Shown here piece by piece: positions 1-64,000 of a stretch of DNA of 64,000 nt. The stretch is from contig JAECYW010000003.1 of the NCBI GenBank assembly GCA_023014335.1, positions 2,852,001 to 2,916,000 on the forward strand, given 5' to 3'. The position numbers and the translations under genes were made by a program. The notes beneath the pieces were generated by a model, which worked only from the letters and a program-made list of their open reading frames with translations, was not told the DNA's origin and did not search any database. Within the stretch, counting starts at the first letter, position 1; each line of letters begins with the position of its first letter. Origin of the DNA: Galerina marginata. Lineage: Eukaryota; Basidiomycota; Agaricomycetes; Agaricales; Galerinaceae.

Positions 1-93
1 CTGCCACAATCCAAGGCTTTTTGCACCGTCTCCTGCCTCTTTCTTTTTACTGTCTTCCCCTCTACGTGGGACTACTTGTCTTCTCTGCTCATT

Positions 94-3000
94 ATGCCTC
101 CCGTTAATCAAAACGAAAACCCTACCAGAGGCAGCACTGCCAGCGTAGCTCCCAAGCGGAACCCTCCAGGAGGAAAAAAAGGATCTCAGACCTTAACTCA
201 GTCCACAGCGGGTACGCCTTCCTTTGATTGATACACTCATACTAGGAGAACTAAATTTCCTTATACAGTGAACGCACTTGTACCAGTTATCATGACGCAA
301 GTCAACCATGCACCAGAACCAGGTATGATTTCTGCATTTTTCGAATGATTTATATTAATACTGTTTTGTTTTGTAGGTCGAACTCGACCTGTTCGTACTA
401 ATGCTGGGCAAGGTGGTGTCGTTTCTCAGTTGACGCGTGTGTCAAATACAGTCGGAGCAGCTTTACTCCAAAAGGTTCAAGGCAAATCTGCTCTTGCTGG
501 CAAGCCAGGCGTTTTAGGAAACAAAAAGAGGATCTACGATGAGCTTGATGCAGCACCCGAGGACATTCCAGACAACAAGCTTGCACCTCAGAAGAAAGCA
601 AAGCGCCGTAAAGCTGTAAGCCAACTCCTTTGGGACCTGTTCATCTATGGCTTCTAATCGTTTAACACGTAGGGACTGGCCACTCCTCCAACGTTTCTTC
701 CAGAAATACCTGACCCCCCGTTAACTATTGCTCCTATGCCAAGTCGGCAACTTCCTGCCCACCTACCACATGGTTAGCTTTACATCTTTAAACATTCACA
801 ATAGGCTTCTAACATGTAAACTGTATGATAAGGGCGCCATTCACCTCCTGGTGTGGAGTTTTATAATCCCAAGCAATTAACTCTAAATTCGGTGGCTAAA
901 TCTCCTATTCAGTTGTGTGTTGCCTTGATAACTCAACCTCCCTAGCATCAGCTGCCTCCTGGGCCTGTAATTAACACCCGTCAGCTGGCACCACCTCAAC
1001 CTTCTCAACCTTCTTTGCGTGCTCATCAACAGGTAGTTGGTCCTGAGCTAGTTCGTGGTACAGCAACAATAACATATGGGTCTCGCAAGCAATTGCTTGA
1101 CATTGAAGCTAGCGACTCTGAAGATCCCCAAGAGATGGATGAAGACGAGGACGAGAGGGATGAGGATGAGCAGCAGGACTACCAATACGATCAAGATCAC
1201 GAGGATGATGGCCACAATAATAGCGTTGATGGAGAGTACGATGAGGATGAAAATATGGATGCTAACCTTGACGAACCCCAAGCAGCCTATGAGATGGATA
1301 ACCAACTTGATATGGACGTGGAACCCTTTGGTGACATGAACTATTATCCAGGTGGAAAGTATGACGTAGAAGCTGATCACAATGATGAACGGCAACCCCT
1401 ATTCCTTCCAAATGGTCAATATTGATTTCTCTTCTATTTCTCGCTCTGACCACATCTTTTAGGTGATATCCTCGATGAACAATCGCCATCCGAAGATGAG
1501 CAACTTGCGCTTTCTCACCTTCATGCTCATGAACCTGGCCTTGAGAACAATAACCGGTATGACAACAATGAGGAAGGCATGCCTGGCGCTGAAACAGTCA
1601 CAAACAGGTGGCCCAATGCAGACGAAGATGGACGATCTAGCTGGGATCAAGAGGAACAACACCTAGATTACGAAGTGACATTCATCTTATTTTTTTTTGG
1701 GACTTTGCTAATTGCTATCACGCTTCTTGTAGATTGGATTTATACCTGATCCCCAGCATGAGGAAGAATCTGCTCAAGAAGCAGTCAATGGTAGTGAGGC
1801 TGAACAGGAAGAAGTACGCCTTAATTTTATTTCATCACCTGATATATTTAATCAAACTTGATAATTTAGGCTGACCAGACTGAGGATGTCCTTCAAGCGC
1901 ACCACAAGCGTAACCGACCCAACCGGCCACCAAGTCTCCCAAAACTTACTGCCGCAGCGGTTAACCAGCTGAACGAACAGCCTGAGCCTGGAGATGACAA
2001 TTCCGAAACTTCCTCCAGCACAGATGCGCCCTCCAACAGTGGTCGAGCAGTGAGAAACTCAAGAAAGACGTCGCTGAAACCTACAAACCTTGGCTACTAT
2101 CCAGCCATGTGGCAAGTTGTTCTGATTCGGTCAAAAATCAGGTTCAGGAGATATGTTGCGTTGACTCGATTATTCCCAGTCAAAGCTCAACATTTGCCGA
2201 TTGCGATGTCTATTCTTACAGAGGAGATTGCCCGAGCTCAAGAGGAAGAGATGATCCTTGAAAAAGGCAAGTATTCTTTGTATGTTTCTATGTTTTCTCT
2301 GACCTCATCTCAGGTTATGCTCTTTCTCGGGATATGGCCACAGTAGTGCGTATTCTCTAGATCCTAAAAGAAACTTACTTATACAAGTCTAGGTCTTTGA
2401 CGAGGGCTCGACATTCCGCGGTAAATTCAAAACATTGGCCAGGACAATTGTGAAACGCTGCTATGACAAAGAACTGGACCCTGTAACTGAAGGAAATCAA
2501 CTTGGGCAGCAGCTGCAGGTCATCGACAACGTCAAAGAGATTCTTGAGAATAGTACCTATCTAACTGATGGGAAGGATGAAATGGTAAGGAATTGCGGTC
2601 TCTTTTCTATTTTTACTGACTTGCTTTGCAAGGGACGAACCAACAATTTCGCTCATGTGGCAATTCGTCAACTTTGCATTGAACAGTTCTACCAAGGAGA
2701 AGACTGTTTAGCGCACCACTTCCCAGAGGATTTCAAAGACGCTGTTCCCGAGAAATGCATCACCATGGTCATGACTGGTGTACGCTTTGTCCTGCTATAC
2801 ATTCTACCCCCTGATTCAGTGACTATTTTCATTCAGCTCACCAATTGCTTGGAGGAGTACAAAGAATTTGGTGTACTGAGCAAGATCGAGTTTTCAAAAG
2901 ATGGATATCAGAGCACATTCAAGGCGCTGACCAGCTTGATGGAACAGATCAAGGAAAACCCATATCATAGCAGTAAATTGGCAGACTACCGAAGTGATTG

Positions 3001-3142
3001 GGCAGCGGCTGGCATGTAAGCCCTTCGCCATTGCTCTCGCTTGCTTTTGATGAGTTTTGACCAATGTTTATTCTCAAATAGGGTTGTCCAAAACCCGGAT
3101 TTGACAGCCACTCGGAGAAACCTTGCTGTTTACTTGGACTAA
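94..3142 (+). CDS. DUF6532-domain protein, copy 1
   Basis: This multi-exon gene starts at an ATG at 94. Early exons 94-211, 269-322, 377-615 and 673-772 join in frame. They encode a low-complexity N-terminus with a basic nuclear-localisation-like patch (KKAKRRK near 600). An acidic D/E-rich region follows (1110-1260). The C-terminal part (about 2050-3142) matches the basidiomycete DUF6532 family as I know it: a helical region with an FxxxxY pattern and a terminal SDW. Two short introns in the domain (about 2585-2632 and 2781-2837) are multiples of three with no stop, so an unspliced read also stays open. The last splice (3015-3081) replaces a stop and gives a C-terminus ending VYLD. The function of DUF6532 is unknown to me. 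The donor after 918 is weak. The family call is fairly sure. Confidence 0.75.
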
Positions 3143-3239
3143 ACATGTTTATTCAGCAGTTTATGCAGGTAATCGGTAAGTGGTTTTCTGATCCTAACAA
3201 CATGTCAATGACGACAGTTAATAGACACCAATAGTGACA

Positions 3240-3566
3240 AGAACAACAAGCGATGTACGATAACCATGAGCGATGAGCGACAAGTGACAAGCAACGAGCG
3301 ATGAGGACAGGTGACAAGGACAAGTGACAAGGATGAGGTCAAGCAACGAGGACGAGGACGAGCAACAAGAACAAGGATGAGCGACAAGGACCAGGACGAG
3401 CATTGAGGACAAGGACAAGGACGAGTGATGAGGATGAGGACGAGGACGAGCATTGAGGACAAGGATGAGTGATGAGGACGAGCAATGAGTGATGAGGACG
3501 AGCGATGAGTGATGAGGACGAGCGATGAGCGATGAGGACGAGCGATGAGCGATGAGCACAAGGGAT
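3240..3566 (+). repeat. GA-rich minisatellite, copy 1
   Basis: This purine-rich tract sits just downstream of the DUF6532 gene. Degenerate short units (GACAAGGACAAG, GATGAGCGAT) resolve toward the right into about four copies of a 20-bp unit, GAGTGATGAGGACGAGCGAT, between about 3467 and 3550. Long Ser/Val/Leu-rich frames on the minus strand are artefacts of this repeat. Confidence 0.9.
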
Positions 3567-3689
3567 GCTGCAACATCTGCACTGTATTTTGTATTGACTA
3601 GCTACTGGCTAAATAAACCCGTCTTTTGCCCTGGAAATACCCCAAATATATCTAGAAAAATACCCTATATTTAGAAATAGGTCAAATGC

Positions 3690-4011
3690 CTGGCGCCTTG
3701 GCCCACTGTCAGTAGCGCTACAGAGAGTCACACATTGATTATACAGACCACAGTGTGCGCTGCATGCACACCACACCAACCTGCAAGTAGATACCAAGGT
3801 CTCAGACGAAGGTGCAAAGAAGTGGTGGGTGTCTGGACAGCACTACCAAGCACTCTGGGGCCTCTACATGACGCTACAGACCTGGCTGCAGGCGCTGCAA
3901 GGCGCTGCATAGGATGTGCAGGGTGCCGCAGATCTAAGGACGTATTCTATGTTGCTATGGCACTATGCAGCACTACGTATTGATCAGCAGCCTACCCAGG
4001 GGTTACTGATG
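3690..4011 (+). repeat. Subterminal region and right terminus of mobile element, copy 1
   Basis: GC-rich non-coding end of the duplicated segment with repeated CGCTRCAG/GCGCTGCA-like words and one TGCTATG motif, ending in GGGGTTACTGATG at 4011. It is identical to 23153-23474. The final bases are the inverted counterpart of CATCAGTAAACCC at 4694, as expected for a terminal inverted repeat. Confidence 0.6.
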
Positions 4012-4693
4012 GCCCACCTATTTTTGTCCCCAAAGATTATTTGTGTGGATTGTATGAAAAGCGGGGGAAAAATGTGTTATGCTTCTTCGGTTATTACCCT
4101 CCTTGATCCATATTTCCACTCCAATAGTGGCTTATCTTCCGAAGACAGATTGCACATTTGAGTTTATCTTTCTTGAGTCTTCACAAAATACTTTACCCGT
4201 GACTAAAATCTAGCAATCTGGGGTGTAGACCAATCCACTGGTAGTTCCACAGTGTGGCATGAAACGTAGATGTGTAATCCCAAAGCACACCACTGGCAGT
4301 AGAGCTTATTCATCTCCGTAAACAGGTACGAATACCTACTTGGTTGATTTATCGGTTTACTAAAGCATCGGTATTGTTTGCAATGCGTCCTTCTTTCTTG
4401 GCCTATGCTGGCGCAACGGTTAGTGCATCTATTCTACGAATAAGTACACCCTTACTTTCACCCGAGAATAACATCAATTTTAGTTCAACTAAATTGACAC
4501 GCATTGGTTCCAGACGGAGCCAGTCGGTCTTAATCTAGGCCATACAGTATAAGCGCCGAGAATCTAATTCATAGAGGAACAGGAAACCATCCTTCAAGCA
4601 CTTTCTACCCGGATATACACTCCTGTGACTCTGATGTAAGTCGAACGCTCACTGGCTGATGAATCTACGCAGGGTTTGGGATTAAAACGACTA
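4012..4693. other. Spacer between the two element copies, no gene seen
   Basis: About 680 bp separates the right end of copy 1 from the proposed left terminus at 4694. No convincing reading frame was found; the 64-codon frame at 4344-4538 has no recognisable features. It may be host DNA or a remnant of another insertion. Confidence 0.5.
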
Positions 4694-4890
4694 CATCAGT
4701 AAACCCAGATTTTGGCTCATAGCATGCCATAGACTAACCGCACAATGCCATAGCAGACCACCTTCTCGGCTAGCAACCCATAGCAAGCATAGCAATCTGT
4801 AGTATGTCACATAAATTACCTAGTTAGGCATAGGCACGTGTGCATGCTACAGAGCTCTGCGCATCGTTCTCAAGTTGCTATGGAGTGCTG
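4694..4890. repeat. Left terminal inverted repeat and subterminal CATAGCA motifs
   Basis: The terminus CATCAGTAAACCC is followed by four CATAGCA words at 4718, 4749, 4779 and 4788 and a TGCTATG at 4876. This arrangement is typical of transposase-binding subterminal repeats in CACTA-like elements. The terminal 13 bases match the inverse of 23462-23474 at 12 of 13 positions. Confidence 0.55.
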
Positions 4891-5100
4891 CACAGTGTTT
4901 CCAAGTGACTACACATTATACAAAGACTGGGATGCGACAACACAGCTAGTTATGTACTCTATATAGCCATCACAATGTACTGCGGAATTCTAGATTCATG
5001 CCTGTAGACTGCTTCTTATTTTAGTACTGTTTTGAATGCTATCCGACCGCTATGAATATTCATTAATAGAGTTGTATGTTGGCTTTATCTTTGAGCCCTA

Positions 5101-8100
5101 CTAAGTGAGAGCCCAGAACAACTCTTTATCAAAGTACTTGTTAAGTGTATACTCAGAGCTATATGTCGTACTATTTTGGGCTGTCAAACCCCTATTTGCC
5201 TCATTTCCAAATCGTGGAGCAACGTCAACCAAGGCACGTATCTGACGGAGGGGGAGTATATCACCAACCAGTGTTCCATTTGAGCGCTTCTTTCTGGTCA
5301 AAATATAGAGAGAAGATGAAGCTTCTGGATATGAACCTCTTGCTGTTCTGGAACCGGATATTGATTGGTTGGTTTGGGGTACAATGTCGAAGCGTTGAAC
5401 ATATGACAAAAATTCATTAGGAATCCCTGATAAGGAAGAAGTAGAGTTGCAAGGGATGCGAAATATCAGTCGAAGATCAACAACCAAATGGCCTGAAAAA
5501 TTGTCTCTTTGAGAAGAAGTTCGTTATTTAATATAGAGGGCTGAACACACCTTTCAAACCGCTCTTAGGCCATTCCTGAGCAGGATCAATATTTGCAATG
5601 ACACTATCATAACGACCAAGTGGCCATTCTGCAGATGGAGGGTATGCATTGACAGTATGTGCGGGCAAAGCATCATGGGGAGGATGATAAGTCCTAGTTT
5701 GTATACGGACGCGATTCCAAACTTCAAGCTGGGAAAATGGAAGGGTGCACAAGGCGGTAGATATTCGTCGGCCACCAACAACAAGCGCAACAGATTCCTG
5801 CTGATCTGCAGTGCGTCGTAGATAGTCGCCCAGGGAAGCACGTAGATCATGGAGATTGAACAAAGCTGCAACATCATCCACAAGCTGGCGTTTATAGCTA
5901 GGATCTCGGGTTAAATGGAAGGTTGAATGGGGCGAACATTCTTGTGTACGATGTGGACGAGGTGCATTTGGCATGTGACCACACTTGAGATCGTTGGCTA
6001 TTTTAAAGTAGTCAACTGTTTTGTTGTGAGTAGAACCAATGAATGACAATACTGAGTTGACGTTGGTTGGAAGTTCAGATGGGGTGTCAATGCTGTAGTG
6101 ATCCACAAAGGTATCTGGGTCTAGTGCAGCATTTGTGGTTTCTTCTCGAATAGCTGTTGCAAGGCCAAATTGACGAAGTTTGTCAGAACGGTCAAGGTAG
6201 CGGCAGATTTGCGGTTCATAGTTGCGATTATTTCCGCAATCTGCTGGATCCTTGACTACCTCAATGTGGGCATGCTCTGTCGTATCTGCAGACCATTGTA
6301 TAGCCACGCCATTCAGGAGGATGTTGGTGACGACACTTTGAAGAAATTCAAGTTTGGGAATGCCATACCAATGTTGAATGGGTGACTTCTTTCCACGACG
6401 AGCATTGGCATCTAAAATCGCTTGCTTGTTGTCATGGAATTCTTGAAGAGCCTTCTGGATTTTATTACAGGTATCACTGTCAACGGCCGTTGCTTGAGCT
6501 AAATATCGAAAGTCAATCAAAGCCCTGATAGCAATGAGAAATTTTGTAGAAACAGCTTGAAAGATGACAGAGACAATGTATCTTTGGACATCGCGATGCT
6601 CTCGCCCTGTAACCTGCTTTAATTTGGATATACCTTCATTGAAGTGGCGAAATGCTGTATGCGGATGTAGAACAGCAAACCGAAAGTCAATTTCTGGCCC
6701 TCCTAATGCGTTTATGCACCATTTTGCATCATGGTCCCAAAACATCTTGTGCCAATGGTGAAGGGGCTCAGAGGTCAGAAATGTGGGAGGTTCTGCAAGA
6801 GGGTAATCCCTCCAAAACGGCCGATGAACTCCATTAAGATGAAGTATGTTACATTGATCGATGTAGTCTTCTAAGCTCCATGGATTCGTATTTGCTTCTG
6901 CTGCCGCAAGCTGGGCAAGGATTGTTGATGCCGTCCTTGGTTCATGGCGAAAATCATCACCAAACTGCTTGTGGTGGGCCATCGTAACAGATGAGGCATT
7001 TTTAGCCGCGCAGGATATCATTGCAGATTCTGGAGTGTCGACGATGTAGGCCGCCAGAGGAGTGAAACAAAAGCGCTGACAGCCAAGTGGGTCAATCATC
7101 ATAACTCCTATCCGAGCAGCCGTCTTGAGGGGGGCAAGGATAATATCCAGACAATGATGAAAGAGGCGTGCATCTAATACACCCCGTGGTTTTGACTTGC
7201 TGTGCGTAAACTGAGCGATGGGCAATAGTGCCAGCAGAAGAAACAGATGACTGGACGATTTGTTACGGGGAGCCATGTCGATATTGGCCAGGCTAATAAG
7301 AAGAGGGTGGGCCTTGCGATTTCCAGTCATCGCTGATATAGTTGTTCTGTCTGAGGATAGCACTGTTCCGAGAACCGTTGCACCTGTTGGTATCTTCTCC
7401 TAGAGGAGCCCGACAGGAAGTTGGAATGTGATTTAGTGGGTGTGTGAATACATAAACGTACCTGTATTGACCAAGCCGCATCGCCAGAGAGCCACTCTGT
7501 ATAAACTCTCATAGTTTTTGCTGCTGATTCAAAAAGCCGAAAGGGAGTGAACTTGATGGAACTTTTTAGAAGCGGGTTGTGCATGAGTGACTGCAGACAT
7601 TCAAGTGGATCCCGGTAATACAAAGTGAGTTTGTTTTTGGTAGGATAAACAGTTGTAACAGGAACAGATTTCCATGCTGGGCCAGCAGGAAGTATTTCTG
7701 CGCGATTTCGCAGGTCTTTTGCTGAACGAAAAGAAAGACCAATTCTTTGAATCTAAATATATATTAGCCAATGCAGAAGGCTAGAAAGGAAGGCTTACCA
7801 GTTTGGATTGAAAGAATTTATTCAATGACCGCATGCTCAGATCAGAATTAAGGAGGAAAGAAGCGAGTTCCCATTCATCTTTTGAGGCAAAGGGATAGTA
7901 TGGATGTGATTCCCGTTCATAAGCAAATCTGTCTGCATCAAAAAGATCCATAAAGGTAGGACCTGAGCCAAAAATTTGGGAGGATGTAGGGTAGTCTTCT
8001 TTGTAGTATGGGCTGCACGGAGCGATTGATTCTCCACCGGGCTCAGAATGAGAATCTATTTCCATTTCGACACTTTCCGCACCCAGTTCAACATTGTCAG

Positions 8101-8344
8101 GCTGGGTATGCATCCGGTCTTCATTAATATAGGCTCCTTCAATCGGTAGTTCGGAATACAGTTGTTCAAACAATGGTGTCAGAGAATTCTGTTGCGGTTG
8201 ACACTTGACAGTGGTTGGTGGCTTGTGGTTCTTCATGAGTTCCTTGAATGCGTGAAGACAAGATGATGCCTGATTCATGTGTTTCAAAACACTGGCTTCA
8301 TCAACAAATCGTTTTGCACATCTTGGGCAAAAGAGCTTTGACAT
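5101..8344 (-). CDS. Plavaka-family (CACTA-like) transposase, apparently intact
   Basis: Four exons on the minus strand (8344-7799, 7752-7462, 7399-5551, 5492-5101) join through GT-AG introns of 46-62 bp. They sum to 3078 nt, giving 1025 residues without a stop. The N-terminus has a C2H2-type zinc finger (CPRC...H, residues 6-26), then an acidic linker. The catalytic part begins near residue 295 with SSDRTTISAMTGN, the family's first-aspartate block. LAAYIVDTPE and a KHW/WGHD-like helical region follow. The C-terminus LNKYFDKELFWAL is the characteristic Plavaka ending. The expected role is cut-and-paste transposition in the nucleus. It lies about 400 bp inside the proposed left terminus. The clean frame suggests recent activity. 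Assignment to Plavaka is confident; activity is inferred. Confidence 0.9.
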
Positions 8345-8400
8345 TTAGGTTGGAGACGAAAGCAACATTTGCGTTCTACTTCCCAGTTCGAGTGCTCATC

Positions 8401-8419
8401 CACGTGACTTCCGCGTTGA
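8401..8419 (-). promoter_or_regulatory. TCCGCGTTGA plus GTCACGTG promoter motif upstream of transposase
   Basis: Read on the minus strand this is TCAACGCGGAAGTCACGTG, ending about 57 bp before the transposase ATG. The same two blocks, TCAACGCGGA and GTCACGTG, occur upstream of the TET-like gene at 14459-14497. The core is an E-box-like CACGTG palindrome. Confidence 0.4.
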
Positions 8420-8649
8420 TAGATTATACAGACCTCTCTGTTGCCTCAAATTTGTGATATAATAGGTTCAAGCAATGTAGGATTGGAAATCAAAATATAT
8501 TACATCAACAAGAAGAATTTCAAGAACCAAGAAATCATATATACAATGCCGTGAGCGTATAGTTGAGTTTTGAATAAGAAGCTGACAAACTCTTCCTCGA
8601 GACCATCAACGTGTAGAACAGCTGCAAGGGACGTGTGCTGGCAGGCAAT

Positions 8650-10960
8650 GGCAAGCTGGACGTTCAGCATTTGAGCCCCAACATCGGGTTGCAGGCTGCA
8701 GTGCGAGGGTCATAGAATGAAGGTAAGAATAATATTTGATGATATGAATTGATACTTACCTCGTTATTTTGGCAGGTTCCTGGAAATCCGACATAATGGC
8801 GGCGCTCGTGGAGGTCCTGAGGGTGCTGGGAAGGAGGTATCACGCCGTCGAACAAATGCTAAAAGCCAAAGAAAAGGTCAAGGTAAACACACATTCTAAT
8901 GATCGAAATACGTCCTCCTCACATTCTTCCGACCCAGTCTGTGCCAGTACCAGTGACGCCCGCCTCACAGCCCTCCTCTTCGAGCCTCAGTCACATCCTG
9001 TACTCCAAACCCGGTCCTCCTTGCATCCAGCTCCGTGATCGACGTGGAACGACAGGCGACAGAAACGACTACCAGAAATAGTCGAGACCGCCGTCTGTGC
9101 ATCGCTTGAATGCGGATGCTCTCGACAACCTGCAGAGGCAGAGGGCGACAAGCGAGCGGGAATGGGTAGCGTTGACGCAGGCGGCGGAGAGGATGAGAGG
9201 GGGCTGGTGTTATTTGATGACCCCGGCTGGGTGACTGCGAGCTTTCAGGAGTTGCTTCCTTTAATTTGGTTCTTCCGGTGTTTGACTCGTTTCATGCGGC
9301 AGGGAAGTGCGCCGCGGCTTGAGATGTGGGCGTGGGCGCTCGGCACTCAGGGAGGTGGATGAGCTCGCGGGTGCTGGTGCTGACGGACGATGGCGGGGAT
9401 GTTTGACGTTGATGTTGAAGTCCCGCGGTTGAGGGGTGGTTCTGAGGGTGGCTGCAAAAGAGGTGAGTAAGCATTTGATGATAGTATGAACTCGTACTCA
9501 CCTTGATATTGTGAAGATTCCCCGATGTTAATTCTACTTGACATCGCGCTCGTGGGACGTTGAGTGTCGACGATTCGAAGCCCTAGAGTCGATGGGAGGA
9601 ATGTGAGGGAGCTGGATACGAGGTAAGCAAGTTTTCGAACAATAAAATAAAATAATACTAACCTTTTGATAACAACAGCTCCTCCTTCTCTTCAGCCACC
9701 CCGGAGTCGTTGACGAGCATCTACCATGCTTCACGGCGGTATCCCGGCGACGAACAAGAAACGCCCGTTTGTGTCACAATGTTGTGTACGACTCGTACCG
9801 CCGCGGGAAGGGGTGCACGGCGACCTGAGCATGCCCTGCCGAGTTGGGTGGAGGCACATAAGACGGAAGTGGAGAGAACGGGATCAACGAAGGCGCCGCG
9901 GGAGATGTTGGGAGGTGGATGGGCCACGGCGAAACCTTTGGATTCGACGTTGAAGTCCCGGGTTCAGACGAGATTCTGAGAATGACTAGAAACAAGGTAA
10001 ACAGGTATTCAATGACAATCAAAGTCGGTGCTTACGCTATTTTGACAGATCAGTCGAAATTTGATTGGGCGACTACGCTCGCCGAACGTCGCACGTCGAG
10101 CTCTTGAAGGCCAAACGCTGAGGTGGAAGTTGTGAGGGTGCTAGATACCCCTACTGAGCATGACATGTCGGGTTGGGTGTGGGCACGGAAGAACGGGGTC
10201 AACGAGGGCGCCGCGGGAGATGTTGGCACACTCGGAGAGGTTGACGTGGCATGTCGGGTGTGTGGGAGGGTGGATGATGGACCTCTGAAGTTGATGTTGA
10301 GGTCGTCGATGGCGAGGTGCAGGCTGTGAATGAGGTAAGCAAGTAACCAATGACAATATGAAATGTTACTTACTTTGTTATTTCAACAGGTTCCTCAATA
10401 TTCAAGCTGGCGCCTGCGTTTGCGGAACGTCGCACGTCGAGCCCTGAAGCCCCATTGAAGGTCCAACACTGGTGTGGAGGTTGTTAGAGTGCTAAGAAGG
10501 GGTAGGTAAGTTCTCGAACACATATACCAACTAATACTTACTTATTTTTAGCAGCTCATACAATTTCCAGCTCCTTTGACGATGTCCTTCCACCCTCCAG
10601 CTCGGTAATCCGCTAACAAACGCAAAACGGGTGCTGCTGCTGCACTCGTTCGTGTCCTTGATGGTGTGTGCGACTCGTACCGCCGCGGGAAGGTGCGACC
10701 TGGGCATGACCTGTTTGGTTGGGTGTGGGCGTAGACGAGGGAAGGGGAGCAAACGGGGTCAGTGATGACACCACGGGAGACATCAGCACTCAGGGAGGCG
10801 GATAGCGGGTACGGGAGGTGAGACCATTGGGGTTGCTTTTGAGGTTCCCATAGTGGGATGCAGGCTGCCAGCGTGCTAGAACGAAGTAAGCAGGTATTGA
10901 AAGGCACTTTAAATTGTTACTTACCTTCTTATCTTGATAGATTCTTCAAAATTCGACCAG
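8650..10960 (-). repeat. Array of seven intron-like units with Pro-rich exon-like spacers
   Basis: Seven units of 49-56 bp (8723-8775, 9463-9516, 9623-9678, 9997-10048, 10335-10389, 10506-10554, 10886-10940) share GTRAG at one end, an internal ACTTAC or ACTAAC, and an AG end. An eighth lies at 13755-13804. Read on the minus strand each has a GTRAGTA donor, a CTTAC-type branch site and usually a nearby CAG or TAG acceptor, so both strands look spliceable. Between them are 60-330-bp segments that resemble each other. The longer spacer at 9679-9996 recurs at 10555-10885 and 13805-14060, sharing CGTACCGCCGCGGGA-like and GACGAACACAAACG-like blocks. No continuous protein can be read. It probably derives from tandem amplification of exon-intron sequence next to the SSN6 remnant. 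Confidence 0.65.
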
Positions 10961-10984
10961 GATTGGAAAATGTCCTGATCAAAG

Positions 10985-12345
10985 GTAAGCTTTCGAAATC
11001 GTATATGAAGAGGAATAGATAAACTTACCAAACATCGAAATCTTCACTGGCAACCTTATTATGCAAACTCATCAACTAACCACCTTCAAATTCCCTCTGG
11101 AATTACCCGCGGCATCGACGAAGATAACGGCAACGAAGCGAAACGACCCAGGGTGAGTCGTACGAATGACAGGTCCACGATCTTGAGGAATTGACGAGGG
11201 CTCGTTTGCAGCATTATTATGCAAACCAATCACGCGATGTTGAACGGTGGGTGGGTACTCGAAGAAGTCGCGGCATGCTAGGATTGACAGTAAGATCTCG
11301 AATTTTATTAGAAGAACTAAAAAACTTACCAGCTTGTCTGAAGCTCGGTGGCAACCTTATCATTCAAACCCACGACCTTTGGCGATTCGTGCAGCAGTCG
11401 AGCTTGAACAGAAGGCGGGTACTCGAAGACGAATATGAATAAGAAGGCGGGATGACCGCCATCCCCGCCTCCTCAACCTCGCCATTTCACTCGCCAAAAC
11501 CCCGCAGCACGCTAGCTAAACGACGGTAAGATCCTCATTCATGTAAGAAGGACTGAGAAACTTACCAACTTGTTTGAAGCTCGGTGGCAACCTTATTATG
11601 CAAACTCATCAAGAACACCTCCAACCCTTCCTCTCGATCTTGAATTTCCGGTGGCGTCGACGATGGACGCGGCGAATAGGAGAGATGACATAGGTGAGTC
11701 ATGCGAACGGCGGTGTTTCGGCATTCTTGAAGGACTGACAGAGGCTCTTTGCAGCCTTATTATGCAAACTCATCACTGAACGCTATTCGCGTGGCAGTCG
11801 AGGGTGCATGGAGAACGCGGGTGCTCGATGACAAAGACGGGACGAAGGAGAGGTTGACGACAGCCTAGAGGCTCGGTCAGTCAAGGTCATAGTCCATTAC
11901 GTTAAGAAAACTCACAAGGCCCGTTCGCAGCCTTACTATGCCACCCCTCGTCATGATCCAGCTCCAAATCCATCCCACGAAGCCCTTGCTCTCGTCGTAT
12001 GCAGCGTGTAGGCGGGTGCCCTTCAAAGTTCAGCAAGAAGTCCTATTTTACAGCCCCGGTAAGTCGTACAAATCACGATAGATGTATAAATCGACTTACC
12101 AAACTCATTCGCAGCCTTATTATGCAAACTCGCCGTCGCTATCGAGCACGCGGCCACACAAGACCAGAAAGAGACGATGTGCACTGCGACCGCCGACGTG
12201 TAGACGTTTTGAGCCGTGAGCAGCGGCATGGAAGCTGCGAAGACGATGGATTGGGACATCCTGGGTTCGGTAAGTCGTGGTTATTGTGACAGAGGTATAG
12301 AAAACTTACTAAGCCTCGTTAGCAGCCTTGCTTTGCAACCCCATC
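10985..12345. repeat. Array of eight units carrying the GCAGCCTTATTATGCAAAC motif
   Basis: A conserved block close to GCAGCCTTATTATGCAAACT recurs near 11048, 11208, 11350, 11585, 11751, 11927, 12111 and 12322, at steps of about 140-235 bp. Most copies are preceded by an intron-like stretch beginning GTRAG and containing CTTAC (clear at 11153-11211, 11693-11754, 12059-12114 and 12270-12325). The unit at 12059 has perfect GGTAAGTCG / CGACTTACC ends, so splice signals exist on both strands. The last copy overlaps the end of the SSN6 remnant, suggesting the array arose by repeated copying of an SSN6 exon boundary. No coherent protein is encoded. Confidence 0.6.
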
Positions 12346-13690
12346 ATCCACCCACTTGTGCATCGACGACTTGATTCGTATAGCTCGAGAATAAGCATCG
12401 AGGGTCTCACGGAACTGATTGGTCTGGAAATAGAGTGCACCAATGGAGCACCAGAAAGTTGGGTTGCGTCTTGGTAGACTGCTTGTTGATATGCTTCGTA
12501 GGCTTTGTTGTATTTTGGCCAGCCATGTATGCTCGGCCAAGGAGATACCAACTTTGGGCATCGGACGGATCTGAGTGGTAGGTCCGTTAACTCGTACACA
12601 ACCTGACGTATGATACAAAAACGTACCGGCTTTGAGGCTCTTGGTAAGATATTGGATGGCTAGCTCCTGGTTCTGGAAGGAGGAGCCGTCTTGATGATAG
12701 AGCCAGCCAAGTTGTTGGAGGACTTTGGCATGTCCCGGGTTCGCGTCGACGACGCACTCGTATGCATCCTTCGCTTGGAGATGCTAATGGGCTGATAAGC
12801 TATGGCGCGGGATGGGTAAAGCGATGGACTTACATTTTTTTGCTGCTCAAAAACGTGACCGATTTGGAACCAGATATCGGCGTGGGCAAGGCCTGGGTGG
12901 ATTGCGCAGGATGTCATCGAAGCATTCCAACGACGACCTGGTGAACTTGCCCTGTTGCTTGTAGATTATCCCTAGACGAAAGAGAATCTCGTTCTCTTTG
13001 TTAAAGTCTAAATCTTAAATAATTAATCAAGACTGCTGTTCAAAGGTTTAGAGTCAACAGATAAACCGACCTTTACACATGCGCAGCACTGACGCAAAGG
13101 CTTCCTCCGCGTGATCGAGGGATCCATATCGGTCGTAGAGAATACCAATACCGTACCACAGCTTGGGGTCCTTCTGACACGTCAAATATGAACAAAAGGC
13201 AATGAACAGAAAGGCGAATCTACCTTTGGATTCGGCAGGAGCTAAAGCGCTGGCTAATAGGCTGAATAAGCCTTTTGAAGGTCATCCTGCATGAGATAGC
13301 AACGCCCTGGATGACAGCCGTCAGCTGTGAAGAGAAGAGTGTAATGAAAACATACCGAGGGCACTCCATATTTCGCCGTTATCCTCCTCAATCTGGAGTA
13401 CACGCTGGAAGGAATCCACTGCCTAAAAGAAAAAGAAGACGTCATCGTTTCCGCGGAAGATGAAAATACGGCTAAAGTACCTTTGGATAATTTTCTTTGA
13501 TCCGAGCGATACCCGCAACCTCAGATACGGAGGTCGGATTGTGCCGTAGCGCGTTTTCGTAGGCGGAGAGAGCATGTTCGAGATCATCCATCTGCTCGGC
13601 AACCCGCCCTAATGCCCAGTCAGCAAACATCGCAGGATTGACGGCGTTGAAGACTGGGTGCGAGATGTGGGAGACCATCGGCGGCTGTAC
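12328..13690 (-). pseudogene. SSN6: Decayed SSN6/CYC8 TPR corepressor fragment
   Basis: The minus strand shows successive tetratricopeptide segments of the Ssn6/Cyc8 corepressor in correct order: GRVAEQMDDLEHALSAYENAL (13620-13560), VLQIEEDNGEIWSALG (13410-13355), YLMQDDLQKAYSAY (13295-13255), LWYGIGILYDRYGSLDHAEE (13165-13100), ENEILFRLGIIYKQQGKF (13005-12945) and NPTFWCSIGALYF (12465-12425). Ssn6 acts with Tup1 in nuclear repression. This copy is dead. Two in-frame TAG codons lie at about 13240-13255, and frameshifts lie near 12893, 12513 (one A lost in an A-run) and 12468 (a few bases lost). Intron-like gaps are retained between the segments, so it was copied as genomic DNA, not from mRNA. 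The C-terminal half is absent or replaced by repeats. A working copy presumably exists elsewhere in the genome. Confidence 0.85.
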
Positions 13691-14060
13691 TCGCGGAACG
13701 TCGCTTGTCAAGCCTTTGAGGTTCACCGCTGACGTGGAGGGCGCCAGGATTGAGGTAAGTAAGATTTCAAACGTGAATACGAAGTGATACTTACTTACCT
13801 TTAGCCGCACTTCCCCGGGACGCCTTTAATGGGGTTCTTCCGCCCTCCTGCTCGAATCCCGGTGACGAACACAAACGGATGTTGCTGCAGTCGTCCGTCT
13901 CCTCGACGGTGTGTACGATTCCTGCCGCCGCGGGAGGGACCCACCAGCAGCCTGAGCCCGTCTGATTGGAGGTTGGCACGGAAGACGGAAAGGGAGGGAA
14001 CAGTCAACGACGGCATCGCGGGAGTGGGATAGCGGGGTACTTGGTATGTCGGGCAGTCGT
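13691..14060. repeat. Outlying copy of the exon-intron repeat, left of SSN6 start
   Basis: It contains an intron-like unit at 13755-13804 and a spacer that matches those at 9679-9996 and 10555-10885, sharing the CGCCGCGGGA and CGGTGACGAACAC blocks. Together with the main array it brackets the SSN6 remnant on both sides. The stretch from 14061 to 14458 shows no recognisable gene. Confidence 0.55.
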
Positions 14061-14458
14061 TATCGCTGCGGGTGGCCGTCTGAGTGTACTCGCAGGTTGT
14101 AGGGAGGGAGATGAATGACACCTCCGTAAGTCTCCTCCGTCCGTTGCTGCCTCCGATTACGCGGCTGATGTCGATTTCCACTGCGTTCTCCCTAAGCTCA
14201 ATCCAAATCGTGGATTCGCGGGCTATCGGTATGGGTGTCATCACGCCGCGTTCGAGGAGGGAGGTGCGGAAGGCAAGGGTGAGTTGTCTGATACAACTGT
14301 TGTGGGATCAATACACCTGGAGAGAATATAGATATGCAATGACTTACATTGTATCTGCATTGCATAGGGGGATGCAGGGTTGAATGTTTAAGGGATTTCC
14401 CAAAAGCCGGATTTTTGGGAAAGGATTCGCACAGAGAGAAGGAAACACAATCAACGAT

Positions 14459-14497
14459 TCAACGCGGATGCGCGACACGACTGATACGGTCACGTGA
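14459..14497 (+). promoter_or_regulatory. Shared promoter motif upstream of TET-like gene
   Basis: TCAACGCGGA (14459-14468) is followed by CGACACGACTGATACGG and TCACGTGA, ending 68 bp before the ATG at 14566. The first and last blocks recur before the transposase (8401-8419). The CGACACG...GTCACRTGA part recurs before the coiled-coil gene (18473-18499). Confidence 0.45.
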
Positions 14498-14565
14498 CTT
14501 CACGTTGACGCGAAATCTCAAAGTCCGTATTCACACTCTACAACTCCAATTGACACCGCGCTGAC

Positions 14566-17500
14566 ATGGATCAGGCATCTCTTGTGCTCTCTCTGTCCGA
14601 GCTCTCCACGGCTATCGGGGCCTTGCAAGAACCTCACACTGACCCCGAGGTTACTCACGCTCGTCTCATCCTGGCTTTGAAGCTTCACCTGTCTACCTCT
14701 GCCAACTTGACATCTTCAGAACCCCACTGCAATGTTTCGATTGGTGGTGATTTCGTTCCTCAAACTTCTCAGGTACAACATAGCTGTCTTATTTTACTTG
14801 ATTTCACTCAATTATGATTACAACCCTGTAGAATATCCTTTCTGCCCTCCTCCCAACAGCCTGGACCACTTCAGCTACTTCGGGGTTTGATTCCCCAGCC
14901 CCGGCGATCAACCCTGCCTGGACAGTCCGCGAGGCGAACTTTGGTTTGCCATCACCATCCCCTACGCCTTCACCCTCAAGACCATGGCCTTTAGCGCAAT
15001 GGCCTTCGACACCCCTGGCTGCAGTGACATGGCCATCAGCATCGTTGCAGGAGCCGATGCCCATAGCTGGGTTCAGGAGCTCATCACCTTTATCTTCCTC
15101 ACCACAGATGCCTTTGCCTCCTTCAGCGTTACCACCCCTACTGGTACCTCCTTGGCCACTTGAATCAGAACAATTGCTACCATTGCGTTTACCGTGTGGG
15201 CTCCAGACTGAACACATGCCCTTTGTTGGCAATTCCATGGGTGATCCTCTGAATGATCAAGGCTCAGAGGGGTCTGCGCCGCGGCGACGTGGAAGCACTG
15301 AGGAGTTAGAGCGCTGGCTGAGAGGCGACCTCCCTCCAGATGGCGCTCATGGAAATGGACAAGGGCCTGGGTATGCTGGTGGTCACCCTGGAGGAGGAGG
15401 AGGAGGAGGAGGAGATGATGACGATGACGAGGATGACGAGGATGACGATCATGATGGTCCTGGAGGTGGTCCGCCGCCACCGCCGCCACCGCCGCCGCCT
15501 CCTCTGCCACCCTTTCTTCCTGTCGTGGACCCATGGTGCCCTCGAGGAGGTCTGCGGGCTCGCCTTCTTCGAGATGCAGCGGGTCGTACTCGGGCGGAAG
15601 CCCAGCAACATCGCCAATGGAACTTGGAAGAGAGATACCTCCAGCAGCCAAATCCAGAGCAAGATGAAGATGCACAAGCTCAGGAACAATCGGAACAACC
15701 GCCTGACACCACCATAGAAGAAGTTGATGGGAGTGTGGCTGGTAGTGCTCCTTCGGCTGTTTCGCTTTACCCACATGCCAGTCATGTTCCGGTCGCTGAG
15801 GAACCAGCTTGGGGCGATGATATGCGGCAGTTGATCCTTGCGGTCTTATCTATGGCCAAGACATGTCTTCCTTGTATACACCCAGTAACCCACAAAAAGG
15901 GAGTAACAAATCCTGACGAAGTTTTGAAATTCATCGTCGGGGGCAGCTTTACTGGCCCAGTTACCCAAGGAGCTCAAAGTCAACTGTCAACACCTCAGCC
16001 AAGTTTCCCCAACACCTCCGAACCTCTTATGGATAGCACTCTTCAGAACATTGTGCTAACTGTCAAGCGTTGTGCAGCATCAGAGATCAAGGACGCTATT
16101 GTTCAACTTAGTTATTGGCTAAATTCAATCAAGCTTGCGTGTCTTCTGAACAAGTAGGTTTCTTTTTTCATCTTCAGAGTCGCTGAGTATATTAATATGT
16201 TATATCTCAGGTACCTTAAAGAGAACCAAGTCTCTTCCATTACAAGTGTTTGGGCCAGCATTGAGACCTATGTCCGGCCTGCACGTTCAACCTTTGATCG
16301 GTATGTAACAGACGGTGTATATGCATGCAGACTAGCCGGTGCTGGTGAGTCTTTGTATATGTTGTACCTCCTCATTCCTTGCTCAAAGGTTCGAGTTTAG
16401 GCTCGATGTATTTTTTGGTGCTTATGGCCTGTGCCCGCGTCCGCCCACAACTTCGAAAATTGCGAGGCAATGCTTGCGGAAGTCTTGCTAAATTTATCCG
16501 GTGCCCAACAGGTATATACTGTTTTTTTCTAGTAATTAAATGCATATTCTTATTGTCATGATATCTTAGATTCTGCATTCGGTATTCTAGTTAAAAAAGA
16601 ATTGATTCCTGCCATTGCTTATCTTCGGGTGACATATCCTCTCCGGGTTAGCCTCTTTTTTCCGACGGCTTTTCTTCAAAGTTTTGCGGTTGATCCAGAG
16701 CTTGATTGCACCGACTTAATGAGAACCGACATGTTTTTTGACTCAATCTATCTGTATAAGTAAGTGTCTGTTTATCTACACTCTTTCCTGATCTTCTAAG
16801 CAAGATACTACAGTGATTTCACCAAAGGACGAGATTGGGACAGTTGGATCGAATGCGCTGGCTTTGTCACCGGTTCATCTTATTCCCTGAACACTGTTGA
16901 AGAATTACCCATGAACCAAGAGCCGCTTGTTGGCTCGTTACCGGAAAAAGTCACTGAAGTACCAATATCAGAGCCAGCAGAACCACTGGAATTTATGCAC
17001 ACTGATTCTTTCCAGCCCTACCCAAACACAGAGCCACCTATCGACTTCGGTGACATTACTTTACTGGATACAAACTATAACCCCGCCTTACAGTTCAACA
17101 AGAAGCTCATCTTCAAGCGAACAGACAAGCTGGACCGCTGGCAGGTCACAGAACAAGAGCGAGCTTATGCGCGACAACCCTCACATCCGAAAGACTTGGA
17201 ACAATTTAAGAAAATGGTAAATATTGGTACTTTGCCACTGTCAATTTGAATGCTTATCTTGACGTAGCTCCAAAAACAACTACAGAATGGATACAAGAAA
17301 GGTAGAAAAAAATATCTATATTTCGACAGCCGAAGACTTGATGCGTATGTTATTTCTATGTCATATTTTCATTTTATCTGATGTAAACTCCTTATTTAGT
17401 GGGATATTCTGCATGAGAGATATCAATCAAAAGTTATCTTGGGCGGTGTGCACCAACATGCCTGACGATTTAAAGTCAACCTTATTTCCTAAGCTGGAGA

Positions 17501-18305
17501 CGATCTACCCCAAGGCTCTTAAGATCACTAATACTGCGGATGAGGGTTTGGATAACGCTTTTCCTTCCTGTCATTTTACATATTGGTTTCGATATGGTAA
17601 AAAAGTCGGTCGTTTCAAGCAACTGTCAGTTTATCGTCACTTATTTGATGTTTTCAGGGTCACAATACGCCTTCTGGTGCCGATGTTTCTACCTTGCAAA
17701 AGGAAGGCAAGCAACCAGTCAATACCTCTCAGAATATCCCCAGAGAAAGCCGCGAGCTTAAGGAAAATTCAGCTGAGTATCAGATGTTTATTGACGCTTT
17801 GGGGCCTGTCTTCCAATGGATTAAACAGCTTGTAAGAAACCTCTTTGGTAATACAGCATGTGTGGCTGAGATTTACTTCTAGGTGAAACAGCTGCTTCCA
17901 GATACCTTTGAATCTCTTTCGTACCTGGTTAGTTTGTTGCCAAACGGTGATACCTCGCCCGTCGACCCCTTTGCTGGCTTTGTTGTCAACATCAATGTTT
18001 CAACACGTATTCACCGTGATTGGGGTGATGAAGATATTTGTCTTGTATTGGTGCTCTCAGATTGCATTGGAGGAGAACTTTGCCTTGTGGAACCTGGTGT
18101 TGTGTTGGCTATGCAAACAGGGGACGTTGTTATATTCAAATCTGCTGAAATATCGCATTTCAATCTGCATTACTCTGGGAAAAGAGCATCGCTTGTATTC
18201 CACACTGACAGAGCTGCTCGATCGTGGGCTAAGGATAGAGATGGTTGGGATCGCAATGTTTTCATGCGCACAATGAAGAGCCGTATACCAGACTTTGAAT
18301 TGTAG
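14566..18305 (+). CDS. TET/JBP-like 2-oxoglutarate/Fe(II) dioxygenase
   Basis: Ten exons (14566-14772, 14832-16153, 16211-16344, 16389-16511, 16570-16759, 16814-17216, 17268-17344, 17400-17604, 17658-17831, 17883-18305) sum to 3258 nt, giving 1085 residues. The first 400 residues are low complexity, with a Gly run, an Asp/Glu run and a Pro run (15394-15510). The C-terminal domain has the double-stranded beta-helix signature: THRDW-type HxD at H989/D991, a second His in ISHFNLHY (H1037), and a 2OG-binding Arg in GKRASLVFH (R1046). NTSQNIPRE and the HTDR...W tail match the fungal TET/JBP-like enzymes as I know them; those oxidise 5-methylcytosine and in fungi often sit beside KDZ transposons. 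The substrate here is inferred. The donor at 17605 (GTCGGT) is unusual but needed for frame. Confidence 0.7.
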
Positions 18306-18447
18306 TCTCATTATAAATAGTCTTACTTGCACAGTTGCACTCAGACTTCTTTTAAGGAGAAAATAGCATTCTTCAAAGCCAATCTAAAGTCCTCATATCA
18401 CTGTTAATAGTAGCTATTAATTACTGCTCTTGTTTTTCTTTTCTTTT

Positions 18448-18500
18448 GACGACACGCGATTGACGCGATTGACGACACGCGATTGACACAGTCACATGAT
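18448..18500 (+). promoter_or_regulatory. GACGACACGCGATT repeat and GTCACATGA motif before coiled-coil gene
   Basis: A short tandem repeat of GACGACACGCGATTGACGCGATT type ends in GTCACATGA at 18499, about 190 bp before the ATG at 18686. CGACACGCGATTGACACAGT resembles the block upstream of the TET-like gene at 14473-14497. Confidence 0.4.
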
Positions 18501-18685
18501 ATGAGATTGTTGAGAGCATTGGATTCTTTGATCGTCTTCACACCCTGACCTACCTCATCCACTGCTGTTCCTTTCATTTCCTCTGTTTCCTCTGTATATA
18601 TTCACTTTCTTGGTAGGTTCAATCCTGGGCTACTCTCCAGCTATATCTCTGCTAATGATCTAAAATCAGTATATCAGCCGTTCCC

Positions 18686-19182
18686 ATGAATATTTCATCA
18701 GAGCGGCTTATGAAGTTGGTCAAAACCAATGTTGAGACGCTTGTATGTATATCTATCTCCCAGGACATGCTAATTATGCTCATAAATCTGATATTAGAAT
18801 TGGCCCAGGCATGTATCATCTGCTGAAGAAGCTTACGAGCTCTTGAAAGACGCTTCAAATGAACGCTCAAAGTTTCTTGTTCTTCAACGCCAACTTGTTA
18901 TTCAGCTCCAAGAGGCGCAGAAGCTTGTTAACATTGTGCAGAAGCATCTGGAGAATTCGGAACTTCATACTGGCCACATCCGTTACATTATCGGCAAGAG
19001 TGGATTCCAGCTACCCTCTCAGGATAGATCGATCAATGATGATGATGACCCAATTATCCAGATACTAGGAAGTACGCAGGTCAATTTATGGTTTACCTGC
19101 AACTGCTAACCAATGTACTGTACCAGATAAACGTTTAATCGCTATTCCAGACCATGAAAACTTGATGATTACTTTGGATTAG
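18686..19182 (+). CDS. Small coiled-coil protein of the element cassette
   Basis: Three exons (18686-18742, 18798-19071, 19127-19182) join through GT-AG introns of about 55 bp. They sum to 387 nt and encode 128 residues. The middle is a charged helical stretch rich in Leu, Gln and Glu (RSKFLVLQRQLVIQLQEAQK, residues about 40-60), likely a coiled coil, followed by an acidic DDDD patch. No family is recognised. It lies 380 bp after the TET-like gene and 375 bp before the DUF6532 gene, all on the plus strand, so it is probably a working member of the cassette. The exact frame closure over three exons supports a real gene. A partner role for the dioxygenase or for DNA binding would be speculation. 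Confidence 0.65.
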
Positions 19183-19556
19183 CCACTCCAATTATTATGC
19201 CAGTTACGCCAAATGCCTTCTTGGATTTTTCCACTATTATTTACTTCTCAGTTGTTGTTTGCAGCTCCCAGTCCATATGATCAGGGTTTCTTCTTCAAGT
19301 ATATCAGTGGTTTGTATCTTGAATATGACTATGGTCCGTGCCTCATGTTTGGTCTGGCTGACACTGCAATATTTGGCCCAAAATGGACTTGTGTGGGAGT
19401 GTATTTCAGAGCGCGCTATATATTCAAAAGCGTGAAAAACGGTTGGAACTTGGTTGACTTTCACTGCCACAATCCAAGGCTTTTTGCACCGTCTCCTGCC
19501 TCTTTCTTTTTACTGTCTTCCCCTCTACGTGGGACTACTTGTCTTCTCTGCTCATT

Positions 19557-22500
19557 ATGCCTCCCGTTAATCAAAACGAAAACCCTACCAGAGGCAGCAC
19601 TGCCAGCGTAGCTCCCAAGCGGAACCCTCCAGGAGGAAAAAAAGGATCTCAGACCTTAACTCAGTCCACAGCGGGTACGCCTTCCTTTGATTGATACACT
19701 CATACTAGGAGAACTAAATTTCCTTATACAGTGAACGCACTTGTACCAGTTATCATGACGCAAGTCAACCATGCACCAGAACCAGGTATGATTTCTGCAT
19801 TTTTCGAATGATTTATATTAATACTGTTTTGTTTTGTAGGTCGAACTCGACCTGTTCGTACTAATGCTGGGCAAGGTGGTGTCGTTTCTCAGTTGACGCG
19901 TGTGTCAAATACAGTCGGAGCAGCTTTACTCCAAAAGGTTCAAGGCAAATCTGCTCTTGCTGGCAAGCCAGGCGTTTTAGGAAACAAAAAGAGGATCTAC
20001 GATGAGCTTGATGCAGCACCCGAGGACATTCCAGACAACAAGCTTGCACCTCAGAAGAAAGCAAAGCGCCGTAAAGCTGTAAGCCAACTCCTTTGGGACC
20101 TGTTCATCTATGGCTTCTAATCGTTTAACACGTAGGGACTGGCCACTCCTCCAACGTTTCTTCCAGAAATACCTGACCCCCCGTTAACTATTGCTCCTAT
20201 GCCAAGTCGGCAACTTCCTGCCCACCTACCACATGGTTAGCTTTACATCTTTAAACATTCACAATAGGCTTCTAACATGTAAACTGTATGATAAGGGCGC
20301 CATTCACCTCCTGGTGTGGAGTTTTATAATCCCAAGCAATTAACTCTAAATTCGGTGGCTAAATCTCCTATTCAGTTGTGTGTTGCCTTGATAACTCAAC
20401 CTCCCTAGCATCAGCTGCCTCCTGGGCCTGTAATTAACACCCGTCAGCTGGCACCACCTCAACCTTCTCAACCTTCTTTGCGTGCTCATCAACAGGTAGT
20501 TGGTCCTGAGCTAGTTCGTGGTACAGCAACAATAACATATGGGTCTCGCAAGCAATTGCTTGACATTGAAGCTAGCGACTCTGAAGATCCCCAAGAGATG
20601 GATGAAGACGAGGACGAGAGGGATGAGGATGAGCAGCAGGACTACCAATACGATCAAGATCACGAGGATGATGGCCACAATAATAGCGTTGATGGAGAGT
20701 ACGATGAGGATGAAAATATGGATGCTAACCTTGACGAACCCCAAGCAGCCTATGAGATGGATAACCAACTTGATATGGACGTGGAACCCTTTGGTGACAT
20801 GAACTATTATCCAGGTGGAAAGTATGACGTAGAAGCTGATCACAATGATGAACGGCAACCCCTATTCCTTCCAAATGGTCAATATTGATTTCTCTTCTAT
20901 TTCTCGCTCTGACCACATCTTTTAGGTGATATCCTCGATGAACAATCGCCATCCGAAGATGAGCAACTTGCGCTTTCTCACCTTCATGCTCATGAACCTG
21001 GCCTTGAGAACAATAACCGGTATGACAACAATGAGGAAGGCATGCCTGGCGCTGAAACAGTCACAAACAGGTGGCCCAATGCAGACGAAGATGGACGATC
21101 TAGCTGGGATCAAGAGGAACAACACCTAGATTACGAAGTGACATTCATCTTATTTTTTTTTGGGACTTTGCTAATTGCTATCACGCTTCTTGTAGATTGG
21201 ATTTATACCTGATCCCCAGCATGAGGAAGAATCTGCTCAAGAAGCAGTCAATGGTAGTGAGGCTGAACAGGAAGAAGTACGCCTTAATTTTATTTCATCA
21301 CCTGATATATTTAATCAAACTTGATAATTTAGGCTGACCAGACTGAGGATGTCCTTCAAGCGCACCACAAGCGTAACCGACCCAACCGGCCACCAAGTCT
21401 CCCAAAACTTACTGCCGCAGCGGTTAACCAGCTGAACGAACAGCCTGAGCCTGGAGATGACAATTCCGAAACTTCCTCCAGCACAGATGCGCCCTCCAAC
21501 AGTGGTCGAGCAGTGAGAAACTCAAGAAAGACGTCGCTGAAACCTACAAACCTTGGCTACTATCCAGCCATGTGGCAAGTTGTTCTGATTCGGTCAAAAA
21601 TCAGGTTCAGGAGATATGTTGCGTTGACTCGATTATTCCCAGTCAAAGCTCAACATTTGCCGATTGCGATGTCTATTCTTACAGAGGAGATTGCCCGAGC
21701 TCAAGAGGAAGAGATGATCCTTGAAAAAGGCAAGTATTCTTTGTATGTTTCTATGTTTTCTCTGACCTCATCTCAGGTTATGCTCTTTCTCGGGATATGG
21801 CCACAGTAGTGCGTATTCTCTAGATCCTAAAAGAAACTTACTTATACAAGTCTAGGTCTTTGACGAGGGCTCGACATTCCGCGGTAAATTCAAAACATTG
21901 GCCAGGACAATTGTGAAACGCTGCTATGACAAAGAACTGGACCCTGTAACTGAAGGAAATCAACTTGGGCAGCAGCTGCAGGTCATCGACAACGTCAAAG
22001 AGATTCTTGAGAATAGTACCTATCTAACTGATGGGAAGGATGAAATGGTAAGGAATTGCGGTCTCTTTTCTATTTTTACTGACTTGCTTTGCAAGGGACG
22101 AACCAACAATTTCGCTCATGTGGCAATTCGTCAACTTTGCATTGAACAGTTCTACCAAGGAGAAGACTGTTTAGCGCACCACTTCCCAGAGGATTTCAAA
22201 GACGCTGTTCCCGAGAAATGCATCACCATGGTCATGACTGGTGTACGCTTTGTCCTGCTATACATTCTACCCCCTGATTCAGTGACTATTTTCATTCAGC
22301 TCACCAATTGCTTGGAGGAGTACAAAGAATTTGGTGTACTGAGCAAGATCGAGTTTTCAAAAGATGGATATCAGAGCACATTCAAGGCGCTGACCAGCTT
22401 GATGGAACAGATCAAGGAAAACCCATATCATAGCAGTAAATTGGCAGACTACCGAAGTGATTGGGCAGCGGCTGGCATGTAAGCCCTTCGCCATTGCTCT

Positions 22501-22605
22501 CGCTTGCTTTTGATGAGTTTTGACCAATGTTTATTCTCAAATAGGGTTGTCCAAAACCCGGATTTGACAGCCACTCGGAGAAACCTTGCTGTTTACTTGG
22601 ACTAA
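19557..22605 (+). CDS. DUF6532-domain protein, copy 2 (third cassette gene)
   Basis: This is an exact duplicate of the gene at 94-3142, with the same exon layout shifted by 19,463 bp. Here its upstream context is visible: the coiled-coil gene ends 374 bp before the ATG, and the TET-like gene lies before that, all co-oriented. The protein has a disordered N-terminus with a KKAKRRK nuclear-localisation-like patch, a long acidic region, and a C-terminal helical DUF6532 domain. It is followed by the minisatellite and the element's right end. Because the two copies match, the duplication is recent or under strong conversion. Function is unknown; nuclear location is inferred from the basic patch only. 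Confidence 0.75.
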
Positions 22606-22702
22606 ACATGTTTATTCAGCAGTTTATGCAGGTAATCGGTAAGTGGTTTTCTGATCCTAACAACATGTCAATGACGACAGTTAATAGACACCAATAGTGA
22701 CA

Positions 22703-23029
22703 AGAACAACAAGCGATGTACGATAACCATGAGCGATGAGCGACAAGTGACAAGCAACGAGCGATGAGGACAGGTGACAAGGACAAGTGACAAGGATGAG
22801 GTCAAGCAACGAGGACGAGGACGAGCAACAAGAACAAGGATGAGCGACAAGGACCAGGACGAGCATTGAGGACAAGGACAAGGACGAGTGATGAGGATGA
22901 GGACGAGGACGAGCATTGAGGACAAGGATGAGTGATGAGGACGAGCAATGAGTGATGAGGACGAGCGATGAGTGATGAGGACGAGCGATGAGCGATGAGG
23001 ACGAGCGATGAGCGATGAGCACAAGGGAT
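22703..23029 (+). repeat. GA-rich minisatellite, copy 2
   Basis: Identical to 3240-3566, including unit number and order. Minisatellites change copy number quickly, so an unchanged array argues for very recent duplication, gene conversion or an assembly artefact. Confidence 0.9.
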
Positions 23030-23152
23030 GCTGCAACATCTGCACTGTATTTTGTATTGACTAGCTACTGGCTAAATAAACCCGTCTTTTGCCCTGGAAA
23101 TACCCCAAATATATCTAGAAAAATACCCTATATTTAGAAATAGGTCAAATGC

Positions 23153-23474
23153 CTGGCGCCTTGGCCCACTGTCAGTAGCGCTACAGAGAGTCACACATTG
23201 ATTATACAGACCACAGTGTGCGCTGCATGCACACCACACCAACCTGCAAGTAGATACCAAGGTCTCAGACGAAGGTGCAAAGAAGTGGTGGGTGTCTGGA
23301 CAGCACTACCAAGCACTCTGGGGCCTCTACATGACGCTACAGACCTGGCTGCAGGCGCTGCAAGGCGCTGCATAGGATGTGCAGGGTGCCGCAGATCTAA
23401 GGACGTATTCTATGTTGCTATGGCACTATGCAGCACTACGTATTGATCAGCAGCCTACCCAGGGGTTACTGATG
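23153..23474 (-). repeat. Right terminus and subterminal region of the composite element
   Basis: GC-rich end with GCGCTGCA words and one TGCTATG at 23416, finishing in GGGGTTACTGATG. It is the inverted partner of 4694. The next bases are TAG, compatible with a TA target duplication. Confidence 0.55.
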
Positions 23475-23893
23475 TAGATTCCTGCTCCACATTCGGGAAT
23501 GGAGTTACAAATCAGCTTGTTACGACCAAGAGCACGACCTTCATATACCATTTTCAGTTCAATCTTGCAGATTTAGGGCAGAATTGCTCGCTTAAACTAG
23601 TTTCTCATGTGTTTGGAGAAGACCCTGTGGACCTTGAGCGCTTGAGGGGAGTTGAGGGGAAACATTCTTTGTAGATAATAAAAGTAATGCAGTGGAGATC
23701 ATGTGCAAATATTCCTCTATGTAAACGTTTGTGATCAAATACATGCTGGAATCCTCAGAATACAATTGATTTATGAGAATTAAGCATATTTGACGTCGCG
23801 AGGTTCGCGAATAAGCGCCCGTAATATGCAAATAGATTAAGGAACTCTTCAAGACTCGGACTTATATACATAACGACTGCGTACTAAAAAAGG

Positions 23894-24077
23894 TCGGAAA
23901 AATCTCAAAAGGTATATCAGTTGGTTATTAAACATCGTCGAAGCTGACTAAAGATTAACGAGGCTGACTCAAGCCAATCCGTCGGATATCAGCACAAATA
24001 TGTGACGTTAATCTCTAGTCAGCTTCAATGACTCGGATGTTTAATTACTTTTGATATCTTTATAGGACTTTCCGAAA
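23894..24077. repeat. Foldback (MITE-like) inverted repeat
   Basis: Arms at 23894-23960 and 24006-24077 are imperfect inverted copies. Shared blocks include TCGGAAA, ATATCA, ATTAAACATC, GAAGCTGACTA and GATTAACG, with a loop of about 45 bp. The transcript would form a long hairpin. The rest of 23475-24860 shows no gene. Confidence 0.75.
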
Positions 24078-24902
24078 TTTAAAGGCTCTACCCAAGATTT
24101 TGAAATAAAAAACAAGGACTTAGGGTTTGCTTAGGATTTGACTATTGGCGCCAGAGGGATAAAGGCACCGTTGACGGCATATCGATTATCATTTATCGCG
24201 CGGAAGGCACTTTGTTTCATCATGATGGTGACACATGTTTGATGACATCCAGTCAGTGGCTGAACGTTGAACGTTAATGATGCATAATGGATAGAGTGGG
24301 TCCGGAGGAACATGATGAGGAAGCATTACTTCACGAACGTGCTTGCTAAATTATATCTGGCCCCGGCGCAGAGGAGTTGATGTTCAGGAACGCGGTAATG
24401 CAAGAAATATAGCCGTAGACTGGCTTTCCATTAGTATTGCCCTCTCATTACTAAAGACAGTTGCAATAGCTCAACATTTTCAGTGAATTTATCTTGAATT
24501 TAGAGCGAACCCACCTGCTATACTCCCAGGAGACATCCTTCCAAAACGGATCGGAGACGGTGGCTTTGTTAGCCATCAAATCCTCCTCCGATCTCCGATC
24601 TAATCGATCACACTTTATTTGACCTTTGACAGCGGCTTCCGTCGCTATGGTTCAGAATCAAAGGTACATAGGTTGGATTTTCGCCAATGATAAAGACCAT
24701 ATCTTTCTTTCCTGTCGGTGGTCACCGAGGCTGAAGATGTCAAGCGCGGAAGGTGTTCAGTAAGCATTCACTCGTTCCTTCCTTGACTCGGCGCGCTAAC
24801 GGCTTTCCTGAGCAAGATATAGTTCCATTATCCGATTAATGATCCAATATTCAAGCATCAGTTAGGCTCAAATATCCACCCTTTTCTCAACCCCATGCCA
24901 AT

Positions 24903-26390
24903 AATATCTCAGCGGTCTTATTCTACGATTACGCGCTCACCTGGACCAGGGAAGTCAAGTTTTTCTGGTGCCGCAAATTCAAGATCTCGACCGCCCTTTA
25001 TATCGCATGCCGTTATGCCATGGTTTCAAATATTCTCTATACCTTAGCGTTGAGCGACATGCTGCCAGGAATGAGGGTGTGTCATCTGTAGTACTAATTC
25101 CAAGGATGCCACTAACGTTAATGAATTTTTAGTACCCTAATTTTTCACACCTCAATTCTAATACTGAGAACTTCCTCACAAGTTGTGACAGCGCCTACAA
25201 AATTTGTTCAGCTATAAGTGTCGTTGGAAGATCGGCAATCATCAGTAAGTCCTTCTCAATGTCTGAAATTCTCAGTCCACTTAGTAAATTACAGTCGTCT
25301 GGGGGGCGAGAACGTATGCTGTGTTTAACAGAAATAAGTACGTTCTTGTCGTCTTCAGCACCCTAGGGCTCCTGGTCATTGGTCTGGATATAGTGAGTTG
25401 GCATGTTTTCCCGACAATCCGTTCTCAACTCATCCGACTAGTCCCACGTACCGGGGGTTGTTTGCGTCGGAAATCCTGGAAATCCTATGTGCGTCCTATA
25501 GAATTTTTGGGCATTTAAAATAATCCTGATAATTTATAACCTCGTAGAGGTGAGCCTAACTAAATGGAATACTTCCGCCTCATTTATCGTTGTGGTTGAA
25601 TCAGTCGAGGAGCTCTTGATAATTTTCATGGTTGTCTACGAAGTTCTTTCCGCAATCTTGACAACAGTTCGCAGCTGGCAAGCCATGAAAATTAGTATAA
25701 CTGGTGCTTGGAGATCACAAAGACAAAAATTATCATATCTTGTCCTCAGAGAAGGTAGTTCTCATTTATGTTATTCGCTTTACAATGGTATTATTCACGA
25801 TGTTTTTACCAGGGCTCCTTTATTCTATGTGAGGAGCATTCCCATACATATTATTATGTTACAAAGATTCACATTCCGATTAGCTTTGTTTCCGCTACAA
25901 CATTGGGAGCTTTAATATTACGCTATGTGAGTACATTGCTCATTTAATTCCGAGGTGACATCACTTACCCTTTCAGACCAGAGCAGTGGGTCGAACAATT
26001 CCTCCAGCTTCCCCAAGGTTTCCAACTGATTTCTGATCTTCGAGTAGCAAGGATCGCTTCCTCAACGCCTTTTAAATGCAGATACACTTCCGTGTGTACA
26101 CTGTCATTATTTATTCGCAAACCTCTGTGTAGCTGACGGCTTTGACCAGTATTTCAGGATTACTAACCGCAAGGTTTCTGCTTCATCTCCGAGAGTGGGA
26201 CCACAAGGCATCTGAATCAACTTCGGATGACTGGAGCCCTGAGGAAGGTCAAAAGAAGTCGCCAATTCAGTTCGTAGACTTCATAGACCCAAACCGCGAG
26301 CCGGTGCAGAGATCAATCGTTGAGGAGTTTGGGGAAGATCCAGTCCTTCGTGCAAGGAGAGAGCGGGCCAGCAATTCTTTGCCTAGATGA
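24903..26390 (+). CDS. DUF6533-domain multi-pass membrane protein
   Basis: The exon beginning near 24903 encodes LFYDYALTWTREVKFFW followed by LYIACRYAMV. This is the hallmark N-terminal block of the basidiomycete DUF6533 family (YDyxLTxxxEvxxxW...RY). Later exons give several hydrophobic segments: VLVVFSTLGLLVIGL near 25340, FIVVVESVEELLIIFMVVYE near 25575, and the ISGLLTARFLLHLRE tail near 26150. A soluble C-terminus ends at a TAG at 26388-26390. Introns at about 25077-25132 and 25242-25292 have good GT-AG signals. The family is a putative seven-helix membrane protein of unknown function. The first exon or start codon is not settled; an ATG at 24647 may open a short upstream exon. Confidence 0.7.
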
Positions 26391-28996
26391 GGCCGGGATT
26401 TAAATTTTTGTATTATATTGTATCTTAGGCAAGATCTTAGGTAGAAAACGATGTACAATCTCGCATTTTAATACCTGGACACTTTAGTGGGAAGGTCTTA
26501 CCCCATGTTCGAAATCTTTGTGTTGTCATATTTGAAGTAGACGGTGCACAGCCTTTGCACAGCTCTGATGTACGCTATATGCAACCGAAAACGGTACAGG
26601 AACAAGTGGATTGCATTCGATTTACGTCTGACAGGTAAAAAGGAGAAGTTTGTAGAAGTACATGAGTTCCCTATGCTTATAGTTGGCTTTAGTATGAATA
26701 CGTCGACGGAGCCTTAAACATCATGATGGGAGCAAATAAGTCACCTGCAAGGACTTGATGACAAATTTGAACTTACATGGCTGATAGGCTTCGCATCCTC
26801 AAATCCAGAGGGGATCGTATTGCCATTTAAATGATTTCCATCTACCGAGGCTGACTGGCTAGGCATACTGACTAGCCAACTAACATCACCTACACCTATC
26901 CAGGTCTTTGTCAGAGAGACGGTAATGCAAATCAATTATGCTTCACCTTGAGGGGGCTGAAATGTGGCACTGGGAAAGATGGAGGGCTCAGGCTGTGCAT
27001 TTGTGCTCGGTGCCGGGTCGTATGAGGGGTTGTCTCTTCGACTTTCAGGTGGAGTCTTGCGGAACATCTTGTCCAAGTCGTCATAATATTTCCAGACGGC
27101 ATGATATCGATAGTATGGATTATCGGCAAGTGAATTAGGAGGTAAAGGGCCCTTCAGTGAAACACAGGGAGCAAGAGATTCAGCTATGCCAGCTGTAGAC
27201 TCTGAAATACAAGCACCTTATTCTGAGGTTCACCCTGTTCACTGGGGCGGGCAAATGAATTCCGAAGAGCTTGATACGAATCCTAAGATTTCGACGTAAG
27301 CATAAATACGATGAGTTGAAGCGGCGGGAAATTTACTGCAGCCTGAAGGCCTTCAATAATATTCACCGCACCATTGTTTTGACAAGGGGTTTGACTGAGC
27401 TTGCTGTTTTCATGGCGCTGCTTCAGAAACGCGGCATCTTGACGGGACTGGTCCAGGAATTCGTCCCGATTAATTAGGCGGAACCGCCCCTTGGCCTTGG
27501 ATCTATTCTGGTGAGGATATATAGTGAGCAGAACCACTTGCAACTCACACGTTCATTGTCGAGGGTTGTCGAGGGACTCGAAACTTTGGTGTCAGTCCTC
27601 AAACAAAATTTATATGCTGGATGAATGGCGTCAATGTTCTGGAAGTACGACACGCTAACTCGGTGGCGCATTCCTGGCGAGTCAGTTTGAGCTGATTATT
27701 TGCTCCCTGTACACATTTCCCGCGACGTCGTTGTCGTTATTTACCTGTTTTGAAGTGTTATGGTCAGAAATCCACGATAATTTCGGTTCTTGGATGGCTC
27801 ACCTTCCACACGGTTCTTCGATTTCATGAGGCAAATAAATCGCGCAATAGCTTTTGATTAATGTGAATGAGTGAAAGGTTGCCCTGGATGTGCTATTCCA
27901 CATGTTGTCAGTCGCGTCACTATCAGTAATCACTTACTGCATGTGTAGCTTGGCGTCACTAGCGTGAACTGTTTGGGCGGGAGCGGCGATGGAGTGGTAT
28001 ACCATGACTCACTGTTTCGCCCCAAATGTGTCCGTGGCATTGCTGCAAATATTTGCCAACACATCGCGTACCAAGTGGCTACTTCTCGTCATTCATACAG
28101 TCTTCTGGAATGCATTTTCCTCTCGTACTGGATCATCTGATGCCGCACAATTGTCGCTGCGAATATTTATCAACATTTTGGTGTAGCGTAAGTGCATCTT
28201 CACCTTGTCAGTCTTCGGAAATGAAGTGTGTAATAGCCTCAATATATCACAAGTCTTTGGAAATGAAGGAAAATTCATAAATGCGGTTCCTCGTAAGTCA
28301 CATTTGAGTGTCGCAACTTAACTCGCTTACATTGTTTTAGACCTGATGCCGTTTCCTAGACCCTTCGGATTGTCGCTGCGATGTGAGGGCGTGTCTTATT
28401 TGCCAACTGTTTGCGGTCATTGGAAGTGCGACTTCTATGCACCAACACCTTGGAGAGGTGAGTTTCGTTCTTTCATACGGAATGCGTTCTCGGCGTAGCC
28501 CATCTCGTACTTTATTCCCAAGGAATCCAGATGACAGGATAATGTTACCCTATCCACCATTCCTTAATGAAGGTAAGGATCACTCCACAATATTATTTTT
28601 GTTGGCTGAAATCGTTTGAGTGGAAGATTTATCGTCTCGCCGACTTGAAGGGAAAATCGCTAGCATAAACAGTTATCCAGATATTACTCAGACCTTGAAT
28701 TACCCGAGTTACTCATCTAAGCTTGCCCTGCCATTGCGTGAGTCCAAATTCGAACACTGAGCATCGTTCGCGACTGAGGTTTTCTGAAACAAGACGCCCG
28801 TTCAATCAGAGACGCAGAAGCGCCTCTTGAACATTCCGCAGCAGAAGGCGAGCACTTCGTAATGGGATTGAATAGTCCTGGAGTAGCGTTACGTCGACAT
28901 AAAATTGATGGTAAATTCGTTAGATACAGGCCGAAGAAAGAGGGACCACTGCAGAGGAGAAAGAGACAAGTATATACAGTCGACGGTTCATTGCCT
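26391..28996. other. Intergenic stretch, no convincing gene
   Basis: Only short frames without recognisable domains, such as those at 26932-27138 and 28383-28619. No large repeat was recognised by eye. Confidence 0.4.
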
Positions 28997-30340
28997 TCAC
29001 CATTTAGACTGTATGCCTTCAAATCAGCACTCGTAGAATAAGTCAGATAACAGTAGCTTGCTTACCTTTCTTTGGCGCAAACTGGCTGAGAAAACGGTGT
29101 TGAAGCGTTTCCTGTGCAGTAAGACGCCTCTTGGGGTCGGCGTTAGCGCATAGCTTGATAAACTCTACGAGGTCAGGTTGACGAATTGAACGCTGTAAAA
29201 AAGTGAGTGGCAGTTCAAACTAGAATGTAGTTATGTCAGATTACCCAGTATGCGCGGGTGTCTGCTATGAATGTGTCAACTGTCGTCAAATTGTGTTCGG
29301 ATGAATTTGGAAAGATATGTCGAACGGCAGGCGTAGTGACAGAGGTGAAGAGATCTGGGTGAAATCGGGAGAGCTCCTGAGCGAAAGGCTGACTGATGCG
29401 GCCGACGATTTGTTCTAAGCATGATAACACATCTCGAAGGTCAGTGCTGTCAGGAAGTAGGTGTCGGGCGGTATATAGCTCAAAGGTTAGGCACCCCACT
29501 GCGAAGATATCGATAGGTGACCCCCATCCAATCCCTAAGTGTTTACAGGTAAGAAAAGAGTCACATGTTAACAAGGAAATGAACCAGAATAAACTTCAGG
29601 TGGCCGATAGCGTGTCGTACCCGCTATGTACTTGAGGCAATCGGTGTTTGAGCTTGAGCATGAGTCCTCAAGATCAATGATTTTGACCTGAAAGTTTCGA
29701 AGAATTGCCTATTGATTTCGCTGTCAAGTCAATGAGTCAAATTTAAATTAGAACAATAAAATTCACCCGGTCATAGAATTCGCCTTTGTCGTTGATGTCG
29801 GAAACACTAATTGTTGTGTTCTCTTGTAGGACGATGTTTTCAGGCTTCAGGTCTGTGTGGATAATCCCCTTTTGATGAAGGACTGTAGGGACGACCTTGA
29901 ATGAATAATAAGCCAGGGTTGTATCGTGAGGGCTTACATTGACAGCCTTGGCATATTTGCCAAATAATGCACCGAAAGTGATGAAATGGGAGCGGCAACA
30001 GATACGAGTTGCGTAGTAGGCTCCGCAGATCCATTCCATGTAGATTGAATACCAAACATGGTCTTGAATCAAGAAAAGTTTCGGCGATAACTTCAGAGAA
30101 AATTCTATGCTGATCGTTAGTGCGTAAGATTCAATGAAATGTGATGCTTTTACCTCGTTGCTGGCGAAGACGATTTTGCCAGAATAGTTGCTATTTCTTG
30201 TGCCCGAGAAGCGCGAGTGTTTGCCTCTGAACCCCACAAGATTTTGATGGCGAACTGAGAGGGCAGAGAATTATTTCGGACACTCCATACCGTTCCTGCA
30301 CGACCAGTCGCGATGGGATGTAGTAGTATATCTGGTCCGA
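28997..30340 (-). CDS. SRPK/CLK-like protein kinase
   Basis: Read on the minus strand, the exon ending near 30155 has a glycine-rich loop ATGRAGTVWSV and FAIKIL with the ATP lysine. Next come a catalytic loop HTDLKPENIVL (about 29860), a metal-binding site in the form KIIDLED instead of DFG (about 29680), TTRYRPPEV (about 29600) and GWGSPIDIFAVGCLTFELYT (about 29500). The C-lobe ends in RRLTAQETLQHRFL (about 29110). The final small exon ends GIQSKW and a TGA at 28997-28999. HTD in place of HRD is usual for SR-protein kinases. Catalytic Asp residues are present, so it is probably active. The first exon is not defined. It is divergently arranged with the next kinase gene. Confidence 0.8.
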
Positions 30341-30959
30341 TAAAATGTTACAAAATTGGCGCAGTCCAATATGCGATCAAATACGTACAAGATGGGCTGA
30401 TAAAGTCTCCGCTGTGAAGCCTCAGTGGGCTAAGTCGCCTTTCATTGTCAGACTGGTAATCATCAACGTCACAGTCGCTGGCATTACTGAGTGGTTCCTG
30501 AACCATGAGGTAGATGCGATATTGACATCAGTGCCATAGCGGCGTCCTATTAAATGAAGTTTTAAAAAGTTGGAGGTGAGAAGTTAAGAACCGAGCGGTA
30601 TGGTGTGCCTTGTGAATCGCGAAACGGTTCCTTGAGATTTGTAGCTGTTGATATTTACAGAAGTTTGAATAGCAGGTCAAAATAGACCAACACACGTTGT
30701 GAACGTCTTTCGTAAGACGGCGAAGAGTGAAGTGATGTCGGTAAGTAACCACAGGCTTAAATTATATTTTTCTAATATGGCTTTACTATCCATGCCCCGA
30801 TTATTGTGGAGTCTCATGGCTCCTCCAAGGTACGCACCTGATTCAAGTCTAAGAAGAGAAGGAAGACATTCAACCAACTCCTAGGTTCGCAGTCGGTGCT
30901 CTACTACTCGATCGACGTCAAAATCATCTCATTCATTTTGGTCGACGATCTAACTTTTT

Positions 30960-32200
30960 AATGTAGACATTGTTAGGCAAGTTATCAGGGAGGGAACAAC
31001 CTTCCAGCTCCTTCGTACAGAAGATTCCATCTTAGGGAGGAAGAATACCATTCGAGTTCTCAATCGTTCTCAGACCAGTTCGATGCAGTTCATGGATGAG
31101 GTCATGTGGCTTAGTGACAGAAGAACGGCCGATGGGCGGTATTCGTCTCAATTGTCATCCAACTATTGGCTTTTAAAACGTTTATCGAAGGCACGCTGAA
31201 CTTTGTCAAGAGATTTGGGATCCATTGAATTTCTACTTGATATTCAAGCCAAGTAGGATTACCTTACGCGACATCATGGCCAACAGCGAGCTATACCTAA
31301 CGAAGAGGCATGTTCGCGAAATTAGCCGTCAGCTCATAAGGGCGGTTGCCAGTACGTTATGTTTCTTGCGAATTTTATTTAATTAATCCTTTGCCTTAGA
31401 ATTGCATTCTGATAACTTTGCGCATACGGATATATCTCCGGAGAATGTAGAGATAGTGGATGAGAGAATTGCTACAGAGTTGGTTTACAACGACGACGGG
31501 ACTTTTGTTGAACGGGTGAGACTGGTTTTGGCCGTTTTACTAGCGCTGAGGGTGTTGTCAACAGAAAGTTTTGACTTCGACTGAGATAAATGTAAATTTT
31601 TATGGTCAGGTTGGACTGTCGGGATCAATTCCTATGGGTACAGACCAGTACCGCTCACCCGAAGTTGTATATGGTGAGTTCTGTTAATCTTTAAAGGGTG
31701 GCTTGTACCAAAAGCGTTGGGTAATCTGCGGTCCACAGACATGGACTTACCAAAGCATGGCGATGTATTTTCTATTGGATGCCTGATATCGGAGTTGGTC
31801 ACGGGCTCTCCACTTTTTCCAAAATTGGACGATGGCCCCTTATATCGACACGAAAAAACGATAATTTTTGATACTGTGCTTGGACCATTCCCGGACAGCC
31901 TTTGGATGCAAGTTCGCCGTACTTATCCTGGGATTTTTGGCGGTAGAGTAGGCGATTCTCCTCGCTGCGGCTCAAATATCTCTTTCGCGGTACAGACATT
32001 CGCGGTTGAAGCCTTGCCATTGAGAGTAAGTGAAGGTTACTGTCAGGGTTTTTAGTTACTGACCATCCACTTAATATTAGGATATCATCTACGATGAGGA
32101 AGCCCTGGATTTAGTGGAAGCTATGGTAAATTTGGACTCTGAGCAGCGTGTGCCATTAGTCGATCTCGATTCCCATTCGTACTTCTACCTTCGAGATTAG
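30960..32200 (+). CDS. SRPK/CLK-like kinase, divergent copy
   Basis: Plus-strand exons encode a kinase C-lobe: ITLRDIMANSELYL...ISRQLIRAVA (about 31250-31350), LHSDNFAHTDISPENVEIV (31400-31455), DQYRSPEVVY (about 31640-31672), KHGDVFSIGCLISELVTGSP (31755-31812) and a tail ending SYFYLRD with a TAG at 32198-32200. The catalytic loop keeps HTD and N. No clear DFG-type motif is visible between the loop and YRSPEV, where GLSGSIPMGT stands instead, so it may be a pseudokinase. The N-lobe is poorly defined: the frame near 30965-31185 lacks an obvious lysine block and ends at a stop unless spliced. It lies head to head with the kinase at 28997-30340. Confidence 0.65.
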
Positions 32201-32811
32201 TTTTACCATCGCTGTCAAAGGAGAACCTTATGAATAATGTATACTCTTGGTTATTTGGTATGTGATACATGTTTTCTCGCAAGTATGACATATGGTCGAT
32301 CAAATCTCTCTGTAGTGAGGGAGTGTGTTCAGGGGAATGTGATTCCTAGAGTATAATTCGTTGGAGTAGGAAGCGGACGAGGTACAGATTTAAAAATACT
32401 ATGTATGTCAATGTCAGGGTTTCAACTGGACAAACAGAAGTTTTCGCTGGCCGTGGGGAGTGCCGATCTGCAACTTTGAGAACATTTATATGCCGCAAAA
32501 ACAAAAACACTGCGTTACTCGATCAGTTTGTTGATTCTGTTCAGACCTTGCTATGCATACTAGCTAATTAAATAGTGAGGTGTAGGCGCAAAACGTATAT
32601 TATTAGTTGTTGTACAAGCAGTTCAGTACAGAGAGGGAATCGACAATTTGTTACAGCGATACAAAGAAAAAAGTGAACGAAAGGAGGTCAGATCAATAAG
32701 CGTTCAAAAGGCAAGGGAAAAAATAGGTAATGTGATGAATGTATTGAGTTACGGTGATGTTTAAGATCGAAGCGCCCTGTTTTCCTTGTTCTTGTCCTTG
32801 GAGCGGAGAGA

Positions 32812-34212
32812 TCAGGAAGCACTGGCGGTGACGGTGCTTTCGTGGTATTGGTCATCAGCAGACACGTCACGCATGACGGAGTCTGTATCGAGGGCCTGCT
32901 TCTTACTAGGAACGAGAACTCCATCGAGACCTTCGTCAGTCTTGCGTTTTCCAAGGGATGAATCTGTTGAAGAATATTTGAGTACAAATTGATTGCATGT
33001 ATGTTAGCTAACTTACCATTGCTACTGTCCCGGTCTCCAGGCGTGACCCGTGGATTCTTGTCGTCTGCCTTGCCGTGAGGTTTCTTGTCAGAAACCTCTG
33101 TTTTGATGGCTGGCACAGAAGTGCCTTTCACCCAAAATTGATCAGCGACAACGCCACGGTGAGAAATAAATGGCTTACTATCAAACAAGCTGGCTGCCTT
33201 CCCTGCTTCCAAGGGCACAAACTCATCTCCCAACGATGGGAAGAGCGCAGTGTCGGTGATCGAATTAAGGTGCTCAGGAAGTCGACCAACGCGAACAAAT
33301 TCGATTGGCATTATTTCGGGCCACCAATTTTCCGTCCCCACAATCATTCCAAGCTTGAACGTCATGATGACAATGTCGTTCTTGTGGAAAACCGGGTTGT
33401 TCGTATCTTCGAGCGGTTTGTTTGTACCTGCCATGGTATCATAGTAGAGTGGACGTTCTGGGCTCGGCACCTGAGAGGAATCGGGTCCTACAGCTTGCGA
33501 AACCCAAGGGTGAATCTTGTAACGCAATTGACTGGTGTGAAAATTCGGCGGTTTCCTGGCGAATATCTTGGCGGTAACAATGTATTTCTCCCTGTTCTGG
33601 GGATGTAATCCATTCTGCCAGTTACGTCTGCTCTTTCCCCTGGGGTTGAAACCAGACTGTGAGGTAGTATGGTTTTCCAATACCTAAAATGTAATGAGTC
33701 GCGAAATATGGGAAGTTATATAGAGAGTTTCTCGCCTTCAAATCGTCCCACAAGGTGGCGTCGGTTGTAGTGTCGAAGGCATAAGCTAACTCACAACGGA
33801 ACGACGGAGTATTCTGGCTGTTAACATGTTTTAAAATCGGTTACCCGCAGTTTAGACGACCTGGTACTCACATTCGATTCTCTGGGAGATGCTCGGGGGC
33901 AGTACATCCAGATGGTACGAAATTCCCAGTGGCTAGGTCGGAGGCCCAACCCCAGACACCCACATAGGTGAATACCGCGATTTTCTGAGTGTTCTGTTTG
34001 TAAAACTGGTAGACGATGTTCAGATGGTATCTGGGAAGGAAAGCAGGGAAACGCACAATCCACCGGGTGCTTGCATATCCCGGTCGTGCAACAACCAAAG
34101 GGGACCCGCCCCTGATAGAGTCTGCTGCCTGACTTAAAGTGATATCAGACTCGCGAATCTTCTTCTTTTGCCACTGAGCGAGAGTATCGAGGATTTCCTG
34201 CTGAGGTGCCAT
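32812..34212 (-). CDS. Hypothetical basidiomycete protein
   Basis: This minus-strand gene starts at MAPQQEILDTLAQWQKKKIR (34212). Exons contain RWIVRFPAFLPRYHLNIVYQ (about 34060), KNDIVIMTFKLGMIVG (about 33385) and a Lys/Asp-rich low-complexity tail. An intron at about 32967-33015 has GTAAGT and CAACAG. After it the frame ends at a TGA at 32812-32814 with an acidic C-terminus. The large unspliced frame that continues to 32688 is an artefact of ignoring that intron. No known domain is recognised. The order of aromatic and hydrophobic blocks suggests a folded N-terminal two thirds and a disordered tail. Confidence 0.6.
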
Positions 34213-34688
34213 TCTCTGAATGAATATAGAGGTTCACGGCAGTCCGTGGATCTGTGGGGGTGCATTTTAGGGGATGATAGCGCTGAACCTTTATACTTCT
34301 GCTAGTGGAGTTGCAAACGAGGCGAAGTAAAGTTGCGAGAGTCGATCAAGTTCACTGCTGTGCTGAGAGTTGAGAGGATTAATGATGTTTGCATGTGGTG
34401 TGTTTGTTGTTGACTCGGTCGGGCCGGGTCGATCCTTGCTTTGATGGCTTTGCACTTGCTTTGGTTTGCGAAGGCATTTGTTGGAAGTTGGGATCAAACA
34501 CCAAACGCTCGTTTTTGCTCTGTGAATTCGAAACTCCACAGAGAGACCAGGAGAGTCTGTTCACAATGACCCAGGACTTCACCGAATATCTCCTTACGCC
34601 CATTCTGATCCTCAGAGCGTTATTCTCCTATAAATAGCAACCCATCTTAATATTATCAGGTACGCAATTCAGAGATATCGCTTGGAAT

Positions 34689-35903
34689 ATGGCAACATCT
34701 ACCGTCTTTCCCAGAAAAAAGCCCTTCGACTTGACATCTATCGTTTGTCTGCCCGACCACATTGTTCTCCGTATTTTTTCCTACTTTTCTATCACGGACA
34801 TTGTGGCGATTGGGAAGGTCTCAATGGTACTGCGAGGGCTGACTCATTTTTTCTGTACAGAAACATGGAATTTTGAACGCCACTTTAGGGAATGGTTCTT
34901 CGATGTAGCTGGCTTCAATACCCTTCTTCATCGTCTTAACGCCATAGTATCCGGCTCACAGGCTCTTCAGTTCTTTGATCGTACGCACTACCCCTCCAGC
35001 AACCTGGATTTATTTGTACGACAAACGTTTGTCGAACAAGCGACGTACTGGTTAAATCAGGACGGCTACGAAATTGTCAGATATCAGCACATGTCAAGTC
35101 CTTTCGGGTATTATAATCCATCTTCAATGTCCTTCCGGAGGGCTCCCTCTATTCTTTCTGTCACTACGCTTGTCAGAACCGAGGTGCAATTTGGTGGCCA
35201 TCAACGTCGTAAACACATCCAGATTGTTGGGCTGAAATCGAGTCCTGTGCGGCATGTCCTGTACGAATCCCATTCGAGTGAGTACCAAATCAATGAGATT
35301 TCTTGATGTCTGCTAATGGTACCTAAAGCCGCAGCAGTTAATTTCATCTCTTCCATGATGGCGGTCTCCATGTTCCCGAAGTCAACATTTTTGGACCGTA
35401 AATCTTATGTCCTTGGAAATCGGTCTGGAATAGACAGCGACTATTCCAACTGGAAGTGGAAATATCGAGATCGCGGCTTCACGGTTATTAAAAGGGAACA
35501 GGATAAAGAGGAACGTGAGAGGCTTTGTGGTGACCGTTTCATAATGGATGAAAGATGCTGGGCGATTCTGTTGACAAGTTCGTCCTTAATTATCAGCTAG
35601 TGCGGAGGCTAATTAATAACGCTTAAGGACTTAATCAGCATAAGCGATTACAACTTCAACACCTTGAAGTTCCCTTTTCGGTTTCAGAGAACCCACAGAG
35701 CCGAAACTCAAATGGGGTGGGCATTATGATCTGCCATTCGATGTCCTGTAAGTGTCAAATCTGTTATGATGATTGCGCTGACACCTGAACGATGCCGTAG
35801 AATCGTTCCTCCGAGTCTTCATGTGCTTGCCATTGTACGAAGATTTGTAGACTCAAGGTACCCTGGACGTACTGTGCTTGACACTCGATTATTGCCCTGG
35901 TAG
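34689..35903 (+). CDS. F-box protein
   Basis: The first exon begins MATSTVFPRKKPFDLTSIV. Residues 19-60 form an F-box, LPDHIVLRIFSYFSITDIVA, followed by VSMVLRGLTHFF. After the F-box comes a block VSGSQALQFFDRTHYPSSNL that is common in Agaricomycete F-box proteins and resembles a nucleotidyltransferase-like fold. Exon 2 starts near 35328 (AAAVNFISSMMAV...). A last exon reads KLKWGGHYDLPFDVL and, after an intron at 35751-35809, ends VLDTRLLPW with a TAG at 35903. F-box proteins recruit substrates to SCF ubiquitin ligases through Skp1. The substrate is unknown. Basidiomycetes carry very many such genes. Confidence 0.75.
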
Positions 35904-36059
35904 TGTTTCATAGACAGTATAATACCAGAGAATTGATTTATGTATGATCTCCTTTCCAATTTACAAATTTTCTGGGTGAGAATTATGTATAGAAAGCCCG
36001 TTTGAACCGGCTAAAACGTCAAACCTGTCGGCTTGTTGGCTAAAAAGGAAATTCCAAAT

Positions 36060-36722
36060 CAGGTTTGTGTCGATGCCAGACTGGTCATATGTTGAAACCA
36101 CCTAAAATAAATTTAGCATCACTAGCCGACTATCCAGCAATACTCACGCGTGAAGCAAGAGCATCACAAGGTCTGTATCTGTCTGGCGAATATCACAAAC
36201 TCTCTGAGGGTCACCCTCATCGTATTTCATAACAACCAAGTTCCCGAGCCAATGTTTGCCAAAAAGCGTCTGCAACGCTTGGTTAACAGGCGCACTGGTG
36301 TGGCCTTTCGAAGCGATGACTCTGTAGTCGTTCGACATCTTCACCAGGGTTCCTGGAATTGAAATCAGTCTGCTACTTAACGCCCCATTTGGAAATATGT
36401 CAGCGACGGCGAGTGCGTCGGTCGTGGCATTTTGGCGTAGTCCTAAACGAACAAAGTCGACGGAGCCGCCTGTTGTGAACAACATGCACTGCCAACGGGG
36501 TCGCTTTACGAAGAATTGTTAGCTACATATGTTTGACCCTGGTAAGACGTACAGTAGCAGGTGCGAAGTTCGAGAGGAGCGAAGCATCGTTTGAGGTGAG
36601 AATGCCTTCAGGAGAGAAGCTTTCCAGGTGGTGGCCGGGGTGCTTTTACGAAAGAGTTGATACAATAAGTTGGCTAGGAAAATAAAACCTACTTCAATAA
36701 GCCAAGTTTGATGCGACGGCAT
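36060..36722 (-). CDS. Small hypothetical protein
   Basis: It begins MPSHQTWLIE at 36722. A 50-bp intron (GTAGG...AAAAG) leads to HPGHHLESFSPEGILTSNDA, then another intron leads to an exon with MLFTTGGSVDFVRLGLRQNA (36485 down) and ending LLLHA near 36144. A further splice may add about 15 residues ending SLASTQT. The product is about 160 residues with no recognised domain. The clean reading across three exons, with matching splice signals, supports a real gene. Confidence 0.5.
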
Positions 36723-37069
36723 TTAATGGAGACGGTAGAGTTGAGTTCAGTTGTCACCTACCGTCTGGTTTATTATACGGTTTCCAAAATATAATGTTTA
36801 CGATATGCCTCGATATGCTCAGTTACACATGAAAGTGGGGCGTTTCCCAAAGAGTTCTCTGTCCGTCTATTGGTAAAAGATCTTGCTATATAGATCATTA
36901 CACTTTAGCAAAGGGTCTCCAGAAGTTTCAACGTAAATATAGGGTCTGGATGTTGATTTGTGAACCGATATGGAGCGTTCGCAGATTGGTGCTGGAGCGG
37001 ATTGGGTGAACAAGGACATGTGGTTAGCCGGCGTTTGTAGTTATATCATTCTGCTTGTACCTGCAGCTA

Positions 37070-38134
37070 AAAGTTGACCCCGCAGTCAAATGGCTGGCTC
37101 CTTTCTGCTGTCTCGGAGGTGGTATACTGAGGTGCAAGATTCAATCTTTTCGTAATCGACTTTATTTTCGCTTCGACTGAAACTGGGTTTATGAACAGGA
37201 ACTACTCGTTTTTCAATGAATATTTGGCTAGTAGTTATATGAAACTGACTCACCGGATTTGGTGAATTGTAAATAGCAGGATAGCCAAGTGTGAGTAAAA
37301 AGCTATCGGCTACGAACTCGATGTATTGGTGCATTAACTTAGGATCGATGGGAGCATCTCCTTGGAGTTGAATACATCCTAAGTCTTAAAGAATTAGATT
37401 TGTCGGTAGAATGACGTGTAACTTACTATCAAAAAAGATTTTCTCGAGGTCGGCTGCATGCGACACTATCGGATGGATATATTCCGTCGTCGCCTTCTGC
37501 TGTAAGTGATGAAAGAGAAGGCAGATAAAGTCTGTATCCAGACTGCGGTCTTGTGACACCAATGTCTGGGTTTGGCTGAGTCCAGGAATACCTAAACGGC
37601 TTTCCAGGAAAGCGAGGATAGCAAGTAAAGATGAGGAGAATACTGCTTTGGATGCTCCATATATTAAAATGCGATGATGGAATGGTGTATCTTGGTTTTG
37701 TACGCCGTTCAATAGCCAGCTGGAACGCTGGGATTTTATTTCTACCTCGCACGCAGTATTGAAAAGAAGGATTCGATCGGTGTCGGTTCTAATGAGCATG
37801 GATAGTAACCTTGAGAATGTTTCGGCGTGAACATGTGTTCTGTGGGACCGTGAATATAGACTAATTGGAAAGAAAACGACTCAGACGCTCACTTCGTCAT
37901 TTGTAAACCAAAGTAACAGCGACTTTCGGGGATAGTGACCTCGGAGAGGATTTGGTCCAAGTTAAAATCATTTAACATCGACAAGGAGACCAGTGCCAAA
38001 GAAGCCAGCGTCCTGTCGCCATCTGAGGCCTTAAGATGCTTAAGATGCGAAAGTTCGACCTCCTGTGTTTTGGAAGCGCTGGACATGTCAATGTCCTCCG
38101 ACATCCAAAGCGAAGAAAGAGCTTGCTTGTACAA
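37070..38134 (-). CDS. Hypothetical protein, multi-exon
   Basis: Minus-strand exons include a segment with SHLKHLKASDGDRTLASLAL (about 38060-38000) and a long one, MLIRTDTDRILLFNTACEVE (37799) through KATTEYIHPIVSHAADLEKI (about 37435). A further exon reads DPKLMHQYIEFVADSFLLTL (about 37340) and a last one ends AERSQPFDCGVNF near 37070. Hydrophobic helices alternate with polar loops. No family is recognised. The start is uncertain and could lie upstream of 38134. Confidence 0.45.
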
Positions 38135-38529
38135 GTCCCAGATCTATCGTAAGGACTATGATAAGCAATCCAGTAGACATGCAATTAAAATAAAGCCGCA
38201 CCGCCGGATATCAAATCGGAAACAAGACAAATCGACGTGTATTCTCGAGCAGGAGAGGTTCCATAGTTTACGAGCTAGATATTGAGGCTGTCAGATTCAA
38301 GTTGTACCTGGTAATTTGAACCGAGCGAATGCGGCCTGCACGAACACTAACTTCACTCACTTTTTGTACACGCACTACCTAGAGCTTCACTGCTGAATAT
38401 GGCAAGTCTGGGTCATCCACGGTTGTGTCAGCTTGTGTATTGTCAGTGGATGGTGCGATTTAGAATTACTTTCCTAATTTACCTGAAGATCATTCCGCAC
38501 TCCCCCATCCGGATTATTTAAACGGGTGT

Positions 38530-38562
38530 GCAAAATTCAACGATACGTTGTTTGAATTTTGC
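38530..38562. repeat. Short perfect inverted repeat upstream of Helitron
   Basis: GCAAAATTCAA at 38530-38540 and TTGAATTTTGC at 38552-38562 form an 11-bp perfect stem around an 11-base loop that itself contains AACGATACGTT. It lies about 570 bp before the Helitron frame and could mark its left end or a terminator. Confidence 0.5.
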
Positions 38563-39131
38563 CGGTCCAATCCTACGGTGGGAAACAAGACTTTGCAAAA
38601 TCCAAACAACTTGCCGTGGATTTGCACCCCCAGCAAAATAGTCCGGGCGCGGTAGTGCGGTCGGGTTTGCTTCACGTATGTAAGTGTGTATTTAAGTTTG
38701 TAGATGGTGTGATTATTGATATGTTGCTCGTTGATTTACCTCTTGTTTGGGCGTTGGTTTTTGTGTGACTGTGCTTGGCAAAATAGGTACGCCACCCTGA
38801 CACCCCTGTGAAATGGATATAAATAGCTTGTGGCTCGCACTGTGTCGTATAAAAGAGGTCCAGAACGAAACATTGCGCAGTTTCCTCCCCTCACAGTGAA
38901 CCGTGGTATGCCCCTCGCTCAAAGGTTAACAGGTAGACTGACCGTTCCATTTATAGACATTGAATTTGTGGAATAATGTCGAATCAAGTTGCTAATCCGC
39001 ACTTGTTAAATGCTTGTGAGTAAATTATCCCCTCTTTCTGAAACCTATTTATTGACGACTGAATTTTCCCTCGCCCTGTAATAAAATCAACGAATATTAA
39101 CACCATTCGTATCCCAATTCCCTGACTGGAT

Positions 39132-42100
39132 TTGATATCAGCAATTCCTATTTTCTTGTATTCGGCAAAATATCCAAATGGAAGCCAGGATATGATAGCT
39201 GTTTCGCATTTAAACATGTATTTCAAGTTCTATGGTGTTTGGGTCAACGTATGTGATACAAAGAACTTTATATCCGACCCAAATTGCTCTGTCATGGTCA
39301 TTAACATCCGTACCCTGATTTTTTGTTTCCGTTTCTTTGAATTCAAGGATTTGCGCCTCCTCTCTAAAGCGCATGGGGTATATAAATTTGGGCAAAATAA
39401 ATTGACGATGTGTCAGGAGCTGTACCGTCATGTCTGCATTCCAAGGTGTTGGGGCTTGATTTACATTTTCAAAATTCAACCATTTCCTCGGAAAGCGATT
39501 GAAAGTCGGTTTGGTATTGGCCCAGAAACCCAAAATGCCACCCCGGCGTCTGAGGAGGCATCTAGCTTTAATGTCACTGTGGATACTGAGACTGCACAGC
39601 AGGGTGGAGAGTACGATCACCTACGACCGCTTGATGATGCTCTAAAATTATCGGTGATGACTGAATGGGAAGATGAAATGGGTACTGAGCAACTTCAGTT
39701 GGTAGTGTGTGCGGCTTGCGGTAAAAGGGTTCTGAAGTTGGATTCTGAGTGGGTAGACGGCCATGGTCTTGATTTTTCCCTTTTGACCAATCAATATCTA
39801 CCCGATGCACTTTTGCCGCAGTCATATGATTTGTTATCTTATGGTAAAGCGATCCTCAATCCTAAAGGTCTTCAATTTACAACGCATGTAGGATACGTTC
39901 GCCTGTGCTCAAAATGCCATGCGTCAATTCTACTAAATAAAATGCCAAAATTCGCGTTGGCTAATTGGTTGTATTATGGGAATGATGCCCTACCAGCGGA
40001 CGTCAAAGACGCATTCAGACAGTCAACTTTGTTTGATCGAATGCTCATTTCCCGAGCGCGCTGTAACTCGATTAGTTGTAAATTCAATTCCAGGAAAGAG
40101 GATTCTGGTGAAAATACACGCGAAAGTATGTTGAGTAGGGCAAGGAAGGGCATTCGCGGTAATATAATGGTTGCGCCGCTGGATGTGATTAGATTAAATG
40201 AAGTCATACCACCTTCATCGCAGACAATTCGAGATACAATGTGCACAATTTTTGTCGGCAACAAACTTCCTACTCGTAGCGACGTGACTAAGTATAGCCC
40301 AGTTTTAGTCCATAAGTCGAGGGTGAAGAAGATGATATTATTCCTTCTCGATCGTAATCCCTATTATGCACCCCGAGAAGGTTTCAGGTTCAGTGAAAGA
40401 AATCTAAATACCTTGTTCAATAACACCGCTGACGAAGGTTTCCCCAGTTCCGTGCACATAGGGTATATACCAACCAATGACGCTATTGATTCTGCTACAT
40501 CGGATTACACGCTTCGTAATGTTGACACAAATAATGGTGTAATTAGTGAAGCAGACGACGAGTTACTGATGGAAAATGTAGGCTATACAGATGGAGATGA
40601 CTCACCTCTAAGTTACCAGGCAATGAAAGCCAGTGCATTGAAGCAATGTCTTACAGGAAAACCGTTCATCGTATCAGGAAGAGGGGGACAACTGGTACCA
40701 GACTTCCACAATCCATCAATTTTGACATGGTTGTTTCCGCATCTTGATCCATGGGGCATTGGAGGCTTTTATCATCCTGGTCGACGTGTAAAGATTAGTA
40801 TGGAAGAGCAGCTATCTCACCTGCTAATGTTGGATGATAGTCCATTTGAAAGAGATCCAGAGTTCGCCTTCGTATTCTATAATGTGTGCAGGAAGGCCTC
40901 AACGTCGAAGAGTCTTCGGTTCTCTGTCTCGCAAACGCAACATCGAAGGATTGTGGACCAACTCCTTAAAGTGGATCCTGAGGTTCTCGTAAATTTGAAT
41001 GAAAAATACGAGAAGGATATTCATTACAGACCAACAAGTGACAAGGAGAAGGAGGCCTTGCGATTACTATCGTCTCTTCGGATGGTCTCGAGACATGTGC
41101 CTGGAAGCGATGGGTATAAGACCACACTGAGGAATGAAATTCGAGCGCTCATTCATTACAGAGGCGCACCTACATTATTCATAACCCTGAATCCATCTGA
41201 CGTTGATCACCCAATAGTTCGACTATTTGCTGGGGAAGACATTCGGCTAGAAGATATTTCCCGAGGAGAAGACATGTCAGAGTGGAAGCGAAAGCTGTTT
41301 GCCGCTCGAAATCCATCAGCATGCGCGAGATTTTTTGATCTTTTCATTACCAGATTTATTCGAATTATTTTGAGGCATGGTAGAGATAGTAATGGCGTGT
41401 ATGGTAGATGCGAGGCCTACTATGGGACGGTCGAAGCCCAGGGGAAAGGTACTTTGCATTGCCATATGCTCATTTGGTTGGCAGGTCACCCGTCACCCCA
41501 AACTCTGCGAAACAATATGGAGGCGTCGGAGACATATCAGAACAAGGTTTTTGAATGGTTGGAGTCTGTAATCAAGTGTGAATTTCCAGGATCTCCTAGT
41601 TGTGAATTACAGATAAAGAATCACCCGCAGCGTACTTTACACAGAGATCGTGGTGACCCACATCCAGGTGTGATGCCGAATTTGTCCGTTAAAGGCCATG
41701 CCCGTGACGCTGCAGGATTCTGGAAAGAGTACAATGAGAATCTCACCCGTCTACTTTATCAATATGCTTGGCATGAGCACCAGCCTACCTGCTGGAAATA
41801 TCTAGAGAGAGGGCAGGAGAGAAGTGACGCAAACTGCAGGATGGGGATGAATGGGGAGACGCGCGAACTTACCTCGTTGGACCCTGAGACTCAAGCACTG
41901 ATGTTAAGGCGCCGCCACCCCAAAATTGCTTCACACACAGATATTGTCACTATGTTGATGAAATGTAACATGGATGTCAAATTTGTCGGTTCTGGAGAAG
42001 CGGCAAAAGCATTTCTATATTACGTAACGGACTACATTACAAAGCCATCACTCCCAGTTCATGTTGGAATGTCTGCACTGTCGTACGCGGTGAAGAAAAC

Positions 42101-44885
42101 ACATGAGCGAATTACAGGTGAAGTACATGGAGCAGCTGATTACCAAAGGGCCGGTGCGGTAATTAGTGCTGTGAATAGTATGATGAGCAAGCAAGAGATA
42201 TCACATCCTCAGGTTATGAGCTACTTAGTTGGGGGTGGAGATCACTACAAATCTGAGAGGTTCAGCATCCTTCAATGGGCGGCGATTCGTAGATTTGTCG
42301 AACTTGAATGGAAGTCATACAAACAGCCCGAATTGACCAATAAACCTGCGGTTGATACGACTGAGGCAACCGTTACTTTAGTGCTTGGCGACAAAGCTGT
42401 TTCGGCGTCAAACCAGCAGCTCGATTATACGCTGAGAGGGAAAAATGAGAAATTTGAAAACTTGTGTCTTTATGATTTTGTCTCCTTGACATCCAAGGTG
42501 CACAGTAAAGGGCATGAGGACGGTGAAATTGACCGACCTGGAAGCTTCATGAGTGCAGATCACCCGCAGCGTTATACACATTATCTCTCCATGCACCGTT
42601 CTAGACACATTCCGGTAATATTGGGCCCATCTATACCCAACCCAAATCGTTCCACCGAATTAAGAGAAGAATGGGCCCGAGATATGATGGTGCTTTTTAA
42701 GCCGTGGAGAAACGCATTGGATTTAAAGGGCGAAACCGAAACCTGGACAGAAGCTTTTGATTTATACCGAGTTAGTTTGCCAGATTTTCATCAAAAAATT
42801 ATCGTGAATATGCACGTACTGACGGAATGCGGAGAGGCAAGAGATATTCATGCCAAAGGAAGAAGAGATAGGGAGGCGGCAAGACAGCTAGACGATGAAA
42901 CCCTCAACATGGTGATGCCGGAGAGTGGGGCATCTTTTAATGTCAATATGCGAGACGTTTACGCGCATGATCCATTCCAGGATCTGGATAGTACCGAAGT
43001 TGGCATCGAGATTAATGAGCAGGATGCCAATGGTGATACTGGCCATATTCTCAGTGAAGAGACGTCTCGCCTATTGGACATGTGCCTGCCAGTCAGCATG
43101 GAGGATATCGAAGTGCAAATTGGTCTGACTCACCCGGTTCCATCCCTGGTCATACAAGCAGACATGGATAGAATAAACGAGCATATGGACATTATGAGTG
43201 TTAAGAAGAAGAGGAAGCAACGAGAGACAAGTGAGGATGACGACGCCGATGATAATCAAAGGCCAACTGTACGTCGGCGAAATGAGTCGCCTATCGCAAT
43301 GCGAACTGTCCTACTTGATGCTTCTGGTACTCGAAGACCTCAATTGCAAAATACCTGGGATATAGCTAATAAGATCGTCAACGAGATGTCAATAGCTGAT
43401 AACAGAGAGCAATCCCTCGCCTTCGATACAATTGCTAAGCACGTTATTGAAGATAAGCACGAGCAACTCCTGATGCATGTTTCTGGTGTTGGTGGGACAG
43501 GAAAATCGCATGTAATAAAAGCCATTGTGAAGCTCTTCGAGAGCTTAGGACGACGCGAAGAGTTACTTCTAGGGGCTCCTACAGGAATTGCAGCAGTCCT
43601 TATCGGCGGACAAACCCTCCATTCCCTAATATTAGCAAGCCATAACAGCAAGTCCAAGGACATGACCGCTTTAGTTCAGATATGGAAACGAGTGAAGTAC
43701 CTGATTATCGATGAGGTGTCTATGCTAGGAGCAAGATTCCTAAGCCAGCTGTCAAATCGACTGCGTTTAGGAAAGGGAGATGACCTGATAAACAGGGATA
43801 GGCCGTTCGGGGGTGTAAACATAATCTTCATGGGCGATTTTGGTCAGCTTAAGCCCCCGAAACAATTCGCACTTTATTCAAATGAATTGGTACATCACCC
43901 GTCGTTTGCAGAAAGCCGCAATGAAAGGGGAATTAGCGCCATGAATGGAGCATTCCTTTGGAGGCAAGTCTCAACCGTCATCGAGCTTGTTCAGAACCAG
44001 CGCCATCGAGAGGACCCTGTTTATGCCGAATTTCTGAGTAGGCTGAGACTAGGTCAATGCGTTCCTTCCGATATGGACTATTTGAAGAGCCGTATCCTGG
44101 AAAACCGGGTTTCCGATTCAGAGGTTCTATTTGATTTTCGGGACGCACCCATTGTCGTTGGAAGCAAATCTTTGAGGGATCTACTTAATGCAAAGTTGGC
44201 AAAATATCATGCGAAGAGAACAGGCAGAGAAGTTCGTACTTACTATTCAAGGGACTCGGCGAACAAAACCTTGACGGCAGGTCAAGTGCAAAGGAGGCTA
44301 TGGTCTCTTCCTTCAACGGTTAATCGAGAGTCATTTGGACAACTGCCCCTGTTCATTGGGATGAGGGTGATGGTAACCGAAAATATTGCATTTGACGATG
44401 GTATTGTCAATGGATCAGAAGGTATTGTCCATGACATAAAGTTTGAGGAAGATGAAAATGGGAGACGGTATGCAACAGTTGCATATGTAATGATTCCAGG
44501 ATGCGGTATGCAAATTGAAGGCCTCCCCATTGACGTTGTTCCAATATTCCCTGTCGCAACACGTATTGAGCACGCCCCACTGAGAGAGCTTCTAAAGGCG
44601 AGGTCGTTTTCACGCAAACAACTTCCGTTAGTTCCTGCATACTCATACACAGATTTCAAGAGCCAGGGGCGTACCTTGAAACGAGTCATTGTCGATCTCA
44701 CAACTGCGAGAGGTCAGGGGATTTATGTAATGCTATCGCGCGTTAAATCACTCGCGGGCCTGCTCATCTTGAGATGGTTCCCTCCGACGAAGATTTATCA
44801 CCGGTTGCCTGAGGAACTTCGCAACGAACTGCAGCGCCTGGCCGGCCTTGCTAGTAGTACCACTGCTTCAGTGATGCTTACCTAG
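39132..44885 (+). CDS. Helitron RepHel protein (DUF6570, HUH Rep, PIF1 helicase)
   Basis: One open frame of 1917 codons. Residues 1-190 are poorly typical and the true start may be a later Met. A Cys-rich DUF6570 region follows (VCAACGKRV near residue 193, LCSKCHASILLNKMPKFALA near 256). The Helitron-like Rep region carries the HUH motif in GTLHCHMLIWLAGHP (about 772) and the two-tyrosine motif YYVTDYITK (about 962). The PIF1 superfamily 1 helicase has Walker A GVGGTGKSH (about 1452), Walker B LIIDEVSML (about 1524), FMGDFGQLKPP (about 1565) and the late motifs SYTDFKSQGRTL and YVMLSRVKSL near the end. Helitrons transpose by rolling-circle replication. All catalytic blocks are present and there is no internal stop, so the copy is probably autonomous and young. 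Confidence 0.93.
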   Translation: MISAIPIFLYSAKYPNGSQDMIAVSHLNMYFKFYGVWVNVCDTKNFISDPNCSVMVINIRTLIFCFRFFEFKDLRLLSKAHGVYKFGQNKLTMCQELYRHVCIPRCWGLIYIFKIQPFPRKAIESRFGIGPETQNATPASEEASSFNVTVDTETAQQGGEYDHLRPLDDALKLSVMTEWEDEMGTEQLQLVVCAACGKRVLKLDSEWVDGHGLDFSLLTNQYLPDALLPQSYDLLSYGKAILNPKGLQFTTHVGYVRLCSKCHASILLNKMPKFALANWLYYGNDALPADVKDAFRQSTLFDRMLISRARCNSISCKFNSRKEDSGENTRESMLSRARKGIRGNIMVAPLDVIRLNEVIPPSSQTIRDTMCTIFVGNKLPTRSDVTKYSPVLVHKSRVKKMILFLLDRNPYYAPREGFRFSERNLNTLFNNTADEGFPSSVHIGYIPTNDAIDSATSDYTLRNVDTNNGVISEADDELLMENVGYTDGDDSPLSYQAMKASALKQCLTGKPFIVSGRGGQLVPDFHNPSILTWLFPHLDPWGIGGFYHPGRRVKISMEEQLSHLLMLDDSPFERDPEFAFVFYNVCRKASTSKSLRFSVSQTQHRRIVDQLLKVDPEVLVNLNEKYEKDIHYRPTSDKEKEALRLLSSLRMVSRHVPGSDGYKTTLRNEIRALIHYRGAPTLFITLNPSDVDHPIVRLFAGEDIRLEDISRGEDMSEWKRKLFAARNPSACARFFDLFITRFIRIILRHGRDSNGVYGRCEAYYGTVEAQGKGTLHCHMLIWLAGHPSPQTLRNNMEASETYQNKVFEWLESVIKCEFPGSPSCELQIKNHPQRTLHRDRGDPHPGVMPNLSVKGHARDAAGFWKEYNENLTRLLYQYAWHEHQPTCWKYLERGQERSDANCRMGMNGETRELTSLDPETQALMLRRRHPKIASHTDIVTMLMKCNMDVKFVGSGEAAKAFLYYVTDYITKPSLPVHVGMSALSYAVKKTHERITGEVHGAADYQRAGAVISAVNSMMSKQEISHPQVMSYLVGGGDHYKSERFSILQWAAIRRFVELEWKSYKQPELTNKPAVDTTEATVTLVLGDKAVSASNQQLDYTLRGKNEKFENLCLYDFVSLTSKVHSKGHEDGEIDRPGSFMSADHPQRYTHYLSMHRSRHIPVILGPSIPNPNRSTELREEWARDMMVLFKPWRNALDLKGETETWTEAFDLYRVSLPDFHQKIIVNMHVLTECGEARDIHAKGRRDREAARQLDDETLNMVMPESGASFNVNMRDVYAHDPFQDLDSTEVGIEINEQDANGDTGHILSEETSRLLDMCLPVSMEDIEVQIGLTHPVPSLVIQADMDRINEHMDIMSVKKKRKQRETSEDDDADDNQRPTVRRRNESPIAMRTVLLDASGTRRPQLQNTWDIANKIVNEMSIADNREQSLAFDTIAKHVIEDKHEQLLMHVSGVGGTGKSHVIKAIVKLFESLGRREELLLGAPTGIAAVLIGGQTLHSLILASHNSKSKDMTALVQIWKRVKYLIIDEVSMLGARFLSQLSNRLRLGKGDDLINRDRPFGGVNIIFMGDFGQLKPPKQFALYSNELVHHPSFAESRNERGISAMNGAFLWRQVSTVIELVQNQRHREDPVYAEFLSRLRLGQCVPSDMDYLKSRILENRVSDSEVLFDFRDAPIVVGSKSLRDLLNAKLAKYHAKRTGREVRTYYSRDSANKTLTAGQVQRRLWSLPSTVNRESFGQLPLFIGMRVMVTENIAFDDGIVNGSEGIVHDIKFEEDENGRRYATVAYVMIPGCGMQIEGLPIDVVPIFPVATRIEHAPLRELLKARSFSRKQLPLVPAYSYTDFKSQGRTLKRVIVDLTTARGQGIYVMLSRVKSLAGLLILRWFPPTKIYHRLPEELRNELQRLAGLASSTTASVMLT

Positions 44886-45119
44886 TTTCCTTTTGGAGTG
44901 TTGTCAGTACGCACGCCTTGCATCGTAGATAGTAGGTATGAAAATTTGTTGACTTCAGAAGATATCGACCTTGGCTGAAGAGTTGGAGGGAATCCTCCCA
45001 GAGGCCTCCTGGTGGAGCAAGACATGTCGGGACCTCAGTACGACGTCGACTGAGAAGCTGTATAGCCTGAGGACCAGCTACCAAGTTTCCCTATCACCGG
45101 GTGAGAAAGTGCACTAACG

Positions 45120-46869
45120 AGTACCTATCACCTGTTCTCCATAATTTGAGTAACACAAGATCATTTGCGTCGCAGTCGGTGTTAACGCTCAATGGGCCGG
45201 CAAACGCCGCCTTCTGTACTGCAATCCGTCGGCATTTTGCTCGGCATTTCAAATCATTAATTTCGAATTCTTCGTCATTCCTCAACGCTCAACGCGTTCA
45301 ATCCCTAAGTTTATTCCTTTCTTACTTGTCGGTCTTGATATTTACGACAGGATTGGCAAAAGTGCAAGCACCTTAAAATAATCCGAGCTCAAAAACCACC
45401 TGAAAGCGTCGGGCCGTCTTAAACCGGCCAGCTTCACACCTTTCTCCTACTCCCCCATCGCTCGAAAGTCGTATCTCATCCCTGGCTTCCTCTATGGCCT
45501 CAAAATTCGGGCACTGCTTTCTTTGGAACATGACGATTTGAATTTCACATTATTTGCGAGAAGAGGTTGAATGGATGTAGAGATATGAAGAGGCAAAGGA
45601 GATACCGGGTGAGCTGATGAACTTGCGTACCACACGAGACGGATTAACCCCTTGGAACCCGCAGGAACGTTTTGGAAGTAGTCTAAGGGATTTAACCCAC
45701 CTTCTTGAAGGAATTCTGGATCTGGACGATCCCAACCACCGTCGCTGAACACCCTCAAATGCGGGTATATTCTCATCTCCCCCTTCTGACCATTATCGGC
45801 TCAACACCGCGGTATCTCAGTTTATTCTCTATATCGATACATCCAGCAACGCGCTAGGGTGCATACATTACAGACATTAACACGCCCTCATAACCTGACA
45901 CGCCGAACACGACCTGAAGACCGTTCAACATGGTCATTACCTATACTCAAGACCACATCACAAAATTCATGATTTCTTCATCAAATTTGGCGGTAATCTT
46001 ACAATTCCCTTTGAGGCGGAGGCACCTTTGTCTCTTCTACCCTATTATACCTTTTATTTCAAGACAAGGTGCACGCAAATCGACGTGGCCACCCATTTTA
46101 GCCCGGTTAACTGCCTTGCCTGAAATTTTTTGAATTTACACTTTTATGGGACGTTTCTCTTACATTATAACCCTTTAAACCACACTAATGCGTCGTTTGA
46201 GCTACAGTGCAGGGCAATACACGCAAGACTATATCGAAATTCAGTGCAAATTCATGCTCCGAGACCGTTTCGACCTTTGCACAAAATTGGACATCGGCCC
46301 CAATCTGACGCGATTTCCTCGGTTTGTAAAGCAAACGGATTGTCAATACGACCGATTTCCCATTCCCCAGCTGCTGAGCCCTGCGACATCAAGACGTGCG
46401 CATTGTTGACACCTGCATGCCAATTCGCGACGCCCAAGTCTACCTATGTCACAACGTAAACTTAAAGACCCAAGTCCAGTGAACAATAAGTATCTCATGT
46501 CGTATCAGCCCCCAACTCACTGATGCCGACTATTCTTGCAGATACATTGGCATCATAGTCACGACCGCTTCACTTCTCACTCGTTTCACAGCCGTCATCC
46601 CACGAACGCGAGCGGCGCTGCGGCTGCCCGAGACGGCTGGACGAAGGATAGTGTTGGTTAGGCAGATGACGGCATGTAGTTTACATTGTAGAGCATGATA
46701 TTTGCCTGTAGGAAGTGCACACTCTGGTAATAAAATGAGGGACTCGTACATGTCATGATTGCAAGGGGAACTTTCAGTTTTCGTTTTCACGTGATTGATA
46801 TTAACGTCATCTGGCGTTGTTCTGCCCTACAAATACATTGCTACTCTTGGTCGACAACAGTACAAAGCC
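45120..46869. other. Intergenic stretch, no gene recognised
   Basis: Short frames only. GGCCG...CGGCC at about 45412-45430 could form a small hairpin. Nothing else stands out. Confidence 0.4.
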
Positions 46870-48061
46870 TCAGGACGTAAGAATTTTCTCTCCGGGTTCT
46901 AGTTGTCGAGGTGAGTCATAATACACACAGCACATGTGAGGGTAAGAGACTAAATCGTCGGGAATGTACAGATCAACTTCCTCGTATTCTCCTTGACTTG
47001 CCAAGTCACCGAAGTCGTTTGTCGTCCATCTATCGCTATATTCAACATGTCTCTGCCACTGCACCAACCCAAATGACATATATTCGAGCTGGTCTCGGCT
47101 GTCTCCGGCCTTTTCGACGTCCAGTCGCTGAAGCTTCATGGCTGTGTCAGGCTTGATCAAGAATGCTGGTCCGAGTACTGTCCAGTCGTTGACCTTGATT
47201 TTTCGCAGAGAAGGAAAGATTGGTGGCTCTGCGGCCAGTATTTGGGAGGCTTCCTGTACGTTTTCGTTAGCATTGAACTCCCTGAAATTCCTGAATACTT
47301 ACCAGGGCATTGCATCTTGGGGTCGTAATTTCGATCGACCTTAGATTTGGGAAGGCATTTCCGAGGATCCACATCGGGGATGCTATCCTTGAACCCAGGC
47401 CCTCGTCAAGAAGAATATTTAGTTCCTGGAGTATGGTGTTCTTGTTCGTTCCGTTTGTTGCAGCTTCTAAGAACGCTATCAGGGTGGCCTTGTGCATTTG
47501 ATCACTGAGGTTGATACACGTCACAGCCCGAAACCTCAGGAGGTGGAGCAATTTATGGTCACCGCCAAGGGTAATGGTACGAAGACTGTGCATATACTTG
47601 GGGTACCGCAAGGATCGTAGTCTCCATGGGCAAGTGAGTGATCGGAATTGGTATACTATTGGGGAAATAACTTCTGACCGCTCAAGTAGGTGCATCAGAT
47701 AGTAGGAAAATTGCCTAGGGATATTGAGAGCGAGTTCTTGGAGTTGCTCCATGCGGGGAATTGCCGCGCATAACATTGCGTAGCTGGCATATATGTCGCT
47801 GTTTGACATGGCGGCAAAATCCAATTTTCTGACGTATTGACCATAGTTCTCCGTAGATTCTGCAATGGTCTTGAAACACCTGCGGGCTGGGAGCTTGGAA
47901 AGAATGAGATTGCGATATATGACTCTGGCGACCACATCGTGAAGTATCCAGCATGATCGCATCAGACATAGGCGAGTCGCGGTTGGCGAAACGGAGACTA
48001 CTTCATCAAGTAGTTCATTGGCCAACATCGGCAAGATAATCTTGAGTCTTGAAAGGCACAT
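46870..48061 (-). CDS. F-box/LRR-like protein
   Basis: Exon 1 (48061-47303) begins MCLSRLKIILPMLANELLDE, whose LPxELLDEVV pattern followed by CWILHDVVARVIYRNLIL resembles a fungal F-box. After it come leucine-rich segments such as LQELALNIPRQF, SLRYPKYMHSLRTITLGG, ILQELNILLDEG and NLRSIEITT. An intron at 47254-47302 (GTAAGT...TACAG) joins exon 2, which continues the repeat pattern (SLRKIKVNDW, LQRLDVEKAG) and ends LEPGEKILTS at 46870. The product is about 390 residues. It probably serves as an SCF substrate adaptor; the substrate is unknown. The F-box call is moderate, the gene itself strong. Confidence 0.65.
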
Positions 48062-48676
48062 TCAGGTCAACTCCAGTAAGTAAACAATATTGAAACGTAC
48101 TTTTTGTTAACGGTCTGATTTGTTGCTGAATATTCTTCCATGATCGTTCAGTCCGCGTCGGCTGGCTTCGAAAGAGTTGAGCAAGTTATATATGTCTACC
48201 CTAACATTTCTGATTTGTTTGTCATTTTCTGTACTCTCTCTACTTGCCGGTCTGCCCTAGTGTTCTAACTTGTTTTGTTGACCGCCTAATGAGGTTTGTA
48301 GGGCGTTATTGGCTATACATGGCTCATAGTCAACGTCATTTTGTTTGGTCAAGAATCTATCAAACCCATCCAAAAACTTCCGGCGTGTTTACGCGTTTTG
48401 TTTATGAGCTTATTTGGATAGCTTTTGTTCATGTTATGGTAGGTTCTAGATTTGTACTTACCTGTTTATTTTGGCTGACTGTCTTTCAGTATGAAGAGCT
48501 CTTATCTCCATGAGAATCGCTATATCGACATCTGTTAATATCACGAAGTGTAAGATCTCGGGTCACCTAACCAAGTTGAAGGGGCTGTAGGATGCGTCAA
48601 CTATAAAACGGGGATGTTTAATTTATTCGTCCCCCACCACTACTGCGACTAACAGGCCCTGAGCTCTAAGTTGCAG

Positions 48677-49965
48677 ATGGAAATTGAATCGGCAGCCGCC
48701 GATTTCGAGGAGCGCTTGGTGAAGGTGCAGGCTGCTGCAGAGAATATGACGACCTTTGAACCCTACCCGTTCCCTGGGAGGCTCGTAGAAGTTCCATAGT
48801 AAGTTCGCCCATATGTTTTCTGGTATACGCTTCTTACACATTGTTTGTACAGTCCTCTTGACTCTGAAGGGTTCATCCTTCCGCCCGCTCTTCTGAAGTC
48901 GCACAGCAGCGCTTACAATTTCTCGTTGCCCAAGTGCTTTCACGGGTACACGTCCGAGGTCGTTACTAGACCTGCTCCCGGAGGTGTTTTGGCTGTTCAT
49001 TTGATATGCGGAGCCTACAGGTCGAAGCGTGGGGAGTGTGATTTCCATGGTCAGTCATTTCACTCTGATTCGTTTTTACGATTTTAATTGATGTTCGCCA
49101 TGCCAGTTGGTATTACAGAGCTTTTGCAGATTAATCCTCATATTAAGTGCCGTCGCTACAAGCTAAGACTAGGTTTGTGCTCTTTCCGTATTTCGTTGGT
49201 GTTACAGGCTGACATACAAAAGCTGAGGTTCCATGCACCTTTACTACAGAAACTACTGCATCGTCGGCTTCAGACGTTTCAACCTCAGATATCCTTTCCT
49301 CTGACAGCTGCAGTCCTTCCGACAGTTCCAAGGTTTCCGGAAACTCGAAAGCCTCCGAGTCCTGGCAATCCGTACCCGAGTCACTCCCTGACCTCTTGGT
49401 TGGATCTGACAGCGATGACCTCGAGGCTTCAAGAGTGGCCCCCAGATTTGAATCCGTTGGTGGTACGGTATCACCTAAGCCATCTGAACGGTCCCAATGT
49501 GTTATTGGGGATGCAAACCAAGTTATTGCACCCAAACCAAAGCTCTCCCGCCGCCCCAAGCACCGTATTCAGGAGTTGTCATCTGGATTCGATGCGGACA
49601 GCGAAGTTGAAAGCGGGCATATTAAGCACCAAAGGACGAGGAGTCGTAGCATTTTCCTCAAAGAGGAGAGCGAAATTTCAGGGTCCCGTTTAAGTTCCTC
49701 TTGCACTCGACCATCTCTTTCGGACTTCACTCTGCCTCCAGGTATGTGTTGTAGTTCTGTTTGACTTATATTTGCTTTACCGATTTCCTCCATAGGTGAA
49801 GCCGTTCATGCTGCACGCGACGAAGATTGCTACCCACTTCTTGCACGACCAGATGGGGTGTGCTCTGTTATTTCTTGCCTTGATCCAGTTACAAACGACT
49901 TCAGTAACGAGCTTTTTCTGTCCCAAATAGTTAGTGATGCGGTTGACACGAATGTAATGTACTAG
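48677..49965 (+). CDS. Hypothetical Ser-rich protein
   Basis: Exon 1 (48677-48798) begins MEIESAAADFEERLVKVQAA. Exon 2 (48853-49049) has PLPKCFHGYTSEVV-like sequence with several Cys and His (YRSKRGECDFH at its end). Exon 3 starts at 49107 (VGITELLQINPHIKCRRYKL). A long Ser/Asp/Glu-rich disordered stretch follows in the frame around 49213-49740, with basic patches (SRRPKHRIQEL, KHQRTRSRS). The last exon, from about 49796, ends SDAVDTNVMY with a TAG at 49963-49965. The junction after exon 3 is unsettled. No family is recognised. A spaced Cys/His set in exons 2-3 might bind metal, but this is a guess. Confidence 0.5.
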
Positions 49966-50040
49966 CCAGCATCGCTAAGTCACTTACGAAGTCACTTACC
50001 AATGTGTTAGAATACAAATTTAGCATGTTTTATCAAATCT

Positions 50041-50130
50041 TTGTAGTAGTATTGTTACGAGTGCGCTTAGGTCCTTGTAGTGTCACGAGTGCGATGAAGT
50101 CTTTGTACTGTTACGCGTGCGATTAGGTCC
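50041..50130 (+). repeat. Short tandem repeat, three 28-34-bp units
   Basis: Three successive units follow the plan TTGTA-GT-TTACGAGTGCG-TTAGGTCC, starting at 50041, 50075 and 50103. It lies in otherwise gene-free sequence (49966-51392). Confidence 0.7.
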
Positions 50131-51392
50131 TTGAATACATTTCATGTTTTGCGGCTAGACTTGTACAGTAGTCAGGAGGAGAGTGCCTTCCCTGTGGTCT
50201 GAAATGAGTCAGGCTTAGGTGCTTGCAAGCGGAAAGCAAGGAATACGCAGAAGCTTTCCAGAAGGAAGTGCGGGGTTTCTTTGCCAAGTGCTTGCGTCAT
50301 GGAAACCCGATGGTCAACAGTACCCATGGCCTGGTAGTGACTGATGCGTTAAGATATTAGCGAAATAGACCTCGCCGATGCACCGACGACGTCAATTGAC
50401 GTGAGGGCGAACATTTGCGAGGATCCATGGACGCCCAAACAACAACAACGATGCTCCTGCTCTGAAAAAACAGAATGCGTTGGTATCTGTTCAGGCGCAG
50501 GAGCTGAGCGAGGTGAGCTAGGGGGTCGCCGCTCTCCTACAGCAAATGTCGAGCACTACTTGTAGTCATGACAGATGGTGGCGGCATTTGTGGCGGCGTC
50601 GTAATGCTCAATGGGAGGCGGTAAATTCCTGCAAGGAAACTAAAGTTGTAGATAAGTAGGTTAAGGTGAAATGTGGGCCGTCACGCACCTGGCACCTGTG
50701 CTTCATCGTGCATTCCTCAACTACACTGATATTTGGTATCTTCACGGTAATGTTGCGCTACTTGAAAGTCGTTGTTGCCGTTGTTGGTCACGGCAGCGGT
50801 TGGATTTGAGGAAGTGGGTGGGAGGAAAGAAAGTTCGGATCAGTTGCACCGCAGTTTGATACTTACCCTCACTTCAAACTCCGATGCCGTCCAGCCTCAG
50901 ACGCGCCCCACGGGTACGGGTTTGGTAAGGCCTCTGCTGCGCTTAACAATCCGTGATTAGCGATAAACAGGAACTTGCTTTTGCCTGTCGCCTGTACCAA
51001 GCCTGTACCCGCGCAGGTTTCCATACCCGTGCCGTCCACTAATCTGCTTCACTAATATCCTTTGTGAACCATGAATTTCCGGCCCACAACCCTCATTGGA
51101 GGGGAGGGGCACTCGGAATGGTGCTGGGTGTTGTTTCAGCCATGTTAGAAGGCACGGCAAAGGATGGTGTAATGTCGCGGCAGACAAACAAACTGGCCCT
51201 ATAAATAGAACTTGTAAAAATAGATATCTGTGAATAGGCTCTATAAATAGACTTGTAATAAATGGGATTCACAAGGCACTTTCTTGAATGGTGGTGTATG
51301 TACATTAAACCAGACAAATCAAATAAAATAATAGAGTACTTAGGAAATCTGTGAGACTGTTCATACTTATTTCACAATACTGTTGCTCCCAT

Positions 51393-52343
51393 TTATGTGT
51401 GCTCTGAATTGTTTAGTAGCGATGATATCAAGTACCGCTCATCTCGGCTGGCAACTGATTTATTTTCTTTAGTGTTATGATCAGGCATAGAAAGGCTTAG
51501 AATATGAACAAGAATCATACCAGTAATGGTGTGCTGAGCAGTATCTTGACCCTGACTAGATGTGACTGTCAGGAATTTATTTGTTGGTGGAGGCAAAGAT
51601 GGAAATGGCAAAGAAATGTTTGAGACGCCGGTTCCACGTAGTGTGCGTTCTTTCATGAGGTTTGATGTCATCCATTTTGCCGTTTCTGATTCAAGCCTCA
51701 TTCGAGAGTAGTAGCTTGGAAAGACAAGCACAAATGCTGGCCATCCTGGGTGGTCCGGTGCAAGAATTTCTGAGTTGCGTGCCTGTGCATTGACAATGAT
51801 ATAGCTATATTGGCCAAATTGCCATCGGAGACGAGAAGCAAAGTATCGAATAATCGGATTGTCAACTCGCTTCAGAATGATGGGAGTGTTTCGACAGATT
51901 TGTACATTTTCAGGTGTGATTGTGTCGATAAAAATGCGCCATTTGATCCGATGAAACTGCGTCTCTGGTGTGATGTCGATTATGTGTTCATCATCAATAA
52001 AGATAGGTTTCTCTTCCCACATTTGTTGAATAGCTAGTGATCTGTGTATAGGAGGCTGTTCATAACGGTATGGTGGACCTTCTCCAGTAGAAGAACTGTA
52101 ATGTGTTGGTGGCAATGGAAAGCGGTTACTTGCATAAAACAGACTGCAAGTTGATGTTGGAGGCGCATAGATGGGTTTGTAAATTGTGTTGCTAGTGGGT
52201 GGGTCTGTTATTGTGATACTTGGAGGTGGTGAGGAGTTGTGCCGTTGATATGGTCCATATGGAGTTGACCAGTCCCAGACAGCAATGAGGTTTCCAGTGG
52301 CAGACATACAGCAGTCAGACAGGACTGAGTTTGGAGTTGTCAT
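51393..52343 (-). CDS. Unknown-family paralogue A of a three-gene tandem cluster
   Basis: The open frame runs 52493-51393. By comparison with its neighbours the likely start is the ATG at about 52343 (MTTPNSVLSDCCMS). The N-terminal third is Pro/Ser-rich. The C-terminal domain begins near EEKPIFIDDEHIIDITPE and includes RYFASRLRWQFGQYSYIIVN and APDHPGWPAFVLVFPS. This order (IIxI-P-E, RG/RN-x-I/V, IxYxA-x-RR, DHxxWP-x-L-V) is shared with the two genes to the right. It is the most divergent of the three. The C-terminus may be altered by an intron after about 51528. No known family is recognised. Confidence 0.55.
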   Translation of the reverse strand: MTTPNSVLSDCCMSATGNLIAVWDWSTPYGPYQRHNSSPPPSITITDPPTSNTIYKPIYAPPTSTCSLFYASNRFPLPPTHYSSSTGEGPPYRYEQPPIHRSLAIQQMWEEKPIFIDDEHIIDITPETQFHRIKWRIFIDTITPENVQICRNTPIILKRVDNPIIRYFASRLRWQFGQYSYIIVNAQARNSEILAPDHPGWPAFVLVFPSYYSRMRLESETAKWMTSNLMKERTLRGTGVSNISLPFPSLPPPTNKFLTVTSSQGQDTAQHTITGMILVHILSLSMPDHNTKENKSVASRDERYLISSLLNNSEHT

Positions 52344-52652
52344 ATTGCAGATGAATGAAGATAGAAGAAAAGGTCTAAGTCGTGTCGTTGTTGCAGCAAA
52401 TATAATCAAAGCGCTTAAAATGGTCAACTCAGGGAACACAAAAGACGAAATTGTGATAAATTTAGCCATATTATTAAGCAGGTGCGTCTGCATTCAACAG
52501 AGCTCGTGCATATACTGCCAACAATGGCTAATAAAACATGTTCAATAAAATATTTATTTATTCCACCAAAAAAAAATTGGAAAGGGGGGGGGAGGAGTCG
52601 AGAGTAAGCAGACAGATGGCATATGGTTTATAAAGAAAGGAAAACTATTGAA

Positions 52653-53693
52653 CTAGTGAATAATATCGACGATTGGACGGTTGTCACGACAAGTAATGCA
52701 GAGGTTTAAACCCCGAAGAGAACGAAAAGAGTAACGGGCAAAAGCTCTAGACACCAGGACTGGAGGGCCGCCCAAGTAATTACCTGCCACAAACTTATTG
52801 TCGTAGTACTGGACCAACTCCTTGGGAATAGGAACATGACACCGGTCATTTGTGACAAGAATGGTGAGCGTTGGCCATTCACTGTGATCTGCACGTAAGA
52901 GGGTTTGATTCTCTGTAAACGAATTTAGCTGGACCAAAGATGTTTCTGCTCCAATGCTTCTCCGAACTGTGGCAATATACTTTATTTGTGGATCATCATG
53001 CCCACCAATGACAAAGACACTGCCGCGTGAAATATCACCGATGATAGCAGACATCTCTGGGACGATACGGTAGAGCGAACCTTGAAGTTCTGGCTCAATG
53101 ACAATAATGTAATTGTCATCAGAAAGAATTTGCGGTGGAGAAGACCAGATCTTCTTAAATTCTTTTGTGTTGAAAAAGCGGGGATGGATGTCACGGAAAC
53201 AGTTATCGAAGGTAGTGGCCAGTTCATAGTCGCGATATGGGTAACATGGAAAGCGGTCTCTGCCTTTATTTGCTGCAGAAAAAAGTGGCATATGAAGGAA
53301 AGATGTGTCGTTGGAAATAGTGAGAGAGGAATGTGTTTCTTGAGGAGAAGAAGAATATGCATTCTTTGTGACTGGACCAGGTGACGTGGAAATGAGATCG
53401 CTGTATTTCTCCAAAACCCCAAGCTTAGATGAAGGACTATAAAGAATGGGTGGGGCGACATGGATAGGAGTAGGCACAGGTGGTGGGATCATGCGACATC
53501 CAGCGATAGTGGTATTAGAATCAGCAAGCGAGCTAGATTGTTTCAAAAAGGACGTTCATGGTCAGCTATTGACATAGACTGACAAAGGCAAATCTTACAT
53601 GAATGAGGGCAAAGGCATTTGCGGTATGCGTGGAATAGGAATAGTATTCTGCGTGCGCATAAGCTCATGGACGGCAGGTTTAGAGCAAGACAT
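52653..53693 (-). CDS. Unknown-family paralogue B
   Basis: A short first exon (from 53693, MSCSKPAVHELMRTQNTIPI) is spliced to an exon that runs to 52653. Shared blocks with paralogue C include GRDRFPCYPYRDYELATTFD, EIHPRxF-like RDIHPRFFNTKEF, PPQILSDDNYIIVIEPELQG, FVIGGHDDPQIKYIATVRRS, SLVQLNSFTENQTLLRADHS and a C-terminus DNRPIVDIIH. The protein is about 320 residues, with no signal peptide or membrane helix evident. Function is unknown. High conservation of VQLNxFTExQxLxRADHxxWP between B and C marks the core of the domain. Confidence 0.7.
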
Positions 53694-53956
53694 TGTGGGG
53701 AAATAGAGAATCAAAGATTGAAGACGTTGTGGTTTCTTATTGGGCTCTATATATATTATTGGACAATCGTGGTTCTCTGGGAATGATGACTTATAGCATC
53801 CGACGGACCGAATTCAGGGTCTAATTCTGGAATCACTTCTGTTTCCAGTCTATATCCGCTGGATCTTGAAATCCGCTGGATCTTGAAATGTCACTATCTG
53901 AATCGTCAGGATTTTTCCCTATATTTCTGTTGAGTGGCACTGGTAGGCAATGGAAC

Positions 53957-54655
53957 CCTTGGGTATCTCAGCACCTACCCATATAGGTTTACTTGTCAAA
54001 ACAAGCCCCCAAATGTCTAAAACAATCCAGAAACAAGCAAGTTATACTAATTTCGCTGTTATTCACAAAATCAGCTATGACTCACTGGAATAGTATTTTC
54101 TTCCCACAGTAAATGAAGTCTGGACAGAATCACGTAGCATGGGAGGGGCTATCCACGAACATTCCATATTTGAAATCTTTGAAGGCGAGTCCATTGTTAA
54201 TTGTTTTGTAATACACCTGAATAGTTTCGCTTTCTCCTCTGGCCAGAGAAATGGTATAGAGATCACAACCAGTTCCATTATATAGTTCCTGTTGTCGGTT
54301 CAAAACAATGCCCAAGAGTTACCTGTGTATTTGCCTAGTGCTTTAATGCTGAGGCCCAGACAACGCAGAAATATGGAAATGCATGAGTACACCAGACCTG
54401 TGTGGGGCATGGGTAAGGGTACTGACCAGGACGGGTACGGATAACAATATAGATACCTGTGACTTTCAAAACAAGCCCAAGAACATATTTTTTGGCCCAG
54501 AAATGAATAAGATACAGCTGATTTTATGAAATTTATCAAAACCCATCATATTTCACTCATTTCTTGGCCGTTTTGGCCATTCTTGGACTTGTTTTGATGG
54601 GTAAACCCATGCAGGTTGCGGGTATGGGTACAGGTAGGTGCCAAGATACCTGAGG
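53957..54655. mobile_element. Non-autonomous inverted-repeat element (MITE-like)
   Basis: The left arm GGGTATCTCAGCACCTACCC (53961) with GGTTTAC (53986) and TCAAAACAAG (53996) is mirrored on the right. There CTTGTTTTGA lies at 54588, GTAAACC at 54601 and GGTAGGTGCCAAGATACC at 54633-54650. The arms are imperfect, with extra bases in the right one. The 700-bp interior has no gene. It sits in the gap between paralogues B and C. GGGTAYGGGTAC-type words in the right arm also occur near 50915-51030, suggesting a related remnant there. Confidence 0.65.
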
Positions 54656-54952
54656 ATTACTTGTGCATCTGACTACGCAGAAGCTGTTCGCCAGTTGTAT
54701 TGTCTAAAATCATCCAAAGGGAACAAGCTCACACGATCCAAGTCCAAGTTAATTGATATGGTACAATAAACGTATAGTGACCCAACTGCAGTGCTAATCA
54801 ACCTCGCCAGTATACTCTATCCTCAACACATAGTCACAATATTCAGAAAAAATGAAAATAGGAAGATATAAAGGTGTGACTGAGTAAAGGAGCGACCTCG
54901 ATATGAGGAGATAAATATAAGAATGACTATTGGTTAGAGGAAAGATGAAGCG

Positions 54953-55830
54953 TTAGAAGACCTTGACAAATGGGCGATTATCTGGTTCCATGATAGGACT
55001 GCAGTTGAAGAGAACCTCATAGGCATGTTGTATGAATCCGCGTATACGATTCGATGAGTGGTCCTGTCGAAACTTTGTCTTGAGTAACGGTGCCAGTTGG
55101 GCAGGTATGGGTACATCGCATAGTGTGTTAGGGACAACAAGCACCAATGCGGGCCAATCAATATGATCGGCTCTGACTAAGGATTGATCTTCGGTAAAGG
55201 CATTGAGCTGTACCAAAGAATTTTCGGAGCTTAGGTATCGTCGGATTGTCGCAATATACTTAACTTCTGTCTGGCTTTGACCACCTATGAGAAAGACGGT
55301 TCCTCTACGCACAATTTTCTTGATTGCGCCTTTTCTTGGGACCACCTTATAGGAGACACCTCGAAGCTTTTTTTCAATTCGGATGCGAATATCTTCAAGT
55401 TGAAGAATTTGAGGAGTAGAGTGCCAATGCATCTGAAAGTCGAACTCCCTAAAATGGCGTGGATGAATTTCTTGAGCCAGCCCACCAAAAGTCTCTGCAA
55501 GTTCGAAGGGTGATTGGATTATGGGAGGGAAACGATCTCGTCCTTCGTTGCCTAGCTCAGCGCCTGGAATGGAACGGTATACAGGAAGCCCCTTGTTCAG
55601 GAAGTCGCGTGCGGTAGGGCTGACTGAGGCTAGATGGAGTATTCAGATGAATAAAGGACAGTTAAGTTGAGATATAGAAATATCGTACAATGTTCTTGAG
55701 AGGCCTTGGCAGTAGTGTTGCTGGCTGCCGATTCTTTATTATCAGGTGGGATTGGAGGCAATGATGTAGGTGCAGAAGGAATAGGGAGGATGGGATGTGT
55801 TTGCATGAGGGGGTTGGGATTGTGTGGCAT
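54953..55830 (-). CDS. Unknown-family paralogue C
   Basis: It begins MPHNPNPLMQTHPILPIPSA (55830), with an intron of about 55 bp (GTACGA...ATCTAG) after residue 47. The remainder contains GNEGRDRFPPIIQSPFELAE, EIHPRHFREFDF, TPQILQLEDIRIRIEKKLRG, VFLIGGQSQTEVKYIATIRR, SLVQLNAFTEDQSLVRADHI and DWPALVLVVPN, ending DNRPFVKVF at 54953. The product is about 275 residues. It aligns block by block with paralogue B. All three cluster members lie on the minus strand, as expected from tandem duplication. Confidence 0.7.
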
Positions 55831-56947
55831 GGCGAATGTTAAAATGAAAGAGCGGGGTTTGGAGGAAGTTGCTGTTCGTATTTTCAAAGAGGGGTGTGTC
55901 TATTTATATTACGGTGTGATTGTCGTGGAAACAATGTTTGGGTTGCTGATCAAGTTCGTTCCGAGCCCTTGCCCCATTAGGTCAGCCTTTAGCTTCTGGA
56001 TTCAGAATCGTCAGATTCAGATTCATTATTATCTGAGCCAATGAATCTTTCTTGGGTGTTCTTTTTCATGAAGATGTGGTTCATATGATCGTGTATAATA
56101 CTTATGAGGTAAAAGATGAGATGGTGTAATTTTGGGGCATATTCCCAGATAAATTGGCATACTCCAGGGTTCCTTGAATGATAATCTGTCTATATTGGCC
56201 CTTGGGATGCTTCCCCATCTTCATTTAACATTATGATATGTTTAAACAGTTTTTCCTCCTCTGGCCAAAGAAAACCCCGGGGGTTAATATGTAATTTGGC
56301 CATTCATGCTTCTGTTATCTTTTTGGCAGGTTCAAACTCTGGAATTTGTTGGGGTAGCAAGGGTAAAAAAAAGATGGTCTTCTGGACTTGTTGGATTACT
56401 TGGCAGTCTTCTGGGAAAAGGTGAGTCCCAGAGTACTAGTATATCTGTCCTCACAGATCTGAATGAAAGAAAAAGATGGGGATGTGGGAGTGACATTATG
56501 CATTTTGTGGTTTATAAATCACTGTATTTTAGGACTTTGATTGACATCAACTTGAGTCAAGATATTAATGACTCAGGTAACAGTCTATGTTGCCACTTTA
56601 TTAACATTTTGCAAACTCAGCTCATATGATGATCTATGGATGAGCGCCTTAAGATGTACAGTGGCTTCAGGTAAACTGTAAATTATGCAAACTATGGTTT
56701 TAATTCTTAGTGTCCAGGTACCGCCCGCAGGGCCATTATAAGGAATTATTAAATTAAGCGCTCATATCATGTTGGAAGTTAAAGATGAAGCCAAACAAGT
56801 TGCTCGTCACGTGTATGAAACACGTCAGTTTCGCTAGGTTTCGCTGCGTCAAACCATCGACTTGGACCACAACCACAACGTGCCTATTGGATGTCTTCAG
56901 GATAACTGTAACAAAGTCCCACTATCTTATAATCGCGCTCCTCTAAA

Positions 56948-57969
56948 ATGGACCAAATTATCGCCGAAATCAAGAAAATTCCTCCAGTGACAAGATTTGT
57001 CTGTGGATCGTCACTTGCGGTGACACTCTCTGTGGTTATCGGCGTTGTTTCGCCATATTCGGTTCTGTTTGTGAAGGAATATGTGTTCAAGAAGCTCCAG
57101 GTACTTTCAGTTCCTGTGCTTATGGGAACACATTGGTTTATCGTTGCATTTTGCAGATATGGCGGTTGTACACGGCTTTCTTTGTAGGAAGTAAGTCCCT
57201 ATATTGGCGGTATCATCCTGCCTGAAAACGCCGCTCATGCAGCTGTCTATAAGGTGGAGGACTCAACTACATCTTTGAATTTATTATGCTATAGCAAGTT
57301 TATTTGCCATTACTTGGTTCTCGACACTGACTATCCCTTCGTTTAGTCGCACTATGAATGACCTTGAAACAAGATCCTACTTCTTGCGCTCATCAGATCT
57401 TGCATGGCAGCTTCTCTGGGCTTGTGCCGGGATCGTCGTATGTCTATATCCTATCTTGTATCACAATTGCTCGCACTCATTCTTGCTTAATCCTCCAGGG
57501 TGCCACCTGGCCTCTACGAACCTTCATATTCACCAGAGCCTTTCTCCTCTGCATCGTGTACCTCTACTCCTCCCTCGCCCCTCCGGGTGCCACGACCTCC
57601 ATTATGGGACTTGTTACCGTTCCCGTGAAATACTACCCATACGTCTTGATCGGCTTTGACCTTATCATTGCCGGTCCACAGGCAGCCGCACAGTCCGTCG
57701 CAGGCGCTGTCGTTGGCCACGCATGGTGGTGGTCGGTCTGGGGTGGGGAGCTCGGCTCGCAAGGTCTTCTGACCAGATACGCTCGCGCGCCACAGTGGAT
57801 GATGGACCTATTTGGGGAAACTGGGCAAGCTGGTCCGCCAGCGGCAGCTGGGGGCACGGCTGCGGGGTTGGCAAGGTCGGGGATCCACGTATCGGCTCCC
57901 AGAGAGGCACCAGCACCTGGAAACCCCACTGGTCATAGTTGGGGCAGTGGAAGGAGGCTAGGGACGTAA
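56948..57969 (+). CDS. Derlin (Der1-like) ERAD membrane protein
   Basis: Exons are 56948-57100, 57157-57190, 57254-57293, 57347-57437 and about 57500-57969. Diagnostic blocks are IPPVTRF near the start, QIWRLYTAFF across the first junction, GGLNYIFEFIMLYR, DLAWQLLWACAGIV, GATWPLRTFIFTRAF and MGLVTVPVKYYPYVLIGFDL. About five hydrophobic membrane segments are visible, then a Gly/Ala/Pro-rich C-terminus ending RRLGT. Derlins form part of the ER retrotranslocation channel that moves misfolded proteins to the cytosol for ubiquitination and degradation. The third intron uses a GC donor (GCAAGT at 57294) with a TTTAG acceptor at 57346. Without that splice the frame hits TAG. Confidence 0.88.
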
Positions 57970-60715
57970 TTGAAGATTTTGTTCTTCATTTTTCGAAGCA
58001 CGAAGGTACACTGCGGGGCGAGGGTCACTTCTTGGTGTGTAACATTATATTTTTGTGTTTTAGAGCGTTTGAATGTACTTTGAAATGCACCCACCAAACT
58101 GCCCACTAGAACAACCATTTATAATCCTCAACTTCCCATTCCACTTTTTCCGAATCGTCCTCTTTGCTGGTTTTGCATTGGCTATGATGAACAAAGCAAA
58201 CTGCCTGACTGCCTGCCCATCGTCAACCATGCTGCGTTTCGAGTTGAGCTCCTGAGCTCCTTGTTAACCGCTGGTTGGATGAGCTCCTTGACCATAGGAA
58301 CAGGGCAGGATGAAGGTTGTATAATTTGCAACCTGAGCTGCCAAAGCCTGCCATCTTACCTTGACTTTCTCATTTTAAATTTTTATATAGGGAATGCTGA
58401 ACCAACTTATTCCGTTTACAGAACCAAGCTATGGGGGGATTCTCGTGGGATGTGTTTCCGACCACTAACATTTGCGACAATGGTCACGTTAAACATGCCA
58501 ATTCGTTGGTTCTATTTTCCTGATCACGGTCTGTAAATTATATGACGCGCGATCTCAACGATCATGAAGAGTCGAACGCGTTCTAAGTTCCAAACAAGGC
58601 ATCCCGTGGACCCCTAGGACAAGATATTTTGATTCTGACCTTCACTGCGCCACTCTTCACACAGGTTCTTGCTATCGCTAATAATCGATTCTTATCGTTT
58701 GGCATCTAGTCATCCATCCGGGATCGCTACGTCTGGCCGCAGCTCCGCTATACCATGTATGGGAGGCATATTTCGCAAGCATTTCAGTCTACAGGCTCCT
58801 AAACTATTCACCGCTGCATATTTAGCACAGTTTCGGTCAGCTGGTTCTGGCGATTGGACCCCTTAAGCACTGCCTTTCGTCGCTTATCGGCTGTCGAATC
58901 TTCCTGGAAGCCGTCCGTGAATCGGCCTTCGAATCGTGGATTTGAGAACGTCCCAAGTAGTGCCTCTGGGGTCGCGAAGCGTAGCCAGGGTGCAGAATAT
59001 TTTGCAATGCCGATGGGAAGCTCGTAACTTCTGGTGAGTAAACCTGGAGCCTGGAGTAAACTCAATGAAATTGAGTGGGACTAACCATGGATGTTGTTAG
59101 GTCCTGCGTATCGCAGACATTGAGAATGGAATTGCGGCTGACCGTGGTGTTCGAAGGTCCAGTGCCGAGTGTGTCTTCACCTGTCATGATATGCTTGGGG
59201 TCTTAAAAATAACTTTCTTAGCCCACTGCCAGCGGATAATGCGACATATGAAGCAATCGGCGGCGTTTGAACAACCTTGGCCCAGCCAGAGGTAGTTTCC
59301 TGCGGGTGGGTTGTAGACTCATGCTGGAGCTTGAGCCTGGATCTTTTCTCCTGAGTCATTAAAATGATGCAGTCTGCATCGGACTCCGAGTCCTGTCGGA
59401 CTGTGTCGCTTGTGAACTTAGATGTGAACCACTGCGTCGCGAATAACGAGAGATACCCACACTAGCCCAGTGGAGTACGGCCTGCTCGATTCAAAGGAAG
59501 TTCGGAACTGTGAACGGCGAAGTACATTCGTCCCAAGGGGATCTATTCCAGTGCGAATTTTAGAAGCACCCGGAATCGGGTGACCCCGAGAGTTGCGCAG
59601 TTGTCCGTCGCAGTTGCGTGCCAGTGTTCATGGAAGGAAAGGCCAACTTATCGACCTCAACAGGATGGGTATTGAAGGCACTGTTGTTAACGCCGGTGTT
59701 GATGTCAACGTCGGTGGCAGCAGACCTTATGACATCAGCCCGAATAGTCATATTTTATTTGACTTTTATCAACTTTCGACGCCTAGTTCGACGCAGGTAG
59801 CGGTCTTAAGTATGACTGCGGGCGTGTGCCAGTGACTGATCTGCGACCAGTAAGGAGTGTGCCAAAGCAAATTGTAGATGTAAGTTAATGAAATAGTTAT
59901 GCCACCGTATCTATAAGTTAACATTAATGATGTAAACGTCGACGTAAAATTTGAGAGTCCAGTGCGGCTGAAGATGTTCTGGCCGTGTTCATCAGGCATT
60001 ATACATCATCCACGTTCTAGAGTTGAGTATGCGGGGTAATTGTACAGAGTGTATTTGGTGAGTGATGTTAATGGTGATGCGTCGGGGAATGTGCGTCCTG
60101 GACCTGGACCTTCGGCGTAATGCTGGCGAACCCAAATGGTAAATGGGAAACATGAGTCCAAAGACTTGAATTCGAGCCCGGTGTGCAGTCTAATGTGGGA
60201 TGCGTGGAACTGAACGGAGAAACTGGGAGCTTCAAAGCCGGTATGAAGCTCGATCGACGAGTGCTCTGTGGTAATGAATGCAGAGAACAGAAACGAGGCT
60301 GAAAAAAATTGTACATTGAGGAACTGGTGACGAGACCTTGAAACGGGCATAACGGATCTGAGAGACGACCGGAAATAAGGAACAATAATGTGCAATGCTG
60401 TTGTGATTGTTGCGTGTAAAAATACAAATGCGATTGTGTATGATGCTGGATGTGTCCGAGACCGAGAAATGGAACCATGAAAGCGGTACAGGGAGAGGGA
60501 GAAGTAGAGATGGTCGGGTAGAAGAGTGGGGTGGGATGCGATATGATGATAAGAGAAAGGTACCGGTGTAAAGAGAAGGGGGTGGAGACGCAGGGATGAT
60601 CAGAAACGATGTGCGGGACGGCATTCGAAAACGATGCCGATGGGAAACGAAGGCGCCATGTAATTTTTGTTTCATGACCTCTCTTCGTTCGGCATCCTAG
60701 GGCTATAATCGTCCC
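57970..60715. other. Gene-poor stretch
   Basis: Several frames of 60-150 codons occur (for example on the minus strand at 60006-60675 and 58808-59065). None has a recognisable domain or a convincing exon structure. The Ser/Pro-rich minus frames near 60100-60670 reflect base composition. Confidence 0.4.
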
Positions 60716-61221
60716 TCATCGTTGTCGTTGTCTCTGCCTAACCAGCAGCCCTGTCCTATTTTGGTTCATTTGTTTCTGGCCGCGAAGGCCAAAATTCCAC
60801 CGCGGATCGGTGAGCTTCCTCATGCGCTCCATCACGTTCCGAGCAAGAAATACGGTCTCGTTGTCTTCCTCGTACCGCGTCAGGCGGTCGTCAATGGGCT
60901 CGAGAATGCAAATGTCCGAGGGGTGTAGGGTGCAGGATTCGGAGAAACGAAAGATGGAAATAAATTCGTGTCGGAAGACCTTGACGTCAACGGCAGTGAG
61001 CGCAGAAGCTGGTGTGGCGTTGGATGCTGAAAAAGCCCAAGAAAAAAATGAGCCCAACGTGTCAAGTAAAGTAAAGAAGATGAAGACAGACCTTGAACAA
61101 GACAGACGTCTCCTTTTATTCGAGCAAAGGCAAAGTATCCATCGCTCGTCTGAGAGTCATCAAAGGAGTCACTGCATCTTGGGCTTGGCTTTGAAAGAAG
61201 TGTGGTGGAGCTGTAGGTCAT
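60716..61221 (-). CDS. Small two-exon hypothetical protein
   Basis: Exon 1 (61221-61092) begins MTYSSTTLLSKPSPRCSDSF. A 65-bp intron with GTCTGT and a TTTTTCAG acceptor leads to exon 2 (61026-60716). Together they give 441 nt, 146 residues. Exon 2 contains ALTAVDVKVFRHEFISIFRF and DICILEPIDDRLTRYEEDNE and ends in a basic RQRQRQR tail. The frame closes exactly. No family is recognised. Confidence 0.5.
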
Positions 61222-64000
61222 TTCGCTGGGCGCTTACAGAAGAACCTGGTGAGCTGAGGAATTTTATATGTGGGGAGGGATGAGGTAGCCAATTGTGCGT
61301 CACCATTGGAGACTTTATAGTGAAGAGACATGCTCGGGCCACGAGGGAAAGAGGCACGACCTGAGACGCCCAATTAGAAAGGGACTAGAATTAGGTGAGA
61401 ATCTGGTCGCGACCGTATAGGACCCTGATCACTCCCATCCCCATTCGATTTTCGAAGTCCCTTTGATCGCTTCATCCTTTGTCCGCTCCCCTTCGGGACC
61501 CTCAATGATCTATTCACGTGTATCACTCTCGTGAACAATCTCTTTGCGTTCTAAGCCCGGTTCTGGTCTCTCTAATACTACCTGTCTATCGCCTGCAAGG
61601 CTCCTCACTTTCCAGAACATTATCCTTATGTTTAGCATCAACACCACCATCGCAAATTACTCGAATCCGCCTCCGTTGTGATCGAGAAGGTGTTTTGTTT
61701 TCCCTAATCTTAATCAGCGAGTTGGGTCCGAGGTCCTGAAAACTGCCCGATGCGGTATCCAGACAACATCCTTGTCGTTGACTGTTCTGGCAAGAACCAT
61801 ATAACGACCTCTCTTTTCAAGTTACCGCAAGAAAGTTCCGACGTGGATACAGGATCATAACTTGTCATAACTTCCGCTCTACAACGGGACGGTCAAACTC
61901 GGATTATTTTCCGAACCCAACATTATCATGGCTAGCTGGATACAGCAAGCCTCGCTGAACTTCCAGTCACAATTGGCGCTTCTATCCCATTGACAAATCA
62001 GCTCCTAGCTTGCTTGCATCTCGCGACTGCGGTGGGCACGGCCGCCACTACTATCACCCACTGAAAACATCGAATCAAGTATCATGGCGTGGTTCTAGCC
62101 CAAACATTAACCCAACCTTTCTTGAGGTCAAACACAGGAGAATATAGATCGTTAACGCTCGGAATTCTTTGATCATCTTTGGATTTGACATCTGCGAATT
62201 ATTGACTAGCCTGTTCGGAATGCTGAAATCGCATCCGAATTCGAGAAATATCAGTCAGCACCGCCTGGTAATGGCATCATCATGGGAATCTATTCTGTCT
62301 TCCTCCAGCTTCTTACCCTCATCTTCTGAATCTAGATCGAATTCTGACCTTGTCTCTTCATCTATGTTCCGTATTTGTAAGTCTACCATTGAATTTCCTC
62401 ACGAGTCGCTGTAGTAATGCTTGACTTAGTCACCCCAGCTTCATCGACATAAGCGACGACGATGAATGCTACTTGAATGCTGCGGGGAACAACGGCGATT
62501 CCCCCGAATCCCTGTGACTCAGGTTTTTTCCGTGGCCTCAGCTCGGCTCTATTAATGATGAGACTATCTATATCTATAGTGACACCCTGCTATATCAGTC
62601 TCTTTTCATCTGATCTCCGGAATTTCCGCTAGACTCATAGACGGGTTCCCGTCAAAGCTCCTCCACCAGGCCTCAACTCCAAGTTTTGTCATACCCGCCG
62701 AATGCTCCAGTAATTTGTTGCCCCAACGCGTCAACATTCCGTCACTAGACGCTACCTCGTGTGGTCGCCCTTTACCGACGTCACCGCTGACGTGCGCGAG
62801 AGGCGCTTTGTAGCATCACCTGAACATCCATGCAACTTGGCTTTAGCTCCCCGATACTCGTATTTTGTTTCTCCGTAGCAAGCGAAGGCTGTTATTCCAC
62901 TTCACAGTTCTCTATTCTAGTCGCGGTATCCGTGGTCCTGTCATCCGGATTCTACGATGCTCTGAACAGCGCTTTTAATCAGTGATCTAGGTATGTGATG
63001 ACCGAGGAATATTGTTTGATTCGACGCCTTGATCACCATCGGTTTTTGGCGATGCATCATGGTAAACACGATCAGCACTCAGCACGATCGTGGTATCCTC
63101 TCGGGGATCGACACGGCCCCTTTGATTTAATTATAATTATACCATACCTCGCGATCAAAGGCGCTTGAGGTGATCCCTGTCAATGCCGTTTGACTTCAAG
63201 AGCTGTGTACTTGACAAACACACGTGCGTCCTTGCCATCTCTCAGGATGGTAGGAGGCGTGTTGTATCAATTTTTCGAGATGGCACGGAGCAGTGCCGAT
63301 ATCGGTGGGTCTTCCATGGTGCAGCAACGCGCCTGTCGTTCTTGCTAGCCGCTGTGCTCATTTGAGCAACACCTGAGTCATCTCCTGTGACAATGCAGTT
63401 TTAGGCTTTCGGGCACGGAAAAAAGGTTCGAGTATCGAACCGCATTTCCTTGATGACTTTGTTCATACTCTGGCCTGAGAACGCCACACCAATGATGAAT
63501 AAGGCAACCGACCTCCGCACAAATTATCCAAGCGCCCATACAAAGGCTTTTCCAATCCTAGCATTCTATGCATCAATGATTATCAGGCATTGTATTACGA
63601 GCCTTTCTCAATGAGGTCTATCGGTCTGCACCTTTTAATCAGGACTCGAACTAGGGTGTGTTTAGAATGAAACCGAAATCAGCGAGAAGACCGACAACGA
63701 TAGCCCAAGCCTCGAGGCTGCCAAAAACCGTCAAACGAATGGATACAGAATTGGAATGATATCGGAAATTAAATAACTGGTGGCCTTCACAAATCTTCAC
63801 AAGCAATGCTCTTCATTCCAAGTCAAGCTTCGGAGCAGAAGACTATCTCGGACTGCCTCAAGGCGTAACTAAGCACAAAAGACGGATGCTCGGTTGCCAC
63901 AAAGTAGAATGGTATTCACCTGAAGGAGACTCAGGTTATTGAATACATAGGCCTGTACCTGACCAGAGGATCATTATTTTATGCAGTTGTAGCTTAATTT
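61222..64000. other. No gene recognised
   Basis: Short open frames only (for example 62169-62414 and 63183-63365), without domain signatures or supporting exon structure. No repeat was recognised by eye. Confidence 0.4.

Follow-up and report, generated by a model that had tools for sequence, protein, structure and literature searches.

The window, the whole 64,000-nucleotide stretch of Galerina marginata DNA that was analysed, holds at positions 4694-23474 an intact element of 18,781 bp, in which a Plavaka transposase gene is accompanied by genes for a TET/JBP-like dioxygenase, a small coiled-coil protein and a DUF6532 protein (Table 1). The element is the last of five copies of a 19.46-kb unit, arranged head-to-tail on contig C23; the window covers only the end of this array.

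Table 1. Features of the element and of the adjoining part of the array (positions in the window)
Feature	Position	Strand	Remarks
Right part of the fourth (preceding) tandem copy	1..4011	.	same right terminus
Host spacer separating array copies, 682 bp	4012..4693	.	occurs four times in the array, 681-682 bp
Target duplication TA, 2 bp	left copy 4692..4693, right copy 23475-23476	.	
Left terminus, CATCAGTAAACCCAGATTTT	4694..4713	+	in the first array copy, the left flank departs precisely at this point
Plavaka transposase gene	5100..8344	-	4 exons (8344-7799, 7752-7462, 7399-5551, 5492-about 5100); 1025 aa
Middle region	8345..14565	.	mostly host-like DNA that was captured; an intact gene was not recognised
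TET/JBP-like dioxygenase gene	14566..18306	+	10 exons encoding 1081 aa, with the catalytic HRD...H...R towards the C-terminus
Small coiled-coil gene	18686..19182	+	3 exons; 128 aa
DUF6532 gene	19557..22482	+	about 717 aa, exon details provisional
G/A-rich repeat tract	22735..23035	.	close to the right end
Right terminus, CATCAGTAACCCCTGGGTA read on the minus strand	23456..23474	-	

The left terminus CATCAGTAAACCC at 4694 and its inverted partner ending at 23474 match at 12 of 13 positions, as an earlier note on this DNA had stated and re-reading of the sequence confirmed. The end motif recurs once more, as an exact match at 3999-4011, where it closes the preceding tandem copy on the right. Positions 1-4011 and 19464-23474 form the two long repeats, which agree at every base and diverge at the very next one, and the right end does fall, as the same note claimed, where the repeats part. 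The CATCAGTAA termini are the exact outermost borders of the array, flanked by the 2-bp duplications GC and TA. CATCAGYAAACCCAGATTTT has 12 exact matches in the genome. The search for other loci with the same inverted ends, proposed in the earlier note, yielded six short non-autonomous elements and four elements of a second family, all carrying the same kind of end motif. Target duplications, for which 2-3 bp had been suggested, are of 2 bp and match in all 12 testable insertions of this genome, a count which omits array copies 2-4, having the common spacer on both sides, and the partnerless ends at C1:1795k, C9:175k, C11, C40, C25, C42 and C19. Since independent copies share this type of end and have matching duplications, the motif is not due to chance; outer array borders, second family and short elements agree on the ends originally proposed. 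No empty-site allele was seen. At the joined empty site, inspected for an interrupted gene, three open frames cross a junction.

The array is best read as the outcome of two insertions and later expansion by unequal recombination, its copy number resting on the assembly. Two insertions, independent but oriented alike, would have taken place about 680 bp apart, generating the GC and TA duplications, and unequal recombination between the copies would then have enlarged the array from two to five. Different, perfect 2-bp duplications at the outer two copies and a common spacer are what two insertions are expected to leave. The array is unlikely to stem from an excised circle that replicated or from a faulty assembly: its copies hardly differ, and scattered indels break frames in copies 2 and 3, which would fit either event, but one host sequence of 681-682 bp, varying by a base or so, forms all four spacers, and the duplications of the outer copies are distinct. 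The indels are probably assembly noise; no more than 33 of 63 in copy 2 and 37 of 99 in copy 3 are found at or beside homopolymers. Being made of complete and almost identical elements, the array suggests recent activity.

The four-exon transposase frame closes as the earlier note described, its stop lying some 400 bp inward of the left terminus, and matches in Pfam the Plavaka family PF18759 (E 2.7e-91, 306.6 bits, cut-off 26.3) and DUF6830 (E 3.3e-58). Identity to 12 aligned relatives ranges from 44 to 71%. A CxxC motif between residues 383 and 549 is absent from all 13 aligned transposases, and H(3-4)H occurs in 7 of the 13. The ends are of the CATCA..TGATG type, as in the second family. 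The designation "CACTA-like" originally given to the element holds for the wider CACTA/EnSpm-Mirage-Chapaev-Transib group, in which Plavaka is placed by Kojima 2025 (PMC12730594). CACTA/EnSpm proper is excluded by the CATCAG ends (not CAC..GTG) and by duplications of 2 rather than 3 bp, and the element is better named Plavaka. None of the 135 KDZ matches of the genome falls in the array region (C23:2778843-2875474), in accord with the initial failure to recognise a KDZ-type transposase. CATGGGTAACCC ends occur on contig C4 as three 18.3-kb pairs; considered as further copies, these contain KDZ transposases and belong to a different family.

The dioxygenase gene, modelled with one weak splice donor (GTCGGT), has the clean frame attributed to it at the outset, and its product scores 42.8 bits against the Tet_JBP profile, above the curated cut-off of 34.9. 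The iron ligands HxD...H and the downstream R are invariant in 11 of 11 aligned rows, and HRD is found in every copy read (15 of 15 places read, out of 18 in the genome). The fold of a Coprinellus relative of the window protein (mean pLDDT 70) matches CcTET, NgTET and TET2, and likewise CMD1. At the level of sequence, 193 aa of the window enzyme gave no match to CcTET at E up to 1. Sequence kinship to other solved structures was discarded, as the sole match (E 0.17) was to an unrelated protein. At the position of CcTET Asp337, 9 of 9 Plavaka-type rows have V and 2 of 2 KDZ-linked rows have D; the stretch was aligned ungapped, and with gaps a neighbouring D could come to stand there. A profile search for more relatives added three proteins, two of which end before the catalytic domain. 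The enzyme, whose catalytic domain is encoded by the spliced exons within 17400-18306, is predicted to oxidise 5-methylcytosine (5mC).

The frames of the two remaining genes, described as clean in the earlier note, close as well; within 20241-20498 the small exons of DUF6532 are provisional, and an alternative chain of 736 aa scores higher. The DUF6532 domain is matched in Pfam at E 7.4e-32, and every match to this DUF6532 subfamily falls within the 9 long element copies. The second family carries, in the corresponding position, an exon related to the coiled-coil gene (28% identity across 90 aa, pair E 6e-10). The middle region includes, at 12371-13639, a TPR gene fragment with introns kept, 90% identical in DNA to C12:3262686-3264012, which we take to be Cyc8/Ssn6-like.

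The second family, found in the same genome, consists of four copies of 23.3-31.4 kb with matching ends and their own 2-bp duplications, in which Plavaka transposase, TET/JBP-like dioxygenase, coiled-coil protein and DUF6532 follow in the same order. The four genes are thus co-bounded in two diverged families. Two findings had been named beforehand as speaking against the element, a right terminus between transposase and TET-like gene, and TET-like genes never co-bounded with this transposase. In the nine long copies, of which five make up the array and four the second family, no end falls between the two genes, and co-bounding recurs in the second family. The suggested search for co-occurrence, carried out in this genome, revealed a strong Plavaka match within 30 kb of 13 of the 18 dioxygenase places, and none at 5; since relatives are not independent, near-identical copies were also pooled, which gives 7 Plavaka-linked groups out of 10. 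The linkage of this dioxygenase lineage to Plavaka is recurrent in the genome. A third family resides at C8:380k, C23:1106k, C35 and probably C29:447k. A comparison with Gymnopilus and Pholiota for synteny, covering on the transposase side the best 120 of 826 matches, placed transposase and dioxygenase relatives on contigs of different length.

The captured Cyc8-like fragment indicates that the element family picks up passengers, and dioxygenase and DUF6532 could be passengers too, captured once by a Plavaka element and of no benefit to it. This is highly improbable: gene order is kept across two families whose transposases have diverged to about 71% DNA identity, the Plavaka linkage is recurrent, and the second family yielded no Cyc8-like fragment. 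Moreover, purifying selection acts on the dioxygenase catalytic exon in the measurable pairs, namely the 9 of 45 below the saturation filter, the gene of the window being in none of the nine. The three strong pairs are really two comparisons, two pairs sharing near-identical sequences; one comparison involves the C4 place, which is devoid of Plavaka linkage. A near-identical dioxygenase pair gave 0.42, on few changes.

The host genome encodes cytosine methylases, and the element genes are CpG-depleted relative to mixed host DNA including a Helitron, rather than to other coding genes; the middle region has a CpG o/e of about 1.03, similar to the flanks. Along with purifying selection on the dioxygenase lineage, these data support the predicted anti-silencing role. 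It is rather unlikely that the enzyme serves transposition itself, as by marking the ends, or acts on another base, oxidising 6mA or thymine, instead of relieving 5mC silencing. Its distance from CcTET would suit such a function, and so would the presence of CMD1 among the relative's fold matches, an enzyme described by Kojima 2025 (PMC12730594) as adding a glyceryl group to 5mC; the same paper also leaves other activities open; yet a 5mC substrate fits both the CpG depletion and the host methylases. The element is probably a complete Plavaka-class transposon combining its own transposase with a predicted 5mC dioxygenase that would avert its silencing. After binding the CATCA ends, the transposase would move the complete unit by cut and paste. 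Methylated CpG within the element or close to it may be the target of the dioxygenase, whose action would lift repression of the transposase gene, and the coiled-coil and DUF6532 proteins may be accessory to targeting or complex assembly. The self-mobile package of transposase and probable DNA-modifying enzyme envisaged in the earlier note is supported by borders and co-bounding. Intact but CpG-depleted genes beside a predicted eraser make it directly testable whether transposons counter methylation with erasers of their own.

TET-bearing Plavaka elements with CATCA..TGATG ends were already known in Agaricales from Kojima 2025 (PMC12730594), and the package is a variant, not a first. PlavakaB, from Agaricus bisporus and Gymnopus confluens, likewise has a Plavaka transposase, such ends, 2-3 bp duplications and a TET/JBP gene inside the ends. 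The main text of that paper mentions neither coiled-coil nor DUF6532 proteins, and "tandem" in a reference title only. For such elements our data define the precise ends and the duplications and show a set of four genes to be conserved. Judged by its residues, what sets the present element apart from published Plavaka TETs is the enzyme, HxD and not close to CcTET. The PlavakaB enzyme is of the PE type, with HxE, a type ruled out here by HRD in every copy read; a close sequence relation to CcTET, as expected of the AG type, is missing as well over the 193 aa compared. Gymnopilus dilepis and G. junonius (P0001, P0004) have fused TET-like and DUF6532 gene models of the same dioxygenase lineage, the DUF6532 protein following directly, in a comparison of gene models. 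Kyakuja/Zisupton (KDZ) elements with AG-type TET (CcTET) are also Agaricomycete DNA transposons carrying a TET/JBP dioxygenase, but differ in transposase. Three KDZ-linked TET genes, each within 5 kb of a KDZ match, form a separate lineage in this genome; the one tested is CcTET-like (7vpn, E 6e-27), unlike the Plavaka-linked enzyme. One genome thus hosts two transposon classes, each associated with its own TET lineage. We tentatively suggest that a fourth type of transposon-borne TET may be represented here, a Plavaka-tied HxD lineage forming with dedicated coiled-coil and DUF6532 proteins one anti-silencing module, alongside the separate CcTET-type system of the KDZ elements.

The 13-mers that the earlier note had taken for inverted ends are present at 4694 and 23462-23474 of the window, and agree in 12 of their 13 positions. 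As claimed, the right one falls where the long repeats part: positions 1-4011 and 19464-23474 are identical, and differ from the next base on. Sequences matching the 13-mer with up to two mismatches occur six times in the window (2.5 expected); three are exact, and the third of these, at 3999-4011, is the end of the first long repeat. In this genome of 69.3 Mb and 43 contigs the window occupies C23:2852001-2916000. The left-end sequence was found at five places on contig C23, and the joined stretches form an array of five elements of 18,773-18,789 bp, separated by four spacers of 681-682 bp; the window covers the tail of this array. The first copy is flanked on both sides by GC, the last by TA. 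The simplest history is that two elements inserted about 680 bp from each other, both in one orientation, and that the array then grew through unequal recombination. Relative to copy 4, copies 1 and 5 show no substitutions, and their indels (9 and 1) all fall in or near homopolymers. Copies 2 and 3 have 10 and 13 substitutions, as well as 63 and 99 indel columns, of which 33 and 37 are in or close to homopolymers. All four exons checked run open from end to end in copies 1, 4 and 5. In copies 2 and 3 some of them are broken; the differences of these two copies are probably assembly noise in mid-repeat, real decay being the alternative.

Four places, two on C31 and one each on C14 and C8, hold a transposase related to that of the array (DNA 71% identical over 1.6 kb). 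These diverge from one another exactly at CATCAGCAAACCCAGATTTT, and the C14 and C8 copies diverge at the opposite end exactly at ...GGTTTGCTGATG. A pattern search for such right ends gave four perfect ones, each of which has one of the four left ends as its mate (C8, C14 and two on C31), and this second family of elements is flanked by TT, AA, TA and GA duplications. Ends of the same type bound six short elements (C10, C29, C41, C43, C1, and C23 near 411 kb), where the duplications are TG, TA, TG, AG, CG and TT, all matching. The target duplications by which the earlier note had proposed to judge the ends were thus seen, as 2-bp matches, at 12 of 12 testable insertions, a count confined to ends with an identified partner. 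One C31 element is about 8.1 kb longer than the other, presumably because another insertion is nested between its transposase and dioxygenase genes.

Coordinates of the elements and associated features (C, contigs of the same genome)
Feature	Sequence	Start	End
Array copy 1	C23	2778843	
Array copy 2	C23	2798297	
Array copy 3	C23	2817759	
Array copy 4	C23	2837230	
Array copy 5	C23	2856694	
Second family	C8	1167728	1191075
Second family	C14	951290	974583
Second family	C31	176265	199575
Second family, longer copy	C31	129174	160578
Middle-region piece	C1	1942377	1943034
Middle-region piece	C8	980444	981001
Middle-region piece	C29	160413	160957
Repeated middle-region pieces	C17	685947	709197
Repeated middle-region pieces	C27	5588	17870
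18.3-kb KDZ element	C4	749092	767440
18.3-kb KDZ element	C4	890051	908399
18.3-kb KDZ element	C4	1014126	1032472
TPR-gene fragment	window	12371	13639
Stretch similar to TPR fragment	C12	3262686	3264012
Helitron helicase	window	39126	44885

The transposase gene encodes 1025 aa in four exons (Plavaka and DUF6830 domains), the dioxygenase gene 1081 aa in ten exons (Tet_JBP above cut-off at residues 907-1048); relatives of both come from mushroom-forming fungi. The coiled-coil product measures 128 aa, the DUF6532 chain about 717 aa. In the C8 and C14 copies of the second family the dioxygenase is followed on its right by a coiled-coil protein related to that of the window element (28% identity over 90 aa, pairwise E 6e-10) and then by a related DUF6532 protein, the order being that of the window element; DUF6532 was detected by search in all four copies. 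A genome search for the DUF6532 subfamily of the element gave 32 matches, every one within the nine long copies. In two gene models from Gymnopilus the dioxygenase and a DUF6532 domain are fused into one protein, which suggests that the pairing is old.

The dioxygenase search of this genome returned 46 matches; taking the array as a single place, these come to 18 places. Of these, 13 have a Plavaka match scoring above 200 bits no more than 30 kb away; ends were examined in the array and the second family. The nearest Plavaka match is divergent in 12 of the 13; at C8:867752 the nearest is convergent, with a divergent one 20.8 kb off. Under uniform placement P is about 1e-20, an overstated figure, the copies being related; when near-identical copies are grouped, 7 of 10 groups are linked. 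Five places lack the link (C1:1936k, C8:1003k, C29:155k, C4:735k and C8:775k, in kilobases); the KDZ match that lies 5.5 kb from the C4 place has internal stops. Three strong Tet_JBP matches (C3, C10, C39) each lie less than 5 kb from a KDZ match, and the one of them that was compared is CcTET-like in sequence. A single genome thus has two lineages of TET, next to two classes of transposon.

Three of the five unlinked places have pieces of the element's middle region (between transposase and dioxygenase) at a distance of about 5-22 kb, perhaps decayed relatives. On C17 and C27 such pieces recur at steps of about 10.96 kb, which suggests a further tandem array. Three elements on C4 have CATGGGTAACCCTTGGGTA inverted ends and a KDZ transposase match each. 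The window also holds a captured TPR-gene fragment, introns kept, which we take to be Cyc8/Ssn6-like (90% identical to the C12 stretch; shorter pieces reside on C12, C14 and C40), and a Helitron helicase with an open frame of 1919 aa (Helitron_like_N, DUF6570, PIF1). Similar intron-like stretches of ~46-56 bp with inverted GTAAG...CTTAC ends (8723, 10335, 10506, 10886, 13755 and others) resemble introner-like elements.

Four cytosine-methylase (PF00145) matches over cut-off are found in the genome. In one-kilobase windows, median CpG o/e is 0.66 in the mobile genes of the window element and second family (19 windows) versus 0.94 in the flanks (64 windows), and TpG+CpA is raised in the former; the middle region, at 1.03, did not differ from the flanks (P 0.10; 6 windows). 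This pattern is the footprint that repeated methylation of the mobile genes, together with a younger middle of host origin, would be expected to leave. Among pairs of the lineage, dN/dS of the catalytic exon is 0.05-0.06 for three, 0.23-0.31 for five whose dS is close to saturation, and 0.42 for a single near-identical pair; 36 of the 45 pairs are saturated, among them all those involving the gene of the window. We infer that the dioxygenase may oxidise 5mC at the element, leaving the transposase gene expressible. Oxidised 5mC has been reported in transposons in work on Laccaria and Coprinopsis (PMC8889193), with the suggestion that it may suppress them; an effect in either direction is thus possible.

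Searches of open-licence papers brought up no account of Plavaka elements with an HxD enzyme, of a DUF6532 partner, or of whole elements in an array; the one paper that names DUF6532 does so within a list of Pfam domains. Plavaka elements bearing TET have already been published (Kojima 2025, PMC12730594).
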